64,000 nt of DNA from assembly GCA_902780695.1 (NCBI GenBank), contig CACZGM010000001.1, forward strand, positions 21,277 to 85,276, in the 5' to 3' direction. The DNA comes from an uncultured Ruminococcus sp. Its GTDB lineage: Bacteria > Bacillota > Clostridia > Oscillospirales > Ruminococcaceae. Below, piece by piece: positions 1 to 64,000 of this stretch. Every line of letters starts with the position of its first letter. The first letter of the stretch is position 1. A model generated the notes under the pieces. It saw only the letters and a program-made list of their open reading frames with translations, ran no database searches and was not told where the DNA came from. The translations under genes were made by a program, and so were the position numbers.

Positions 1-392
1 ACGTTTGTGGCGTTCCATATACTCAGTGAGGTTATCGCCGCACAGAAAAGCACGCTTAAAATTCCGCACTGAATAAGGCTGCAGACGTATATCTCGCTGC
101 CCTTACCTCTTTTGGTGATTACCCTGATAATATACTCGGCTATGCTGCCCGTCACATCACCGATAAGCGCCAGATAGAGCGCTCCGAGAAAATCTATAGT
201 ATTATAGGCGATGATGTTGTCTGTCGCTATGAGAAAAAACGCCGCTGCAGGAATCAGCAGGATCTTTACCGCAAACACAAGCGTTCTTGCAGTGCGAAAC
301 GGCTTTCTTCTCAGCGGCAGCTGAATTGCAAAAAGCACTGCCATTACGATGATTATTTCTGTCACCCAGAGTATTACTTTTTGTGTTACCAT
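1..392 (-). CDS. N-terminal part of a multi-pass membrane protein, possibly a membrane-anchored metallophosphoesterase (runs off the window)
   Basis: The frame is open from the ATG at 392 to the window edge, so about 130 N-terminal residues are visible. They hold three to four hydrophobic segments (starting VILWVTEIIIVMAVLFA, then TLVFAVKILLIPAAAFFLIA, FLGALYLALIGDVTG and YVCSLIQCGILSVLFCAAI) and end in SIWNATNV. An AGG lies just upstream of the start, and a consensus promoter precedes it. Multi-pass N-termini ending in a short N-A-x-x-V stretch occur before the catalytic domain of membrane metallophosphoesterases, but no catalytic motif is visible here. That product name is therefore only a guess. 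It is divergently transcribed from the NRPS operon. Confidence 0.55.
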   Translation of the reverse strand, partial: MVTQKVILWVTEIIIVMAVLFAIQLPLRRKPFRTARTLVFAVKILLIPAAAFFLIATDNIIAYNTIDFLGALYLALIGDVTGSIAEYIIRVITKRGKGSEIYVCSLIQCGILSVLFCAAITSLSIWNATN

Positions 393-423
393 AAAAACCT
401 CGTTCTTCTGTATTCTATGGAAT

Positions 424-452
424 ATTATAACATTTAAAGCAGGCCTCGTCAA
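424..452 (-). promoter_or_regulatory. Sigma-A promoter of the truncated membrane-protein gene
   Basis: On the minus strand the -35 box is TTGACG (452-447) and the -10 box is TATAAT (429-424), with a 17-bp spacer. It sits about 30 bp upstream of the ATG at 392. Confidence 0.75.
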
Positions 453-510
453 GAACCGTTTTTCAGCCTGCCGCGAGGAGACACTGCAATTTGTCAGCGG
501 AGCAATATGC

Positions 511-548
511 TCCCGGGGAAACCAAAGCGATAAACCCAACCCCCGGGA
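511..548. other. GC-rich hairpin in the divergent intergenic region
   Basis: The arms TCCCGGGG (511-518) and CCCCGGGA (541-548) are perfectly complementary with a 22-nt loop. There is no T-run on either side, so it is not an obvious terminator. The 393-788 gap otherwise holds two divergent promoters and the hairpin at 596-627. No gene is supported there. Confidence 0.5.
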
Positions 549-595
549 GAGAAGAATGTAATAACAGAAAACGGCACCTCTAAATGTATCGTAAA

Positions 596-633
596 GACCG
601 CCTGTAGGATCATTCCGGCAGGCGGTCAGGTTT
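596..633 (+). terminator. Terminator-like hairpin upstream of the NRPS promoter
   Basis: The stem GACCGCCTG (596-604) pairs with CAGGCGGTC (619-627) and is followed by AGGTTTTA. No plus-strand gene lies upstream, so it may end readthrough transcription or a small unannotated transcript. The T-run is short. Confidence 0.45.
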
Positions 634-651
634 TATGACAAAAAGCCTAAA

Positions 652-674
652 ATTTATGGCACAATGGCATAAAT
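652..674. promoter_or_regulatory. Palindrome upstream of the NRPS promoter, candidate operator
   Basis: ATTTATG (652-658) and CATAAAT (668-674) are perfect inverted arms around a 9-bp centre. The site lies 14 bp upstream of the NRPS -35 box, where an activator would bind. No regulator is identified. Confidence 0.4.
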
Positions 675-687
675 CAACTTAAAAGTA

Positions 688-716
688 TTGTGTTTTATTG
701 TAAAATATGCTATAAT
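688..716 (+). promoter_or_regulatory. Promoter of the NRPS operon
   Basis: The -35 box TTGTGT (688-693) and -10 box TATAAT (711-716) are separated by 17 bp. Transcription would begin near 723. This excludes the upstream in-frame start at 690 and supports the ATG at 789. Confidence 0.7.
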
Positions 717-788
717 TTATCAGTTAAATGTATGTTTCTTTTCTTCGGTAAGGGAGAAAGCGCACAGCACTGCGAAAGGAGTACTGAT

Positions 789-3700
789 ATGAACACAAAG
801 TTTAAGGAAATGACACAGGAAAACGAAGGAAGCACCGCTTACCGTGACCCGGTCTCCGGAGCGTCCGCGGAAAACAGCGGACTGCGGGAGATCTATCCTC
901 TGCCTCAGAACCAGAAGGGTATTCTTGCGGAATGTCTCGCCAAACCGGATACGACTATCTATAACTTACCGGTTCTGTACCGTCTCTCCGACAGGCTGGA
1001 TCTTATGCGTCTGAAAAAAGCCGTTGAAACGGCGGCAGCCGCACACCCCTATATCAGCTCGTCAATAGTGACAGACTCCGACGGAGATTTCAAGGTAAAG
1101 CGGAATTACGGAGCGGCACCGACGGTTGAATACATCGAAACCGCACGGCTGCCGGAGGATCTTGTCATACCCTTTGACCTTATGAAGGACAACCTCTGTC
1201 GTCTGCGGATCTACAAGACCGATGACGGAAGCTACCTCTTTATGGATATCCATCACATCGTTTCTGACGGTACAAGTTTTGCCGTTCTTGCGCATGACAT
1301 CAACACGGCTTATTCCGGAGGCGAGGTACTGCCGGAAACATATACCGGGTTCGATTGCGCTTCCGACGAGGAAAAACTGCGGCAGACAGAAAAATATGAG
1401 AGCGCAAGGGCTTATTACGAAAAGCTGCTCTCGGGGGCAGAGCCTGAAATGCTGCCCGAAGGTGATGTATCCGGCGAAGCGCCTTCCTTAGGATATTTCA
1501 GCGTCGATACGGATATAACCGGCGCGGAAGTCAGTGTCTTCTGCCGGAAGAACAATGTGAAAAAGACTCCGTTCTTCAACGCGGTGTTCGCTTTCGTACT
1601 GGGCAAATACAATTGCAGGAACGATGTCCTGTACACCACGGTATATAACGGCAGAAAGGATCCCCGTACCGAACACATAGTGTCGATGCTGGTCAAAACC
1701 TTCCCCGTTTTCTGTCATATCGACGCGGATCAGACCGCTTCCGCCTTTGCGCAAGACCTCGGCAGACAGATCGAGGAAAGTAAGGAAAACGATATTTATT
1801 CCTTTGCGGAGATCGCCAATGAACATAACATCTCGCCCGATATCATTTTTTCATATCAGGGCAGAGATTTTCTGATAAACTCGATCGGCGGAGAGCCGGC
1901 TGAGCAGACGTTCATGGAACTGAGCGAGGCAAAAGTGCCGCTTCATATCGACCTCTATGAAAAAGACGGAAAGCTCCTCTTCTCCGGCGACTACCGCAAA
2001 GACCTGTTCAGCGCGGACTATGTGAACAGAATGATAGCCTGCCTGGAGCATACGCTGCGTGAGTTCCTCAAAGACCCGGTACTGAAGAACGTGTGTATTG
2101 CGAATGAGAGCACCTGTAAGGAAATGGATGCCCTCAACGCCACCGAGACCGACGTGCCCGACACGGATATCGTCTCGCTGTTCCGTGCGGCTGCCGAAAA
2201 ATATCCGGATCGTGAGGCGGTCATATTCCGCGATGAGGTGCTCAGCTACCGGCAGACCGATGAGATCTCCGGACGCATAGCGGGCAGTCTCCGCTCAAAC
2301 GGTATCGGCAAGGGAAAAGTGGTGTCTGTCCTGGTACATCGCGGGACCGCAATGGTAACGGCTTCGCTGGGCGTACTGAAAACGGGTGCCGCATATCAGC
2401 CGCTCGACCCCGGCTACCCCGCCGAACGTCTGAGCTTTATGATGACGGATGCCGACTGTGCACTGCTTATCGCCGATGAAGATCTGCTTGAAAAGGTCCC
2501 GGACTACAAGGGCAAAGTGCTGCTTACAAAGGAAATACCGACACTGCCCGTATGTGAGGATACGCCCGGCGCGATCTCTCCGTCCGATCTTTTCATACTG
2601 CTCTACACCTCCGGCTCTACGGGAACCCCGAAAGGCGTCATGCTCGAACACCGCAATCTCGTGAACTTCGTCACATGGTACCGCGGTTTTTACAGTCTTG
2701 ACGAGAATTCCCGCGTTGCGGCATACGCAAGCTACGGCTTTGACGCGAACATGATGGACCTGTACCCTGCCCTTACAACGGGAGCCTGCGTCTGCATAAT
2801 CGACGAGGATATACGTCTCGACCTTATCGCAATGGAAAAATGGTTCAACAGTCTGGGCATCACCCACGCGTTCATGACGACGCAGGTAGGCAGACAATTC
2901 TATTCCATGACGGATACCCCAAAGCTGAAATACCTCTCCACCGGCGGCGAAAAGCTCGTACCGCTCCCGCCGAAGTCCGGAAATCCGGAATTCTATAATG
3001 TGTACGGTCCCACGGAATGTACGATACTTACAGCGTACAAGCTCGTTGATAAGCTGTACGAGCGCATCCCGATCGGCAGAGCGCTGAGCAACTACAAATG
3101 CTATGTTGTGGACAGCAGCCTGAACAGACTGCCGCCGTTCGTTCCCGGAGAGCTTCTTATCGCGGGACGCGGAGTAGGACGCGGTTATCTGAACCGTCCC
3201 GATCTTAGCGGGAAGGCTTTCATAAAAAATCCGTTCAGTGACGAACCGGGCTTCGAGCGCGCATACCGCTCGGGCGACATAGTCCGGCTGCTCCCGAACG
3301 GAGAGATAGACTTCATCGGAAGAAATGACGGACAGGTCAAGGTGCGCGGATTCCGCATAGAGCTCACCGAGGTAGAGGGCGTTATCCGTGAATTCCCCGG
3401 TATCAAGGATGCGACAGTTCAGGCTTTCGAGGATGCTGACACCGGTGAGAAGTTCATAGCCGCATACGTCGTTTCCGACAGTACGATCGACATTTCCGCA
3501 CTGAACGACTTTATACGCGAGCACAAGCCATCGTATATGGTACCCGCCGTGACCATGCAGATAGACAGCATCCCGCTCAATCAGAACAGCAAGGTCAACA
3601 AGCGCGCTCTGCCAAAGCCTGTACCCGAAATGCACGAGGACACCGGAAAGGTCTGCGCTGCCGCCCCAATGAATGTGCTGGAGCAGGAACTTTCGGATAT

Positions 3701-6700
3701 AATTTCCGGCATTGTCGGCAGGACCGGATTCGGCATCACAGACCGCTTTATCAACATAGGTCTCAGCTCCATTTCGAGCATACGCCTTGCCATGATAATA
3801 TACAAGCGGTTCGGGATACAGCTCGATACAAGAAAGCTGATCTCGGAAGGCTGCATCCAGAGTATCGAGAACATAATACTTGCCGGTCTTCTTAAAAAGG
3901 ATGTGCAGGATAATGATATCCCGTCCGGAAAACCCGCCGAGAATGCAAATCCCGCGGTGCAGTCCTGCCGGCTCAGCTTCGCGCAGCAGGGTGTTTACAC
4001 CGAATGCCAGGCAAACCCCGACGCTGTGATGTACAACATTCCCTTCGCGGTACACTTCCCTGCGGGCATCGGCGCACAGCAGCTCGAAGCCGCCGTGCGA
4101 AGTGTGGTCGATGCTCATCCGTATATTCTCTGCCGCTTTGTTCCGAACGGCGACAACGAGATCATACAGGAGCCTGTTCCCGGCCAAAAACTTGATATAC
4201 CGTACAGTGAGATGTCTCCGGACGAGTTCGCAGCGTACAAAAAAGCGTTTGTACGCCCATTTGACCTTGCAAAGGGACCTGCGGTAAGGTTTGAGATCGT
4301 TAAAACGGACAGCCTTGTTCTGCTTGCGGATATGCATCATCTTGTCAGCGACGGCGCATCCGTGGATCTCTTTATAAGCCAGCTCTGCCTCGCGCTGAAC
4401 GGTGAGGAGCCGGAGAAAGAGAGCTACAGCTATTATGACTTTGCTTCCGAGGAAGAGATAGCACCGGAAACGGAGGAATTCTTTGCCGGACAGATGGCAG
4501 GAGTAGATGAAGCAACGCGGCTGATCCCGGATATATTTGCCGATAATCTCCCGCATACGGAGAAAAATGTGAACGCGGAGACGGATATCGCGGCGGTCAG
4601 GGAATATGCACGCAGTAACGGAGTGACCCCGGCGGCAGTATATCTTGCAGCGTGCTATATCACATTCAGCAGATATGTCTGTGAGGACACCGCCGCGATC
4701 GCTACTATCTCCAACGGCAGGAGCAATCTGAAGATCGGCAATACCCTTGGAATGTTTGTCAATACTCTTCCCCTTGTCATGACGATAGACCGGAAAGAAG
4801 ATACTGTCGGCTTTATACGCCGTGCAGCAGAGGGCTTCACAGACACCATTGCTCACGAGAGCTATCCGTTTGCCCGCATCGCGGCAAAATATGACTTCCA
4901 TCCGGCGGTATCATACGCGTATCAGATCGGAGTTATAAACGAATATTCCACAAAATACGGAACGGTATCGGCGGAACTGTTTGACCAGAATATTGCGAAG
5001 CTTCCCGTTTCAGTATTCATCAACGGTACGGAAGAAGCCGCACATATATCGGTGACTTACGATTCCGCTCTGTACAGCGAAGAGATGATGCAGGGTCTTG
5101 CAGCAAGCATCGAAAATGCCGTCCGCGGACTTATGACCTGCGGGACGCTTTCCGAGATCAGCCTTACAGACGAGGCTCAGTGGAAGGTGCTTGACGGCTA
5201 CAACCGCCCGTGGGATCTGGATTACGACAAAAGCGATACCGTTGTCACCAAATTCAGAAAGAACGCAAAGGAACAGCCTGACAAGCCGGCTGCCGTATAT
5301 AAGGATAAGACATATACTTACAGAGAACTCGACGAGCTTACGGATCGTCTGGCGGCGAAACTCCGTCATTATGTCTGCAAGACAACGGGAAAAGATTCTC
5401 TCAGGGAAGAAGTCGTGGCGATACTGCTGCCGCGGAACGAGAATGTATTTCTGCTGCCCCTGGCCGCGGTGAAGGCAGGACTTGCCTACGAGCCGCTCGA
5501 CCCCAGCTATCCGAAGGAGCGTCTCAACTTTATGGTCAGGGACGCGAACGTCTGCCTGCTTCTCGCCGAGGACAGCCTGAGAGATCTTGTGGACGAATAT
5601 GAGGGTCCGGTGCTGACAGTCAGCGAGCTTTACTCAATGGACGATGCACAGACCGTGCCTTTTGAGCAGTCTCCGGAGGATCTTTTCATACTGCTTTACA
5701 CATCAGGCTCAACAGGTACGCCCAAGGGCTGTCAGATCGAGCACAGGAACGTTGTATCTTATTCATACGGTGTGCGCAGCGATTTCTACACAAGGGATGA
5801 CAGGATCGCCGCCTATGCTTCCTTCGGCTTCGATGTGAATATGTCCGACATATTCTGCACGCTGCTCAACGGCGGTACGGTTTACCTTATCCCGGAAGAT
5901 ATACGCATGGATCTCGGAGCTCTTGCGGATTATTTCGACGAAGCCGGCATCACCGCTCTGCTGCTGACGACACAGGTAGGCGTACAGTTCCTGCTGAACT
6001 ACCCAAACATGAAGACACTGCGTATGCTGGTCATGGGCGGCGAGAAGCTCCCCGCGGTGGACCCGTCCAGACTCTCATATACAATTGTGAACGGATACGG
6101 ACCTACAGAGAACTGCTGCGGCGTAAGTCTCTTCCCGATCAAGGCATGGGAACCCAATATCCCGATCGGAAAGCCTATGAGCTCTATCCACGCTTATGTT
6201 CTTGACAAGACCGGACACAGACTCCCCGCCGGCGCGGCAGGAGAATACTGCCTGTCGGGTCCGCAGGTCAGCAGAGGCTATCTTAACCGTCCCGAAAAGA
6301 CCGCAGAGGCTTATGAGGACTGCCCGTTCAACGATTTCCGTATGTATCATACCGGCGATATCGTCCGTTACCGCCAAAACGGTGACGTGGAATTTGTCGG
6401 CCGCAGAGACGGACAGGTCAAGATACGCGGCTTCCGCATCGAGACCAAGGAAGTGGAAAGCGTGATCCGCGGCTTCGCAGGAGTCCGTGACGTGACGGTA
6501 CAGGCGTATGATTATGAGACCGGAGGAAAATACCTCGCGGCTTTCGTGGTCAGCGATACCGCACTGGACACAGCGCAGCTTGCCGAATATATAAAGACGC
6601 AGAAACCCGCTTATATGGTTCCCGCCGCGATAATGCAGATAGATAAGATACCTCTTACCGTAAATCAGAAAGTTGACAAGAAGGCCTTGCCGGAGCCCAG

Positions 6701-8219
6701 ACTGCAAAAAGCCGCCTATGTTGCGCCTTCGGGCAGGACAGAAGAGGCTCTCTGCGCCGTATTCGGCAGCGTACTCGGCATAGATCGCATGAGCGCGGAG
6801 GACGACTTCTTCGATGTGGGCGGCAGTTCCATACTTGCCATGAAGGTAGTAATGGCAGCCGAAAAAGCAGGATACAGCATCGTATATAACGATGTATTCA
6901 CCTATACAACACCGAGGGCTATGGCGGGATTTATCGACGGACGCAGTAAGGATACCGACGTTTCCGACGAAGTTCCGGCAGAAAACGAAGTGCCGGCGGC
7001 AGCCTGGATCGGCAGAGACGGCTATGATTACGGCAGGATAAACGAACTGCTCAGCCGCGGCACGATCGATGCTTTCCGCAGCGGCAGGCCCAATCCGCTG
7101 AACGATGTGCTCCTCACGGGCGCTACCGGCTATCTCGGCAGCCATGTGCTGCATGAACTGATAACGGCTCATGACGTCCGCATCTTCTGCCTGGTAAGGC
7201 CCGGCAAGGATCAGAGCGGACAGGAACGACTCATGTCGCTGCTGCGGTATTATTTCAACAGCGACTTCCGGGAGCTCTTCGGCACGAGAATAAACGTCAT
7301 TGAGGGCGATGTCACGGATCCCGGCGCACTGATGTCATTTGAGGCACCCTGCGCGGATATGACTGTCATCAACTGCGCGGCAAGCGTCAAGCATTTTGCA
7401 CGCGGCAATGAGATCGAACGCGCAAATATGGGCTCTGTCCGCAGTCTTACAGCGTGGTGCGAAAATAATAACGCCCGCCTGATACACATTTCCACAGGCA
7501 GCGTAGCGGGAGAACGTCAGAACGGAGTACCGCCGCTCAGCTTCAGGTTTGATGAGCACGTTCTGTACGCCGGTCAGGTCATAGACAACAATCAGTATGT
7601 ACATTCCAAATTTATGGCGGAGCGCCATGTCTATGAGGAAATACTCGACCGCGGTCTGCGCGCAAAGGTACTGCGCATGGGCAACCTCGCTCCGAGAGCG
7701 GAGGACGGAGAGTTCCAGATAAATTATACGACAAACAGTTACATGAACAGCTTCCGGGCATTCCGGGCACTGGGTATGATAAGCTATGACGCGCTTGACC
7801 GGAATGTGGAGTTTTCTCCGATCGACACGCTCGCGAAGGTTGTTATCGCCATTGCGGGAACGCCGGACGACTGCATCTGCTTCATCCCGCTCAACCCGCA
7901 CCGACCGCTCATGGGTGATGTAATCCGTGCGATGAACGAAGAAGGATATCCTATCCGCGGCGCGGAACCCGAGGAATTTATGTCGGCGCTGCACGAAGCG
8001 CTTTCCGACGAGACCAGGCGCGAAGCGGTAAGCACTCTGGCGGCGTACAACAGCGGCAGCAATACTCAGGAGATAGGTCCGGAGAGCTGCGACAATTCCC
8101 TTACCATGCAGATATTGGAACGTCTCGGCATCTCGTGGCCGGAGACTGGCAATGCCTACATCAGACAGTTCCTGAGAAAGTTGGGTCAGAAAGGATATTT
8201 CGGAGGAAACGGAGAATGA
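789..8219 (+). CDS. Bimodular nonribosomal peptide synthetase with terminal reductase (C-A-T-C-A-T-R)
   Basis: This is a 2,476-residue assembly line. Condensation domain 1 has HHIVSDG at residues 155-161. Adenylation domain 1 has YTSGSTGTPKG at 606-616. Carrier 1 has a G-L-S-S-I motif with the pantetheine Ser near 994. Condensation domain 2 has HHLVSDG at 1183-1189. Adenylation domain 2 has YTSGSTGTPKG at 1637-1647. Carrier 2 has GGSSI with Ser 2014. The C-terminal thioester reductase has GATGYLG at 2111-2117 and YVHSK at 2270-2274. A terminal reductase releases the peptide as an aldehyde, or as a pyrazinone after cyclisation. This architecture is known from human-gut Clostridia, where the products are dipeptide aldehydes that inhibit proteases. 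Starting with a condensation domain suggests an acylated first residue. Hand-aligned specificity residues are DAMFSGVILK (A1) and DVSLVGGCGK (A2); I do not assign substrates. The ATG at 789 follows AAAGGAG. The gene overlaps the next by 4 bp. No phosphopantetheinyl transferase is nearby. Confidence 0.93.
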   Translation: MNTKFKEMTQENEGSTAYRDPVSGASAENSGLREIYPLPQNQKGILAECLAKPDTTIYNLPVLYRLSDRLDLMRLKKAVETAAAAHPYISSSIVTDSDGDFKVKRNYGAAPTVEYIETARLPEDLVIPFDLMKDNLCRLRIYKTDDGSYLFMDIHHIVSDGTSFAVLAHDINTAYSGGEVLPETYTGFDCASDEEKLRQTEKYESARAYYEKLLSGAEPEMLPEGDVSGEAPSLGYFSVDTDITGAEVSVFCRKNNVKKTPFFNAVFAFVLGKYNCRNDVLYTTVYNGRKDPRTEHIVSMLVKTFPVFCHIDADQTASAFAQDLGRQIEESKENDIYSFAEIANEHNISPDIIFSYQGRDFLINSIGGEPAEQTFMELSEAKVPLHIDLYEKDGKLLFSGDYRKDLFSADYVNRMIACLEHTLREFLKDPVLKNVCIANESTCKEMDALNATETDVPDTDIVSLFRAAAEKYPDREAVIFRDEVLSYRQTDEISGRIAGSLRSNGIGKGKVVSVLVHRGTAMVTASLGVLKTGAAYQPLDPGYPAERLSFMMTDADCALLIADEDLLEKVPDYKGKVLLTKEIPTLPVCEDTPGAISPSDLFILLYTSGSTGTPKGVMLEHRNLVNFVTWYRGFYSLDENSRVAAYASYGFDANMMDLYPALTTGACVCIIDEDIRLDLIAMEKWFNSLGITHAFMTTQVGRQFYSMTDTPKLKYLSTGGEKLVPLPPKSGNPEFYNVYGPTECTILTAYKLVDKLYERIPIGRALSNYKCYVVDSSLNRLPPFVPGELLIAGRGVGRGYLNRPDLSGKAFIKNPFSDEPGFERAYRSGDIVRLLPNGEIDFIGRNDGQVKVRGFRIELTEVEGVIREFPGIKDATVQAFEDADTGEKFIAAYVVSDSTIDISALNDFIREHKPSYMVPAVTMQIDSIPLNQNSKVNKRALPKPVPEMHEDTGKVCAAAPMNVLEQELSDIISGIVGRTGFGITDRFINIGLSSISSIRLAMIIYKRFGIQLDTRKLISEGCIQSIENIILAGLLKKDVQDNDIPSGKPAENANPAVQSCRLSFAQQGVYTECQANPDAVMYNIPFAVHFPAGIGAQQLEAAVRSVVDAHPYILCRFVPNGDNEIIQEPVPGQKLDIPYSEMSPDEFAAYKKAFVRPFDLAKGPAVRFEIVKTDSLVLLADMHHLVSDGASVDLFISQLCLALNGEEPEKESYSYYDFASEEEIAPETEEFFAGQMAGVDEATRLIPDIFADNLPHTEKNVNAETDIAAVREYARSNGVTPAAVYLAACYITFSRYVCEDTAAIATISNGRSNLKIGNTLGMFVNTLPLVMTIDRKEDTVGFIRRAAEGFTDTIAHESYPFARIAAKYDFHPAVSYAYQIGVINEYSTKYGTVSAELFDQNIAKLPVSVFINGTEEAAHISVTYDSALYSEEMMQGLAASIENAVRGLMTCGTLSEISLTDEAQWKVLDGYNRPWDLDYDKSDTVVTKFRKNAKEQPDKPAAVYKDKTYTYRELDELTDRLAAKLRHYVCKTTGKDSLREEVVAILLPRNENVFLLPLAAVKAGLAYEPLDPSYPKERLNFMVRDANVCLLLAEDSLRDLVDEYEGPVLTVSELYSMDDAQTVPFEQSPEDLFILLYTSGSTGTPKGCQIEHRNVVSYSYGVRSDFYTRDDRIAAYASFGFDVNMSDIFCTLLNGGTVYLIPEDIRMDLGALADYFDEAGITALLLTTQVGVQFLLNYPNMKTLRMLVMGGEKLPAVDPSRLSYTIVNGYGPTENCCGVSLFPIKAWEPNIPIGKPMSSIHAYVLDKTGHRLPAGAAGEYCLSGPQVSRGYLNRPEKTAEAYEDCPFNDFRMYHTGDIVRYRQNGDVEFVGRRDGQVKIRGFRIETKEVESVIRGFAGVRDVTVQAYDYETGGKYLAAFVVSDTALDTAQLAEYIKTQKPAYMVPAAIMQIDKIPLTVNQKVDKKALPEPRLQKAAYVAPSGRTEEALCAVFGSVLGIDRMSAEDDFFDVGGSSILAMKVVMAAEKAGYSIVYNDVFTYTTPRAMAGFIDGRSKDTDVSDEVPAENEVPAAAWIGRDGYDYGRINELLSRGTIDAFRSGRPNPLNDVLLTGATGYLGSHVLHELITAHDVRIFCLVRPGKDQSGQERLMSLLRYYFNSDFRELFGTRINVIEGDVTDPGALMSFEAPCADMTVINCAASVKHFARGNEIERANMGSVRSLTAWCENNNARLIHISTGSVAGERQNGVPPLSFRFDEHVLYAGQVIDNNQYVHSKFMAERHVYEEILDRGLRAKVLRMGNLAPRAEDGEFQINYTTNSYMNSFRAFRALGMISYDALDRNVEFSPIDTLAKVVIAIAGTPDDCICFIPLNPHRPLMGDVIRAMNEEGYPIRGAEPEEFMSALHEALSDETRREAVSTLAAYNSGSNTQEIGPESCDNSLTMQILERLGISWPETGNAYIRQFLRKLGQKGYFGGNGE

Positions 8220-11200
8220 AGCTGTTCCACGAACTTATAACAGAATATGCCGCAGCGTTTCCGGACAAGGCAGCGGCAGTCGATCCGCGGGGAGAGATCA
8301 GCTACGGCGAAATGGAAAGGCTCAGTTACGGCTTTTCCCGCGTGCTTGCCGCACTGGGTACAGAAACCGGTGATGCTGTCGCGGTCTATGTGCCCTATAC
8401 CGGAGAGATACTGCTCGGTGCCGTTTCGGCACTCCGTGCGGGCGCGGTGTTCATTCCGTTTGACTGCGAATATCCCGTGGAACGCCTGACATTTATGCTT
8501 GAGGACTCCGGAGCGAAAGCGATACTGACTACGCGGGAGCTATGGGAGCAGAAGCCGCTCGGCTTTCCCGAGGAAAGAGTGGTCTTCATGGACGAGCCGC
8601 CCTCACAGGAGCAGAAGGACGTTCACTGCGAGACGCTGTCCGATAATTCCCCGGCGATGCTGCTTTATACCTCAGGCACGACAGGAAAGCCCAAGGGTGT
8701 GCTGCATATCCACAAAATGCTTCTGCACATCGCTGATTGGATGAATGTACATGAGGGAGCCGAAATGGACGGCAGCACGAGATCCGGTGTCATTACGAGT
8801 TTTTCATTTGTGGGAACTCAGATGTTCCTGCTCGGTCCGCTGTCAAAGGGCGGTACCGTGTGCATAGCTCCGGAAGCCGCGCGAAAAGATCTGGGGTATC
8901 TGCACAGTTTCCTTGCTGAACAGCACATCACCCACATCTTCGTACCTTCCGGACTTGCCGCCATACTCGCGGAGGATCATGATATCAGCGGGATCTTTGT
9001 GTTCGCGGCAGGCGAAAAGCTGAGGAATTTCAGACCGCTCGTACCCGGGAACTTCCTGATCGACAGCTACGGCAGTACGGAGACCAGCGGAGTTTTGTCA
9101 AAAAAGGTCTACGGAGACGAGACACGCATCCTCGTCGGAAAACCGTTTACAAATACAAAGACGATGATCGCGGACGAAGCTATGAAGCCGGTAAAACCCG
9201 GAGAAGCGGGAGAACTGCTGATATCCAGTGAGTTCATGTCCCGGCAGTATTGGAAGCTGCCGGAGCTGAGCAGGGAAAAATGGATAGAACTGGACGGAAC
9301 GGCATGGTTCCGCACGGGAGACAGAGCCTTGCTGACAGCAGAGGGAGATCACGACATCCTCGGACGTATCGACAATATGGTAAAGCTGCGCGGTTTCCGC
9401 ATAGAGACCGGAGAGGTGGAAGCACAAGTCTCCGCAGCAGCCATAAAACTCGGACGAAGCGATGTGAAACAGGTCGTTGTGACCGTTAAGACAGTCGGCG
9501 GCGTGGAAAATCTGGTATGCTACTATGAATCGGGTCAGGAGCTTGACAGTCAGGCTGTTACGGAGGAGATCGCCAAAAACCTGACGGAATATATGATCCC
9601 GAAGCTCTGGGTCAGAATGGACGCAATGCCGCGAAACGCTAACGGAAAGGTAATGCGCGGTGAGCTTCCGCAGCCGCGCCGTCAGCGGAAGAATTCCCAT
9701 TACGAAGCGCTCGACAGCGAGGTCCTTGCACGTCTTGTATACACGCTGGAAGATCTGCTTGATACATCGGTTTCGTTCAGTCCGGACGACAGATTCACAG
9801 ATCTTGGAGGGACATCGCTTATAGCTATAAAATATTCCGCGCTCCTACGCGAACAGGGTATCAGGATCAGCAGCGCGCAGGTGCTGCGTCTGAATGTGCT
9901 CCGCAGTATAGCGGAGGCCGCGGATATAGCTTACGAACAGCTCTGGACCGAGAAAGAGTACAGGATGATCCGGGAGGATTTTGCCGCACGGGGCGAAAAG
10001 ATCCTGAAAGTGCTTCCGATCACTCCGGAACAGGACGATATGCTGTTCAAACAGATCCTGTATCCGGATCGCTTCGACTTCAGAAGTGCCGCATTCCTTC
10101 AGGTGGACAGTCCCGTATCAGAGAAGGATCTGCGCGAGGTGCTGGATATAGTTTCCGAGGAGAACGAAGCTCTGCGCTCCGCTATCGTATTCCATGATGT
10201 CGGGGTAATACAGCAGGTCATCACGGACAGGAAGATACCGCTGGAGATCTCGGACAGCGAAGCTATCGGGTCCCGCGAGATGCTTGAGACACAGAACCGG
10301 CTTCTGTGCTCTCCGACTGACCTGCAAAGGACCTGTCCTGTACAGGTGATATATCTGCGTACAGAAGGCAGGTATATGCTGTGCGTACTTACAAACCGCA
10401 CAGCTTTCGATCAGACGAAGCGCAGTGTCTTTCTGGCGCGGCTGATGGGTCTGCTGGAAGAAAGATATCCGGAAGATGAGGCAATACGCGGGTGGCGTGA
10501 GCTGCTGGAGGAGAGCCTTACGGAAAGCACGGGCGATGCCGCCGAACACAAAGGTGAGATAAGCACGGAAAAGCCGTCGGATATCTGCGTATATTCGGAA
10601 AACGATGGTCCGAAGATAGTATTTATCCACACTGCGAACACCGGCAGTTCCGCATACTACCGTCTTGCGGCAAGGATCGGCAGCAAGGTTTCATTCTCGG
10701 TCATCGAGCCGTTCAATTTGTATCATCAGGATGAAGCGCGTTACGGCATAAAACAGATCGCGGAAAAATATATAGAGATACTGAAACGCAGACAGCCGCA
10801 GGGACCTTATATCCTCGGCGGCTGGTGCTACGGCGGTGTGATCGCGCATGAAATGGCTTGTCAGCTTGAAAAAGCGGGAGATGATGTACGGTATCTGTTT
10901 TTGCTGGACTCACACGCAACCACGAACGAACAGCTGCGGAGCTCCTTCAAAGCCATGAGTATGCAGGTCGATCGCACATACTTTGAAACAAGTCCGCTGT
11001 TCGCGGATCTCAGGGAAGCCGGAATGCTGGAGGCCGTAATACAGAACTCGATGCACTCATCGGAAGATATGATGAATCATGACCCGTCCGTTTTTCACGG
11101 GAATGTACTGTATTTCAAGCCCGATCAGATCCCGTCCGGCATATCCGAGGAAAGCCGTCGGTACTGGAAGAGAATGATGGGATTTGAAGCCGGGAACTAC

Positions 11201-11335
11201 GAGCGGTATTGTGAGCCGGACAAACTCCGTATCGTTCACACACCGCATGAGCATGACCTGATGATGGACGACCCGTCACTTAACATCATCGTACCGGAAA
11301 TGATGAAGGCAATAGAAGAAAGCAAAAAGGAGTAA
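8216..11335 (+). CDS. NRPS accessory protein: adenylation, carrier, degenerate condensation-like and thioesterase domains
   Basis: This protein has 1,039 residues. The adenylation domain spans about 1-505, with YTSGTTGKPKG at 151-161 and NGKVMRGELP as the catalytic-Lys end. The carrier domain has GGTSL with Ser 534. Residues about 595-770 resemble half of a condensation domain but lack HHxxxDG; the matching stretch reads TNRTAFDQ. An alpha/beta-hydrolase thioesterase ends the protein, with GWCYGG putting Cys 871 in the nucleophile position, LLDS as the acid region and HEHD (His 1011/1013). In the adenylation pocket the aspartate that normally binds the alpha-amino group appears replaced: SFVGTQMF stands where FDxxxxxM is usual. 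The domain may therefore load a carboxylic acid without a free alpha-amine, such as an N-cap for the first condensation domain. The start overlaps the previous stop (ATGA) and follows GGAGG, so translation is coupled. Confidence 0.9.
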   Translation: MKLFHELITEYAAAFPDKAAAVDPRGEISYGEMERLSYGFSRVLAALGTETGDAVAVYVPYTGEILLGAVSALRAGAVFIPFDCEYPVERLTFMLEDSGAKAILTTRELWEQKPLGFPEERVVFMDEPPSQEQKDVHCETLSDNSPAMLLYTSGTTGKPKGVLHIHKMLLHIADWMNVHEGAEMDGSTRSGVITSFSFVGTQMFLLGPLSKGGTVCIAPEAARKDLGYLHSFLAEQHITHIFVPSGLAAILAEDHDISGIFVFAAGEKLRNFRPLVPGNFLIDSYGSTETSGVLSKKVYGDETRILVGKPFTNTKTMIADEAMKPVKPGEAGELLISSEFMSRQYWKLPELSREKWIELDGTAWFRTGDRALLTAEGDHDILGRIDNMVKLRGFRIETGEVEAQVSAAAIKLGRSDVKQVVVTVKTVGGVENLVCYYESGQELDSQAVTEEIAKNLTEYMIPKLWVRMDAMPRNANGKVMRGELPQPRRQRKNSHYEALDSEVLARLVYTLEDLLDTSVSFSPDDRFTDLGGTSLIAIKYSALLREQGIRISSAQVLRLNVLRSIAEAADIAYEQLWTEKEYRMIREDFAARGEKILKVLPITPEQDDMLFKQILYPDRFDFRSAAFLQVDSPVSEKDLREVLDIVSEENEALRSAIVFHDVGVIQQVITDRKIPLEISDSEAIGSREMLETQNRLLCSPTDLQRTCPVQVIYLRTEGRYMLCVLTNRTAFDQTKRSVFLARLMGLLEERYPEDEAIRGWRELLEESLTESTGDAAEHKGEISTEKPSDICVYSENDGPKIVFIHTANTGSSAYYRLAARIGSKVSFSVIEPFNLYHQDEARYGIKQIAEKYIEILKRRQPQGPYILGGWCYGGVIAHEMACQLEKAGDDVRYLFLLDSHATTNEQLRSSFKAMSMQVDRTYFETSPLFADLREAGMLEAVIQNSMHSSEDMMNHDPSVFHGNVLYFKPDQIPSGISEESRRYWKRMMGFEAGNYERYCEPDKLRIVHTPHEHDLMMDDPSLNIIVPEMMKAIEESKKE

Positions 11336-11341
11336 AACACG

Positions 11342-11635
11342 ATGAAAATTGAAAAAGAGATCAACGGAAGCTGCGCGACACTCATTCTCAGCGGCTGGAT
11401 GGACACGGTGAACGCGCCGCTTATGGCGGCAGCAGTAGATGAACTTGGCACCGGGATAAGCGAGATCATACTTGATATGTCAGGGCTGGAGTATATGTCT
11501 TCCGCGGGCATCCGACAGATCATCGCCACACATAAGCGAATGGACGGCGCACTGACGCTGAAAAATGTGCCGTCGGTGATAATGGATGTATTCAACACAC
11601 TGGGACTTGCCGGCAAACTGAATATAGTATCATGA
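11342..11635 (+). CDS. STAS-domain anti-sigma factor antagonist (RsbV/SpoIIAA type)
   Basis: This is a single 97-residue STAS domain. The stretch LDMSGLEYMSSAGIR carries the serine that partner kinases phosphorylate. Dephosphorylated antagonists of this family bind an RsbW-type kinase and free a sigma factor; others act in sigma-independent partner switches. It begins 6 bp after the second NRPS gene with AAAGGAG upstream, so it is part of that operon or at least read through from it. The expected RsbW partner directly downstream is a relic (11732-11929). The only intact PP2C that could dephosphorylate it in the window is at 51023-52486. Confidence 0.9.
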   Translation: MKIEKEINGSCATLILSGWMDTVNAPLMAAAVDELGTGISEIILDMSGLEYMSSAGIRQIIATHKRMDGALTLKNVPSVIMDVFNTLGLAGKLNIVS

Positions 11636-11731
11636 CAGAGGTATGCAGCAGCATAATAATATGAAGATAAAAGCGTCGATTCTGGCGCTGACAGCATCAG
11701 CTTCGGCTGTAAACACTGCGGGAACACTTGG

Positions 11732-11929
11732 ATGATAACATACACCGACAACGGTTCGGAGTATGACCCGGTAAGTGCCGAACATGATGACCCCCAATTT
11801 TAAAAAATGGATCAGGGCGGAATGGGCGTGATATTGGCGCGCATGAGATCAAAAGAAATGATCTACAACCGCATCAACGGAAGCAATGTGCTGACAATGG
11901 TATTTGACACAGGCTGCATCCTCCCCTGA
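11732..11929 (+). pseudogene. Decayed RsbW-like anti-sigma serine kinase (C-terminal remnant)
   Basis: One frame reads MITYTDNGSEYDP, then a TAA at 11801-11803, then KMDQGGMGVILARM and NGSNVLTM to a TGA at 11927. These match the order of the RsbW-family ATP-site D-x-G-x-x-F-D-P box, the Q-G-G-x-G-x-x-L box and the N-V-L-T-M end. The internal stop, the missing N-terminal half and its place right after a STAS gene indicate a broken rsbV-rsbW pair. Upstream, 11644-11731 has no convincing coding frame. Confidence 0.6.
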
Positions 11930-12009
11930 CCTTCTAATGAAATTTCCGCAAAATTTCCGGCACCATGTTTTGTTTGATTTTATTTGGCGATCATTCACAG
12001 CTTGCCTGT

Positions 12010-12155
12010 CCGGAGTTCTGCAAATCCAAAACATTCTGTACATACAGGCGCGGAGTCCGCGCTGACAATCCCGTCCGGGGTTTTCCGAGACGGGTTATTT
12101 TTCTGCCTCGCTGTCCGGAGTTCTGAAAATCCAAAACGTTCGGCACATACAGCGA
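12010..12155. repeat. Direct repeat pair with intervening dispersed element
   Basis: A unit of about 42 bp beginning GTCCGGAGTTCTG and ending ACATACAG occurs at 12010-12051 and 12113-12154. The segment between (about 12065-12119) recurs, inverted, at 33826-33880 upstream of the GNAT gene. This shows it is a dispersed element. No coding potential. Confidence 0.6.
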
Positions 12156-12164
12156 AAAGCTGAT

Positions 12165-12272
12165 AACAAAGCCGTTTGTGGGTAATGGCACGATGCCATT
12201 CAGAAGGTTTCCAAAAGTGCGCAGGAGGCGCGCATTCAAAGAAACCTTCCAAATACCACAGACGGCTTTGTT
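12165..12272. repeat. Long nested inverted repeat
   Basis: The outer arms AACAAAGCCGTTTGTGG (12165-12181) and CCACAGACGGCTTTGTT (12256-12272) pair with one G-T mismatch. Inside are smaller palindromes: TGGCACGATGCCA, GAAGGTTTC/GAAACCTTC and a GCGC-rich one. The inner part recurs downstream of the kinase gene at 43415-43475. It is probably a MITE-like or REP-like element. Confidence 0.6.
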
Positions 12273-12407
12273 ATTTTGTCTGCTCGCAGAAAACAGCTGA
12301 TGAAAAAGCACACAATATATTTAGCTCTGCTATCTATTCATTCTGCTGTGAAAAGATTATTGCATACAGCCTTAGCCCTGAATCGCCGAAAATATTTCGT
12401 TTCCCCC

Positions 12408-12436
12408 TTGAAATTACTGTCGATATATGTTATAAT
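12408..12436 (+). promoter_or_regulatory. Promoter of the 7TM hybrid kinase gene
   Basis: TTGAAA (12408-12413), a 17-bp spacer and TATAAT (12431-12436) with an extended TGT. It is followed by an alternating TA tract at about 12468-12488 in the leader. Confidence 0.7.
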
Positions 12437-12548
12437 ATTGCCTAAATAATCGGGATATACTATTGATACATATATATATATATATATTCATAACAGCCAC
12501 ATAAAAGGGCAAAGATTTATAACGGAACGAAAGTTGAGTGACACTTAA

Positions 12549-15224
12549 TTGATCTGGATAATAAACAACTGCGCACTTCTGATACTCGGCACCATTGCCG
12601 GTGTAATGGGAGTCAGCTTTTATATGAGGAACAAGGATTCCTCCGGCAATATACGGTACTATATGCTTTTCTACGGCGTATTTTCCGCGCTGTGGTGCTT
12701 AAGCTACGGTATCCTTGGCGTATCGACCGATCTGTCCCTGTGCGAAATAATAAGAATACTGGGACTTATCGCGATAGACGCTTTTCTGATTAACGAAACA
12801 TTCCTCGCCACGGAAATGGCAGGCCTGACAAAGCGCCCTGCCCTGCTGATACGAACGGCTTCCGCTGTGCTGTCGGCGGTAGATCTGCTGATCTTTTCAA
12901 ATCCGGACGTTGATATCTTCATACGCGAGGACGGATATACCCGGTGGTTTGCAAACCCGGAAATGAAGATGAGCCGTTATGTGCATACCGTATTTGAGGT
13001 CGTAATGTTCCTCCAGCTTTTCAGTCTGGCTCTTGTCTGGCTGAAAAGGTGTAAATATAAACGTTCACGGAGATTTTTGTACATATTGATTACGGCAAAT
13101 TTCTCAATTCTCCTGTTTACAATTCCCGACACGCTGTTCCCGCTGCTCGGGCTTCCGGGAGTCGCCACTTCCGGCATCGGCGGCGCTGTCTGCACCATTG
13201 TCGTGTGGTACGGCGCTATCGTCCTCAATTCCTTTGATGTCAGCGTCAGCAATATCACCCACCGTCTGTTCGGCTTCATCGAAGCGGGAGTCATCGTATT
13301 TGACACTGACCGCAAAATTGCAATAATGAACGCCTATGCCCAGAACTGTCTGCCTGTCGGAAAGAGCAGAGAGCTGCATGATATGTTCAGCATAAACGAC
13401 ACGAGCATCGAAGCAATGTTCGACAAGGGCGTGAACGAGATATATTCCACCCGTCTGCTGGACAAGCAGGGCAAAAACGTCTATTCCGTAAAGCTCAATT
13501 CCGTAAAGGACAACTACGGAGAGCCGTACTGCTTCCTTATGGTATTCACGGACGTTACGGAGGAGCTTGAGCTCGCGGATAAGTTTGCCGTTGCGAGCCG
13601 CGCAAAGAGCCAGTTTCTTGCGCAGATGTCCCACGAGATCAGAACGCCTATCAACGCAGTGCTTGGCATGAACGAGATGATACTGCGCGAATCGACGGAC
13701 AGCGATATCCTCGAATATGCATCGAACATCGACTCTGCCGGAAACACGCTGCTCTCACTTATCAACAGCATACTTGACTTCTCGAAGATCGAGGACGGCA
13801 AAATGGAGCTTGTGCCGGTGAAATACGACACCGCATCCCTTATCAACGATCTTTACCATTCTATCATACAGCGCGCCGATTCAAAGGGGCTTGCGCTTGT
13901 TACCGAAGTTGACGGAAATCTGCCGTGTATGCTTTTCGGTGACGACGTGAGAGTATCACAGGTAGTAATGAACCTGCTGACCAATGCCGTAAAATATACG
14001 GAAAAGGGAACTGTCACCCTGACCGTTTCCATAGCGGAAACGAACGCGCAGAAGGTCACACTTTTCATATCGGTGAAAGACACCGGAATCGGCATCAAGG
14101 AAGAAGACCTCGGAAGGCTGTTCGAGTCCTTCGAGCGTCTTGACGAGATACGCAACCGCAATATCGAGGGTACGGGTCTCGGAATGTCGATAGTGACGAG
14201 CCTGCTGAAAATGATGGGCAGTGAGCTGAAAGTAAAGAGCAGGTACGGCGAAGGCTCCGAGTTCTATTTTCTGCTGGAGCAGGGCATCGCTGATCCGACG
14301 CCCGTAGGCGATCTTCAGGAGAGAATGAGGAAGCACACCGAGCGCAGGAACAAATCCGATGTTATAAGCGCACCGGGAGCCAGAGTTCTCCTTGTGGACG
14401 ACAACAGCATGAACCTCAAAGTCGCGAAGAACCTTCTCAAACTGTGCGACATCAGACCGGATATGGCTTCATCCGGCGAAGAGGCGATCGAATATATGCG
14501 GCACGGCACATACGATATCGTATTCCTTGACCACATGATGCCGAAAATGGACGGTATAGAAACGCTGCGGAAGCTGAAAAGCGAGGGTCTTATCCCGGAG
14601 AATACCGCAATGGTGGCGCTTACCGCCAACGCCGTTGTGGGTGCGCGGGAGATGTACCTTAACGAGGGATTTGAAGATTACCTGTCCAAGCCGATGGAAG
14701 TAAGGGATCTTGTCGAAAAGTTAAGAAAGTATCTGCCGGAAAGCGCGTACCGGGACAGCACTTCATCCGCTGCCGGAAGCGGCGACGCCGATATTCTCGA
14801 ATTCACGCCCGAGGATGACGGTGAGGTTATCGAGTTCACACCGGGCGGCGAAGATACCGCGGACAGAAAGTCCGGAATAGACCGTACCGCTCTCGGGATC
14901 GCGGGTATAGATGTTACATCGGGTCTCGCGTACTGCGCAAACGACGAGTCGCTCTACGCGGAAATGCTGAGTGATTTTGCTTCGTCCTGCGAAGAGAAGC
15001 TGAACGCGCTCGGCGGCTTCCTTGAAACGAAGAACTGGAAAGATTACGGTATAAAGGTACACGCTCTGAAAAGCAACGCGAGAATGATCGGTGCTGAATC
15101 TCTCTCCGCACTGGCGCTCAAGCTGGAAGAAGCGGCGAAAAGCGGCGACGGAGCATTCGTAACGGCGAACCATAAGGCTTTAGCCGAAGAGTATGCGCGC
15201 GTTTCCCGCAGTATAAATCTCTGA
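12549..15224 (+). CDS. 7TM hybrid histidine kinase (7TM-PAS-HisKA-HATPase-REC-HPt)
   Basis: This is an 891-residue membrane phosphorelay protein. Seven hydrophobic segments occupy about residues 5-225. A PAS-like region follows (240-350, with GVIVFDTDRKIAIMNAYA). HisKA carries SHEIRTP near 361. HATPase motifs include NLLTNAVKY, DTGIGI and GTGLGM. The receiver domain starts near 614 (LLVDDNSMN), with the phospho-acceptor Asp in VFLDHMMPKMDG and Lys in LSKP. The C-terminal HPt domain has VHALKSNARMIG (His about 838). Between REC and HPt is an acidic linker with two LEF/IEF-T-P motifs, also seen in two kinases at 22.8-30.9 kb. The start is a TTG at 12549 without a strong ribosome site; later ATGs would cut the first membrane segment. 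No cognate regulator is adjacent, so output is likely through a distant partner. Confidence 0.9.
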   Translation: MIWIINNCALLILGTIAGVMGVSFYMRNKDSSGNIRYYMLFYGVFSALWCLSYGILGVSTDLSLCEIIRILGLIAIDAFLINETFLATEMAGLTKRPALLIRTASAVLSAVDLLIFSNPDVDIFIREDGYTRWFANPEMKMSRYVHTVFEVVMFLQLFSLALVWLKRCKYKRSRRFLYILITANFSILLFTIPDTLFPLLGLPGVATSGIGGAVCTIVVWYGAIVLNSFDVSVSNITHRLFGFIEAGVIVFDTDRKIAIMNAYAQNCLPVGKSRELHDMFSINDTSIEAMFDKGVNEIYSTRLLDKQGKNVYSVKLNSVKDNYGEPYCFLMVFTDVTEELELADKFAVASRAKSQFLAQMSHEIRTPINAVLGMNEMILRESTDSDILEYASNIDSAGNTLLSLINSILDFSKIEDGKMELVPVKYDTASLINDLYHSIIQRADSKGLALVTEVDGNLPCMLFGDDVRVSQVVMNLLTNAVKYTEKGTVTLTVSIAETNAQKVTLFISVKDTGIGIKEEDLGRLFESFERLDEIRNRNIEGTGLGMSIVTSLLKMMGSELKVKSRYGEGSEFYFLLEQGIADPTPVGDLQERMRKHTERRNKSDVISAPGARVLLVDDNSMNLKVAKNLLKLCDIRPDMASSGEEAIEYMRHGTYDIVFLDHMMPKMDGIETLRKLKSEGLIPENTAMVALTANAVVGAREMYLNEGFEDYLSKPMEVRDLVEKLRKYLPESAYRDSTSSAAGSGDADILEFTPEDDGEVIEFTPGGEDTADRKSGIDRTALGIAGIDVTSGLAYCANDESLYAEMLSDFASSCEEKLNALGGFLETKNWKDYGIKVHALKSNARMIGAESLSALALKLEEAAKSGDGAFVTANHKALAEEYARVSRSINL

Positions 15225-15234
15225 TAATCACTGA

Positions 15235-15260
15235 TACCCCGCCTTCGGCGGGGTATTTCT
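15235..15260 (+). terminator. Terminator of the 7TM hybrid kinase gene
   Basis: TACCCCGCC-TTC-GGCGGGGTA (15235-15255) is a perfect 9-bp stem with a 3-nt loop, followed by TTTCT, 11 bp after the stop codon. Confidence 0.85.
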
Positions 15261-15535
15261 GTCTGTCAAAAAATAAATTTTTTGACAGACTTGTCCTGCG
15301 CGGACAGCGCCAGCCCCCTTTAAAAAAGGGGGCTGGACACCCTAAACCAATGCAGTATTTCAGAGATGCATCAGTGGGTCGCTCTGAAAGAAATGAATGG
15401 GGGTTGGCAAAGACTCCGTGCAGAAATAGCAGAGTAAAGCTATCCGGGGTGGCGCACCCGCCGAAAGAAGAATGTCGCTACGCAAAACGCCGCGGGGCGT
15501 TCCCCGCCGGCGCGTCCGCCGCTGTTTTTATGTAC
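15261..15535. repeat. Composite palindromic repeat element, copy 1
   Basis: In order it holds a GTCTGTCAAAAAA/TTTTTTGACAGAC hairpin, a CCAGCCCCC/GGGGGCTGG hairpin (about 15310-15336), a segment containing GCAGTATTTCAGAG, a GGGGGTTGGC segment, a GCTATCCG segment, and the GAAGAATGTCGCTACGC core followed by a GCCGCGGGGCGTTCCCCGC palindrome. The same ordered parts recur at 22380, 40890, 50690 and 54904. No gene is supported. Confidence 0.7.
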
Positions 15536-15568
15536 GGAAAGTTTTTTCGTCAAATTTGTTTTTGGGCA

Positions 15569-15597
15569 TTGCGGAGTGATTGTATATATGATATAAT
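15569..15597 (+). promoter_or_regulatory. Promoter of the sigma factor / A2M operon
   Basis: TTGCGG (15569-15574), a 17-bp spacer and TATAAT (15592-15597) within TGATATAAT. The leader to the ATG at 15751 is about 150 nt. Confidence 0.65.
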
Positions 15598-15750
15598 AAA
15601 TGTATCCTCACAGCCGTCTGCTGTAAAGGATACCGGTGTCACAGAAAATTACCGTGTCACTATCTCTTTTTTCGTAAACTGCGAAACCTTTCCGAAATTT
15701 TCGCGTCTATATGTATGAAGACAGGTTCGGGTGAACCTCCGGAGGGAAAA

Positions 15751-16311
15751 ATGGAAGATACACAAATAATCGAGATGTACTGGGAGCGCAATGAAAATGC
15801 CATTGCAGAAACGCAGACAAAGTACGGTGCGTATCTGCGCCGCGTTGCCTACAATATCCTCGCGAATGACGAGGACTGCGGCGAATGTGTCAACGATACA
15901 TATTACCGGACCTGGGAGTCTATCCCGCCGAACAGACCCGCAAAGCTGTCCGCATATCTTGCCGCTGTCACACGGAACCTTGCGGTAAGTATGTTCAGAA
16001 GAAAAAATACCGCGTCACGCGCCGGGTCGCAATACGCCTTGTCTCTTGACGAGCTTGCGGAGTGCGTTTCCGGGAACGACACGGTGGAAAGTGCGGCGGA
16101 GAACAGTCTGATCGCGAAAAGCATCAGTGACTATCTGCGCACTCTGCCGCAGGAATCGCGCATTATTTTCGTGTGCAGATATTTCTACAACGATTCGATA
16201 AGCGACATTGCCGCTTATTTCGGCGCAGGCGAATCAAAGATAAAGAGCTCGCTTTTCCGCACAAGAAAAGGTCTCAGAGAGTATCTTACAAAGGAAGGGA
16301 TCGAAATATGA
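15751..16311 (+). CDS. ECF-like sigma-70 family RNA polymerase sigma factor
   Basis: The protein has 186 residues, with a region 2 half (RRVAYNILANDEDCGECVNDTYYRTWESIPP) and a region 4 half (LRTLPQESRIIFVCRYFYNDSISDIAAYFG, then SSLFRTRKGLREYL as recognition helix). It lacks regions 1.1 and 3, as in ECF factors. The ATG at 15751 follows GGAGGG; an in-frame ATG at 15715 lacks a site. Its stop overlaps the next start (ATGA), which couples it to a membrane protein with an anti-sigma-like N-terminus. That layout suggests the two proteins are sigma and anti-sigma. Targets are unknown. The operon promoter is an ordinary sigma-A type. Confidence 0.9.
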   Translation: MEDTQIIEMYWERNENAIAETQTKYGAYLRRVAYNILANDEDCGECVNDTYYRTWESIPPNRPAKLSAYLAAVTRNLAVSMFRRKNTASRAGSQYALSLDELAECVSGNDTVESAAENSLIAKSISDYLRTLPQESRIIFVCRYFYNDSISDIAAYFGAGESKIKSSLFRTRKGLREYLTKEGIEI

Positions 16312-19300
16312 AAAAAGATAAGCTTTCCGATGCTGTCGGCATGATAGGCAGCGACATAATCGAAGAAGCCGATGAGAAAAGACAGCAGCAGCCGGAAAAA
16401 CCTCAGCGGCGCAGAAAGCCGATATACATAGCGGCGGCTGTATTTACCGCGGCTGCGGCTGCGATAACCGGAGTTGTTGTCGTGCCGAAACTCACAAATA
16501 ACGGCATAACCACGGCTTCGACAGAGACCGCCGCAGTCACGGAGGCTCCCGTGTCCGTGACCGCAACGTCCGGAACGACATCCGCGGCTGTTACGGATAC
16601 CGCTGTCCCGTTCTCAAGAGAGCGCCGCAGAAGCAGCATTATCTCCGGTATAGAAGCAGTAGGCTATGAAAGCGGAGATATCGCCTCGGACAGCGAGTTC
16701 CGAATCGACCTGTTCAATGACGTTTCCGAAGAGGAGCTGCGCAGTCACCTTAAACTTGAAACCGGCGGCGAATTCACGCTTACCCGCGGCGGTGACGGCT
16801 CATACCTGCTGAAAACGGAAAACGCGTTCGAGAAGGGCAGCATGGTGCGCTTCACGGCAGCGGACGACAACGGCGATATATGCGACAGCTGGGCTTTCCG
16901 CACGGCAGAGAATTTTGATGTGGCTTCCACATACCCGTATGACGGCTGCACCGGAATATTCCTCGGCACGGGAATAGAGGTCGATTTCACTACCAGACCG
17001 GCGGCAGACGGCATCGAGGAATATATTGAGATCACACCGGATATCGGTGCCGATATAAGCGTAAACGACAAGACACTATATATTATTCCGAAGAACGGCT
17101 TGCAGCCGGACACCGTTTATAACGTAAAGCTGAAAACGGGGCTCCCGTCGCTGTACGGCGGAGCACTCGGCGCGGACAATGAATTCTCGTTCCGCACCAC
17201 TGTCTATTCCTACTACGGCGAACGCTCGTTCCTTATGACCGGCAGCACGTCCAGCGGATTTTCCGAGACCTTCATTCCCGGAGATCAGCCCTGCGTCGAG
17301 ATACAGTGCTCGGACAATCTGCGCAAGCTCGAATTTGAGACGCATCTGTACCGCTTCGGCAGCTCCGACGATTACTTCTCCGCCGTAAAAGAACGCGCGG
17401 ATAGCATCTGGGCAAGCGACGCGATCACCGACACTTCCGGTCTCACCGAAGTGTTCACCTCAAAGGAAGTGCCGTTCACACGCGAGAGTACGTCCGGTTC
17501 TTCCGTGCGTTCAAGCTATATTATGCTCCCGGACGATCTTGCCGAGGGATATTACATTGCCGATATAAAGACAAAGGACGGCGACGGCGCCGAATACGCG
17601 ATACAGTATATGATACAGGTGTGTCCGGTATCGGTATATGCCTTGAGTCTCGGTGAGGAGAATGTATTCTTCGTGAACGACACCGTTACAGGTCAGCCCC
17701 TGTCCGGTGCAAAGATCACCATGACCGTCGGTGAAAAGGAGTATGAGGGCGTTGTGGGCTCCGACGGCACCGCTTATATAAAGACAGGCGGCGAACACGG
17801 CAGAGCTGTGCTCAACATCGGCGCGAAGGGGTCAAGATATATAGACAGCTATATCCTTTCCGATGCGGAGAACGTGGTATATGAAGACCTTTACTACCTC
17901 TATCTCTTCACCGACCGCGAAGCGTATCTTCCGACCGACACCGTGAATGTGTGGGGCGTCATCGTTCCGAAGATAAGCGGCACAGAGCTGCCGGACGATC
18001 TGAAGCTCAGACTTGACAGCACATCAAAGCCGGTTACAGTCGAGCCGGACGGTACGTTCAGAGTGAAGTTCGCGCTTGATTCCCACGAAGAAACATGGTG
18101 GGATCCGATAACGCTTATGAGCGGGAATGACGAGATAATAAGCAAGTCTATACAGGTACACGACTATGTGAAGCCCACTTATGTCGTTGATATCGACGCG
18201 CCGGAATATCTGATAATGCCGCAGCTCGAACCCTTTGACGTTTCGCTGAACGCTTCGTACTATGAGGGCACTCCCGCGGAAGGTCTTATATTCAGCTATG
18301 TGCAGTACGCCGGCGGAGAGAGCACACCCAAGATGCCCAAAACCGACGGAACCGGCAGCACCTCCGCAAGAATATCCTGTTCAGACAGCGAGGCTCTGAA
18401 CAGCTGGAAAATGGGGACATTTGACGCAGCCTACGTCCTTACCGGCGTTGAGAACAGCTATACGGACTACGATGCCCGCATTCCGGTATTCAGCCGCGAC
18501 AGAATGGACGAGTCGGAATATGACCCCGAGACCAACACGCTCACGGTATCGCTCTATGATATGAACTTTGACAGGATAGAGGAATTTCTCGATACCACGA
18601 CTTATGACGGCTATTACCGCTGGGGCGGGGATTATGACATACTAAAGGGCAAGCCTGCGGATTCCCGTGTGAGCGTGACATTGAATCATTCGTGGAGCGA
18701 AAAGACCGAAAGCGGCAGCTACTACGACTATATAGAGAAAAAGCAGATACCCACATACAGATACGAGTACAGGAATGAAGAACTCGGACCGTTCTACGCG
18801 GACAGCGAAAACGGCAAGGCTGTGTTCACCGATCTGCCGATAAACGACAATGATTATTACTGGCTGCGCATATCCTATCCCGACAGCCTCGGACAGACCG
18901 TGCAGAATGATATTTATGTCACCTCGGCGGCTTACAACGGGCTTGTGGTATATTCAAGCGACGGCAGTGTCATGGTATATGACGGCAAGTCGGATAATCT
19001 GGTCTTCCGTCTTGACGCGCAGTCGGAAGGCACAAGAGAAGCGGGCTACTACTCGACCTATGCCGCGTTCTCCGAAAACGAGAATATAAAGTTCGACCTC
19101 AGATGCAGCAGCGGCGAGACAGCGTTCACCGGAAAGGTGCTGTTCACCGTATATCAGAGCGACTTCATCACCTGTGAGGTACATGACCTTGAAAGCAGCA
19201 GCAGCTTCACATACAGAGCGGAAAAGGACTGCATACCCGACGCGCGGTACGAGGGCGCGTTCTTCGACGGCAGACACGTTTACAAGGTTTACGGAAGCTC

Positions 19301-21353
19301 TATAATCTATGACCCGAAGGAGCGCGGCATAAAGCTCACCGCGTCCTCCGACCGCGACAGCTATGACGCGGGAGATACCGCAAAGCTGAAGGTGAAAGCT
19401 GTCGATAACAACGGAGTTCCCGTAGAGGGTGCGACCGTACTGCTGAGCATGGTTGACGAAGCGGCTTTCGCGATAGCGGATCAGAATGCCGCCCCTCTCT
19501 CCGACCTGTACAGATATATAAACTATCCGTTCGCCGTCGATTATATCAGCTATATACAGCACTTCGCAGATAACGGCAGTGCCGGCGAAAAGGGCGGCGG
19601 CGGTCCGAGTGCGTCAAGAAAGGATTTCAGGGACACCGCTTATTTCGCCTCCGCAGAGACCGACAGCGACGGATACGCGTTCTTCACGGCGGAGCTGCCG
19701 GATAACCTCACCACATGGAGAGCAACATTTGTCGCGGTATATGACACCGACGAGGACAGAATGATGTCCGGTACGTCAAGACTGCCGGTAGTCGCGACAC
19801 GCCCGCTGTTCATCACACCCGTGATGCATACGCAGTTCGTCGCCGGCGACGATATCGCGGTAAGCGCAAAGTGCGCGGGACTGCCTTCGAGCGAGAAAAT
19901 GACCGTCCGCATAACCGGTGACGGCACGGACGAAACTTTTGAGATAGGACAGCAGGAGACCGCGAACTTCGGCAAGCTGCCCGTCGGCGAGTATAAAGTG
20001 ATGTTCGGCGCGGAGTACGGCGAAAACAGCGACGCTGTGGAAATGACGCTTACCGTTTCAGAAACACTGCTTGAAACGGATATCACAAATTTCTGCGGCC
20101 TTAAAGAGCTTTCATCTCATATCGCGCCTACAAAGTGGCCTGCAAGAATAGCTTTCTTCGACAAGGAATATATGTTCGGCACGGAGCTCCTCTACAACCT
20201 TGCCTGCTACACGGGCGAAAGCCTTGATATGCGCCTCGGCGCTGCCTATGCGGCAAAAGAGCTCGGCTATATGACGGACGAGGAGATCGCGGAGATGTTC
20301 GCGGACGAGACAGCCGAGGGCTACGCGAGACTTCTGCCCGGGTCGGAGACAAGCAGCAGACTAACGGCGCTGATGTGTGCGGCAGTTCCCGGATCGGTCG
20401 GCACACACGCGAAGAATGCTCTCGAAAACGGACTCGGTGCGATCGATCAGGCTCCCGCAAACTATATGGGACTCGCGGCACTCGGCGAGCCGGTGCTGAA
20501 CGATATCAAGAGCTTTGCGGAAACCTACACTACTGCCGACAGGACCGACAGCCTGTATCTTGCGGCGGCGCTCGCCTACTGCGGCGATTATCAGGCAGCC
20601 TATGACGCATATATCAGCTGTGTTCCGGATATCACGGTAAATGACAGCGACCCCGATAACCCCTTCGCTTATGTTCCCGACGAGTCCGGCAGTGCGGATG
20701 AAGCAGTAACGAAAGCGGCGCTTATTACCGCTTCCCTGCTGGATATGCCGGAAGCGGAGTATTTCGCAAGATATCTGATCTCCGACCGCACGGTTTACAG
20801 CGGATACGCGCTGGAGCTTGTTATCTATCTTGAAAACTACATCCCGAAGACCGAGGGCGATGCGGTATTCACCTATGAGCTTGACGGAAACAAGATGACC
20901 GAAAAGCTCGACCGTCATCACCCGACCATACTCGAATTCAGCAGAGATCAGTTTGAGAACGCAAACTTCAATGTACTCTCCGGAGATGTATATACCATAT
21001 CCCACTATGTCGGAAGAGTTGACCGCAGCGAAAAGTCTCCGTCCGTAAAGGTGACAAAGTCCTACGAAGGCACATTCGGCGTGGGCGAGACAATAACCGT
21101 GCATATCCACTCTTCGCCTTACTGCGCGGTATATGATGTCGTTCCGTCCTGCGGAAGACTTGTCGGAAGCAGCAAGGGACAGCTTGTCCGCCTTTACACC
21201 GACATGAACGGAAACGCGCAGTACACCTTCAACGTCTCCACTGCCGGAAACTATGTCACGGAGCCCGCTGTTGTTTACAGCAGCAGCGACGATTCGTGGG
21301 GAATGTCCGCGCGCGGTGAGATAACTGTGAGTGACACCAATGAAACTGCATGA
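16308..21353 (+). CDS. Membrane-anchored alpha-2-macroglobulin-like protein with anti-sigma-type N-terminus
   Basis: This protein has 1,681 residues. Residues 1-40 are cytosolic and charged, and begin MKKDKLSDAVGMIGSDIIEEADE. That resembles the start of anti-sigma proteins found after ECF-type genes in Clostridia. One membrane segment follows (about 41-62), then a Ser/Thr/Ala linker and a long extracellular part. The ectodomain shows bacterial alpha-2-macroglobulin features: an MG-type repeat with DREAYLPTDTVNVWG, a bait-region-like stretch with a GEKGGGGPSASRKD loop, and the A2M core LPDNLTTWRATFVAVYDTDED followed by RPLFITPVMHTQFVAGDD. The C-terminal part has helical-toroid-like repeats. 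The CxEQ thioester motif is not visible, so covalent trapping is unlikely. Family members inhibit or trap proteases. Here proteolysis of the ectodomain could signal inward to the sigma factor, which is inference. Translation is coupled to the sigma gene. Confidence 0.82.
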   Translation: MKKDKLSDAVGMIGSDIIEEADEKRQQQPEKPQRRRKPIYIAAAVFTAAAAAITGVVVVPKLTNNGITTASTETAAVTEAPVSVTATSGTTSAAVTDTAVPFSRERRRSSIISGIEAVGYESGDIASDSEFRIDLFNDVSEEELRSHLKLETGGEFTLTRGGDGSYLLKTENAFEKGSMVRFTAADDNGDICDSWAFRTAENFDVASTYPYDGCTGIFLGTGIEVDFTTRPAADGIEEYIEITPDIGADISVNDKTLYIIPKNGLQPDTVYNVKLKTGLPSLYGGALGADNEFSFRTTVYSYYGERSFLMTGSTSSGFSETFIPGDQPCVEIQCSDNLRKLEFETHLYRFGSSDDYFSAVKERADSIWASDAITDTSGLTEVFTSKEVPFTRESTSGSSVRSSYIMLPDDLAEGYYIADIKTKDGDGAEYAIQYMIQVCPVSVYALSLGEENVFFVNDTVTGQPLSGAKITMTVGEKEYEGVVGSDGTAYIKTGGEHGRAVLNIGAKGSRYIDSYILSDAENVVYEDLYYLYLFTDREAYLPTDTVNVWGVIVPKISGTELPDDLKLRLDSTSKPVTVEPDGTFRVKFALDSHEETWWDPITLMSGNDEIISKSIQVHDYVKPTYVVDIDAPEYLIMPQLEPFDVSLNASYYEGTPAEGLIFSYVQYAGGESTPKMPKTDGTGSTSARISCSDSEALNSWKMGTFDAAYVLTGVENSYTDYDARIPVFSRDRMDESEYDPETNTLTVSLYDMNFDRIEEFLDTTTYDGYYRWGGDYDILKGKPADSRVSVTLNHSWSEKTESGSYYDYIEKKQIPTYRYEYRNEELGPFYADSENGKAVFTDLPINDNDYYWLRISYPDSLGQTVQNDIYVTSAAYNGLVVYSSDGSVMVYDGKSDNLVFRLDAQSEGTREAGYYSTYAAFSENENIKFDLRCSSGETAFTGKVLFTVYQSDFITCEVHDLESSSSFTYRAEKDCIPDARYEGAFFDGRHVYKVYGSSIIYDPKERGIKLTASSDRDSYDAGDTAKLKVKAVDNNGVPVEGATVLLSMVDEAAFAIADQNAAPLSDLYRYINYPFAVDYISYIQHFADNGSAGEKGGGGPSASRKDFRDTAYFASAETDSDGYAFFTAELPDNLTTWRATFVAVYDTDEDRMMSGTSRLPVVATRPLFITPVMHTQFVAGDDIAVSAKCAGLPSSEKMTVRITGDGTDETFEIGQQETANFGKLPVGEYKVMFGAEYGENSDAVEMTLTVSETLLETDITNFCGLKELSSHIAPTKWPARIAFFDKEYMFGTELLYNLACYTGESLDMRLGAAYAAKELGYMTDEEIAEMFADETAEGYARLLPGSETSSRLTALMCAAVPGSVGTHAKNALENGLGAIDQAPANYMGLAALGEPVLNDIKSFAETYTTADRTDSLYLAAALAYCGDYQAAYDAYISCVPDITVNDSDPDNPFAYVPDESGSADEAVTKAALITASLLDMPEAEYFARYLISDRTVYSGYALELVIYLENYIPKTEGDAVFTYELDGNKMTEKLDRHHPTILEFSRDQFENANFNVLSGDVYTISHYVGRVDRSEKSPSVKVTKSYEGTFGVGETITVHIHSSPYCAVYDVVPSCGRLVGSSKGQLVRLYTDMNGNAQYTFNVSTAGNYVTEPAVVYSSSDDSWGMSARGEITVSDTNETA

Positions 21354-22317
21354 TCGCAACCTACTGCGCACTGCCGCGGTGACTGCCGCAGCGGCTGTAC
21401 TCGCCGGCTGCGGAAACGGCGCGGCGGTGCAGACCTCCGCGCTCCCGCCCCCGGCGGTATTGTCAGCGGAGACAATTGCGGAGGAGACACCCGCGGCAGC
21501 CGGATATACTCCGCACTCCGAGCTTCTTGACTGCCTTTATTACAGCGACCGCGACTTCCACATCTACGACGAGCGCAGCACGATATACGAAACGAAGGGC
21601 AGAGTGCTGTGCGCCGTGGCTCCGCATCATCTTGCGGCGGGACATTTCATCGCGGGAATGTACCGTACCGCCGCCGAAACAAGGAACGATATCGACACAG
21701 TGGTTCTTGTCGCACCGATGCACTACGATTCCGCGAATGTGCTATGTACAAGCTCCCGCAGCTTCGCAACGGCGTTCGGCACAGCGGAAACGGACACGGA
21801 GATAACGGATATGTTCGTGTCACGTCTCGGCGCGGCAAAGGACGACTATATGACCGAATTTGACCACAGCGCGTCGTCGCATATACCGTTTATCAGTTAT
21901 TACCTGCCGGACGCGAAGATCGCGTGCCTGCTCGTTTCACCGAAGGAGAGCGCCGATCTGCCGGAACGCCTGTCGGAGCTGCTGTATGAGATCTCGGAAA
22001 AAAAGAGCTGTCTGTTCGCGTTTTCGATAGATTTCTCGCATTATCTCGAACCCGATGAAGCGGCAGCTCACGACAAGGAAACGTATGAAGCGGTGATGTC
22101 CGGCGATACCGGGCGGATAGAGCGTTTCACGAATTCCAATGTGGACACGCCGTATTGTCTGAGCACGTTCGTCCGGCTTTCGGAGAAGCTCGGCGGAAAT
22201 ATCATACCGGCCGACAACGGCAATACCTTTACCGTCGGCAGCAAGCCATACAGCCGTTCGCAGTTCCCGGAGGGCGTGACAAGTTACTTTGTGTTCCTCT
22301 GCAAGAGAGATTTTTGA
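21340..22317 (+). CDS. MEMO / AmmeMemoRadiSam B-family lipoprotein
   Basis: This 325-residue protein has a lipoprotein signal (hydrophobic segment, then VLAGC). The mature part matches the MEMO1/AmmeMemoRadiSam B family, with APHHLAAGHFIAGMYR, VLVAPMHYDS, FDHSASSHIPFISYY and AFSIDFSHYLEPDEAAAHD. The conserved His, Asp and Cys-region residues correspond to the family's putative metal site. Family function in bacteria is unsettled; the fold resembles class III dioxygenases. It overlaps the A2M gene by 14 bp and so belongs to the operon. A surface location next to a protease-trap-like protein is unusual for a family mostly known as cytosolic. The ATG at 21340 is chosen; a GTG at 21331 is possible. 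Confidence 0.85.
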   Translation: MKLHDRNLLRTAAVTAAAAVLAGCGNGAAVQTSALPPPAVLSAETIAEETPAAAGYTPHSELLDCLYYSDRDFHIYDERSTIYETKGRVLCAVAPHHLAAGHFIAGMYRTAAETRNDIDTVVLVAPMHYDSANVLCTSSRSFATAFGTAETDTEITDMFVSRLGAAKDDYMTEFDHSASSHIPFISYYLPDAKIACLLVSPKESADLPERLSELLYEISEKKSCLFAFSIDFSHYLEPDEAAAHDKETYEAVMSGDTGRIERFTNSNVDTPYCLSTFVRLSEKLGGNIIPADNGNTFTVGSKPYSRSQFPEGVTSYFVFLCKRDF

Positions 22318-22362
22318 GAGACTTTGAGAGACTTTGAGAGATTTTGAGAGATTTGAGAGAAG
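22312..22362 (+). repeat. Short tandem repeat after the MEMO gene
   Basis: Imperfect direct copies of GAGACTTTGA, about 10-12 bp each, four to five in a row, starting at the stop codon of the MEMO gene. Confidence 0.6.
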
Positions 22363-22379
22363 GGGCTCTGCCCCCCAAC

Positions 22380-22840
22380 CCCCCGCCAGCCCCCTTTAAA
22401 AAAGGGGGCTGGACACCCTAAACTAATGCAGTATTTCAGAGCGTACAGCTATGGGCAGCTTTTGACTGAAACGCAGTGGGGTTGGTAGAGATTCCGTTCC
22501 TAAAATAACAAATAACCGCACAGATTGTTAGTCTGTGCGGTTTCAATTTTACCATATATAGAAGAGAATAACTAACCGAGTGTGCTGTTGTTGCTGCTTT
22601 ATATGTGCGCTTCGTGCGCACTTTTGGCAGCAACTACCACTGCATCATGCAGTGCACCTTCCGATAGAAGAATGTCGCTACGCATTACGGAGCGGCGCGT
22701 TCGCCGCCCGCACAGATTGTTAGTCTGTGCGGTTTCTTTTTTACCATATATAGAAGAGAATAACTAACCGAGGTGCTGCACCTTCCGATAGAAGAATGTC
22801 GCTACGCATTACGCCGCGGGGCGTTCCCCGCCGCAGCGTA
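22380..22840. repeat. Composite palindromic repeat element, copies 2 and 3
   Basis: This stretch holds the CCAGCCCCC/GGGGGCTGG hairpin (about 22388-22412), two ACAGATTGTTAGTCTGT hairpins (about 22515-22540 and 22710-22735), the palindromes TGTGCGCTTCGTGCGCA and CACTGCATCATGCAGTG, and two AGAAGAATGTCGCTACGC cores (22668 and 22790). The hairpins probably also serve as bidirectional terminators between the convergent MEMO gene and kinase operon. The gap 22318-22840 has no supported gene. Confidence 0.7.
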
Positions 22841-25522
22841 TCAGATGATCGCCCTGATCTTCTCCGCGGTCTCAGTCAGCATTTCCTTCAGTTCTGTATT
22901 ATGCTCGGCAATATACTCTCTGTCGTCATTCTTCGCGGCATTTTCGAGCGCCTTCGCAAGCTCCGATATGCTGTCCGCGCCCACCGTCTTGGACACGCTT
23001 TTGAGCGAATGAACAAGTATGCGGTAATTCTCCAGATCGCCGGTCTCATACGAACGGCACAGATCCGAGAGCCGGTTCTCCGCCGTTCCCGCGTAGTCGG
23101 TCAGCATCTCACAGTAGAACCCGAGATCTCCCGCGCAGTACGCAAGCCCGGACTTCACCGACAATCCCGCCCTGCTCAGCCCTGCAAGCACTTCATCGCC
23201 GCTTCCGGGGCTTTTTGCCTTGTTCTCCGCACCGTGAGCGTTATCTGCGCTGTCGTCCGCCGGTGCGAATTCCAGAATACCGTCCGTATCTTCGGAGCTG
23301 TCTGCGGGCGCTCCGGCTGCGGCTTCCCGCTTGCCGGAAGGCTCGTCCTGTATTTCCGCGCACTCCTTCGGCAGATATTCCGCCAGCGTTTCGGCAAGGC
23401 GTGATATCTCGATAGGCTTGGAAAGATAATCGTCAAAGCCCGCTTCAAGATACATCTCCTTCGCGCCGTTCACCGCGTTCGCCGTCAGCGCGATAACATC
23501 GGTCTCGTCGGGGATCAGATGCTCCTCACGCAGCTTTTCCAGTGTTTCTATGCCGTCCATTTTCGGCATCATGTGGTCAAGGAAAAGTATGTCGTAGGTC
23601 TTGCTGCGCATGATCTCTATGGTCTCCGCGCCCGACAGCGCCGTATCAGCTTTTATGCCGAACAGCCTGAGCAGATTTTCGGCGACCTTTATGTTCATAT
23701 CATTGTCGTCGGTGACAAGCACCCTTGCGCCGGGATATGACGCTCTCGCCTTTTCCCTGCGCTCCGCGCGGTTCGCGTGACGCTCAAGGATATTGCCGAT
23801 AGGCTTCTCATCGTAAATTCCCTGCTTTATCTCAAAGGAGAACACCGAGCCGACGCCGTAAACGCTCTCGACTTCGAGCTTGCTGTCCATGAGTGCCAGC
23901 AGCTTGGTGACTATCGCCATTCCGAGACCCGTACCCTCTATATTGCGGTTTCTTGTCTCGTCAAGCCTCGAAAAGGACTCGAACAGCTTTTCCATGTCTT
24001 CCTGTCTTATGCCTATGCCGGTATCCTTCACCGATACCGCGAGAACTATCTCGCCGTCGGAACGGCTTTTGCCCGATACGGAGAAGGTTATGCTGCCGCG
24101 CTCGGTGTACTTGACCGCGTTCGTGAGCAGATTGGTTATAACCTGCGACACTCTCACGTCGTCGCCGTACATCACGCCCGGAAGCTCCGGATCGGCTTTA
24201 ACGATGAATTCCAGTCCCTTCTTTCTTGCGCGTTCGGAAACGCTGTTCACAAGGTTGTTTATCATGGAGGCGGTATCGTATTTTACCGGGATTATCTCCA
24301 TTTTTCCGTCATTGATCTTTGAGAAGTCGAGTATGCTGTTGATAAGCGACAGAAGCGTTCTGCCCGCGGTCTGGATATTCTCCGAATATTCAAGGATATT
24401 GTCGCTGTCCGATTCCCGCAGTATCATCTCGTTCATGCCGAGTATTGCGTTTATCGGGGTGCGTATCTCGTGGGACATCTGCGCAAGGAAGTCGCCCTTT
24501 GCCTTGTTCGCGGCATCTGCGGCGGACTTTTCGAGCCGCAGCAGTTCCGTTTCGTAAGTTTTCTGCTGCTCGCTTATTTTGAGAGCCTCCGCCTCGCGTC
24601 CTATCTTCTGTTCATTGCGGTAGGCGAGGTAATAGAACAGCGCTATCAGCAGGAACACGACCGCATATACCACGACATTTACCGTCAGCTGCGAGTACAT
24701 CTCCTTGAACAGCTCGTCGTTCCCGACGACAATAACGACATACCACCGGTTCATTACCGAATCCGTGAACACGGTGCATTGCTTGCCGTTGACCTTTGTC
24801 TCGAAGCGTCCGGTGCCTGTGCTTTTCAGCTTTTCCATAAGCTCCGCACCGCCGTCGATATCTCCGACGGACTCGCCGTTAAGTGCGGTTTCCCTGTGTG
24901 CGACCACCGTTCCGTCGCGGTCGAGTATCATTCCGTAGCCCTTGCCGTTTATGCTGGTGTTGTCTATCACGTCCTGTATGTGGTTTGTATATACATCGAG
25001 CGCGATAACGCTCTCATGGTCTGAAAGCAGTCTGCATACCGATATCACCACCGCGCCCGTCTGCGCATCGACATAGGGCGGCACGATGACGAGTTCGCCT
25101 CGTCCCTCCCTGGCAAGCAAATACCAGTCGCGCTTGGTGGGCTCGTAACCCTCCGGCGGCACCCAGTTAAGTCCGTCGAAATACTTGCCCCCGATATATC
25201 CGTAAAGTCCGGTGTAGTTCTCGTCAAACTGGCTTTTGTGCCGCTGCGTTTCCTCCACGATATAGTCGAGTATCTTCTCCTCGGGCTCATTGTTCGCCAT
25301 CATGAAGTCAACGGTGTCACCCGTTATCCACAGCACGCTTCTGGCTGTATCAAGATAGTTTCCGAGACTTGCCGAGATACCCGTTGTCTTGTCTCCGCCG
25401 ACCTCATATATATTCGATACCGATATGCGGTAGAACAGATCAGACGTATATGCTATGACAAGAACCATTATTATCAGCGTAGTGGCAAGCGGGAGTGTAA
25501 GATTCAGCTTGTTCCTTTTCAC
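22841..25522 (-). CDS. Cache-sensor hybrid histidine kinase (dCache-HisKA-HATPase-REC-HPt)
   Basis: This protein has 893 residues. A membrane segment (about 8-28) precedes an extracellular double-Cache domain of about 260 residues containing the motif RDWYLLAREGRGE. A second membrane segment (about 276-298) leads to HisKA with SHEIRTP (about 348), HATPase (NLLTNAVKY, DTGIGI, GTGLGM), REC (VTDDNDMN, then LFLDHMMPKMDG with the acceptor Asp, and LSKP) and HPt with VHSLKSVSKTVG (His about 837). Cache domains bind small molecules such as amino or organic acids; the ligand is unknown. A linker LEFAPADD before HPt matches a motif in its neighbours. The GTG at 25522 follows AAAGGAG and is preferred over an in-frame GTG at 25555. 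It is last in the four-gene operon. Confidence 0.9.
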   Translation of the reverse strand: MKRNKLNLTLPLATTLIIMVLVIAYTSDLFYRISVSNIYEVGGDKTTGISASLGNYLDTARSVLWITGDTVDFMMANNEPEEKILDYIVEETQRHKSQFDENYTGLYGYIGGKYFDGLNWVPPEGYEPTKRDWYLLAREGRGELVIVPPYVDAQTGAVVISVCRLLSDHESVIALDVYTNHIQDVIDNTSINGKGYGMILDRDGTVVAHRETALNGESVGDIDGGAELMEKLKSTGTGRFETKVNGKQCTVFTDSVMNRWYVVIVVGNDELFKEMYSQLTVNVVVYAVVFLLIALFYYLAYRNEQKIGREAEALKISEQQKTYETELLRLEKSAADAANKAKGDFLAQMSHEIRTPINAILGMNEMILRESDSDNILEYSENIQTAGRTLLSLINSILDFSKINDGKMEIIPVKYDTASMINNLVNSVSERARKKGLEFIVKADPELPGVMYGDDVRVSQVITNLLTNAVKYTERGSITFSVSGKSRSDGEIVLAVSVKDTGIGIRQEDMEKLFESFSRLDETRNRNIEGTGLGMAIVTKLLALMDSKLEVESVYGVGSVFSFEIKQGIYDEKPIGNILERHANRAERREKARASYPGARVLVTDDNDMNIKVAENLLRLFGIKADTALSGAETIEIMRSKTYDILFLDHMMPKMDGIETLEKLREEHLIPDETDVIALTANAVNGAKEMYLEAGFDDYLSKPIEISRLAETLAEYLPKECAEIQDEPSGKREAAAGAPADSSEDTDGILEFAPADDSADNAHGAENKAKSPGSGDEVLAGLSRAGLSVKSGLAYCAGDLGFYCEMLTDYAGTAENRLSDLCRSYETGDLENYRILVHSLKSVSKTVGADSISELAKALENAAKNDDREYIAEHNTELKEMLTETAEKIRAII

Positions 25523-25559
25523 ATTTCCGCTCCTTTCGTGGAGATCAGTACTCACACGG

Positions 25560-28232
25560 TCATTTATGCTTGAGAAGCAGTCCGAAGGTTCCCTCGCCGC
25601 AGTTTACCGCGACAGCCGGAGAAGCCTTGTGGAAATAGATATGCCTGAAATTCATCTTTTTTCCGGCATAGTTCCTGATCTCGTCAAGCTCACGCTTCGT
25701 AAGCCCGACATAGGTAACGAACAGGATATCGTCGTCTATATCGCTCTTTGCGCGCAGGACATTGTCTATGTATTGTTTCCATACCCGCTCCCTCGCGCCG
25801 AAGTAGATGCCGCCGACAGAGAGCCTGCCGTTCCTCATTACAAGAACGGGTCTTGCCATAAACGACTTCATTATATCGGCTACCCGTTTGCTTACCTGAT
25901 GCGCCCTCGCGAGGTAGTCAAGATTATCTACCACGAAGCTGGTCTTTACCTTCGATTTCAGCTGTTCTATCCGTTCTGAGATCTCGGCGGGCGTCTTTCC
26001 CGCTTCCGCAAGCCTGCAGGCTTCGATGACGAGCAGACCCTGACCGCTGGAGAGGTGTCCGGTATCTATTACAGTAACGTTGTCGAATGCCGCGGCCGCT
26101 TCCTTTGCGGCATGACAGCCGCTGTTCGTGACCTTCGACGATATGGATATGTGGATTATGTTGTTCGCCTTTGCGAGGTTCTCCGCAAAGAACTCCTCAT
26201 GTGTCCTTACGTCCGGAGACTTGGTCATTACGCTGCGGGAATTGTCGCGCATATAGTTGAGCAGCCCCATTGTCTCGATCTCGCAGCCGTCAAGGAATAC
26301 GCCGTCCTCCGTGCAGACACTGTGCGGCAGAACGGATATGCCGTACTCGTCGATAAGCTCCTGCGGCAGGTCGGCAACGCTCTCGGTGGTCACGATTATG
26401 TTCTTCTTCCGCTGGTCGGAGCGCATCCACGATATGGTCTCCTCCAATATCTCGCTGTCCTCGCCGTAGAGGAAAACTATGTCGCTCGGCAGCAGCCTGC
26501 AAAGCTCGTTTTCAAGCTCGTTGCCGTTCACCGGCTTGGTGAGGTATCCGTCAAATCCCTCGCTTGCGTAGAGCGTCCTGCTGTCACTTCCCACGTTTGC
26601 GGTAAGCGCGACTATCTTTGCGTCTCTGCACCTGCCGCCGACCTGCGTGCGGATATTCCTGTGGCACTCTATTCCGTCCATATCCGGCATAAGGTGATCC
26701 ATAAATATAACGTGGTACTCGTTCGCCAGCGTCTTTTTGAGAGCCTCAGCGCCGCTTGACACGGTCTCTACCTGTACCTTAGTGTCGCGCAGCAGCTTTC
26801 TGATAACGAGAAGGTTTGACTCGTTGTCGTCAACGACAAGCACCTTCGCGTCCGGAGCCTCGAATCTGCGGTTGTAATTGACCCGTCTGCTCAGATCATG
26901 CCGCCTTTCGAGATTGAGCTCTCCGATGCTCTGGTCTCCCATAACCACCTGCGGTATCTCGACAATAAATGTCGAGCCCTTCATATAAACGCTGTTTACG
27001 GTGACCGTTCCGCCCATAAGCTCCGCAAGCTGCTTCACTATCGAAAGACCGAGACCCGTACCTTCGATATGGCGGTTGTGGTCCTCATCCGCGCGCTTGA
27101 ACGCAGTGAACAGGTAGGGGATATCCTCTTTCTTGATGCCTATTCCCGTATCGGTGACGGTATATATGATGCTGAGGGTATTGCCGTCGCGCTCGCCGCA
27201 CTGCATGGACAGCGACACGGAACCCTCCTTCGTGTACTTTATGGCATTGTTGAGAACATTTATCAGTATCTGCTTTATGCGCACCTCGTCGCCTATCAGC
27301 TCATAGGGTATATCCGGCGCGACGTTCACGCGGAAGTCGAGGTTTTTCTGCTTCGCCCTTATCCACAGCATACCGACGATCTCCGACAGCATATCGCCGG
27401 GGTGATATACGCCGTTGGTAAGCTGCATCTGACCGGATTCGAGCTTTGACATATCGAGTATGTCGTTGATAAGGTGCAGCAGCATCTTTCCCGCAGAGCC
27501 GATATTCGCAGCGTCCTCTGCGACCTCCTCCGAGATGTTCTCACGCAGTATCATCTCATTCAGACCGATTATCGTATTTATCGGGGTGCGTATCTCGTGG
27601 CTCATGCTGGAGAAGAAACGGCTCTGTGAAATATTGAGGTTTTCGATCTCCTTTTTCTGTTTCTGACTGATCTTGACCTCGCGGTCATACATCATATTCT
27701 GCAGCGTGACCATTACGGTCACGCATATACTGATAAGCACCAGCGCCGCGAAAGAGAACGAGTGCGCCATAAGCGGGCTGTTCGGGACGACAAGCTCCGG
27801 CATATAGCAGGAAAGTCCCCAGCAGGTCGCGGAAACAAGCGTGTCCATGATCATGAACAGCACCTTTGCTTTTCCCTTCATGCTTATGTTTATCAGCACA
27901 ACGCCGAACAAAAACCACAGCGGAGCGTCGCCGTATATGCCGCCGCCGAAGAAGAAGGTCATAGGCTGATACACAAACACGATACCCGCCGTTATTATCA
28001 TCGCCCCGACCGTTATCCTGTCAAGCCTTACCGACAGTACAACGACCGCCGTCAGCAGCACGATACCGGCTAAAAGGAACAGTATATCCCTCAGTGTCCC
28101 GCCGATCAGTACTATCTCGACGAGCGTTATCAGCCACGAAGCGATCGTTACCGACGTTATCAGCACGAACATGCGTTCATGCATATCTATCTCGTTGTTG
28201 AACAAGAATTCCTTGATCTTTTTGAGCTTCAT
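25560..28232 (-). CDS. Hybrid histidine kinase fused to a DegV fatty-acid-binding domain
   Basis: This protein has 890 residues. Six or so N-terminal membrane segments (to about 185) precede HisKA with SHEIRTP (about 211), HATPase (NVLNNAIKY, DTGIGI, GTGLGL) and REC starting near 461 (VVDDNESN, then VIFMDHLMPDMDG and LTKP). From about 608 to the end lies a complete DegV/FakB-like domain: IIVTTESVADLPQELIDEYG, HISISSKVTNSGCHAAKEAA, VTVIDTGHLSSGQGLLV, VVDNLDYLARAHQVSK and RPVLVMRNGRLSVGG. Family DegV proteins bind fatty acids and present them to a fatty-acid kinase. I know of no standard histidine kinase with this domain at its C-terminus. It could sense free fatty acids inside the cell. It lies 14 bp after the upstream kinase gene, with GGAGG before the ATG. 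Confidence 0.9.
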   Translation of the reverse strand: MKLKKIKEFLFNNEIDMHERMFVLITSVTIASWLITLVEIVLIGGTLRDILFLLAGIVLLTAVVVLSVRLDRITVGAMIITAGIVFVYQPMTFFFGGGIYGDAPLWFLFGVVLINISMKGKAKVLFMIMDTLVSATCWGLSCYMPELVVPNSPLMAHSFSFAALVLISICVTVMVTLQNMMYDREVKISQKQKKEIENLNISQSRFFSSMSHEIRTPINTIIGLNEMILRENISEEVAEDAANIGSAGKMLLHLINDILDMSKLESGQMQLTNGVYHPGDMLSEIVGMLWIRAKQKNLDFRVNVAPDIPYELIGDEVRIKQILINVLNNAIKYTKEGSVSLSMQCGERDGNTLSIIYTVTDTGIGIKKEDIPYLFTAFKRADEDHNRHIEGTGLGLSIVKQLAELMGGTVTVNSVYMKGSTFIVEIPQVVMGDQSIGELNLERRHDLSRRVNYNRRFEAPDAKVLVVDDNESNLLVIRKLLRDTKVQVETVSSGAEALKKTLANEYHVIFMDHLMPDMDGIECHRNIRTQVGGRCRDAKIVALTANVGSDSRTLYASEGFDGYLTKPVNGNELENELCRLLPSDIVFLYGEDSEILEETISWMRSDQRKKNIIVTTESVADLPQELIDEYGISVLPHSVCTEDGVFLDGCEIETMGLLNYMRDNSRSVMTKSPDVRTHEEFFAENLAKANNIIHISISSKVTNSGCHAAKEAAAAFDNVTVIDTGHLSSGQGLLVIEACRLAEAGKTPAEISERIEQLKSKVKTSFVVDNLDYLARAHQVSKRVADIMKSFMARPVLVMRNGRLSVGGIYFGARERVWKQYIDNVLRAKSDIDDDILFVTYVGLTKRELDEIRNYAGKKMNFRHIYFHKASPAVAVNCGEGTFGLLLKHK

Positions 28233-28246
28233 GCGATCCTCCGTCC

Positions 28247-30874
28247 TTATTCCCCGTCTTCCGGAGCAAATTCCAGAACACCGTCGCTGTCGTTTTCCGG
28301 TTCAAATTCAAGCGATTCTTCTTCATCTTCACCGCCGCTGTCCGGCGCAATGCCGCAGACCTGCCTTATCAGACCGGTAAGAAAGTCATACCGCACGATT
28401 ACTCCGGCGTGATGCTCGCTTATATATGCGCTGTCTCCGTCCTTTGCCGCTTGTTCGAGCGCCTTTGCGCTCTCGGACAGACCCGTGCAGCCTATCATTC
28501 TGGAAGTGCTTTTCAGCGCGTGTACAAGTATTGCGTAGTTCTTAAGGTCGCCCTCCGCGAAATACTTCTCCATTCCGGTGCGCTTTTCGTCGGATTCGGC
28601 AGCGAACTGTACCAGCAGCGATCTGTAGAAATCACTGTCATTCATGCAGTACTTCAGTCCCGCAGCGGTATCGACGCCCGCCTTTTCAAGCTCGGCATAA
28701 AAGTCGCCGCCGTCGGAGGATCCCTGCGTATGTTCCGGCGTTGCTGCCGGCTCCCGTACCGCTGCCGCGTCCTGCTCCGGCTCGTCTGCCGCGCCGTCAT
28801 TCCGCTGTCTGCCGCCGGAGGTGTCGTAGGTTATCTTCGATGCGGGAAGCACCCTTTTCAGCACACGTTCGAGCTCCACAAGATCAACGGGCTTGCTGAC
28901 AAAACCGTCAAAGCCCTCGGACAGGAACATCTCCTTCGCCGTGCTCACGGCGTTTGCGGTAAGCGCAACTATCGGAAGATCATGACCGGCGCGGCGGGAA
29001 TCCGCACGGATGTGCTTCATAGCCTCAACGCCGTCCATTCCGGGCATCATGTGATCCATGAATACTATGTCGTACCTGTTGCTGCGGCACATATCAATGG
29101 ATTCCGTACCGGAGGAGGCGGTATAAACGGTCATGCCGTAGCGTCCGAAAATGCTCTTCGCCACGATCAGGTTCATGCGCTCGTCATCGACCACAAGGGC
29201 GCTGACAGTATCACAGCGCATTCTGCCGTTCTCTGACATATCGCCGTTGTGCTCTTCATTAAGTATCGAAGCGACCGGGAAGCAGTAGAACGGCTTTTCC
29301 ATTACCCGGACATTAGAATTTCCGGGCGGCACAAAACCGCCGTTCGCCACAACGGCAACGGTCATCTTCTTCGCGAGCTCTTCCATAAGTCCGGCGTTTT
29401 CCTCATACTCCTCCTCGGCAACGAAAAGGTGTGTGAGCCGTACATTGTGCAGCAGCTTGTCAAGGCTGACGACATTGTCAACTCTGTGCATCTGCACGCC
29501 GAGCCCCTTTACTATATTGCGGACGGTAATATTGTAGTATTCGCGTACCGAGGGGTGCGAGAATTTCTCAAAGTGAAGGAATCCGCCGAGACACAGCTTG
29601 CTCCTGTCGGTAAGCGACATACAGCTGCTCTCGTCAACGACCTTCTGCGGTATGCTCACATGGACGGAGGTACCCTTGCCGGGAGTGCTCTCAACGCGCA
29701 GGAAACCGCCGAGGGACGAAACAAAGCCGCAAACTACCGGCATACCAAGTCCGAGACCGCTGCTCGATCTCGTTCTGCCGGAATTTGCCTGATAGAAGCG
29801 CTCGGATATGCGCTCCGTCTCTTCGGGTGTCATACCTATGCCGGTATCGGTCACTTCGATGCACAGGTTTACGCCGTAGTCTTTTTTTATGGAGGAAATG
29901 CGGACATAGACACCTCCCTCGCGGGTGTATTTCAGTCCGTTCATTATCAGGTGACGCAGTATCTTTTTCAGCTTGACCACGTCGGTGTTCATGACCGCCG
30001 GTATGGCGGGGTCAACGTCTATGATAAGCTCGATGTGTTCGGGCTTGTCGGGTCTTATTTCATTCACAAGGTCGTTCAGCAGCGACGCGAGCATATAGTC
30101 CTCGTCGTTGCGCGCCAGCATACCGCGGTCTATCTCGGAATAGTCGAGGATATCGCCTATCTGGTCGGCTACGCGCTTGCCCGCGTTATAGACCGATATC
30201 ATATCCGTGCGTACGGCATCGTCCTTCTCCTTGTCGGCGCAAACGCGTGAAAGTCCCATTACCGCGTTTATCGGCGTGCGTATCTCGTGGGATACGTTTG
30301 CAAGGAAGTCGTTAAGTCTGTCGGTAGAGTCGATGAGCTGCTCTATCTCCTCATGGGTATTTCCGAGAACGCTCAGCCACTTGTCTATGACCGACCTTGC
30401 TATCTTGCCGGCAATAATGATGATAAAGAAGTGCAGGGCTATCCTTGATATTATAAGCGAGTCGAAAGCGTCTCCCGCAGATATCATGGCGATGACATCA
30501 TACCCCATTGTTATGAAGTATGTTATCTGGCACAGCAATATAAGCGGTTTATTCGCCGTCACCGTGAACAGAAGCAGCACAGCCGTCATAACGAGAGCCG
30601 CGTCGAACATACTCGTCGGATGTATGCCGTAAAAGAAGTAGGTACACATCATAAATATCGAATACATCCACAGTCTCGAATTGTCGGGGAGAGACTGCCG
30701 TATATGCATTATCCAGCTCAGGGCGACCGCCGCGGCTATAAGGATAAGCGCCCACAGTTCCCACGAAAGCAGCAGGGATTCGGCAATAAGCATAGCGGAC
30801 AATACCGAATAGCTGATAAGTATAGTAAGATGAGATGTCTGAAACAGCTCGTTTTTACGCGTATTGGGCTTCAT
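28247..30874 (-). CDS. Membrane hybrid histidine kinase (MASE-like TM-HisKA-HATPase-REC-REC-HPt)
   Basis: This protein has 875 residues. About six membrane segments fill the first 165 residues without a large extracellular loop. HisKA has SHEIRTP (about 202). The ATPase domain has LIMNGLKY, DTGIGM and GLGLGM. A degenerate receiver-like region (about 405-535) follows, then a full REC (VVDDERMN, then VFMDHMMPGMDG and VSKP) and an HPt domain with VHALKSTSRMIG. The acidic tail carries SLEFEPEND and VLEFAPEDGE at the very end, echoing motifs in two other kinases of the window. Its ATG lies 1 bp after the stop of the GGDEF/HD-GYP gene, with GAGGG inside that gene, so translation is coupled. Likely role: phosphorelay toward the upstream receiver protein. 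Confidence 0.9.
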   Translation of the reverse strand: MKPNTRKNELFQTSHLTILISYSVLSAMLIAESLLLSWELWALILIAAAVALSWIMHIRQSLPDNSRLWMYSIFMMCTYFFYGIHPTSMFDAALVMTAVLLLFTVTANKPLILLCQITYFITMGYDVIAMISAGDAFDSLIISRIALHFFIIIIAGKIARSVIDKWLSVLGNTHEEIEQLIDSTDRLNDFLANVSHEIRTPINAVMGLSRVCADKEKDDAVRTDMISVYNAGKRVADQIGDILDYSEIDRGMLARNDEDYMLASLLNDLVNEIRPDKPEHIELIIDVDPAIPAVMNTDVVKLKKILRHLIMNGLKYTREGGVYVRISSIKKDYGVNLCIEVTDTGIGMTPEETERISERFYQANSGRTRSSSGLGLGMPVVCGFVSSLGGFLRVESTPGKGTSVHVSIPQKVVDESSCMSLTDRSKLCLGGFLHFEKFSHPSVREYYNITVRNIVKGLGVQMHRVDNVVSLDKLLHNVRLTHLFVAEEEYEENAGLMEELAKKMTVAVVANGGFVPPGNSNVRVMEKPFYCFPVASILNEEHNGDMSENGRMRCDTVSALVVDDERMNLIVAKSIFGRYGMTVYTASSGTESIDMCRSNRYDIVFMDHMMPGMDGVEAMKHIRADSRRAGHDLPIVALTANAVSTAKEMFLSEGFDGFVSKPVDLVELERVLKRVLPASKITYDTSGGRQRNDGAADEPEQDAAAVREPAATPEHTQGSSDGGDFYAELEKAGVDTAAGLKYCMNDSDFYRSLLVQFAAESDEKRTGMEKYFAEGDLKNYAILVHALKSTSRMIGCTGLSESAKALEQAAKDGDSAYISEHHAGVIVRYDFLTGLIRQVCGIAPDSGGEDEEESLEFEPENDSDGVLEFAPEDGE

Positions 30875-30875
30875 T

Positions 30876-33230
30876 TTATTTTTCCCTCATATTGTATCCG
30901 TCATCTTCGTCGATCATAGAAAGCATAATATCGGCAAACACGGGGTCAAACTGCGTTCCCTTGCCGTTTTCGATCTCCGAGCGGACGTGCTCCTGCGTGA
31001 GCACATCGCGGTAGCTTCTCCTGCTCGTCATTGCGTCGTAAGCGTCCGCGACCGCGATGATCCGCGCTTCCTCCGGTATCTGCTCACCGACCAGACCGTC
31101 GGGATATCCGCCGCCGCCGTAGCGCTCATGATGCCACCTCGCGCCCGTCACGAGCCTCGGCATCTCCTTGATGTTCTTGAGTATCCGCGCTCCGAGGACG
31201 GGGTGTGCCTTGATAAGCTCGAATTCCTCCTCGGTCAGCTTCGCGGGCTTGTTGATGACGGCATCGGGTACGCCTATCTTGCCGACATCATGCAGAAGTC
31301 CCATCATATATATGTCGTTCTGTTTCTGCGGGGAATATCCTGCGCGCTTTGCTATCTCACGCGAGTATTCCGCGACTCTTCCGGAATGACCCTTCGTATA
31401 TGTGTCCTTCGCGTCTATCGCGTCGGCGAGCGAAGCAACGACGTGTATAAACAGGTCACGGTTCTCGCGGGACTTTCTCTCTACCTCATCGCTCAGCGAC
31501 CGCTGCAGCGTGATAAGCTCGATAGTGTTCCTTACCCTCAGAAGCAGCACCTCAGGTACAAACGGCTTTTTGATAAAGTCCATGGCTCCGAGCGAAAGCC
31601 CCTTGCTCTCGGCTTCCGCGCTGTCCTCCGCCGTGAGGAAGATCACCGGTATATCGGCAACATCGCGCTCCAGCGTTTTGAGCTTCTTCATCGTCTCGAA
31701 GCCGTCCATTGCCGGCATATTGACGTCAAGCAGTATAAGGTCGGGCAGATGATTTTCGACATGATTGAGAAGCGCCTGTCCCGATTTCAGCGCGGTGACA
31801 TAGTAGCCGTCCTTGCTCAGGATATGACCGGCGACCTGTAGATTTGCGATATCGTCATCGACGATCACTATCCTTCTCGCAGCGGTAACCGGAGTATGCG
31901 CCGCCGAATTCGCGACGAACTCCGTCTCGTATTCTATTCGTATCGTCTCGCCGTTCTTATCGTACCAGCCCTTGAGTATATTCTCAACGACCTTGTTCAC
32001 CGAGTCCTCGCGGATATCGGTAAGCAGCGCGAAATAGCGGTTCACCCTGCTGCGCATGTAGATGTCGGATTTGCGCAGCGATACTCTTATATACTCTCCG
32101 AACCTGTCGCACAGCTCCTTGAAATCACCGCCGTTCTCCGTGAGCGTGAACATGATCTTGCACGCGTTCCTGCGGTTGCGGACGATATATCTCATTATAT
32201 AGCGGTAAACGTAGGCAAAAGCGTCCTTGTCGAGCTGAAGCGCCGCGTTCGGGATAGAGCGCTCTCCGAGTATGGTGGAGACTGTATGTATATCCCCGTC
32301 GGAGCGGTCGTCTTCTTCCTCCATGAACGCGTCCGCGCTGTACAGAGCATATCCGTGCTTGCCGTTCTGCTTCACGGAATAGAGCGCCTTGTCCGCAAGG
32401 GAGATAAGCGAGTCAAAGTCGTTGCCGTGGTCGGGAACGAATACCGCGCCCACGGAAGCTCCGAGGGGTATGTCCATATCTTCGCCCATAAGCGCTTTTG
32501 CGTCCTTCACCATTTCGGTGTTGAGACGTTCGGCAAGTATCCTTACTTCATCTTCGCTGTGCATACCGACGCAGAACGCGGCAAATTCGTCACCGCCGAG
32601 TCTCGCGCATCTGCTGCCCTCCGGCACGGCGGCGGAAATGATCCTCGCAAAGCCGATAAGCACCTTGTCGCCCATATCGTGACCGTATATGTCGTTCACC
32701 AGCTTGAATGAATCAAGGTCTATCATCATAAGGCAGCCTCTGCTTCCGGAGCAGAGTTTTGACAGCTCGGAGCCGGCGGCAGCCTTGTTGAGGAAGCCGG
32801 TGAGCTTGTCGGTCGTAGCCTCCGCCTTGAGCGTGAGCAGCTTCTCCTGCTTGGTGACGATGTTGCCGATACGGCGAAGCAGCACGTCCGGGTCAAACGG
32901 CTTTCTGATGAAATCGGAAACGCCTACTTCAAAGCCGTGAGTCTCGGTCTCGGTCTCCTCGTCCGCGGTAAGGAATATGACAGGTATCTCTTCCATGCCG
33001 GCGGTTTTCTCCCAGCGGCGCAGGCTTTCGAGAGTCTCGAAGCCGTCCATTTCCGGCATCTTTATGTCGAGAAGAATAAGATCGGGCATAGCATCGCTCT
33101 TCGCGAGATAGTCGATCAGTGCCTTTCCCGAACGCAGCGCCGTTACGCGCATCTTGTTCTTGCTTAATATATGTCCCGCGACCTGCAGATTGGCAGTATC
33201 GTCGTCCACAACTATGATCCAGTTTGCCAT
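30876..33230 (-). CDS. Dual-receiver cyclic-dinucleotide enzyme (REC-GGDEF-degenerate GGDEF-REC-HD-GYP)
   Basis: This cytosolic protein has 784 residues. REC1 (1-125) has VVDDDTAN and LILLDIKMPEMDG. An active-type GGDEF (about 140-300) reads RLGGDEF near 210. A second GGDEF-like fold (about 305-440) reads SRVNRYF where the signature should be and is probably inactive. REC2 (about 445-565) has VVDDDIAN and LILLDVNMPAMDG. The HD-GYP domain (about 585-770) has HDVGKIGVPD and HHERYGGGGYPDG, the full phosphodiesterase signature. One protein can thus make and degrade a cyclic dinucleotide, most simply c-di-GMP, under two receivers. It is first in an operon with three hybrid kinases, the obvious phosphodonors. 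The ATG at 33230 follows GGAGG; the promoter ends at 33278. Confidence 0.92.
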   Translation of the reverse strand: MANWIIVVDDDTANLQVAGHILSKNKMRVTALRSGKALIDYLAKSDAMPDLILLDIKMPEMDGFETLESLRRWEKTAGMEEIPVIFLTADEETETETHGFEVGVSDFIRKPFDPDVLLRRIGNIVTKQEKLLTLKAEATTDKLTGFLNKAAAGSELSKLCSGSRGCLMMIDLDSFKLVNDIYGHDMGDKVLIGFARIISAAVPEGSRCARLGGDEFAAFCVGMHSEDEVRILAERLNTEMVKDAKALMGEDMDIPLGASVGAVFVPDHGNDFDSLISLADKALYSVKQNGKHGYALYSADAFMEEEDDRSDGDIHTVSTILGERSIPNAALQLDKDAFAYVYRYIMRYIVRNRRNACKIMFTLTENGGDFKELCDRFGEYIRVSLRKSDIYMRSRVNRYFALLTDIREDSVNKVVENILKGWYDKNGETIRIEYETEFVANSAAHTPVTAARRIVIVDDDIANLQVAGHILSKDGYYVTALKSGQALLNHVENHLPDLILLDVNMPAMDGFETMKKLKTLERDVADIPVIFLTAEDSAEAESKGLSLGAMDFIKKPFVPEVLLLRVRNTIELITLQRSLSDEVERKSRENRDLFIHVVASLADAIDAKDTYTKGHSGRVAEYSREIAKRAGYSPQKQNDIYMMGLLHDVGKIGVPDAVINKPAKLTEEEFELIKAHPVLGARILKNIKEMPRLVTGARWHHERYGGGGYPDGLVGEQIPEEARIIAVADAYDAMTSRRSYRDVLTQEHVRSEIENGKGTQFDPVFADIMLSMIDEDDGYNMREK

Positions 33231-33277
33231 TATGTACCTCCGCTGCAATGCGTCTTTTGCATAAAAATCCATTATAT

Positions 33278-33306
33278 ATTGTAACAAAAAAAGCGCTCCG
33301 TGTCAA
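33278..33306 (-). promoter_or_regulatory. Promoter of the four-gene signalling operon
   Basis: Minus strand: TTGACA (33306-33301), a 17-bp spacer and TACAAT (33283-33278). It is close to consensus. Transcription would begin near 33271, giving a leader of about 40 nt to the ATG at 33230. Confidence 0.85.
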
Positions 33307-33477
33307 GAGATTTTCAGCCGTTGATACAGCATTCCGTATATTTCATCAGCCGCGGCAGCCGGTCGTCACAGGCGCGGAGAACGGGACAGGAAATGCCGTT
33401 TTACAGGTCTGAACGTTATAGTCTTGACTTTTGGCATGGTTTGATATATAATGAAATATGTCATCAAAGGCTGCCCG

Positions 33478-33730
33478 GACCCGCCAACCCCTTTAAAAAG
33501 GGGTTGGATCCCTAAACCTGATCCCGTTGCACGGAGATCCGATGCTCGGTGCTTTTGAACCGAAACTCTGCGTTTCGATAGAATTCTGAAATAATGCTGT
33601 ACTTTGAAATACAGCAATGCGAGCGCAGGCTCTGTGGTTTCTGTGGATTTTCTCCGAAACTCTGCGTTTCGATAGAATTTTGAAATAATGCTGTACTTTG
33701 AAATACAGCAATGCGGGCGCAGGCTCTGCG
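33478..33730. repeat. Composite repeat with a 94-bp tandem duplication
   Basis: The region opens with a CCAACCCC/GGGGTTGG hairpin (33485-33507). A unit starting CGAAACTCTGCGTTTCG and ending GCGCAGGCTCTG occurs at 33561-33634 and again at 33655-33728, a 94-bp period. Each contains the palindromes CGAAACTCTGCGTTTCG and GCTGTACTTTGAAATACAGC. No gene is supported between 33310 and 33896. Confidence 0.65.
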
Positions 33731-33825
33731 CCGAAAGGTTGTGATAAAAGTGAGATCGCCCGACGATTTCATCTCCTATGAAGTGATGAGCGGATGTGAT
33801 TGCATTACAGAAAGTATATCTGCAC

Positions 33826-33896
33826 TCCGGACAGCGAGGCAGAAAAATATCCGCCCCGGAGAACCCGAGACGGGATTCGCCCCCGCGCGTCCGCGG
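33826..33896 (-). repeat. Dispersed element abutting the GNAT start
   Basis: CTCCGGACAGCGAGGCAGAA and the following bases are the near reverse complement of 12065-12119. It ends directly at the first plausible codon of the acetyltransferase, displacing any normal ribosome site. Confidence 0.55.
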
Positions 33897-34367
33897 GTGA
33901 TAAGAATTGCAGATATGAACGATCTCGCAGGGATAAACGTGCTGCACACACAGCTCCATTTACAGCATATCGGCTACCGCCCCGATATCTTCGCCCCGAT
34001 AGAACAGCCGGTTTTCGACAGGCTGATGATACCGTACATCGAAAATAACGGAAAGGATATCATCATTTCCGAAAACCACGGCGTTATCGACGGCTATGCG
34101 GCAATATCCGTCTGCGATACGAAAAAAGGCGAAGGTGAGATACTCCCGTTCCTGTTCGTGGAAGTGAACGAGCTCTGCGTTGCCGGAAGCGCACAGCGCA
34201 AAGGCATAGGCACTGCCCTGCTCGACGCGGTGAAGGAATACGCAAAGGAGAAGGGCGCGAAATTCGTGGAGCTCGGCGTGAACGCGCAGAACACCTCCGC
34301 ACAGGAATTCTATAAGGCAAACGGTATGTTTGTCAAGAATTATAAAATGCAGTATAAAATACAATGA
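33897..34367 (+). CDS. GNAT-family N-acetyltransferase
   Basis: About 156 residues from the GTG at 33897 (VIRIADMNDLAGINVLH). The acetyl-CoA site motif is present as VNELCVAGSAQRKGIGTALLD, with the Q/R-x-x-G-x-G/A signature, followed by NAQNTSAQEFYKANGM, typical of GNATs acting on small amines or protein N-termini. The substrate is not predictable. The frame stays open upstream to 33711, but that part is repeat-derived and unlike any GNAT N-terminus. No ribosome site precedes the GTG, so expression may be low or may use an odd start. tyrS follows after 50 bp. Confidence 0.75.
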   Translation: MIRIADMNDLAGINVLHTQLHLQHIGYRPDIFAPIEQPVFDRLMIPYIENNGKDIIISENHGVIDGYAAISVCDTKKGEGEILPFLFVEVNELCVAGSAQRKGIGTALLDAVKEYAKEKGAKFVELGVNAQNTSAQEFYKANGMFVKNYKMQYKIQ

Positions 34368-34417
34368 CCCGGACATCATAAACCGCGTGTGTCATTATAA
34401 AGGAAAGGAACAATAAC

Positions 34418-35638
34418 ATGACAGTTTACGAAGAATTGCAGCGCCGCGGACTTCTGGCGCAGCTTACGGACGAAAAGGAGATCGCTGACCTTATCAACAA
34501 CGGAAAGGCGACATTCTACATCGGCTTTGACCCCACAGCAGACAGCCTTCATGTCGGACATTTCATGGCGCTCTGCCTTATGAAGCGTATGCAGCTCGCG
34601 GGCAACAAGCCTATCGCGCTGCTCGGCGGCGGCACCGGACTTATCGGCGACCCCTCGGGCAAGACGGATATGCGCAAAATGCTCACAAAAGAGGATATAG
34701 ACCACAACATCGAGTGCTTCAAGAAGCAGATGAGCAAGTTCATCGAGTTCGGTGAGGGCAAGGCCATGATGGTAAACAACGCCGACTGGATACTCGGGCT
34801 CAACTATATGGAGCTTCTGCGAGAAGTAGGTGCCTGCTTCTCGGTCAACAATATGCTCAGAGCGGAGTGCTACAAGCAGCGTATGGAAAGAGGACTCACG
34901 TTCCTTGAATTCAACTACATGATAATGCAGAGCTACGACTTCTATATGCTGTACAAGAAATACGGCTGCAATATGCAGTTCGGCGGCGACGACCAGTGGA
35001 GCAATATGCTCGGCGGTACGGAGCTTATCAGAAAGAAGCTCGGCAAGGACGCATACGCCATGACGATAACCCTGCTGCTCAATTCCGAGGGCAAGAAAAT
35101 GGGCAAGACCGAAAAGGGCGCGGTATGGCTCGACGCGGACAAGACCAGCCCGTATGAGTTCTTCCAGTACTGGAGAAACGTTGCAGATGCCGATGTCATC
35201 AAGTGCCTGAAGCTGCTCACATTCGTACCGATCGAGGAGATCGAGGAAATGGAGAAGCACATGGAGGGCGCGGAATTCAACAAGGCAAAGGAGCTTCTCG
35301 CGTTCGAGCTTACAAAGATGATACACGGCGAGGACGAGGCGAACAAGGCTCTCACAGCGGCGAAGAATATGTTCGGCGGCGGTTCCGGAGACGCGGAGAA
35401 TATGCCGACGACGGTAGTTCCCGACGACGCGTTCACCGACGGCAGGATCGGCGTACTTGACCTGCTCATGCTCACAAAGCTCGTTTCTTCAAAGCGTGAC
35501 GCGAGAGACATCATAAAGGGCGGCGGACTGATGATAGACGATGTAAAGATCGACGATCCGACAACAATGATCGAGATAAAGGATCAGGTCATCATCAGGA
35601 AGGGCAAGAAAGTATTCCATAAGGCGAAGAGAGCGTAA
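34418..35638 (+). CDS. tyrS: Tyrosyl-tRNA synthetase
   Basis: This 406-residue class I synthetase charges tRNA-Tyr. It has YIGFDPTADSLHVGHFMAL (HIGH-type HVGH), QSYDFYMLYKKYGCNMQFGGDDQW for tyrosine binding, KKMGKT in the KMSKS position and a C-terminal S4 RNA-binding domain (DARDIIKGGGLMIDD). Length is normal. The ATG follows AAAGGAAAGG. No T-box leader is present in the 50-bp gap to the GNAT gene, in contrast to many Firmicute synthetase genes. It ends before a shared bidirectional terminator. Confidence 0.97.
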   Translation: MTVYEELQRRGLLAQLTDEKEIADLINNGKATFYIGFDPTADSLHVGHFMALCLMKRMQLAGNKPIALLGGGTGLIGDPSGKTDMRKMLTKEDIDHNIECFKKQMSKFIEFGEGKAMMVNNADWILGLNYMELLREVGACFSVNNMLRAECYKQRMERGLTFLEFNYMIMQSYDFYMLYKKYGCNMQFGGDDQWSNMLGGTELIRKKLGKDAYAMTITLLLNSEGKKMGKTEKGAVWLDADKTSPYEFFQYWRNVADADVIKCLKLLTFVPIEEIEEMEKHMEGAEFNKAKELLAFELTKMIHGEDEANKALTAAKNMFGGGSGDAENMPTTVVPDDAFTDGRIGVLDLLMLTKLVSSKRDARDIIKGGGLMIDDVKIDDPTTMIEIKDQVIIRKGKKVFHKAKRA

Positions 35639-35716
35639 GTATATATAGGCAGACCCGTGTTTTCCCCCGGCGTCGGTGGGGGAAACACAATAATATCCGG
35701 AATGTGAAGCAATATA

Positions 35717-35744
35717 AAACCCGCAGTCTTACGGCTGCGGGTTT
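35717..35744. terminator. Bidirectional terminator between tyrS and mscS
   Basis: AAACCCGCAG (35717-35726) and CTGCGGGTTT (35735-35744) pair perfectly, with A/T runs on both sides. The flanking genes converge. Confidence 0.85.
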
Positions 35745-35747
35745 GTT

Positions 35748-36683
35748 TTAATTTTCCTTCATGTGAACATCTATCTGCTGATACGGTATCTCGATGCCTT
35801 CTTCGATGAACTCCATACGGATATGTTCGATAACATCGAAATAAACGTCCCAGTAGTCGCCGGTCTTGCACCATACGCGAACGGCGATGTCAATGCTGCT
35901 GGCGCTGTGGGCGCACATACGCACAAAGGGCTTGTGACCGTCGGTATCGAGTATCTTCGGTATCTTGTGGAGCGCCTTGTAGATCGCGCCCACAGCCTTC
36001 TTGTAGTCCGCGTCGTAGGATATCGAGAATATGTTGTCCACACGGCGCTTGTCGGCTTCGGTAACATTTGTCAGCACCGCGTTCGATGCTGTGCCGTTCG
36101 GTATGAATACCGCCTTGTTGTCAAGCGTCCGCAGCTTCGTGCAGAGAATGTTTATCGTCTCGACAGTACCCTCGACACCGCTTACTGATATGTAATTCCC
36201 GACCTTGAACGGCTTGGCTATCAGTATCAGAAATCCTCCGGCGATATTGGCAAGGCTGTTCTGGAGCGCGAGTCCTATCGCGACACCGGCGGTGCCGATG
36301 ACTGTGATTATAGATGTTGTCGGCACTCCGAGAAGCGTGAGTATCACGGTTACAAGTAAAACATACAAAACTATCTTTATCGCGGATTTTATGAAGTGAT
36401 TGATCGTCAGATCGAGCTTTGACTTGTCGAGAGCCTTCCCCATGAGCTTTACGGTGAGCTTGGTAAGGAATATTCCTATAATCAGCAGTATTATCGCAAA
36501 TATGATAGTCGGGAGCTTATCAAGAAAGCCCTGCCAGATATCATTCAGCATCTTGTTGACTCCGCTTACATTCTCGACGAGTTCTTCACCGAGCGTATTA
36601 GTTAAGGTTTCCTTTATATCTTCGAGTGGGGCGGCGGTTGTTTCGGCAGCCGTGGTTTCAGCCGCAAGAAGGTTAATGTACAT
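35748..36683 (-). CDS. Small-conductance mechanosensitive channel, MscS family
   Basis: This 311-residue inner-membrane channel releases solutes on osmotic downshock. A hydrophilic N-terminus (about 50 residues, Thr/Ala rich) precedes three membrane segments (IIFAIILLIIGIFLTKLTV, IVLYVLLVTVILTLLGV and the pore helix VIGTAGVAIGLALQNSLANIAGG, the family signature). The beta domain follows (FKVGNYISVSGVEGTVETINILCTKLRTLDNKAVFIPNG). The size matches E. coli MscS plus a short N-terminal extension. The ATG at 36683 is preferred because AAAGGAAG precedes it at normal distance. It is monocistronic. Confidence 0.95.
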   Translation of the reverse strand: MYINLLAAETTAAETTAAPLEDIKETLTNTLGEELVENVSGVNKMLNDIWQGFLDKLPTIIFAIILLIIGIFLTKLTVKLMGKALDKSKLDLTINHFIKSAIKIVLYVLLVTVILTLLGVPTTSIITVIGTAGVAIGLALQNSLANIAGGFLILIAKPFKVGNYISVSGVEGTVETINILCTKLRTLDNKAVFIPNGTASNAVLTNVTEADKRRVDNIFSISYDADYKKAVGAIYKALHKIPKILDTDGHKPFVRMCAHSASSIDIAVRVWCKTGDYWDVYFDVIEHIRMEFIEEGIEIPYQQIDVHMKEN

Positions 36684-36715
36684 AAGGCATCTTCCTTTCA
36701 TATGAGTATGTTTAT

Positions 36716-36744
36716 ATCATAACATATCCGGCATGATTTTGCAA
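36716..36744 (-). promoter_or_regulatory. Promoter of mscS
   Basis: Minus strand: TTGCAA (36744-36739), a 17-bp spacer and TATGAT (36721-36716). Confidence 0.7.
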
Positions 36745-36752
36745 GAGTCCAC

Positions 36753-36785
36753 AAAAAAAATCGGCAGCCGTTAGTGACTGCCGAT
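36753..36785 (-). terminator. Terminator of gdhA
   Basis: On the minus strand ATCGGCAG pairs with CTGCCGAT (36785-36760) and is followed by eight T residues (to 36753). Between it and the gdhA stop, 36840-36912 holds a fragment of the composite repeat (GCCGCGGGGTGTTCCCCGCC). Confidence 0.85.
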
Positions 36786-36916
36786 CTTATCTGTCCTGTA
36801 TTCTGTTTGCGGACTTTCAAAGTTCCGTTTTACGGTCATTACGCCGCGGGGTGTTCCCCGCCGCGAGCCGGCTGCGTAAGCCGGTCCTGTCCGGAAGGAC
36901 AAAGCGCGTCAGCGCA

Positions 36917-38269
36917 TTAAACCACGCCCTGAGCCTTCATAGCCTCTGCAACCTTGAGGAAGCCTGCGATGTTGGCGCCTGCAACGAGGTCGTCACCGAG
37001 GCCGTATTCGTGAGCTGCCTTTACGGAAGCCTCGAAGATGTTCTTCATGATGCTCTTGAGCTTCTCGTCAACTTCTTCGGCTGTCCAGTTGTAACGCATG
37101 GAGTTCTGGGACATTTCGAGACCGGAAACCGCAACGCCGCCGGCGTTAACAGCCTTGGAAGGAGCAACGATCACCTTGTTCTCCTTGAGGTAAGCGATAG
37201 CTTCGTTTGTTGTAGGCATATTGGAAACTTCTACATAGTACTTTACGCCGTTTGCAACGATCTTCTTAGCCTCGTCGATGTTGACTTCATTCTGTGTAGC
37301 GCAGGGCATAACGATATCGACCTTAACGCCCCACGGCTTCTCGCCTGCGTGGAACTCAGCGCCGAACTTGTCTGCGTAATCCTGTGCTCTGTTGCGGCAG
37401 GAAGCACGCATTTCAAGCATATATGCGATCTTTTCGGGTGTGTTGATGCCGTCCTTGTCGTAGATATATCCGTCGGGACCGGAGATGGTAACTACCTTAC
37501 CGCCGAGTTCTGTAACCTTGAGTGCAACGCCCCATGCAACGTTACCGAAGCCGGAGATAGCAACCGTCTTGCCCTTGATGTCGTCACCGAAGTGCTTGAG
37601 CATCTCAACTGCGTAGTATGTTGCGCCGTAGCCTGTAGCCTCGGGTCTGATGAGGGAGCCGCCGTACTGGATGCCCTTACCTGTGAGAACGCCGGAGAAC
37701 TCGTTCTTGAGTCTCTTGTACTGGCCGAAGAGGTAGCCGATCTCACGTCCGCCGACACCGATGTCACCTGCGGGAACGTCGAGGTTCGGACCGATATGTC
37801 TGTAAAGCTCGCTCATGAAGCTCTGGCAGAAACGCATAACTTCTGCGTCGGACTTGCCCTGCGGGTCGAAGTCGGAACCGCCCTTGCCGCCGCCCATAGG
37901 AAGCGAAGTAAGGCTGTTCTTGAAGATCTGCTCGAAGCCGAGGAACTTGATGATACCGATATATACGTTGGGAGCGAAGCGAAGACCTCCCTTGTACGGA
38001 CCGATAGCGGAGTTAAACTGTACTCTGTAGCCGCGGTTTACCTGAACCTTGCCGTTGTCGTCAACCCACGGAACGCGGAACATGATCTGTCTCTCGGGCT
38101 CAACGATGCGCTCAAGAACGCCTGCGTCAACGAGATCCTGTCTCTTTTCGATAACGGGCTCGATAGACTCGAACACTTCCGTTACGGTCTGAATGAATTC
38201 GGGTTCATTCGCATTTCTTTTCTTTACTCTCTCAAGAAGTTCGATGAGATACTGATTTTTCAGTGCCAT
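36917..38269 (-). CDS. gdhA: NADP-type glutamate dehydrogenase
   Basis: This 450-residue hexameric enzyme interconverts 2-oxoglutarate plus ammonia and glutamate. It is the main ammonium assimilation route in rumen and gut Firmicutes. Seen: VPWVDDNGKVQVNRGYRVQF, FKNSLTSLPMGGGKGG with the catalytic Lys region, MSELYRHIGPNLDVPAGDIG and the Rossmann GFGNVAWG. Length and motifs match the bacterial biosynthetic (NADP) class. AGGAGG precedes the ATG. The leader has a GCGGGA/TCCCGC stem-loop at about 38304-38321, which could be regulatory. Confidence 0.97.
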   Translation of the reverse strand: MALKNQYLIELLERVKKRNANEPEFIQTVTEVFESIEPVIEKRQDLVDAGVLERIVEPERQIMFRVPWVDDNGKVQVNRGYRVQFNSAIGPYKGGLRFAPNVYIGIIKFLGFEQIFKNSLTSLPMGGGKGGSDFDPQGKSDAEVMRFCQSFMSELYRHIGPNLDVPAGDIGVGGREIGYLFGQYKRLKNEFSGVLTGKGIQYGGSLIRPEATGYGATYYAVEMLKHFGDDIKGKTVAISGFGNVAWGVALKVTELGGKVVTISGPDGYIYDKDGINTPEKIAYMLEMRASCRNRAQDYADKFGAEFHAGEKPWGVKVDIVMPCATQNEVNIDEAKKIVANGVKYYVEVSNMPTTNEAIAYLKENKVIVAPSKAVNAGGVAVSGLEMSQNSMRYNWTAEEVDEKLKSIMKNIFEASVKAAHEYGLGDDLVAGANIAGFLKVAEAMKAQGVV

Positions 38270-38338
38270 TGTTGTTTTCCTCCTGTTTTTATGTTGGCTG
38301 AAATGCGGGATTTTCTCCCGCTTTAAATTAACAGATAT

Positions 38339-38367
38339 ATCATATCACATTTGACGGGAATTTGCAA
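38339..38367 (-). promoter_or_regulatory. Promoter of gdhA
   Basis: Minus strand: TTGCAA (38367-38362), a 17-bp spacer and TATGAT (38344-38339) with an upstream TG. Confidence 0.7.
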
Positions 38368-38470
38368 TAGTTTTTTAACAAAAAATCAGAAAACTTTGAA
38401 TTTTTGCCGAAATGCATTGAAAATCAGATGTAAACGGCAGGATTTTTGAGGGAATAATTCAGAAACACAC

Positions 38471-38518
38471 AAAAAACAGCTCCCGCGTGAAAGATACTGT
38501 AACACGAGGGAGCTGTTT
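38471..38518 (-). terminator. Terminator of the small-protein/lipoprotein operon
   Basis: AAACAGCTCCC (38474-38484) pairs with GGGAGCTGTTT (38508-38518). On the minus strand it ends in a T-run, 10 bp after the lipoprotein stop codon. Confidence 0.8.
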
Positions 38519-38528
38519 CAAAGATTTA

Positions 38529-39056
38529 TTATGCTACGAAATGTCTAGGGTAACATAATTCTCCCTTTTCAAACGAACCTAACAACTGATCTTCAAAGTT
38601 TCCAAAAGGTTCGAATGTTATGGTTCCAAATTCATTTACGGTATAGTTTATTTCAGAGTTATAATTAAGTTTTAACCAATCTAAAAAAACGGAATCTATA
38701 TATAAATCCCATACCATAAACTCTTTATCGGCATTAAACCATATATCAAATTTATATACACTGTCGATATCTACAAAATCGACATAACAACTTGCTGCCC
38801 AGTCCAATTTATTAGATCCGTCTTTATTATCATAAATACAAAAATCAGGAAACAAACGTGCTATCTCCGACGGTGATGTTCTGGATTTGAAAGCCAGTTT
38901 ATCAAAATCAGCAGCGTTGTGTATTTTAAATGTACCGCTTTCGTGTTTAGTTTTATATTCCGGTACAGTGCCACAAGAAGACAGCATAAAAACACTCAAT
39001 ATCATAAAAAACGACATTAAAATAGCAAATTTTCTTATAACAGATCTCTTTTTCAT
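38529..39056 (-). CDS. Hypothetical lipoprotein
   Basis: This 175-residue protein has a basic start (MKKRSVIRK), a hydrophobic core and lipobox MLSSC at about residue 28. The mature part is rich in Asp, Asn, Phe and Tyr, with no family I recognise. The DNA is clearly more AT-rich than the neighbourhood, which suggests recent acquisition. It begins 6 bp after the upstream 70-codon gene and shares its promoter and operator. Function unknown; it is anchored outside the cell. Confidence 0.75.
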   Translation of the reverse strand: MKKRSVIRKFAILMSFFMILSVFMLSSCGTVPEYKTKHESGTFKIHNAADFDKLAFKSRTSPSEIARLFPDFCIYDNKDGSNKLDWAASCYVDFVDIDSVYKFDIWFNADKEFMVWDLYIDSVFLDWLKLNYNSEINYTVNEFGTITFEPFGNFEDQLLGSFEKGELCYPRHFVA

Positions 39057-39062
39057 CAGTGA

Positions 39063-39275
39063 TCACTCCTTCTCAAATGATATTTCACGTTCGTGAATAA
39101 CTATCCTGTACCCATAAATCCTTGCTTTCTTGGCTACAGCCGAATTTCTCACAAGATAATTGCTGTTTTTGGGAATATCAAGCCCGGTTGATTTCTTGTA
39201 CTGACTGTTTGTCAGACTGAACGGTTCTCCTGCTTTAAGCTGGCGTTCAATGCTGTCAAGTTTTGGGGTTGCCAT
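39063..39275 (-). CDS. Small conserved-type protein of unknown function (70 aa)
   Basis: The sequence starts MATPKLDSIERQLKAGEPF and continues with SLTNSQYKKSTGLDIPKNSNYL, then a basic stretch and FEKE at the end. It is soluble, with no membrane segment. I have a loose impression of similar small proteins in Clostridia but assign no function. GGAGG precedes the ATG. A consensus promoter and a palindromic operator lie directly upstream, divergent from an XRE regulator. The simplest reading is that the regulator controls this gene and the lipoprotein after it. Confidence 0.7.
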   Translation of the reverse strand: MATPKLDSIERQLKAGEPFSLTNSQYKKSTGLDIPKNSNYLVRNSAVAKKARIYGYRIVIHEREISFEKE

Positions 39276-39330
39276 TATTTTCCTCCGTTTCCGTACAGCT
39301 TGATTTTATCGCGCTGTAAGTGTAATAATA

Positions 39331-39427
39331 TAGAATAGGAACTATTCTTCCTATATTATATACCTAATCGTGCTTTTTGTCAAGCAAAACAGGAAGTATA
39401 ATTCCTATATAGGGAATTATACTTCCT
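39331..39427. promoter_or_regulatory. Divergent control region with two palindromic operators
   Basis: Minus-strand promoter: TTGACA (39383-39378), a 17-bp spacer and TATAAT (39360-39355). Operator 1 is GGAA-CTATTC-TTCC (39338-39351), just downstream of this -10. Operator 2 is a perfect 15-bp inverted repeat, AGGAAGTATAATTCC (39391-39405) and GGAATTATACTTCCT (39413-39427), ending 15 bp before the XRE start. Both share TTCCTATAT. This fits autoregulation by the XRE protein. Confidence 0.75.
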
Positions 39428-39442
39428 GATCGGAGGATATTT

Positions 39443-39763
39443 ATGTTTATTTATGACAAAACTATTATCGGCACCCGTTTATATGAAGTGCGCAAAAAGC
39501 GTGGACTTACGCAGGCGGAAACTGCCGAAAAAGCCGAGATATCCGACAAAGCCTATGCCGAAATAGAGCGTGGTACCGTCAATATGCGAATGGAAACGCT
39601 TCTGCATATATGTGACGCGCTCGGTATTACTCCGGACGAGATCTTCATAGAGGACGACAGCGCCGTGACTGCCGAGGAAATCATGGAACGGCTTAATGAC
39701 TGCACACCGCGCGAACGCGAGACGGCGCTTAAGCTGCTCTCGGCATATCTCGGCTCATTATAA
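39443..39763 (+). CDS. XRE-family helix-turn-helix regulator
   Basis: This 106-residue protein has an N-terminal HTH of the Cro/CI type (IIGTRLYEVRKKRGLTQAETAEKAEISDKAYAEIERG, then MRMETLLHICDALGITPDEIF) and a short C-terminal helical part. It probably binds the palindromes in its own upstream region as a dimer and represses both directions. GGAGG precedes the ATG at 39443. Its target operon encodes the 70-residue protein and the lipoprotein. Confidence 0.92.
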   Translation: MFIYDKTIIGTRLYEVRKKRGLTQAETAEKAEISDKAYAEIERGTVNMRMETLLHICDALGITPDEIFIEDDSAVTAEEIMERLNDCTPRERETALKLLSAYLGSL

Positions 39764-39789
39764 AAGCACCGGCGCGAACCGGTGCTTTT
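39762..39789. terminator. Bidirectional terminator between XRE and FnIII genes
   Basis: AAAAGCACCGG (762-772) and CCGGTGCTTTT (779-789) in the 39,700s form a perfect 11-bp stem shared by two convergent genes. The arm begins in the XRE stop codon. Confidence 0.85.
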
Positions 39790-39798
39790 ATGTTTATG

Positions 39799-40809
39799 TC
39801 ATACCGTTACGGTATTTGAGTAATCGCTGTAATATGTCTTTTTCCCGACCTTCTTATAGGAACGTATCTTGAAGACATAGGTGTTGTCCGTATCGAGAGA
39901 GAGGCTGCCCGAGGTCTCGGAGCCGTCGATCGTCGTTTTCGAGAAATTTCTTCCTCCGTCCGCGGAGACGAACACCTGATACTTGTCGATGCCCTTGACC
40001 TTAGTCCACGACAGCTTATATTTACCGCCGGTCAGCTTCGCCGAAAGAGTGGTCTTTGCGGGAAGGATCTTGAAATTCTTGGTTATCGAGCCCGTGTATT
40101 TGCCCTTGCCCTTTAACGTAACGGAAGCAATGCCTATCTTTGTGTTGTTCTTGTAAGTTACGGTGTAATCGGTACCCTGCACGAGAGCGGAAATGCCCTT
40201 TGTGAGTTTTACCTTCGGCTTTATGGCTTTGCCGGTATATGTCTGCGCCGGGATATCCGACATTGTGTACGCCGTTATGGTATTTACGCTGTTTGCGTTC
40301 TTATAGAATGAAACGTTAATGCTCTTGGTATCGTTGTAATACTTAATATTGGGGGTTTTGCCGGAGCTTATCACAACATTCACATTCTTGGTATTTTTCA
40401 GTGTTTTTACAACACTTAACTTGTTTGCTATCTCAAACACGAATGTATAGCTGCTGCCGTTTTTCTGCCAGTACGCTTTCGGTCTGAAATCGGGGGGAGT
40501 ATTGCCCTTGAACGTTACCCTGATGACCTCGGGTCTGACGGTGCATAAAAGCTCAAGCGGAGCATCGCGGTACGTGAAATTCATTCTGATGGTTTCGTAG
40601 TCCTTGTCCTTGATGTTTTTCAGCTTGGACGATGTAAGTCCCGCAAGATAGACATATACTGTACTGCTTGTTTCCTTGTAGTAAGCGTACATATCGTTAT
40701 CGTCGCCGAAATCATCGGCTGCGGACGCCGCGACTGTGCAACATACCATTGATGTTACTGCTATCACGCCGGCAAGCAGAAGTGACAGCGCTTTTCTGAA
40801 AAGCTTCAT
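39799..40809 (-). CDS. Secreted protein with Ig-like and fibronectin type III domains
   Basis: This 336-residue protein has a signal peptide (MKLFRKALSLLLAGVIAVTS, probable cut after AASA). Residues about 30-165 form an unrecognised beta-rich domain. Residues about 170-240 match the Ig-like repeat common in surface proteins of gut Clostridia (IPAQTYTGKAIKPKVKL, GTDYTVTYKNN, VTLKGKGKYTG, ITKNFKI). The C-terminus is a fibronectin type III domain (LSWTKVKGIDKYQVFVS, YVFKIRSYKKVGKKTYYSDYS). No sortase or SLH anchor is visible, so it is likely secreted free. Role in adhesion or matrix is inference. Confidence 0.85.
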   Translation of the reverse strand: MKLFRKALSLLLAGVIAVTSMVCCTVAASAADDFGDDNDMYAYYKETSSTVYVYLAGLTSSKLKNIKDKDYETIRMNFTYRDAPLELLCTVRPEVIRVTFKGNTPPDFRPKAYWQKNGSSYTFVFEIANKLSVVKTLKNTKNVNVVISSGKTPNIKYYNDTKSINVSFYKNANSVNTITAYTMSDIPAQTYTGKAIKPKVKLTKGISALVQGTDYTVTYKNNTKIGIASVTLKGKGKYTGSITKNFKILPAKTTLSAKLTGGKYKLSWTKVKGIDKYQVFVSADGGRNFSKTTIDGSETSGSLSLDTDNTYVFKIRSYKKVGKKTYYSDYSNTVTV

Positions 40810-40857
40810 AATTACCCTCCGTGAAAATCATTTTTGGCGACATTTTGCCGTATTATT

Positions 40858-40886
40858 ATTATACACCAACAGACAGATTTTGTCAA
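40858..40886 (-). promoter_or_regulatory. Promoter of the secreted FnIII protein gene
   Basis: Minus strand: TTGACA (40886-40881), a 17-bp spacer and TATAAT (40863-40858). Both hexamers are perfect consensus. Confidence 0.85.
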
Positions 40887-40889
40887 CAG

Positions 40890-41108
40890 CGGCGTAATGC
40901 GCAGCGACATTCTTCTATGGGCGGGTGCGCCGCCTCGGTTAGTTATTCACTTCTATACATAGCAAAAAGATACCGCACAGATCAACGCTCTGTGCGGTTA
41001 TTGTTGTTATAATCAAACCGAAACTTTGCCAACCCCACTGCGTTTCAGTCTGCACCCGAAATAAATCTGCGCGATGAAATACAGCTGCTGCCGGCGCGGG
41101 CTCCGCGC
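40890..41108 (-). repeat. Composite palindromic repeat element, copy 4 (inverted)
   Basis: In reverse orientation relative to the other copies it carries the TGCGCAGCGACATTCTTCT core (40898-40916), CGGTTAGTTATTC, a CCGCACAGATCAACGCTCTGTGCGG hairpin (40973-40997), GCCAACCCCACTGCGTTTCAG and GAAATACAGC. No gene is supported. Confidence 0.7.
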
Positions 41109-41321
41109 TTAGTTGTGGATATGGACACTGCCGCTGGCGATATCGCTGTCTACGGTATGAACGTTGCTGCCGCCCGTGACTGCGCCGGAGAGGGAGTTGG
41201 TGTACTTGACGGAAACGCCGTCGAGGTCAACGGTCATGCTGCCGGAAAGGCGCTTGAGAGTGGTGCTTACACCGGAACCGGCAGGGAGAGTGACATCTGC
41301 CTTCCCCGTTTTGCACAATGA
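41109..41321 (-). pseudogene. 3' remnant of a DUF4097-like (putative adhesin) gene
   Basis: About 70 codons read KADVTLPAGSGVSTTLKRLS, then SMTVDLDGVSVKYTN, ending SDIASGSVHIHN. The alternating beta pattern with Gly/Ser turns resembles the C-terminal beta-helix of DUF4097 proteins. There is no start codon with a ribosome site. Upstream the frame runs into the promoter of the divergent kinase. It is a truncated gene end lying against a repeat copy. Confidence 0.45.
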
Positions 41322-41397
41322 GCGCCGGCCTGTATTGTGCTTTTTATACAAAAACCGCAGCACCGTATAAAAAACTATTCCCAAGAACATATATAAA

Positions 41398-41406
41398 TGG
41401 TATAAT
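41398..41406 (+). promoter_or_regulatory. Extended -10 promoter of the LytS-type kinase gene
   Basis: TGGTATAAT at 41398-41406 with no clear -35 box 17 bp upstream, so recognition would rest on the TG extension. Confidence 0.5.
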
Positions 41407-41439
41407 ATAAGGCACAAGAAATAAATTACCGGAGGATAA

Positions 41440-43428
41440 GTGACTGTGAAATTCTTTAGAAGCAGAACATTGTCCATAATCATCGCCGTTCTTACCCTGC
41501 TGATGTTTGTGTTTACAGCTGTTCTTTCAAGCCTTCTGGTAGTCAGCACCGACATTTTCAGAACACCTTATATGATACTTGAGGGTGAGTATTCCGTTGA
41601 CGGCGGCGCGTGGAAAGCGTTCGACCCGGATACGCCGATACAGGACAGATTTCACAGGATAGTGTTCAGAGGAAATATCCCAAAGTCCACATTCAGGTTT
41701 TATCAGGAAATATCGATCTCCGTCCGGAACCTTTGGTTCTCATTGAGGCTTGCTGACGGTGAGACGATACTTGAAAGTAAATACTATACCGTTGATGATT
41801 TCCTTGATTCGTACTTTGAAGGCATGGAAGCGGACGAGTCGGAGAGGGACCGTATGGAAAGAACGATCCTGAGGCTTGCTCCCTTCGAGTACTATATGCC
41901 GGATACCCCCGGATACACCGAGAATTATATTTTTATTGAAGACGATCTGACAGCCAACGGGATCGACCCTTCTGTCATGCTTGAAATGGAGTTTATAAAT
42001 CCGTATGATATCATGCCGTCGGGTTTCAGCGATCTTGTAAAGTTTAATATAAGCCACGGCAACGGCAATCTGCCGCAGTTCAACCGTGACGTTCTCCCGC
42101 TTTGCTTTATATTTATAATTATATGTATGTTCGGACTGCTGTTTTTCCCTATGGCGGCTTTTATCTTCGGTAAGATAGATTTCAGATACCTGGCGTTCGG
42201 TTTTATGGTATTCTTCTGGGGTCTGTTTATGATAGTGCAGGTCACGAACGTATATTTCGCACACCTGATACATGACCGTACCGTATGCTTATTTGTGGAT
42301 AGGATAAGCGCACATCTCTTTGTTACGGCGCTGCTCGTATTTTTCTGCTCCAATCTTACCGGACCTGTGACGCGTGTTATTTCGGGTTCGATAACGTCGG
42401 TTTTTGCAGCCGCCGTAATGCTCACGGCAGTCCTGCATTTTACGGGAGTTGCCGATATGGTAGTAACCGGCGTTTACATCAATATCTTAATAACGATAAA
42501 TGCCGCAGTAATGACAGCACTGATAATTTCAGAGGTGCGAAACGCCGGAAAAGAAGAGTCAAGGCGCATGATCTTCCTTATGGTCTCGTGGATACCTATG
42601 GTGATCACACTGATACTGGACGTGATCGACCAGATCGTTTCGATACCGGGTATAAACTATTTCAAGTACGGACTTATGGTTGCCGTTATTGCGCAGATAG
42701 TTCGTCTGATATTCGATATGCGGAAGCAGTACCGTGACGCGATACGCTATCAGAAGATGCAGAGAGAGCTGTATGAAGCAAAAGTCGCCGTTATGACATC
42801 TCAGATACGCCCGCATTTCATGTACAACGCCCTTACCTCGATAGCTATGATGTGTACGATAGACCCCGCGGTCGCGCAGGAAGCTACGGTCACTTTCGCC
42901 AAATACCTGCGGGAAAATATGGATTCCCTCAAGCAAAAAGCTCCCGTACCCTTTACGCGGGAGCTGGACCATCTGAAAAAGTATCTGTACATCGAAAAGC
43001 TGCGTTTCGCGGATAAGCTGAATATCGTGTATGACATACAGGCAACAGATTTCGTCATACCGCAGCTGTCGGTGCAGCCGCTTGTTGAGAACGCTGTAAA
43101 GCACGGTGTCGGAGCGAAGAAAAAGGGCGGTACAGTGACGATCACTTCCCGCGAGACCGATACAGCCTACGAAGTCGTTATTGCCGATGACGGTGTGGGA
43201 TTTGACACCTCTGCACCGAAAGCCGACGACGGACGCTCTCATATCGGCATGGACAATACCCGGACCCGGCTGAAAGAGATGTGCGGCGGCTATCTGGTCA
43301 TCGAAAGCACAGTGGGCGAAGGCACCACCGCGAAAATAGTTCTTCCGAAGGATAAGCAGAACATGGAAGAGACAGCACCAACCCCCTTTGAAAAAGGGGG
43401 CTGGACCCCCTACGGCACGATGCCGTAA
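41440..43428 (+). CDS. LytS/YesM-type sensor histidine kinase with 7TM sensor region
   Basis: This protein has 662 residues. A first membrane segment (about 11-34) leads to an extracellular domain of about 190 residues, then seven membrane segments (about 225-430), like 7TM-DISM sensors. A coiled coil precedes the His_kinase domain with SQIRPHFMYNALTSIAMM (His 459) and HATPase (PLVENAVKHG, DDGVGFD, GMDNTRTRLKEM). Kinases of this class usually pair with LytR-type regulators, but none is adjacent. The last 18 or so residues (APTPFEKGGWTPYGTMP) are encoded by the dispersed palindromic repeat, which also supplies the stop codon; the kinase fold is complete before it. The start is a GTG at 41440 or 41446 after GGAGG. 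Confidence 0.9.
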   Translation: MTVKFFRSRTLSIIIAVLTLLMFVFTAVLSSLLVVSTDIFRTPYMILEGEYSVDGGAWKAFDPDTPIQDRFHRIVFRGNIPKSTFRFYQEISISVRNLWFSLRLADGETILESKYYTVDDFLDSYFEGMEADESERDRMERTILRLAPFEYYMPDTPGYTENYIFIEDDLTANGIDPSVMLEMEFINPYDIMPSGFSDLVKFNISHGNGNLPQFNRDVLPLCFIFIIICMFGLLFFPMAAFIFGKIDFRYLAFGFMVFFWGLFMIVQVTNVYFAHLIHDRTVCLFVDRISAHLFVTALLVFFCSNLTGPVTRVISGSITSVFAAAVMLTAVLHFTGVADMVVTGVYINILITINAAVMTALIISEVRNAGKEESRRMIFLMVSWIPMVITLILDVIDQIVSIPGINYFKYGLMVAVIAQIVRLIFDMRKQYRDAIRYQKMQRELYEAKVAVMTSQIRPHFMYNALTSIAMMCTIDPAVAQEATVTFAKYLRENMDSLKQKAPVPFTRELDHLKKYLYIEKLRFADKLNIVYDIQATDFVIPQLSVQPLVENAVKHGVGAKKKGGTVTITSRETDTAYEVVIADDGVGFDTSAPKADDGRSHIGMDNTRTRLKEMCGGYLVIESTVGEGTTAKIVLPKDKQNMEETAPTPFEKGGWTPYGTMP

Positions 43429-43560
43429 GGAAGTTTCCCAAAGCGCGCACGATGCGCGCATAAAAGAAACTTCCGATAAACTCAATGCTGTATTTCAGAG
43501 TACCGGTTTATGTCTGGCGCAGAATAAAATGCAGTGGGGCCGGCAATAATTTCATTCAGA
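43379..43560 (+). repeat. Composite repeat element, copy 5, entering the kinase 3' end
   Basis: It holds the CCAACCCCC/GGGGGCTGG hairpin (43380-43405), the ACGGCACGATGCCGT palindrome (43413-43427), GGAAGTTTC/GAAACTTCC arms around GCGCGCACGATGCGCGC (43431-43472), and GCAGTGGGGCCGGC. The nested palindrome block matches the inner part of the structure at 12165-12272. Confidence 0.7.
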
Positions 43561-43608
43561 CTAACTATCCGGAAAGCTGATCTGCAGCTGCTGAATATAC
43601 ATTATATG

Positions 43609-43640
43609 ATCCCCGTCTTTTTCAAGGCGGGGATTTTTTC
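43609..43640 (+). terminator. Terminator downstream of the LytS-type kinase
   Basis: ATCCCCG (43609-43615) pairs with CGGGGAT (43628-43634), the stem extends through CTT/AAG, and a TTTTTTC run follows. Confidence 0.75.
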
Positions 43641-43660
43641 GTATCTGCAAAGGCAGGACA

Positions 43661-44000
43661 AAGGGAAAAACCCTTTACAGAAAGGTTTCAGAAAAAAATT
43701 AAAAATTTTTCAAAAAACTTTGAAATATGCAAAGAATTTGCAAATGTCGGTATGATATAATACAGACAGAGCAAAGGGAAAAGCCTTTGACTATAAGGTT
43801 CAGAAAAAAATTAAAAATTTTTTCAAAAAACTTTGAAATCTGCAAATAACTTGCAAAGGTCGGTATGATATAATACAGACAGAGCAAAGAGAAAGCCCTT
43901 TACAGAAAGGTTTCAGAAAAAAAATAAAAAAATTTTTCAAAAACCTTAAAATCTGCAAATAACTTGCAAAGGTCGGTATGATATAATACAGACAGAACAA
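43661..44000 (+). promoter_or_regulatory. Tandem array of three promoter repeats (113-bp period)
   Basis: Three copies of a unit of about 113 bp each contain an A/T-rich TTTTTCAAAAAACTTTGAAA palindromic tract, TGCAAA direct repeats and GGTATGATATAATACAGACAG. The TATAAT boxes lie at 43756-43761, 43869-43874 and 43982-43987, exactly 113 bp apart. All have the TGATATAAT extended form. There is no good -35, so a regulator binding the TGCAAA or TTTCAAA repeats may be needed. The array drives the secreted protein gene at 44085 and is mirrored at 52674-52915. Confidence 0.75.
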
Positions 44001-44084
44001 AGGGGAAACCCGGAACAACTAAAACAAAAATCAAAACAAACAAAATCAAGACAAAAAACAAATTATTAAACGGAGGACACAACT

Positions 44085-45719
44085 ATGAAAAAGACTAACA
44101 TGACACAGAAAACTATCGCATCTGCTCTCGCAGCAATCGTAATGGCAGGAACATTCGGCACGATCGCATACGCGGACAACGAGATCACTTCCCCGGAAGT
44201 TGAATATGTATCGATATCCGATGAGGGCATCAACTACCAGCTCGATCCTTCGGCAGGAGCCGAGGAGAGCGTCAACCCCGACGCTCCCACTTCCGAGGAG
44301 ATAGCGGCAATGAGAACCCGGAGCAACAAGAACGCTGTCAAGGAAAACAGACTTCGTGCACTTGAGAACATACTCAACAGCTCAGACGATGACGCGGATA
44401 TTCTCCCGGTAAATCCCGATGCTCCCACAGAGGAAGAGATAGCGGCGATCAGAGCGCAGAACGAAAAGAAGCAGCAGTTCGAGGAAGTCAAGCGCGAGTA
44501 TGAGCGGCTTAAGGCAGAGCTTTACGGCGAGGAAGAAGACGGTATAGTAAAAGGCGACGGCACTGTTCTGGACGCCGGCAATACCGAAGAGACCGGTACT
44601 CCCGTTGACGTGACCGAGGGCGGCGATGAAGATCCCGCAAACGAGCCCGCAGCGGACGAAACTCCCGCTGAGAACCCCAACACGACCAGAGAAAAAGAGG
44701 TCATCGGTGACGTGGTCATAATAACCGATACCATACTTAACGACGACGGCACAAAGACGGTTGTTACAACTGTTATCAACTCTGTATCCGGCACATCGAC
44801 AACCACAACATCAAAGTATGACGCTGACGGCAAACTTATAGTCGAAGAGCCCGAAAACAAGCCGACAGACGAAAACAAGCCCGACGACAAGAGCAATGAC
44901 GGCGGCGACAACGGCGGCGACAGCGGTAAGGACGACAAGAAAAACAGCGACGACGGCGGCGATGAGGAAGACGGCTGGTTCACGTCATTGTTAAAGGACG
45001 GCGTTGACAAGCTGGTTGACAAGGGCATCGACAAGGGTCTGGATTATGTGTTCGATAACCTTCTCGGCGGAGACGACGGCTGGATGGGTATCGTCAAGAA
45101 GCTCCCGTGGGATAAGGTATGCGGAACAGTCTGCAACGTTATCGACAGCTCCCTCGGCGGCGACGGAAGCGGCAACAACGGCAAGTATTCCATGGAAGAG
45201 ATATCGGCTGCATTCGCGGCAGCATATCAGAGAGCCGAATCACAGCCCGCAGCAGCTGCATCGGCAGACCTGATCTCTGAAACAAAGGTAACACTTCCGG
45301 ATCTGAAAGTCGGCAATACCGTAGAGCATAAGCTGTACAGCTCCAGCTCCGCAAGCACATCTATCGACACCAAAACAACTGTCAAGAACGAGAACATGGC
45401 GACATCAACAACGGAACTCAAGCAGCACAGAAGCGACGGCAGCTCTATCGTTATCACAACCGAGATCACCGAGATCAGAAATTCCGACGGCACCGTAACA
45501 ACTCAGAAGCGCGTTATCACAAACAGCAGACTTGCTGACTATGTACGCGGCAAGAAGATCGGCTACGTTACGGACAACACCGATATAACCCTGACCTTCG
45601 TTGAGACTCCCGAAGAGTATCTCGCACGCATAGACAAGGAGCAGCAGGAAGAGGCTCAGTACGGAACACTTTCAAGCCACTCTCTGTACAATGTTGACGA
45701 GAACGGCAAGCGTATATGA
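44085..45719 (+). CDS. Secreted acidic repeat protein, twin-cassette member 1
   Basis: This 544-residue protein has a Sec signal peptide ending AYA-DNE. Residues 1-60 nearly match the product of 52967, including DNEITSPE and DEGINYQLDP. After that the two differ. Here two units of VNPDAPT(S/E)EEIAA follow (about 62 and 107), then a basic-acidic helix, a Thr-rich beta stretch (GDVVIITDTILNDDGTKTVV), an Asp/Lys/Gly-rich linker (about 255-300), a short amphipathic segment (LLKDGVDKLVDKGIDKGLDY), a two-Cys stretch (CGTVCN) and a Ser/Thr-rich beta domain. No anchor motif. I recognise no family. It is controlled by the 113-bp promoter array. Confidence 0.85.
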   Translation: MKKTNMTQKTIASALAAIVMAGTFGTIAYADNEITSPEVEYVSISDEGINYQLDPSAGAEESVNPDAPTSEEIAAMRTRSNKNAVKENRLRALENILNSSDDDADILPVNPDAPTEEEIAAIRAQNEKKQQFEEVKREYERLKAELYGEEEDGIVKGDGTVLDAGNTEETGTPVDVTEGGDEDPANEPAADETPAENPNTTREKEVIGDVVIITDTILNDDGTKTVVTTVINSVSGTSTTTTSKYDADGKLIVEEPENKPTDENKPDDKSNDGGDNGGDSGKDDKKNSDDGGDEEDGWFTSLLKDGVDKLVDKGIDKGLDYVFDNLLGGDDGWMGIVKKLPWDKVCGTVCNVIDSSLGGDGSGNNGKYSMEEISAAFAAAYQRAESQPAAAASADLISETKVTLPDLKVGNTVEHKLYSSSSASTSIDTKTTVKNENMATSTTELKQHRSDGSSIVITTEITEIRNSDGTVTTQKRVITNSRLADYVRGKKIGYVTDNTDITLTFVETPEEYLARIDKEQQEEAQYGTLSSHSLYNVDENGKRI

Positions 45720-45750
45720 TCGGGCGGATAACCGAGTAAATTATATAAAC

Positions 45751-45780
45751 AGATCCGGGTCTTGCGACCCGGATCTTTCT
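45751..45780 (+). terminator. Terminator of secreted protein 1
   Basis: AGATCCGGGTC (45751-45761), loop TTGC, GACCCGGATCT (45766-45776), then TTCT. It lies 31 bp after the stop codon. Confidence 0.85.
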
Positions 45781-45839
45781 GTAATGTGCGTCCGTCTCCG
45801 GTGTCGTCGTCCTCACCGCTGCCCCTGCACTGTAACAAT

Positions 45840-45898
45840 AAATTCAGCATTGACATTTGAAATTCAGCATTGACATTTAAGTAATGTATTATTATAAT
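45840..45898 (+). promoter_or_regulatory. Promoter of the macrodomain gene with duplicated -35 segment
   Basis: TTGACA (45870-45875), a 17-bp spacer and TATAAT (45893-45898). A 19-bp segment containing the -35 (AAATTCAGCATTGACATTT) is present twice, at about 45840 and 45860, 20 bp apart. Confidence 0.75.
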
Positions 45899-45958
45899 TA
45901 TACCATACGATAAAAAATCAACGGACTGTATTTTAAACGATATGACCGAGGTGATACC

Positions 45959-46942
45959 ATGCCGTTCAGGATAATACGAAACGACATAACCAAAATAAAA
46001 GCCGACGCGATAGTGAACACTGCAAATCCCGAACCTGTCATCGGCGGCGGGACGGATACGGCGATATACAATGCCGCCGGTGCAGAAGAGCTGCTTGCGG
46101 AGCGCAGGAAGATAGGCAGTATCGCAGTCGGTGATGCCGCATACACACCCGCGTTCAGTCTTGACGCAAAGTATGTGATACATACCGTCGGACCGTACTG
46201 GCAGGACGGTGAGCACGGCGAAAAAGACCTGCTCCGTTCGTGCTACAAAAAATCGCTGGAGCTTGCGGATAAACTGGACTGCAAAAGTATAGCGTTCCCG
46301 CTTATCTCGACGGGCGTGTATAAATTCCCGAAAGGCGAAGCGCTGCACATATCGCTGTCGGTGATACAGGAGTTCCTGCTCACGCACGATATGGAAGTCA
46401 CGATAGCCGTGTTCGACAAAGGCTCGTTTGAGCTGTCCGGAAAGCTGTTTGCGGGGATAGACGAGTATATTGACGAGCATTACGTTGATGACGCGATAGG
46501 CAGCGAATACTATACCAACGATATGCGGCGGATACGGGAAATCGAGCGCGAGCGCATGATCGTACAGCGTCAGGCAAAAACAAGCCTTGATGAAATACTT
46601 GGAAATTCGTCGGAAACGTTCTCGGAAATGATGATGCGGCTGATAGGAGAACGCGGTCTTTCCAATCCCGATGTATATAAGAAAGCCAATATTGACCGGA
46701 AACTATTCTCTGCGATCCAGTGTAAACGGGAATATCAGCCGAAGAAAAAGACTGCGCTTGCACTCGCTGTTGCCTTAGAGCTTGATATGCCGACAACACG
46801 GGAATTTCTTGCAAAAGCCGGGTACGCACTGTCACCGTCGGACAAGTCGGATATTATAGTATCCTACTTCATCGAGAACAGGCGATACAGCATTATGGAG
46901 CTTAACGAAGCGCTTTTTGACCACGATATATCAACTCTGTAA
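45959..46942 (+). CDS. Macrodomain protein with C-terminal helical (HTH-like) domain
   Basis: This protein has 327 residues. Residues 1-165 form a macrodomain: NDITKIKADAIVNTANPEPVIGGGTDTAIYNAAG is the ADP-ribose site, and FPLISTGVYKFPKGEAL the second loop. Such domains bind or hydrolyse ADP-ribose derivatives (O-acetyl-ADP-ribose, ADP-ribosyl proteins). After a charged linker, residues about 220-327 (MMMRLIGERGLSNPDVYKKANIDRKLFSAI, then PKKKTALALAVALELDM) resemble an XRE-like DNA-binding fold. The protein may therefore be a ligand-controlled regulator. GAGGTG precedes the ATG. An ADP-ribosylglycohydrolase gene follows after 90 bp. Confidence 0.88.
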   Translation: MPFRIIRNDITKIKADAIVNTANPEPVIGGGTDTAIYNAAGAEELLAERRKIGSIAVGDAAYTPAFSLDAKYVIHTVGPYWQDGEHGEKDLLRSCYKKSLELADKLDCKSIAFPLISTGVYKFPKGEALHISLSVIQEFLLTHDMEVTIAVFDKGSFELSGKLFAGIDEYIDEHYVDDAIGSEYYTNDMRRIREIERERMIVQRQAKTSLDEILGNSSETFSEMMMRLIGERGLSNPDVYKKANIDRKLFSAIQCKREYQPKKKTALALAVALELDMPTTREFLAKAGYALSPSDKSDIIVSYFIENRRYSIMELNEALFDHDISTL

Positions 46943-47032
46943 AAATGTCTTTTCAGAAACGACCTTTGTGTGCAGGATTTGTGATATAATGCAATTGTAA
47001 GAACAAACCAACCGCGGCAAGGAGGAAAAGAT

Positions 47033-48787
47033 ATGTACGGAGCAATTTCTGGTGATATGATCGGCGCACCCTATGAGTTCGACAGGGGCAATAAGACAAA
47101 GGAGTTCCCGCTTTTCGGCGAGGGTTCGCACTTCACGGACGACAGCGTTATGACGATCGCAGTCGCGGAGGCGCTGCTTGACGCAGGAGACGGCACCGAT
47201 GACGAGATCCGAGCGGCTGTCGTGAAGTCTATGCAGAAATGGGGCAGGCGTTACCCGGACGCGGGCTACGGCTGTATGTTTTACAAGTGGCTGCGGGAGA
47301 AAGACCCGAAACCATACGGCAGCTACGGCAACGGCTCTGCAATGCGCGTTTCGGCTGTCGGCTGGCTGTACGATACGCTTGAACGCACACGCGAGGCTGC
47401 AAGGCTGACAGCAGAAGTAACGCACGATCACCCCGAGGGGATAAAGGGCGCGGAAGCGGCTGCAAGCGCGATATTCATGGCTCGCACCGGCAGCACGAAG
47501 GACGAGATACGCGGGTACATCACCGGCGAGTTCGGCTATGATCTCTCCCGCACCTGCGACGAGATACGCCCCGGCTATCATCATGTCGAAAGCTGTCAGC
47601 AGACTGTTCCCGAAGCTATAACGGCGTTCCTCGAAGGCGAGGATTTTGAAGACGTGATACGCACCGCAGTATCTCTCGGCGGCGACTGCGACACACTCAC
47701 CTGCATTGCCGGCGGTATTGCGGAAGCGTACTACGGCATTCCCGATGAGATAAAGGAAGAATGCAGGAAGCGCCTGCCCGAGGATATGCTGGCGGTCATA
47801 GACCGATTTGAGAAAATACGGAATAAAAAGCCTGAATTTCATGATATGTTCCTTGACGGGAACGAGCTTATCGAGATCGCGATAGAAATATATCGTGCCG
47901 ACAGCAGCAAGGAAAATCTCATAGCGGTGCTTGATGCAATACGCAAGCGTATGCACGCGGACGGACACTTTATCTTTCCCGTTATCCGGAATGAAGAGGA
48001 CGAAAACGAATTCGCATACCGCATTATCAAGACCGACGACGGCAGGATATGGCACGCGGCATTCACATCACAGCTTGAATTTGACAAAGGCGCAAAAAGC
48101 GAGGTCTTATCCAATTTTATCGACGTTGTGATGAAGCAAAGCCTTGAAACTGCGGCAGCGGGCTTTATCATCAACCCATGGGATCAGTCGTTCCTGCTTA
48201 CTAACGAGCTTATCGAAATGATATTCGAGGCAGACGGCGGTGTGGAATACGCCGTTCCCGACGAACCGATCACAGAGGAGCTGCTGGAGGACGGATCGTA
48301 TCTGAAAAGAGCGATAGGGATATGCAGCCGCAACCGCACCAGACTGAACCTTTTAAAGCTGTTTAAGATACTCCGTGACAGCCGGGTGTGGATCCCGTGC
48401 AATGCTGTTCTGAGCAACGCGGATTATGAAGCGTGGTCGAAGGTCGTGCGCGAAGCGGCGGACAAGAATGACCTTGATTCGGTAGTCGGACATGAGTTCA
48501 CAAATCAGGACAATATCCGTCTTGTGCCGGACATACTTCAGAACGGAGACGACTTTTTCTTTCCGGTGTTTACGAGCGATGATGAAATGGGCGAGTACGG
48601 AGAGGATTTTTCCAAACTGCAGAGACACTTTCTCGAAGCTGCGGCTCTTGCCCGTAACAACGAAAAGAATGTCAGGGGAATAGTTATAAATCCGTTTTCG
48701 GAAGCGTTCGTGATAACCGTGGAAATGTTCGGGCTTATAGATGCCATGGAATCGAGTCTGGAGGAGAACGAGGTCAATAAGGGATAA
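47033..48787 (+). CDS. ADP-ribosylglycohydrolase fused to two SseB-like domains
   Basis: This protein has 584 residues. Residues 1-255 form the ARH/DraG fold with both metal motifs: GDMIGAPYEF and HFTDDSVMTIAVAEAL at the front, and SLGGDCDTLTCIAGGIAEAYYG at the back. ARH enzymes remove ADP-ribose from proteins or DNA. Residues about 285-425 and 435-584 form two SseB-type modules (FPVIRNEEDENEFAYRIIKTDDG, AAAGFIINPWDQSFLLTNELI, then FFFPVFTSDDEMGEYGEDFSK, RGIVINPFSEAFVITVEM). SseB domains usually mediate protein contacts in secretion or surveillance contexts. GGAGG precedes the ATG. A TGATATAAT box (46982-46990) gives it its own promoter besides possible readthrough from the macrodomain gene. 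Together the two form an ADP-ribose-handling pair; no transferase is visible nearby. Confidence 0.9.
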   Translation: MYGAISGDMIGAPYEFDRGNKTKEFPLFGEGSHFTDDSVMTIAVAEALLDAGDGTDDEIRAAVVKSMQKWGRRYPDAGYGCMFYKWLREKDPKPYGSYGNGSAMRVSAVGWLYDTLERTREAARLTAEVTHDHPEGIKGAEAAASAIFMARTGSTKDEIRGYITGEFGYDLSRTCDEIRPGYHHVESCQQTVPEAITAFLEGEDFEDVIRTAVSLGGDCDTLTCIAGGIAEAYYGIPDEIKEECRKRLPEDMLAVIDRFEKIRNKKPEFHDMFLDGNELIEIAIEIYRADSSKENLIAVLDAIRKRMHADGHFIFPVIRNEEDENEFAYRIIKTDDGRIWHAAFTSQLEFDKGAKSEVLSNFIDVVMKQSLETAAAGFIINPWDQSFLLTNELIEMIFEADGGVEYAVPDEPITEELLEDGSYLKRAIGICSRNRTRLNLLKLFKILRDSRVWIPCNAVLSNADYEAWSKVVREAADKNDLDSVVGHEFTNQDNIRLVPDILQNGDDFFFPVFTSDDEMGEYGEDFSKLQRHFLEAAALARNNEKNVRGIVINPFSEAFVITVEMFGLIDAMESSLEENEVNKG

Positions 48788-48801
48788 TTATTCGGATATA
48801 C

Positions 48802-48830
48802 TTGCATTTTCCGAGAAATAGTGATATAAT
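48802..48830 (+). promoter_or_regulatory. Promoter of the hydrogenase-like sensor gene
   Basis: TTGCAT (48802-48807), a 17-bp spacer and TATAAT (48825-48830) in the TGATATAAT form. The leader holds a tandem TATATAC repeat (about 48857-48887). Confidence 0.7.
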
Positions 48831-48905
48831 CACTGTAAACGCAATTGACTGTCAGTATATACTATATACTATATACTATATATTATTTACAGGGAGATGT
48901 AAACA

Positions 48906-50675
48906 GTGAAAAGCGGTTTGATTTTCACCAATGACAATTGCATAGGGTGCAATAAATGCGTCCGTATCTGCTGTTCATTCGGTGCAAGCATATCCTATAA
49001 CCGCCCGGACCACAGTTCGATACACATAAATCCTGAACGCTGCATCAACTGCGGAGCGTGCATAGATGTGTGCAAGCATGATGCAAGAGAGTATCACGAT
49101 GATACCGCGGCTTTTTTTGACGATCTCAGAAAAGGAGAGCGGATATCTCTGCTGATCGCTCCGTCGTTTGAAGCAAAATATCCCGGAGAGTACAGAAAAG
49201 TTCTCGGCGCGCTGAAAGAGCTCGGCGTGAAGCGTATGCTCCCCGTGGCGCTCGGTGCCGATATATGCACATGGGGATATCTGAAACTGATAAACGAAAA
49301 AGGATATAAGGGAAGGATCTCCACGCCATGTCCCGTCATTGTCTCTTTTGTCGAACTCTGGAGACCGGAACTTATCCCGCTCCTCATGCCTGTAAAGAGC
49401 CCGATGATGTGCGCGGCACAGTATTACCGCAGCAAGCTCGGCATCACCGATAAATTCGCGTTCATCGGTCCGTGCATAGCAAAGCGTGCAGAAATGGATA
49501 AATATCCGGAGCTTGTGCAGTACAACATCACATTCCCGAAACTCATCGAATATATAAACCGGCACGGTCTCGGAAACGAGGAGATGTTCGAGGGGCTTGA
49601 CGCGGGTCTCGGCACATTCTACCCCGCACCCGGCGGACTTGCCGACAATATCAAGTGGTTCCTCGGAGACGATACGCCGATACGCACCGTTTCGGGAAAA
49701 AAATACATATATGAGCGTTTTCTCACGAACACGAAAAAGCTGATCGAAGGCGGTCATCCGTTTGTGCTGTATGATGCGCTGAACTGCCGTGAGGGCTGTC
49801 TTGAAGGCACGGCGAAAGCCAATGCCGAAGACCGCGAGTACAAGGGACTTTACACGATCAACGATATCAGGACAAAAAGCAAGCGGGTCTCTCCCGATTC
49901 GCCGTGGTCTCCGGAGCTTTCACCCGCGCAGCGTCTTGCGAATCTGAACAGACAGTTCGCGGATCTTGATCTGAACGACTATCTGACAGAGTTTGAGGAC
50001 AGGAGCGATTCATGCAGAATAGTATATCCGACCGATGAAGAAGCCGATGCAATATACCGTTCCATGCACAAGGACGATGAAAATTCAAGGAATATCAACT
50101 GTTCTGCCTGCGGATATGAGACCTGCCGTGAGATGACGGTCGCGATACACAACGGCTTCAATACCCGCCACAACTGTGTTTACAGCGAGAAAGAGGAAAG
50201 CATCTATCTCACAAAGATGTCGTTCAGCGATCAGCTCACCGGAGTCATGAACAGGAACGCATATCAGCGGAAGCTGAATTCGCTGTACGGACACGGCAGC
50301 TCGCTCGGACTTATAATTGCGGACGTGAACGGACTTAAATACGCAAACGACAACGAAGGTCACGCAGCCGGAGACCGCCTTATCATCGAAACGGCGCACG
50401 CGCTTGCGAACGAGTTCGGCGTGGAGCGCGTATTCCGTACCGGCGGAGACGAGTTCCTCGTGGTCCTGCAGGATTTCAAGGAGCAGGAGCTTGAAAGCGA
50501 TATACAGCTTGTTAAGGAATATCTTTCGAGTGTAAAGGTAAGCACCTCGATCGGTCTTGCCTACTCGGAACACTTCAGCGGTGATATCAACGAGCTTCAG
50601 AATACTGCCGACATGAGAATGTACGAGGATAAAGAACGTTACTATAAAATGACGGGAAAGACCCGCAGAAGCTGA
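48906..50675 (+). CDS. [FeFe]-hydrogenase-like sensor fused to a GGDEF diguanylate cyclase
   Basis: This protein has 589 residues. Two 4Fe-4S motifs come first (CIGCNKCVRIC and CINCGACIDVC, residues 14-57). The H-cluster-type domain (about 75-330) has STPCPVIV in place of TSCCPAW, GPCIAKRAE as motif 2 and NCREGCLEG as motif 3. A further four-Cys Fe-S motif CSACGYETC lies near 400. The C-terminal GGDEF domain (about 435-585) reads RTGGDEF near 513, with no clear RxxD inhibitory site. The changed first motif loses the proton-relay cysteine, which is typical of sensory rather than catalytic hydrogenases. It would couple hydrogen or redox state to c-di-GMP. GTG start after AGGGAG. A SpoIIE-type phosphatase gene converges on it. 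Confidence 0.88.
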   Translation: MKSGLIFTNDNCIGCNKCVRICCSFGASISYNRPDHSSIHINPERCINCGACIDVCKHDAREYHDDTAAFFDDLRKGERISLLIAPSFEAKYPGEYRKVLGALKELGVKRMLPVALGADICTWGYLKLINEKGYKGRISTPCPVIVSFVELWRPELIPLLMPVKSPMMCAAQYYRSKLGITDKFAFIGPCIAKRAEMDKYPELVQYNITFPKLIEYINRHGLGNEEMFEGLDAGLGTFYPAPGGLADNIKWFLGDDTPIRTVSGKKYIYERFLTNTKKLIEGGHPFVLYDALNCREGCLEGTAKANAEDREYKGLYTINDIRTKSKRVSPDSPWSPELSPAQRLANLNRQFADLDLNDYLTEFEDRSDSCRIVYPTDEEADAIYRSMHKDDENSRNINCSACGYETCREMTVAIHNGFNTRHNCVYSEKEESIYLTKMSFSDQLTGVMNRNAYQRKLNSLYGHGSSLGLIIADVNGLKYANDNEGHAAGDRLIIETAHALANEFGVERVFRTGGDEFLVVLQDFKEQELESDIQLVKEYLSSVKVSTSIGLAYSEHFSGDINELQNTADMRMYEDKERYYKMTGKTRRS

Positions 50676-50689
50676 CGGCGCGGAGCCCG

Positions 50690-51000
50690 CGCTGTCAGCA
50701 GCTGTATTTCAGAGTTTTCTGCTCTGGGCTGCCGCAGACTGAAACGCAGTGGGGTTGGCGATATTTCGTGCTAAAATAGCAGAGAATAGCTAACCGAGGT
50801 GGCGCACCCGTCAATAGAAGAATGTCGCTACGCATTTCGCCGCGGGGCGTTCCCCGCCACCAGTCAATAGAAGAGTGTCGCTACGCATTTCGCCGCGGCG
50901 CGTCCGCCGCTGGGGTTGGCTATAATTTCATTCCACAACATTCAAAATATGGTTTATTGAAAAGAAACCGCACAGACTGCTGCTCTGTGCGGTTATTGTT
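50690..51000. repeat. Composite palindromic repeat element, copies 6 and 7
   Basis: It contains GCAGCTGTATTTCAGAG, ACGCAGTGGGGTTGGC, ATAGCTAACCGAG, two AGAATGTCGCTACGC-type cores (50818 and 50871) each followed by GCCGCGG palindromes, and a CCGCACAGACTGCTGCTCTGTGCGG hairpin (50969-50993). That hairpin can end both convergent flanking genes. No gene is supported in 50676-51022. Confidence 0.7.
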
Positions 51001-51022
51001 ATTTCTGAAACGCCGTTCGTTT

Positions 51023-52486
51023 TTATGCCGATGCCGTTCCGTTATATCTGAAGCACAGCATCGTGATATCGTCAAACTGCTCCGCTTCCGCCACAAATGA
51101 ATTGATGCCGTCCATGACATTGTCGAGGATATCCTTCGGGCTTGCGCCGGGGTCGCGGTTGAGGGCATCGAGCGTTCGTTCCGCGCCGAAAAGTTCATTG
51201 CGGGAGTTGGTAGCTTCCGCAACGCCGTCGGTATATACGAAAAGGCTGTCGCCGGGGTGCAGTTCAAATTCGTGCTCGCGGAACCTTATCCCTTCTATTG
51301 TCGCAACGGCAGGCGAATGCTTGTAGACTATCATCTCAAACTTCCCGCCGGCACGCATGAGAGCCGGGTTCTCATGACCCGCGTTGACCGCCACGCCCTT
51401 GCCCGTTGATATTTGCAGGACCGCAGCCCACACGGTGACAAACAGTCCGGTATCGTTGTTCTCGCACATCTGATCGTTTACGCTCGCAAGAGCTTCACCG
51501 GGACTTTCACCGTTCTGCAGATGCGACTTTATCAACACGCGGGAGACCATCATGAAAAGAGCGCCGGGTACGCCCTTGCCGGAAACGTCCGCCATAACGA
51601 GGCCAATATGATCGTCGTCTATCAGGAAGAAGTCGTAGAAATCGCCCCCGACTTCCTTGGCGGGAGTCATGCTTGCGAAAAGATCAAATTCGTCGCGCTT
51701 CGGGAATGCGGGAAACAGCCGCGGGAGCTGGCTTGCCTGTATATCCGTCGCCATGCCGAGCTCCGTTTCTATGCGGGAGGATTCAAGTCTCTGCTTCTCA
51801 AACTTCTGTGTAAGATCGTCGGTAATGACCGCGAACATATTCACCGCGGCACCGATAGTGGCGATGATGATGAACTTGACTTCCGAATAGAAAGCCTGCA
51901 GAATGATAGCTCCCAGCGGCGCAAGAAGATAGATCCAGAAAGCGGCGGCTACACGTCTGGGAAAATTCCGGCGATAGCGTATGAGCATGAGCATTCCGAT
52001 CGTCAGCAGAATGACCGGCGCCACGTTTGACAGGAAATACAGTCCCGAACGGTGATATATGTTGTTCTCGTCAAAGTAGTAGTACATACCGGTGAACTGT
52101 GCGATTATCAGCAATGCCGTGTGCAGGAACAGCACCGCCGTTATCACCCACCTCTGAGCCAGCATTTTTTCCCCGGTAAGCGCACCCGCCATTATCATGA
52201 ACGTCATCATCGAGGACATTATGCCCGACACAAAGAACTCAATGAACACGGCGGCACGGATTATCATACCGGGAATTTCTCCCGGATTGCCGAGTACGAG
52301 CATTCTTACAAGATACATGGTAATATATACTATCACCAGCGACAGGAAGATCACGAAGAATTTACGGGTCTGTCCGTCTATCGGCGCTTTTCTTATCTGG
52401 ACTATACTGAGTCCGAGGACGCCTATGCCTGCCGCGATCATAAAAAAGTTTATCAGATCGCCTATCGAAAAAACAAAAGGAGCCAT
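51023..52486 (-). CDS. Membrane SpoIIE/RsbU-type PP2C phosphatase
   Basis: This protein has 487 residues. Six to seven membrane segments fill residues 8-225; the C-terminal half is a PP2C phosphatase of the SpoIIE class. Metal-site motifs are present: MTPAKEVGGDFYDFF, MADVSGKGVPGALFM, NAGHENPALM, YTDGVAEATNS and FDDITMLCFRY. Such enzymes dephosphorylate STAS antagonists in partner-switching systems. The only STAS gene in the window is at 11342, so that may be its target, though the gap makes this uncertain. In other Clostridia, sensory hydrogenase genes lie near phosphatases of this class, as here. AAAGGAAT precedes the ATG. Confidence 0.92.
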   Translation of the reverse strand: MAPFVFSIGDLINFFMIAAGIGVLGLSIVQIRKAPIDGQTRKFFVIFLSLVIVYITMYLVRMLVLGNPGEIPGMIIRAAVFIEFFVSGIMSSMMTFMIMAGALTGEKMLAQRWVITAVLFLHTALLIIAQFTGMYYYFDENNIYHRSGLYFLSNVAPVILLTIGMLMLIRYRRNFPRRVAAAFWIYLLAPLGAIILQAFYSEVKFIIIATIGAAVNMFAVITDDLTQKFEKQRLESSRIETELGMATDIQASQLPRLFPAFPKRDEFDLFASMTPAKEVGGDFYDFFLIDDDHIGLVMADVSGKGVPGALFMMVSRVLIKSHLQNGESPGEALASVNDQMCENNDTGLFVTVWAAVLQISTGKGVAVNAGHENPALMRAGGKFEMIVYKHSPAVATIEGIRFREHEFELHPGDSLFVYTDGVAEATNSRNELFGAERTLDALNRDPGASPKDILDNVMDGINSFVAEAEQFDDITMLCFRYNGTASA

Positions 52487-52609
52487 GGCAATATTCCTTT
52501 CATGAGCTGTCCCGGTACTGCATTATAAGGGACCGGGGCGGTACAGCGCAAAAGCTGCGTGCGGAGTCTCCCGACGGCCTTTTCGCATTTCAGCTTTTAT
52601 ACTGTTTGT

Positions 52610-52638
52610 ATTATATCACATTTTCTTGAGAAAAGCAA
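52610..52638 (-). promoter_or_regulatory. Promoter of the PP2C phosphatase gene
   Basis: Minus strand: TTGCTT (52638-52633), a 17-bp spacer and TATAAT (52615-52610) in the TGATATAAT form. Confidence 0.7.
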
Positions 52639-52673
52639 TAGAGATATGACCGTGTATTATTGCTGACATTCCG

Positions 52674-52915
52674 CAAAGGCAGGTCCGGTATAACGCAGTC
52701 AGAGCAAAAGATTTCGCAAAAATTATAAAAAATTTTTCAAAAACCTTAAAATGTGCAAAGAAACTGCAAAGGTCGGTATGATATAATACAGACAGAGCAA
52801 AGGGAAAAGCCCTTTGACGGCAGGTTTCAGAAAAAAATTTAAAAATATTTCAAAAAACTTTAAAATCTGCAAAGAACCTGCAAAGGTCGGTATGATATAA
52901 TACAGACAGAACAAA
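52674..52915 (+). promoter_or_regulatory. Second tandem promoter-repeat array (two good copies, one degenerate)
   Basis: The same unit as at 43661-44000. TATAAT boxes are at 52782-52787 and 52896-52901 (114 bp apart), and a decayed TATAAC at 52689-52694. The TTTTTCAAAAA tract, TGCAAAG repeats and GGTCGGTATGATATAATACAG are retained. It drives the secreted protein gene at 52967. Confidence 0.75.
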
Positions 52916-52966
52916 AAGAAAACCCGGAACAACCAAAACCCAAACTATTAAACGGAGGACACTGAT

Positions 52967-54853
52967 ATGAAAAAGACTAACATTACAAAAAAGACAATCG
53001 CAACCGCTCTCGCGGCAATCACAATGACAGGAACATTCGGCACGATCGCATACGCGGACAATGAGATCACTTCTCCCGAGCTTGAATATACAGCAAAAGC
53101 GGATGAAGGCATCAATTATCAGCTTGACCCGGCGGAAGAGAATACAGCTCCTGTTGAGGAGACAACACCCTCAGCCGAGGAAACACCCGCAGTTGAGGAG
53201 ACACCCGCAGCCGAGGAAATACCCGCAGCCGAGGAGACAACACCCGCAGCCGAGGAAATACCCACAGTTGAGGAAACACCCGCAGTTGAGGAAACACCCG
53301 CAGTTGAGGAAATCAGCCATGAAGCCCTTGTTGACGCAGCTATCGAAGCGTGCAAGGATATCTCCGACTACAACGGTACAGCTGTCATTACAACAAACGT
53401 TACCGCTATACCGGGAGATTTATGCTGCCTCAGCACCAATGAAGAGCAGAAAGTCATTGATACGCTCATTGATCTCGACAACGCACTCATAGACGATCTC
53501 GCGGATATGCTCCCGATGGGAAACACTCTTACGAAGCCTCTCAAGTGGCTTACAGGCTGGCTCTCCGATGAGAACCACGAAGATGACCCGGATCCCATAG
53601 ATGAACTTGGCAACAAAATCGATGCCGGGTTCAATAATCTCGACAACAAGATCAATAATCTCGGCACTATGATAAACGATCTTTACGCCGAACTCAACTC
53701 CGCAACCACCAAGATCAACAACAAACTCAATGACATTTCAAAGCAGGCTGATGTCAACGCTGAATGGCTCCGCGCAATGAATGACAACAGCACCCGCCTT
53801 ACAAAATGCACATCTCAGCTCGATGAGCTCAATTCAAAGGCTACCGGAATTTCCGGTATGTACTACCGCATCTCCGGCATAGAGACAGACACAGGACGCA
53901 CCGATCTTGAAAAGCTCGTTGACCTCGCTGCTCTCAGCCATGACCCCACAATGATTTCCCTTACAGAAAAGCTCGATGTGCTTTCTGACAGCCTTTATGA
54001 AAGAACAGGCGCTCTGAACACCAATTTCTTCGACGCTGTGACCATATATAATTACAAGGACGTTATGTTCTCAACGGAAGCATACGATATGAGCATCGAC
54101 AGCGTAAACGTGATCGTGGAACAGTACATTACCTCCGCAATGCTCTACCTCAGAACTCTCGAAGCTGAAAACGAGATAGCTTCTTTCACCAAGGATGAGC
54201 TCATGCAGCTCGGAGACGAGTACATAGATCTCTGGAACAGCGTAAGAAAACAGGGCGGTTCTACCATAACGATGAGATATGACCGTGTAAAGCAGGATAT
54301 CGAAAAGGTACTCACAGGCTACACCAACTATGTCAACAAATCCGTTAACGACGTCCGCTACATTGACCACGGCAAGACAAACGTTTCTGTCAAGGGAAGC
54401 ACAAGATCCAATGACCAGAGTGACGCTTCCGGGCTTTTATCCTCCGAGGACAAAACACGTTTCGCTATCGACCACATATATGCGGGAAATGTTATGAGCC
54501 AGTCGGAAATGCTCAGAATAGTTGACTATGCCAAGACCCGTTACCCCGAAACCAGCTTCAAGGAATTTATGAACGGTGTCGGCATCGACGTAGGTGATGC
54601 AGAACATCTGCTCTGCTCAGACAATATCAAGAAGGAATCAACATTCTTTATGAGCCGCTCCGCAGATTACTATACCGATACGATAGATATGAACACCAAG
54701 GGCTGCAAGTCCTCGGAAATCAAATTGGCGCATTATGAGAACGGAACCGAAACAAGTTTCTGGTGGCAGTCTTCGGATTTTAACAACTGCAATAATACTA
54801 ACCCCAATAACGAAACCTACAACTACTCCTTCTTCGTACTCGAAATACAGTGA
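52967..54853 (+). CDS. Secreted coiled-coil protein, twin-cassette member 2
   Basis: This 628-residue protein has the same signal peptide and first 60 residues as the 44085 product (MKKTN, GTFGTIAYADNEITSPE, DEGINYQLDP). A run of about a dozen imperfect Glu-Glu-Thr-Pro/Ile-Pro-Ala units follows (residues about 63-113). The mature part is long and alpha-helical: a short hydrophobic stretch (LADMLPMGNTLTKPLKWLTG), then heptad-like helices (IDELGNKIDAGFNNLDNKIN, LNSATTKINNKLNDISKQ), and a C-terminal part with four Cys. The arrangement recalls helical surface or pore-forming proteins, but I see no diagnostic family motif. GGAGG precedes the ATG. Confidence 0.85.
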   Translation: MKKTNITKKTIATALAAITMTGTFGTIAYADNEITSPELEYTAKADEGINYQLDPAEENTAPVEETTPSAEETPAVEETPAAEEIPAAEETTPAAEEIPTVEETPAVEETPAVEEISHEALVDAAIEACKDISDYNGTAVITTNVTAIPGDLCCLSTNEEQKVIDTLIDLDNALIDDLADMLPMGNTLTKPLKWLTGWLSDENHEDDPDPIDELGNKIDAGFNNLDNKINNLGTMINDLYAELNSATTKINNKLNDISKQADVNAEWLRAMNDNSTRLTKCTSQLDELNSKATGISGMYYRISGIETDTGRTDLEKLVDLAALSHDPTMISLTEKLDVLSDSLYERTGALNTNFFDAVTIYNYKDVMFSTEAYDMSIDSVNVIVEQYITSAMLYLRTLEAENEIASFTKDELMQLGDEYIDLWNSVRKQGGSTITMRYDRVKQDIEKVLTGYTNYVNKSVNDVRYIDHGKTNVSVKGSTRSNDQSDASGLLSSEDKTRFAIDHIYAGNVMSQSEMLRIVDYAKTRYPETSFKEFMNGVGIDVGDAEHLLCSDNIKKESTFFMSRSADYYTDTIDMNTKGCKSSEIKLAHYENGTETSFWWQSSDFNNCNNTNPNNETYNYSFFVLEIQ

Positions 54854-54879
54854 TACTGCCGAATACAGGAAAACAGCAA

Positions 54880-54904
54880 AACCGCACGGAAACCCCGTGC
54901 GGTC
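54880..54904 (+). terminator. Terminator of secreted protein 2
   Basis: ACCGCACGG and CCGTGCGGT arms around AAACC, about 27 bp after the stop. A second copy of the same hairpin stands at about 55234-55256. Confidence 0.7.
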
Positions 54905-55260
54905 TGTCTGTCAAAAAAGTAAATTTTTTGACAGACTTGTCCTGCGCGGACAGCGCCAGCCCCCTTTAAAAAAGGGGGCTGGACACCCCAAACAGACTGC
55001 TGTATTTCAAAGTGCAGATTTATGTCAGGCGCAGACTGAAATGCAGTGGGGTTGGCGATATTTCGTGCTAAAATAGCAGAGAATAGCTAACCGAGTGTGC
55101 CGTTGTTGCTGCTTTATATGTGCGCTTCGTGCGCACTTTTGGCAGCAACTACCACTGCATCATGCAGTGCACCCGCCGAAAGAAGAATGTCGCTACGCAA
55201 AACGCCGCGGGGCGTTCCCCGCATTGACAAGCTGACCGCACGGAAACCCCGTGCGGTTCT
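54904..55260. repeat. Composite palindromic repeat element, copy 8
   Basis: It opens with GTCTGTCAAAAAA/TTTTTTGACAGAC and the CCAGCCCCC/GGGGGCTGG hairpin (as at 15261). GTATTTCAAAG, GCAGTGGGGTTGGC, ATAGCTAACCGAG and TGTGCGCTTCGTGCGCA follow, then CACTGCATCATGCAGTG, the AGAAGAATGTCGCTACGC core (55182) and GCCGCGGGGCGTTCCCCGC. It is the most complete copy. No gene is supported in 54854-55434. Confidence 0.7.
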
Positions 55261-55358
55261 TTCATTATATACAGAAGAATATAACTGACCGGGACAATAA
55301 TACAATATGAAAATTGTTTTTAAAAATTGGAAAAATCTATTTTTTTCGTTTCTTATGA

Positions 55359-55387
55359 TTGAAATACAGACAGTAATATGCTAAAAT
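55359..55387 (+). promoter_or_regulatory. Promoter of the MATE transporter gene
   Basis: TTGAAA (55359-55364), a 17-bp spacer and TAAAAT (55382-55387), 48 bp before the ATG. Confidence 0.65.
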
Positions 55388-55434
55388 AAACGTTAATATT
55401 GTTTTTGACCATCACCCGTCAAAGGAGAATATCC

Positions 55435-56814
55435 ATGTCCGATGATAAAGTTCTTTCGCAAAAAGACAGACAGTTCCGCGAATTTGTCCTCGGCGGTGAT
55501 ATGTGGAAAGTCATAATCTCTGTCTGCATACCGCTTGCGGCTTATTCGGGGCTGCTCCATATATTCAAGATAATAGATACGATGATAGCGGCACATATAG
55601 GCACAGACGCCGTTTCTTCCATAGCGTACATATCCCAGATCAGCTTTGTGATCTCCGCGATAGGCGGCGGTCTCGCTATCGGCGCAGGCATGAAGATAAG
55701 CGAAGCATACGGCGCGGGGAATTACGATCTTGTGCGTAAGAGGGTAAGCACCGTTTATTTTCTCTGCTTTATTATAAGTATCCCGGTACTGCTTGTCATA
55801 CCGTTTACCCCGGAATTCCTCCGGCTTAACGGTACTCCGGAGGAGCTGATAGAAGCGAGCGGGCAATACTTTGCCGTAGAGCTTATCAATATTGCCGTTA
55901 CATTTTTCACGACCGTTTACATTGCCGTTGAACGCGCAAGAGGCAACACGAAGCTGATCATGTGGATAAACGTGGTCTATCTCGTTATAAAATCGGCTCT
56001 TACGGCATTATTCGTGTATGTCATGAACGGTACCGTCGTCATGATCGCTGCCGCCACGCTCGTTGCCAACCTTGTCATGCTTCTGACAGCGGCAGTCAAT
56101 ATGCTGAAAAAAGACAGCATATTCGGTTTTTCAGCATCTCAAATATCCATGCGCAAGCAAGTCATTATGCCGGTGATAAATATTTCATATCCCGCAGTCA
56201 CGGAAAAAGCTGCCTTTGCATACGGAAAGCTGATCGTCAACAAGATGAGTACCGATTACGGCACTTCCGTAGTAGGAGCGCTCGGTGTATCCAACAACAT
56301 CGGCGGTATTGCGACACAGCTTCAGAACGGTTTCCAGCAGGGCGGAGCTTCAGTCATCAGCCAGAATATCGGCGCGGGGAAGAACGACCGTGCGCTGGAC
56401 GCGTTCAAAAAGCTGCTGATCGTGAATATTGTTCTGGGCGCAGTGTTTATGGCGCTGACGCTTATTTTCATCGACCCGCTGTGCGGTCTGTTTTCCGGAC
56501 AGGACGAGCAGTTCCGTCTGCTGATAAAAACAGTGTATGGCTATGAGGCTCTCGGAGCAGTAACGCTCGGCATAAACGCCGCCGTTATGGCGCTGCTCTA
56601 TGGTTTCGGATATACAAAGCTCACGCTTGTGCTGAACGTTATGCGCGTATTCGTGTTCCGCATACCCGTGCTGTGGTTCCTGCAGAATTTTACCGATATC
56701 GGCAGCGAAAGTGTCGGTATCGTCATGATGGTAAGCAACATCTCTGTCGGAGTCTGCGCCGGTATCGTGGCGTTTTTCGTTATCAGACGCATCAGAAAAA
56801 AAGAGAATTTATGA
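55435..56814 (+). CDS. MATE-family multidrug/metabolite efflux transporter
   Basis: This 459-residue cation-antiporter protein has about 12 membrane segments in two related halves. Family marks include ISVCIPLAAYSGLLHIFKIIDTMIAAHIGTDAVSSIAYISQI in the first half and VSNNIGGIATQLQNGFQQGGASVISQNIGAGKNDRALDAFKK at the start of the second half. The ATG at 55435 follows AAAGGAG. Neighbours give no hint of the substrate. The gene is monocistronic and converges on a minus-strand membrane-protein gene 12 bp away. Confidence 0.93.
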   Translation: MSDDKVLSQKDRQFREFVLGGDMWKVIISVCIPLAAYSGLLHIFKIIDTMIAAHIGTDAVSSIAYISQISFVISAIGGGLAIGAGMKISEAYGAGNYDLVRKRVSTVYFLCFIISIPVLLVIPFTPEFLRLNGTPEELIEASGQYFAVELINIAVTFFTTVYIAVERARGNTKLIMWINVVYLVIKSALTALFVYVMNGTVVMIAAATLVANLVMLLTAAVNMLKKDSIFGFSASQISMRKQVIMPVINISYPAVTEKAAFAYGKLIVNKMSTDYGTSVVGALGVSNNIGGIATQLQNGFQQGGASVISQNIGAGKNDRALDAFKKLLIVNIVLGAVFMALTLIFIDPLCGLFSGQDEQFRLLIKTVYGYEALGAVTLGINAAVMALLYGFGYTKLTLVLNVMRVFVFRIPVLWFLQNFTDIGSESVGIVMMVSNISVGVCAGIVAFFVIRRIRKKENL

Positions 56815-56826
56815 TATGATGCTCCG

Positions 56827-57339
56827 TCACTGAAAAATACCGAGAAAGATCCATGCCAGCACTGCCGAAACGGCGACTTCTGTTATCAGCTTCGGTATCT
56901 CTTTTCCGTCCCATTGCGGCTCCACGCTCCATACTGTCGGCGTTTTGCCGGTTTTCTGCCTGATAAGTATGCCGAAGATCCTTGTTTTGGTGAACATCCA
57001 CCAGTCCAGCACGACAGCGTCAAAGATCGAGATCATCCAGAAGAATATCACAAAGCGGAGCGTAAGCTGCCAGAAGTCCATGCCGGATTCCACGCCCTGT
57101 CTGCCCGCGGATATGATCGTGATGACGTACAGTGTGCCGACGACCGCAACCAGCAGAGCAAGCGAGATCTTCCCTTTCATACTGAATTTTCTGCTTATCC
57201 CGTGTTCCTCAAGCAGCTTTTTCGCACCGGGCGTCATACACCAGTATGCGACCTGCGGCGCAGAGAAAGCGCCGATAAGGCAAAAAGCGGTAAGGAGTAC
57301 GACCCCGATCAGGCCGTATAAAAAACTTAATAACATCAT
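56827..57339 (-). CDS. Hypothetical membrane protein (four TM segments)
   Basis: This 170-residue protein has membrane segments at about 2-26, 58-80, 92-112 and 150-168. A conserved-looking stretch WMISIFDAVVLDWWMFTKTRIFG lies in the third segment, and the cytosolic loop has GKTPTVWSVEPQWDGKEIPK. I recognise no family with a known function. GAGGG stands upstream of the ATG pair at its start. It converges with the MATE gene. Confidence 0.7.
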   Translation of the reverse strand: MMLLSFLYGLIGVVLLTAFCLIGAFSAPQVAYWCMTPGAKKLLEEHGISRKFSMKGKISLALLVAVVGTLYVITIISAGRQGVESGMDFWQLTLRFVIFFWMISIFDAVVLDWWMFTKTRIFGILIRQKTGKTPTVWSVEPQWDGKEIPKLITEVAVSAVLAWIFLGIFQ

Positions 57340-57898
57340 GCATTCCCTCTTTCAGCAAAATCGCCGGCTTGGTTAGCCGCCGCAAACCCGCAGGCATATT
57401 ATAGCATAAACCGGCTAAGATTTCAAGATGTAAACAGGAAAAATACGTCCGGTCATGAACTGCTGTCTGAAATACCTTCCGGGGATACAGCATACCCCTG
57501 CCCCGGTCCTGTTCCGGCACCGGCATTAATACAGCAAACAGAAGCGCCCCGACGGTTTTGTTGAACCGCCGGGGTGTTCCTGCAATGTTTACGGACAGCT
57601 GCCGGGCATTCATGCTCTTCTGAACGTATATTATCATATCATCGATCGTGGATTCCGCATTTCTGAAAGACTCATACTGTTTGCGGAGATTCGGGTCGTT
57701 TATCCTGGAAGCGTCAAAGTCTGCGGAAAGGAGCTTCTTCTGTGCGTTGAGGCTTGCAAGGATATACGAGCTTACCTCATAGTAATCGGTGAGTGTGCTT
57801 ACTATGTACGGCTTTACTGCGTCATGCACTTCACCGCTGAACATATAGTTCTGCGTGTTGCTCTTGTACAGTACCGTGAAAAGATCGTCCTTCGTCAT
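57209..57898 (-). CDS. Unrecognised protein; frame reads through a terminator-like hairpin
   Basis: Starting at 57898 with AAGGAAGA upstream and overlapping the Crp gene by ATGA, the first 105 residues look like a normal soluble helical protein (MTKDDLFTVLYKSNTQNYMF, then YYEVSSYILASLNAQKKLL and STIDDMIIYVQKSMNAR). Thereafter the frame translates a CCCCGGCGGTT/AACCGTCGGGG-type hairpin (about 57549-57577) as TPRRFNKTVGALL. It continues in low-quality sequence until it overlaps the next gene by 131 bp. The real or ancestral product probably ended near 57580, so a lost stop or frameshift is likely. Function unknown; it is co-expressed with the Crp regulator. Confidence 0.5.
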   Translation of the reverse strand: MTKDDLFTVLYKSNTQNYMFSGEVHDAVKPYIVSTLTDYYEVSSYILASLNAQKKLLSADFDASRINDPNLRKQYESFRNAESTIDDMIIYVQKSMNARQLSVNIAGTPRRFNKTVGALLFAVLMPVPEQDRGRGMLYPRKVFQTAVHDRTYFSCLHLEILAGLCYNMPAGLRRLTKPAILLKEGMHDVIKFFIRPDRGRTPYRFLPYRRFLCAAGRILVYDARCEKAA

Positions 57899-58488
57899 TC
57901 TTCCTTAAGACTTTTCTTGATACGGCTTAACGATTCGGGAGCGATACCGAGATATGTTGCAATATACTGCTGTTTTACAGTCTGACATATTTCCGGAAAC
58001 ATCTTCCTGAAATGAATGTATCTTTCGGACGCGTTCTCCACAAGAAAACCGTTTTCCCGGTATATCTTATATTTCAGAGCGCTTTCAAGAAGCTGTATAT
58101 ATGTGTTCTTTAACGCATCGTTCTCATAGATCAGCGTTTTTATCTCTCCGACTTTAAAGACCATAAGTGTAGTGTCGGTGAGAGTTTCCCATTCGGTAAG
58201 GCTTTCGGGATAACCGAACATCCCGTCGTCCATACACAGTGTTCCTTTTACGGAAAAGCCGCGGGTAATGTCGTTGCCGTCACCGTCGATATAGTAGCAT
58301 CTCGCCATTCCGTCAAGCACCAATGCCGCGGTATCGGTGCTGTCACCGATACTTCTGAGAAGTGTGCCCTTTTCGATTATGCGGAATGCTGAGAGCATAA
58401 CTATCCGTTCGAGTGTGTCGTTGTCCAGATCGAGCTTATATGTTTCGGCAAGTGCCGCAAGCTGTTCAATAATTATCTGCTTATTCAT
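57895..58488 (-). CDS. Crp/Fnr-family transcriptional regulator
   Basis: This 197-residue protein has an N-terminal cyclic-nucleotide-binding-type beta barrel (IIEKGTLLRSIGDSTDTAALVLDGMARCYYID, then GTLCMDD) and a C-terminal helical region ending QYIATYLGIAPESLSRIKKSL as the recognition helix. No Fe-S cysteine set is present, so it is not an Fnr oxygen sensor. It is middle in a three-gene operon after a CPBP-type membrane protein (9 bp gap), with GGAG before the ATG. Confidence 0.9.
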   Translation of the reverse strand: MNKQIIIEQLAALAETYKLDLDNDTLERIVMLSAFRIIEKGTLLRSIGDSTDTAALVLDGMARCYYIDGDGNDITRGFSVKGTLCMDDGMFGYPESLTEWETLTDTTLMVFKVGEIKTLIYENDALKNTYIQLLESALKYKIYRENGFLVENASERYIHFRKMFPEICQTVKQQYIATYLGIAPESLSRIKKSLKEE

Positions 58489-58497
58489 AAATACTCC

Positions 58498-59187
58498 TCA
58501 TGCCGTAAGAATATAAAACAATACCGAGATCAGATTCATACCGCCGTGTGCGATCATCGGAACGATGAGTTTTCCGCTCTTCTTGTATCCCCATATCCAG
58601 AGCAGCCCCACAAGGAAAGAATGTCCCATATTGAACCAGTCAAGCATTCCGAAAAGGACATTGAACAGAAGCAGTGCCGCTGTTTCACCGAACACATCAC
58701 CGCAGAAGCGTTTCGCAAATCCTCTGAAATATATTTCCTTACAGATACCGCTTACGAAGCCGAGTGAGATCACCATAAGAATGATCTCGCCGGCAGACAG
58801 ACTGCTCCAGCCCCCGAATGCAAGCTCTGTTCTTCCTTTGCTGACGAGCAAAGAAAGCAGACCGACAACAGCGGATATGACTGCAAGTACGATCCCGAGT
58901 GCAATATCCTTCCCGAGTGTTTCTTTTGCCGCTATTTCCTTTGTCAGACTTATGCCGTTCTCCTTGTAAAGCAGGAGCGCTTTCGGCAGAAGAATGATGT
59001 TTGCAAGTATCAGTACAAGACAATATGTATTGAGATCTGCGTTTGCGAAGCTGGCAATGTCAAGAAGATTCATCCCCGGAAGATAGTTCTGACAAGCCCG
59101 CAGGACTTCATATCCCGCTACGATAAGGGTCAGCATTACAGTTATAGAGACAGCCTGCTTTGCGTTATTGAATTTTGTGTTGTTCAT
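58498..59187 (-). CDS. CPBP-family membrane protein with altered catalytic motifs
   Basis: This 229-residue protein has about eight membrane segments. CPBP proteases (Rce1-like, bacteriocin immunity or processing) carry EExxxR, FxxxH and HxxxN. Here the first reads KEIYFR, the second FGMLD, and only the third (HGGMN) is intact. Loss of the first Glu and of the middle His suggests it is not an active protease. The ATG at 59187 has GAGG 8 bp upstream and is preferred to the two starts just before it. It is first in the operon with the Crp gene. Confidence 0.8.
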   Translation of the reverse strand: MNNTKFNNAKQAVSITVMLTLIVAGYEVLRACQNYLPGMNLLDIASFANADLNTYCLVLILANIILLPKALLLYKENGISLTKEIAAKETLGKDIALGIVLAVISAVVGLLSLLVSKGRTELAFGGWSSLSAGEIILMVISLGFVSGICKEIYFRGFAKRFCGDVFGETAALLLFNVLFGMLDWFNMGHSFLVGLLWIWGYKKSGKLIVPMIAHGGMNLISVLFYILTA

Positions 59188-59222
59188 TATCATCACCTCA
59201 CGATGATGATAACATATCTGTT

Positions 59223-59245
59223 GGCATTTGTCATTAACAAATGTT
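59223..59245. promoter_or_regulatory. Palindrome upstream of the CPBP-Crp operon
   Basis: GCATTTGT and ACAAATGT are near-perfect inverted arms around CATTA. They lie about 35 bp upstream of the first start codon, at the expected -35 area of the minus-strand promoter. Candidate operator, perhaps for the Crp protein itself. Confidence 0.45.
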
Positions 59246-59339
59246 AAGAAAACAAAAAATCTTACTCTCGTTCATTACGGAATTTCGACGCCTTATATGA
59301 ACTTGTAATTTTATCACTCAAAAGTAACACTCCAACGCT

Positions 59340-59355
59340 GTTAGCATTCGCTAAT
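59340..59355. promoter_or_regulatory. GTTAGC-N4-GCTAAT palindrome (site 1)
   Basis: It matches site 2 (GTTAGC-TTGT-GCTAAC, 60306-60321). Its position between the CPBP operon and the TetR-ABC operon suggests a shared regulator. Confidence 0.5.
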
Positions 59356-59477
59356 CATACTATCACATTTTTGTACAAATGTCAATAGTCTGCGGTCAAA
59401 AGTTTGCTTGTGTGAAAAGAGGTGGCACTATACCAGTAGCAGTACGTACCGATAAAAGTACTAAAACAGTCATATAT

Positions 59478-59520
59478 AAAAGCACCGTTTTCAGAGATCA
59501 ACTCGGAAGGCGGTGCTTTT
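59478..59520 (+). terminator. Terminator-like hairpin of an unassigned leader or small RNA
   Basis: AAAAGCACCG (59478-59487) and CGGTGCTTTT (59511-59520). It is preceded by GAGGTGGCACTATACC and an AGTAC/AGTACT stem-loop (59430-59460). No gene lies immediately upstream on this strand, so a short transcript or an orphan leader is possible. Confidence 0.45.
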
Positions 59521-59572
59521 GTGACTTATGCCAAAATCCGTGCGCCGATAAAGTATTTTTTTGTGCCGTTCA

Positions 59573-59641
59573 GTAAACATTGTTCACATACCTTGACAAA
59601 CGATCGGATATGTGATATCATTCGTTTGTAAACAGTGTTTA
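59573..59641 (+). promoter_or_regulatory. TetR-ABC operon promoter flanked by two operators
   Basis: TTGACA (59593-59598), a 17-bp spacer and TATCAT (59616-59621). Operator A is TAAACA-T-TGTTCA (59574-59586), just upstream of the -35. Operator B is the perfect TAAACA-G-TGTTTA (59629-59641), just downstream of the -10. Two like sites bracketing the promoter fit repression by the TetR protein encoded next. Confidence 0.8.
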
Positions 59642-59664
59642 TTTTAGCGAAGGGAGGTTTGTGT

Positions 59665-60282
59665 ATGCCGAGAGACAAGACCGAAGCACACGAAAAGATC
59701 ATAGCGGCAGCAGTCAGAGAGTTTATGACATACGGCTTTGAGAATGCGTCCATGCGCAGGATCGCTGCTGAAGTCGGACTGACCGTCGGCGCGCTGTACC
59801 GGCATTTCCCGAATAAAGAGGAGATGTTCGCGGCATTGGTCGAACCGACCGTCAGCAAGCTGATGAAAAAATACCGGGAATTCTGCGAGCATGGCTATGA
59901 AGTCATGAAGTGCGGCGATGTACAGAAGCTGTGGGAAGAAAGCGAGAGCGAAACAAAGTGGCTGATGTGCTTTATCTACGACCATTTTGAAGCATTCAAG
60001 CTGCTGATCTGCCGTTCGCAGGGAACCAGATTTGAGAGCTTTGTTCACGATATGGCTCTGCTGGAAGAGCGTTCGACCCTTGACTACTTTGAACGCATGA
60101 AAACGTACAATATGACTGTCAACGAGCTTTCACAGAAGGAATTCCATATGCTGGTGACCGCGAATGTTTCGGCGGTGTTCGAGGCAGTGATACACGATTT
60201 CAGCCGTGAGGAAGCAATGCACTATTCGGAAACGCTTGATGCATTCTTTTCGGCAGGCTGGAGAAAGTTACTCGGCATCTGA
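59665..60282 (+). CDS. TetR-family transcriptional repressor
   Basis: This protein has 205 residues. The N-terminal HTH is typical (HEKIIAAAVREFMTYGFENASMRRIAAEVGLTVGALYRHFPNKEEMFAAL); the C-terminal helical domain is the variable ligand-binding part. The ATG at 59665 follows GGGAGG; an in-frame start 30 bp earlier would fall in the operator region. It probably represses itself and the two ABC genes 57 bp downstream. The ligand is likely a compound moved by the transporter. Confidence 0.92.
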   Translation: MPRDKTEAHEKIIAAAVREFMTYGFENASMRRIAAEVGLTVGALYRHFPNKEEMFAALVEPTVSKLMKKYREFCEHGYEVMKCGDVQKLWEESESETKWLMCFIYDHFEAFKLLICRSQGTRFESFVHDMALLEERSTLDYFERMKTYNMTVNELSQKEFHMLVTANVSAVFEAVIHDFSREEAMHYSETLDAFFSAGWRKLLGI

Positions 60283-60305
60283 TGCCGAATTTCTTTTGCC
60301 AATCA

Positions 60306-60321
60306 GTTAGCTTGTGCTAAC
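60306..60321. promoter_or_regulatory. GTTAGC-N4-GCTAAC palindrome (site 2)
   Basis: A perfect 6-bp inverted repeat directly between tetR and the first ABC gene, 18 bp before its start. Similar TTAGC-type palindromes precede iron-related genes in some Firmicutes. That link is from general knowledge and unproven here. Confidence 0.55.
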
Positions 60322-60339
60322 ACAATAAGGAGGATTTTT

Positions 60340-62100
60340 ATGGAACAAAAGAAAAAGCGCTCTGCGGTCAGCTGGGTGATCGAATTTGCAGGGCAGAAAA
60401 AACCGAACTACATTTTAAGCGTTCTGCTGGCGGTGTGCAAGGTCGTGTTCGGTCTGATGCCGTATCTGTATATGGCGGATATCGTCGGCAAGCTGCTTGA
60501 AATGCACGCGGGTACGCTGGATAAGGATATGTCCCTGCTGACCGCAAGCATCATAAAAATGGCAGTATTCTGGCTGCTGTGCCGTATATGCCATGCGATC
60601 TCGACAACGCTTTCCCATGCCGCGACTTTTGAAGTGCTTGCAAATATCCGCAGACAGCTTACCGAGAAGCTCTCGAAACTGCCGCTCGGCTCTGTGCTGT
60701 CGCAGTCAAGCGGAACATACAAGAACATCATCTGTGAGCGCGTGGATTCGATCGAAACAACGCTTGCACATATCATTCCGGAAGTGCTTTCTTCCGCGTT
60801 CGTGCCGGTTGCGCTCATAATATACATGATGACGATAAACTGGCAGCTTACGCTGATCTCCCTGATCTGCGTACCGGTGGGCGCGGCGTTTTTCATGCTT
60901 ATGATGGTCGGCAGCCAGAAAAGCTATGAAAATACAGTCGTAAAAACGAAAAAGCTGAATGATACCGCCGTCGAATACATCAACGGCATTGAGGTCATTA
61001 AGGCGTTCGGCAAGGCGAAAACATCGTATGAAAAATTCGTGATCGCCGCAAAAGAGGGAGCCGACTGCTTCATCGACTGGATGCGCCGCTGCAATCTGTG
61101 GCAGAACATTTCGCTGCTGATAATGCCCTATTTCCTGCTCGGGCTGCTGCCGTTAGGTGCGCTGTTTTATATGCAGGGTGCGGTTTCCGGCGCCGATCTG
61201 CTGATGCTTATAATTCTTTCGCTCGGTCTGGTCTCGCCTATAATGACGATCGCGTCCTATTGGGACGGCATTGCAAAAATGGGTACGATCATCGGAGAAG
61301 CAACGGAGATCCTTGAGCGCGGCGAGCTTATCCGCCCCGATACGCTGAAAGAAAAGCCGGACGGTACAGACATAGTTCTGCATGATGTTCATTTCGGCTA
61401 CAACGATGAGGAGATACTGCACGGCATTGATCTGAACATCAGACAGGGAACTGTCAATGCGCTGGTCGGACCGTCCGGTTCGGGCAAATCTACTATCGCA
61501 AAGCTGATAGCTTCATTCTGGGACGTGAACAGCGGCAGCATCACCCTCGGCGGCGTGGATATCCGCAAAATACCGCTTGAACAGTACAACCGGAATATCG
61601 CCTATGTTTCGCAGGACAATTACCTTTTCGACGAGACGATCATGGATAATATCCGTATGGGCGACCCGGATGCGAGCGACGAAGATGTGATGAACGCGGC
61701 AAAGGCCTGCGGCTGCCACGACTTTATCATGCAGCTCGAACACGGATATCAGACGGTAGTCGGCGGTGCGGGCGGACATCTTTCCGGCGGTGAACGGCAG
61801 CGTATCTCAATTGCAAGAGCGATGCTGAAAAATGCGCCCGTCGTCATTCTCGACGAAGCCACGGCTTACACCGACCCCGAAAACGAAGCGCTGGTGCAGT
61901 CCTCCGTTGCAAAGCTGGTACAGGGCAGAACTCTGCTCGTCATAGCGCACAGGCTGTCAACGATAGCTTCCGCAGATCAGATCATTCTTATAAACAACGG
62001 CACTGTTGAAGCGTCCGGCACACAGGAAGAATTGCTCGCAGAATCGCCGCTGTACCGGCAGATGTGGGAAACGCACATGGCAGTAAGGGAGGGTGCATAA
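60340..62100 (+). CDS. ABC transporter, fused permease-ATPase, subunit 1
   Basis: This 586-residue half-transporter has six membrane segments (about 20-300) and a C-terminal ATPase. The Walker A is VGPSGSGKST, the Q-loop region AYVSQDNYLFDETIMDN, the signature LSGGERQRIS and the Walker B VVILDEATAYTDPE; the H-loop His is in IAHRL. In the D-loop region TAYTDPE replaces the usual TASxDxE. It pairs with the overlapping next gene as a heterodimer. Such pairs export drugs or peptides, and a related subclass (YbtPQ-like) imports metal-siderophores. AGGAGG precedes the ATG. Under TetR control. Confidence 0.93.
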   Translation: MEQKKKRSAVSWVIEFAGQKKPNYILSVLLAVCKVVFGLMPYLYMADIVGKLLEMHAGTLDKDMSLLTASIIKMAVFWLLCRICHAISTTLSHAATFEVLANIRRQLTEKLSKLPLGSVLSQSSGTYKNIICERVDSIETTLAHIIPEVLSSAFVPVALIIYMMTINWQLTLISLICVPVGAAFFMLMMVGSQKSYENTVVKTKKLNDTAVEYINGIEVIKAFGKAKTSYEKFVIAAKEGADCFIDWMRRCNLWQNISLLIMPYFLLGLLPLGALFYMQGAVSGADLLMLIILSLGLVSPIMTIASYWDGIAKMGTIIGEATEILERGELIRPDTLKEKPDGTDIVLHDVHFGYNDEEILHGIDLNIRQGTVNALVGPSGSGKSTIAKLIASFWDVNSGSITLGGVDIRKIPLEQYNRNIAYVSQDNYLFDETIMDNIRMGDPDASDEDVMNAAKACGCHDFIMQLEHGYQTVVGGAGGHLSGGERQRISIARAMLKNAPVVILDEATAYTDPENEALVQSSVAKLVQGRTLLVIAHRLSTIASADQIILINNGTVEASGTQEELLAESPLYRQMWETHMAVREGA

Positions 62101-63833
62101 TGTTTACGACACTTAAACGTTTTTTTGCTTTCTGCAATGAAGAAGACCGGAAAAAGCTGTATCTTGCTATCGGTCTCGGGACGGTAAAGGCAGTATTTGC
62201 GGCGCTGCGCATTTCCGCTATCGGCGTTATAGTCATGGGTATTCTTGACGGAAATATGACGGACATGAATGTATGGATCGCCGTCGGGATCCTTGCCGCG
62301 TCGGTTGTCGGACAGCTTCTCATCAACCTGAAGACGACGATGCTTCAAACCGAAGCGGGTTATCACTCATGCTCGAACAAGCGCATTGAGATCGCGGAAC
62401 ATCTGCGCTATCTGCCGATGGGCTACTTCAATGACAACAGTCTCGGGCATATTACAAGCGTTACAACAAACACAATGGAAGCGCTTTCAGATGTTGCAAC
62501 GAGAGTTGTCATGCTTACAACACAGGGCATCCTGACAACAATTGTTATCACAGCGTTTGTCTATGTATTTGACTGGCGAATCGGACTGCTTCTGACAGCC
62601 GGTGTTGCAATTTACGCCCTCATCAACGGCGCGATGCAGAAAGCCACTCGCAAGGGCGCGCCTGCACAGCAGAAAGCGAACAGAGAACTTGTTGCCGCGG
62701 TCATTGAGTTTGTGCAGGGCATTGCAGAGGTCAAAAACTATAATCTTGTCAGCAATCGTGCAAAAAAGCTGGAAGCGGCGATAAAGGCAAAGCAGTACGG
62801 CGACACGCACCTTGAATTTGCTGTTATCCCGTATATCACCTTACAGGAAATTGTCACAAAGCTGACCGGCGTTCTGATGTGCGCCGCATCGGTTTATTTC
62901 TACATCAGCGGAAGTATGTCCCTGCTTTATTGTATCATGATGACGATCAGCTCGTTTATGATCTATGAGAGCCTTGATGTCATGGCGGGATTCTCGGCGC
63001 TTATACGAAGCGTTTCGATCTGTGTCGATCAGGCAAATGAGATCCTTTCCATTCCGGAAATGGATATCGAAGGCGCAGATATCACACCCGAGAGCCATGA
63101 CATAGAGCTGAAAAATATTTCTTTTGCGTATGAAAACAGAACGATCATTAATGGCGTTGACCTGAAAATACCCGAACACACAACAACCGCGATAGTCGGA
63201 CCGTCAGGCGGCGGCAAGACTACGCTGACAAGTCTTATGGCTCGTTTCTGGGATGTAAAAAGCGGCGAAGTTCTGCTCGGCGGCAAAAATGTCAAGGAGT
63301 ACAGCTTTGACAGCCTTATGCGGAATTTCAGCTTTGTGTTCCAGCGGGTGTATCTGTTTGAGGACACCATTGCGAATAATATCCGCTTCGGAGAGCCGGA
63401 CGCGCCTATGGAAAAGGTCATAGATGCCGCGAAGAAAGCACGCTGCCACGACTTCATCATGAGCCTGCCCGACGGCTACGAAACCGTGATCGGTGAGGGC
63501 GGCGCAAGTCTCTCCGGCGGCGAAAAGCAGCGCATTTCCATTGCAAGAGCCATTATGAAAGACAGTCCGATCATCATTCTCGATGAAGCGACTGCCAATG
63601 TTGACCCCGAAAACGAAGCGGAGCTGACAAAGGCTATCGAAGAACTGACGAAAGAAAAGACGATCATTATGATCGCACACCGTCTGAAAACAGTCGAGCA
63701 CGCAGATCAGATCATCGTCATAGACGGCGGTAAAATAGTGCAGCAGGGCAAGCACGGAGAGCTTATGCAGCAGGACGGTATCTACCGCACATTTGTAACA
63801 GACAGACAGAAGGCGGCAAGCTGGAAGCTGTAA
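62100..63833 (+). CDS. ABC transporter, fused permease-ATPase, subunit 2
   Basis: This protein has 577 residues. Six membrane segments are followed by an ATPase with Walker A VGPSGGGKTT, FVFQRVYLFEDTIANNIRFG, signature LSGGEKQRIS, Walker B IIILDEATANVDPE and IAHRLKTVEHADQI. Both nucleotide sites of the heterodimer look competent apart from the D-loop change in subunit 1. The ATG overlaps the subunit 1 stop by one base, with GGAGG upstream, so synthesis is coupled. The operon ends at the hairpin at 63854. Confidence 0.93.
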   Translation: MFTTLKRFFAFCNEEDRKKLYLAIGLGTVKAVFAALRISAIGVIVMGILDGNMTDMNVWIAVGILAASVVGQLLINLKTTMLQTEAGYHSCSNKRIEIAEHLRYLPMGYFNDNSLGHITSVTTNTMEALSDVATRVVMLTTQGILTTIVITAFVYVFDWRIGLLLTAGVAIYALINGAMQKATRKGAPAQQKANRELVAAVIEFVQGIAEVKNYNLVSNRAKKLEAAIKAKQYGDTHLEFAVIPYITLQEIVTKLTGVLMCAASVYFYISGSMSLLYCIMMTISSFMIYESLDVMAGFSALIRSVSICVDQANEILSIPEMDIEGADITPESHDIELKNISFAYENRTIINGVDLKIPEHTTTAIVGPSGGGKTTLTSLMARFWDVKSGEVLLGGKNVKEYSFDSLMRNFSFVFQRVYLFEDTIANNIRFGEPDAPMEKVIDAAKKARCHDFIMSLPDGYETVIGEGGASLSGGEKQRISIARAIMKDSPIIILDEATANVDPENEAELTKAIEELTKEKTIIMIAHRLKTVEHADQIIVIDGGKIVQQGKHGELMQQDGIYRTFVTDRQKAASWKL

Positions 63834-63853
63834 TTACTGCGCCATATGAAACG

Positions 63854-63890
63854 AAAACGAGCTTATACGAATTTGTATAGGCTCGTTTTT
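63854..63890 (+). terminator. Terminator of the TetR-ABC operon
   Basis: AAAACGAGC and GCTCGTTTT arms with an inner TATAC/GTATA stem, ending in a T-run, 20 bp after the stop codon. Confidence 0.85.
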
Positions 63891-63961
63891 ATTGAATTAA
63901 TGTCTGCTCATCAAGAAATGTGTCCGCCTTGAAAATACGCTGAAAGTGTATTTTTAAGGCT

Positions 63962-63990
63962 TTCCGAAGTCCGCATTGCGGATTTCGGAA
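63962..63990. repeat. Inverted repeat at the window end
   Basis: TTCCGAAGTCCGC and GCGGATTTCGGAA pair with one G-T mismatch around ATT. A smaller AAAATACGCTGAAAGTGTATTTT hairpin lies just before it (about 63933-63955). The next feature is beyond the window. Confidence 0.55.
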
Positions 63991-64000
63991 CAACAACTGC

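What the first reader, a model, noticed from the sequence alone, without database searches (positions are those of the whole stretch)
15751..22317. Surface sigma/anti-sigma unit built on an alpha-2-macroglobulin ectodomain plus a MEMO lipoprotein
Three overlapping genes encode an ECF-like sigma factor, a one-pass protein with an anti-sigma-like cytosolic start and a very large A2M-like ectodomain, and a lipidated MEMO-family protein. A2M proteins respond to proteolysis by large shape changes, so this could be a protease sensor driving transcription. I know of no described system with these three parts.
Basis: partly seen in the sequence, partly recalled or inferred. Interest (0 to 1): 0.8.

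Follow-up and report, generated by a model that had tools for sequence, protein, structure and literature searches.

The report
Macroglobulin surface receptor controlling sigma factor
A clostridial bacterium carries a three-gene unit in which a giant surface protein of the protease-trap (alpha-2-macroglobulin) family appears to hold a transcription switch from outside the cell, next to a lipid-anchored relative of the metal-binding protein MEMO that was found only beside this kind of macroglobulin.

Summary
Confirmed: window 15751-22317 holds three overlapping genes, an ECF sigma factor, a 1681-residue one-pass alpha-2-macroglobulin (A2M) and a MEMO-fold lipoprotein. The sigma/anti-sigma reading is well supported by homology: a profile of six paralogous anti-sigma N-termini scores the A2M N-terminus of the window and 13 of 13 orthologous units at 7.5-21.1 bits, other ORF starts at most 3.2, sigma-less A2Ms at most -0.1. 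An ECF-type promoter precedes the sigma gene in 14 of 14 unit-bearing genomes (loose form; strict form in 12). The A2M-MEMO pair is wider than the sigma unit: all 7 MEMO genes of this type found in 393 class genomes follow an A2M gene (rare but tight), and none of 99 relatives has MEMO without A2M. Bacillota members lack the A2M thioester (0 of 33). Sigma control occurs in two separate A2M clades; the second (5 of 5 loci of another family) has a different sigma and N-terminus and no MEMO. Protease sensing is possible (a disordered bait segment persists) but not shown. A regulon beyond the operon is not established. Four literature searches found no description of the pairing.

The parts
15683..15711 (+). 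Predicted ECF promoter GAAACC-N15-CGTCTATA of the operon
   Evidence: Loose form of the motif within 160 bases upstream of sigma in 14 of 14 unit-bearing genomes, strict form in 12; shuffled mean 0.057 of 14; only exact match in own genome
15751..16311 (+). ECF sigma factor, 186 aa
   Evidence: Sigma70_r2 and r4_2; sigma70-ECF TIGR02937 66.2 bits, cut-off 42.9
16308..21353 (+). One-pass A2M-family protein, 1681 aa, no thioester
   Evidence: Pfam A2M, A2M_BRD, Big_5 over cut-off; Foldseek to E. coli A2M E 1e-37; GCxEQ absent
16308..16385 (+). Short cytosolic anti-sigma segment, residues 1-26 (with LSDAVGMIGSDIIEEA)
   Evidence: 15.9 bits with a profile made from six paralogous anti-sigma N-termini; best other control 3.2
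16422..16487 (+). Transmembrane segment, residues about 39-60, after a basic RRRK stretch (N-in expected)
   Evidence: Read from the sequence; no predictor was run
19527..19634 (+). Bait-like disordered segment, residues 1074-1109 (GEKGGGG core)
   Evidence: Longest stretch with pLDDT under 50; lies after the A2M_BRD match and before the A2M match
20163..20837 (+). Helical domain at the place of the thioester domain, without GCxEQ, residues about 1286-1510
   Evidence: Helices in the model; motif scan
21340..22317 (+). MEMO-fold lipoprotein, 325 aa, lipobox Cys24; H96, H128, D231, H234, D269 invariant in the 25-row alignment
   Evidence: PF01875, TIGR04336 1e-23, alignment A5, Foldseek MEMO1

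Best explanation
This is a self-regulated transmembrane sigma/anti-sigma unit. The first ~26 residues of the A2M protein hold the ECF sigma factor at the membrane; the thioester-less A2M ectodomain is the sensor. A change in the ectodomain (most plausibly cutting of its disordered bait segment, or binding of a ligand or of the neighbouring MEMO lipoprotein) exposes the membrane-proximal linker to regulated proteolysis, frees sigma, and sigma transcribes mainly its own operon, so that more A2M and MEMO are made. In this lineage the A2M-MEMO pair is the older surface module and the sigma module was added to it. Shown by comparison: gene content, homology of the N-terminus to anti-sigma segments, conserved promoter motif, conserved pairing, absence of the thioester. 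Inferred: sigma binding, N-in topology, proteolytic release, the signal, promoter use, any MEMO-A2M contact and any MEMO metal or activity.
For: Six of six examined paralogous sigma genes in the own genome are followed by a gene with a similar N-terminal motif, weakest in L032. The profile of these six recovers the window A2M and 13 of 13 orthologues, but none of 15 sigma-less A2Ms. Promoter motif in 14 of 14. A second, separate sigma-A2M lineage: in family f19 5 of 5 A2M loci have a homologous sigma of another type directly upstream (the other four match the L157 sigma at E 1.5e-15 or better) and a different conserved N-terminal segment; the tree needs two changes of the sigma label, both clades at SH-aLRT 100. 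MEMO next to A2M in 26 of the 29 loci of L041-L073 that have downstream sequence, 24 of them starting -20 to +2 nt from the A2M stop; 7 of 7 in 393 class genomes. The sigma-bearing clade nests among MEMO-bearing ones.
Against: No binding, cleavage or transcription data. One sigma-A2M unit (L050/G108) has no MEMO downstream, and the five f19 units have none within the ~1.5 kb read. 51 of 71 genomes of the genus lack this A2M. Off-operon promoter matches are not clearly more frequent in unit-bearing genomes (4 in 15) than in unit-lacking ones (4 in 25), and at one mismatch the reversed control exceeds the pattern (15 against 6). The f19 branch, without MEMO, comes out first in the Bacillota part of the tree, so whether MEMO is ancestral to all these A2Ms is open; the tree is a quick one with long branches at the root.
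Confidence: 0.6

Rival explanations
1. Protease tripwire: host or rumen proteases cut the bait segment, A2M changes shape, and sigma is released.
For: A disordered bait-like segment is kept (10-residue pLDDT means 23-41); bacterial A2M changes shape on bait cutting (PMC4498604, passages read); a Lys sits in the Gly-rich core in 14 of 14 sigma-bearing members.
Against: Segment short, Gly-rich and evolving at an average rate; four members from Syntrophomonas and its kin (L065, L067, L069, L070) have no Lys/Arg there; thioester absent.
Confidence: 0.3
2. A2M and MEMO are effectors only; the sigma responds to something else (turnover of the protein, envelope state) and merely sets the dose of the operon.
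For: A2M-MEMO exists without an adjacent sigma in other lineages; the only exact promoter match in the own genome is the operon's own.
Against: The anti-sigma segment is part of the A2M protein itself, and a different sigma-linked segment is found in a second lineage without MEMO.
Confidence: 0.25
3. MEMO is the sensor (metal or redox) and A2M only carries its signal through the membrane.
For: Residues aligned with MEMO1 metal ligands H49 and H81 are kept; MEMO-A2M pairing is tight.
Against: Sigma-A2M units without MEMO exist.
Confidence: 0.12
4. Chance adjacency of unrelated genes.
For: Only the patchy presence in the genus.
Against: Order conserved in 12 of 13 judgeable genomes and promoter motif in 14 of 14.
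Confidence: 0.01

Closest known systems
SigI/RsgI systems of Clostridium thermocellum
   Same: Sigma factor with a membrane anti-sigma protein that senses outside substrates and is released by proteolysis (PMC12203970, search listing with start of abstract only)
   Different: RsgI proteins sense substrates and control cellulosome genes (same listing); that SigI is not an ECF is recalled; here the sigma is an ECF and the ectodomain an A2M
ECF sigma with class II (CnrY-like) anti-sigma
   Same: Very short anti-sigma domain (PMC7406223, passages read: domains under 50 aa set aside as possible class II)
   Different: Similarity to CnrY itself was not tested; the ectodomain is A2M
Bacterial A2M of E. 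coli and Salmonella (5a42, 4u48, 4rtd)
   Same: Fold by Foldseek and a disordered bait-like segment
   Different: No thioester; carries an anti-sigma segment; MEMO partner
AmmeMemoRadiSam protein B / MEMO1 (TIGR04336, PF01875)
   Same: Fold and several site residues
   Different: Predicted lipoprotein outside the cell; no AMMECR1 match in own genome; Cys ligand position probably Asp269 (inference)

Membership tests
ECF sigma factor | Sigma regions 2 and 4 in a short protein | tested here: met
ECF anti-sigma factor | N-terminus homologous to anti-sigma-like segments encoded beside the same ECF group | tested here: met
   Profile test; the paralogous segments are themselves anti-sigma by position and type, not by experiment
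ECF anti-sigma factor | Binds and inhibits the cognate sigma | not testable with these tools
   No complex prediction available
Autoregulated ECF operon | ECF-type promoter upstream of the sigma gene | tested here: met
   Loose motif 14 of 14, strict 12 of 14; activity not tested
Alpha-2-macroglobulin family | A2M and bait-region domains in macroglobulin order | tested here: met
Thioester-type A2M protease trap | GCxEQ thioester motif | tested here: not met
   Absent in the window and in 33 of 33 Bacillota loci L041-L073 (five partial); present in 43 of 47 other loci L074-L120, the four without being truncated
MEMO family | MEMO fold and sequence family | tested here: met
AmmeMemoRadiSam system | AMMECR1 partner in the genome | tested here: not met
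   0 matches to PF01871 in a 96.8% complete genome
Extradiol dioxygenase | 2-His-1-carboxylate iron site and activity | tested here: inconclusive
   H96, H128 and D269 invariant; geometry, metal and activity untested

The most novel reading that the evidence does not exclude
Some Clostridia carry a so far undescribed surface module in which a thioester-less A2M works with a lipid-anchored MEMO metal protein, MEMO chemistry standing in for the lost covalent thioester trap; in two lineages the A2M was independently turned into a transmembrane receptor that reports its own state to an ECF sigma factor.
Probability: 0.25. Interest if true: 0.87.

Novelty: new variant of a known kind. Interest (0 to 1): 0.72.

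Why it matters
If true, it would be a bacterial A2M acting as a signalling receptor, which the searches did not find in print, and it would give the MEMO family, whose primary function in humans is called unknown (PMC11081632, start of abstract and passages), a genetic partner that can be tested. That A2M is linked to a sigma in two separate clades makes the question 'what does a membrane A2M detect?' directly testable with a reporter.

Tried and rejected
Translating A2M from 16309 gave the wrong frame; redone at 16308. Profile A2 against PDB sequences gave nothing at 0.01; the wider A5 gave MEMO1 at 2e-7. A regulon beyond the operon was looked for and not established: four exact off-operon sites in unit genomes all precede genes with lipobox-like starts, and two one-mismatch sites in the own genome precede genes of similar look (by eye), but the reversed-pattern control at one mismatch was higher (15 against 6) and 25 unit-lacking genomes also have 4 sites, one of them before another ECF gene. 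A hypervariable bait was considered and not borne out. Chance adjacency rejected. Spread of the unit through the flanking intergenic repeat was thought of, not tested.
Full report
What is there. The window lies in a 3.29 Mb, 153-contig genome; the closest named relative at this locus is a Ruminiclostridium MAG from goat abomasum (L041, 74% A2M identity). At 15751-22317 three genes overlap: an ECF sigma factor, a 1681-residue A2M protein and a 325-residue MEMO-fold lipoprotein. Pfam agrees on all three; NCBIfam names the sigma and the MEMO but gives the A2M only one weak match, to an anti-sigma model, E 0.008, far under its cut-off. The MEMO model is good (pLDDT 89) and human MEMO1 is its best PDB match. 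The A2M model covers residues 482-1681 with fair local confidence (pLDDT 77) but a poor whole-chain score (pTM 0.45); its best match is E. coli A2M at E 1e-37 with TM 0.31/0.25. It is the only PF00207 match in the genome.

The anti-sigma segment. The own genome holds six further sigma factors at 40-45% identity. Each is followed by an overlapping gene whose product starts with a motif like that of the A2M protein, for example DAVTEIRDDIIEQA against DAVGMIGSDIIEEA; one (L032) is a weak example. Five more distant hits (L036-L040) were not examined. A profile made from these six N-termini alone gives 15.9 bits for the window A2M and 7.5-21.1 bits for 13 of 13 orthologous units. The best of 15 A2Ms from loci without sigma scores -0.1. 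The control was 331 ORF starts from the window and five loci; six of them are the A2M genes themselves, and the best of the rest scores 3.2. Residues 1-26 are better conserved (0.59) than the linker after the membrane segment (0.26) and than the whole protein (0.48). At about 38 cytosolic residues the domain is of the size that PMC7406223 (passages read) sets aside as possible class II anti-sigma; kinship to CnrY was not tested.

Promoter. All 14 unit-bearing genomes have G[CA][GAC]AC[CA]-N13/18-CGT[CT][TC] within 160 bases of the sigma start; 13 have a spacer of 15 (L048 through the farther of two copies), L061 has 16. The strict form G[CA][AG]ACC-N15-CGTCT is met in 12 of 14 (not L050, L061). 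The pattern was written after looking at the sequences; base-shuffled upstream regions match the loose form in 0.057 of 14 loci on average, at most 2 in 1000 rounds. The stricter GMRACC-N15-CGTCTWTA occurs 15 times in 15 genomes (the 14 plus G024, whose A2M contig is cut): 11 times before the sigma and 4 times before genes with lipobox-like starts, with 2 matches for the reversed control. In the own genome the only exact match is the self site; at one mismatch there are 6 matches against 15 for the control. In 25 unit-lacking genomes of the genus there are 4 matches and 7 for the control. Self-regulation is thus likely; a wider regulon is open.

Distribution of the trio. The A2M profile hits 20 of 71 genomes of the genus. 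Fourteen of these have the sigma gene directly upstream. In 12 of them MEMO follows directly; one (L050/G108) has no MEMO; one contig (L053/G052) ends inside A2M, with a MEMO fragment on another contig. The other six are divergent A2Ms with no sigma found in the sequence held, or are cut by contig ends.

The wider pair. Of the 33 Bacillota loci (L041-L073), 29 have sequence after the A2M gene and 26 of these have MEMO there; in 24 MEMO starts between -20 and +2 bases from the A2M stop (start codons chosen by script). The three without are L050, L060 and L062. The pair without sigma is seen in Syntrophomonas, Symbiobacteriaceae and several Oscillospiraceae MAGs, where the A2M looks like a lipoprotein or a one-pass protein without the anti-sigma segment (by eye and by profile). 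Among 99 relatives, 24 have A2M and 15 have MEMO; no genome has MEMO without A2M, and 9 have A2M without MEMO, one of them (G012) on a contig cut within the gene. Among 393 genomes drawn from the class, 7 have a MEMO of this type at E 1e-10 (own genome included) and all 7 lie after an A2M gene, at most about 100 bases away; the pair is therefore rare in the class, and the first look scored only 5 candidates a genome. AMMECR1, the usual partner of bacterial MEMO (recalled), was not found in the own genome.

Loss of the thioester. The motif [GA]CxEQ is missing in 33 of 33 Bacillota loci L041-L073 (L052, L055, L066, L069 and L072 hold only part of the gene) and present in 43 of 47 other loci L074-L120; the four without are truncated at 996-1075 aa. 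The bait-like segment is short and Gly-rich (a Lys before the Gly run in 14 of 14 sigma-bearing members), predicted disordered, and evolves at an average rate.

A second sigma link. In family f19 of the same order, 5 of 12 genomes have this A2M and 5 of 5 of those have an ECF gene of another type directly upstream: 18% identity to the window sigma for L023, and E 1.5e-15 or better to the L157 sigma (the same gene as in L023) for the other four. Their A2Ms begin with a different conserved segment (MK[FL], then P..E.[IV] and basic residues) that the window's anti-sigma profile does not recognise (at most 1.9 bits), and no MEMO is found in the ~1.5 kb read on each side. Only one such sigma occurs in each of the two genomes searched, so the segment could not be tested against paralogues. 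On a tree of 40 A2Ms the two sigma-bearing groups are separate clades, both at SH-aLRT 100, and the sigma label needs two changes; the MEMO label needs five. L053 was labelled as MEMO-bearing there though its contig is cut; L048 and L050 were left out. The tree is a quick LG+G4 search with long branches at the root; f19 branches first, so it does not show whether MEMO or its absence is ancestral. Within the rest, the window's sigma-bearing clade nests among MEMO-bearing ones, so in this lineage sigma came after MEMO.

The MEMO site. H96, H128, D231, H234 and D269 are invariant in 25 sequences. The profile alignment puts H96 and H128 on MEMO1 H49 and H81 and D231/H234 on D189/H192 (whose chain numbering is 4 lower for 3bcz); PMC11081632 (passages read) shows iron held by H49, H81 and C244. 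The third place is probably D269, which would give a 2-His-1-carboxylate set like that of extradiol dioxygenases; this is inference from position and recall, not from coordinates.

How it most likely works. Sigma is held by the A2M cytosolic segment; a change in the ectodomain leads to proteolytic release, as in RsgI systems (PMC12203970, listing only); sigma then raises its own operon. What the ectodomain detects is unknown: bait cutting, a ligand, or MEMO. That A2M is linked to a sigma in two clades, once without MEMO, argues that the A2M itself is what is read out.

Print status. Searches for A2M with anti-sigma and ECF terms (0 papers, 3 papers, of which one was looked into by passages, PMC12839542, and is unrelated), A2M with MEMO terms (5 papers, by listing unrelated) and A2M with gene neighbourhood and sigma terms (4 papers, by listing unrelated) found no description of this. 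The library holds open-licence papers only.

On recount the thioester figures, the strict promoter figure (12, not 14 of 14), the Lys figure and the f19 sigma homology were mended, and the rarity of the pair in the class was added.

Noticed in passing
window 25560-28232 (-): Hybrid histidine kinase with receiver and a C-terminal DegV domain (PF02645, 7e-42): an unusual-looking fusion.
   Followed up: no
window 12549-15224, 22841-33287: The unit is flanked by large hybrid signalling genes: four hybrid histidine kinases (one with Cache, one with DegV) and a receiver-GGDEF-HD protein.
   Followed up: partly
window 690-11335: Two NRPS-type genes, one ending in a NAD_binding_4 reductase-type domain, one with a thioesterase domain.
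   Followed up: no
window 15308-15365 and 22384-22441: A 58-base intergenic repeat, 98% identical, lies on both sides of the operon; copy number in the genome unknown.
   Followed up: no
L179 and L180 (own genome); L173-L176 (relatives): Genes with lipobox-like starts that look related by eye carry exact or near ECF promoter motifs in own genome and relatives: possible shared regulon, not established.
   Followed up: partly
L013/L055: The A2M gene appears in two overlapping frames in this MAG.
   Followed up: no
L182 (G028, a genome without the unit): The same promoter motif stands 3 bases before the ORF of another ECF of this type, so the motif may be shared by the ECF group.
   Followed up: no
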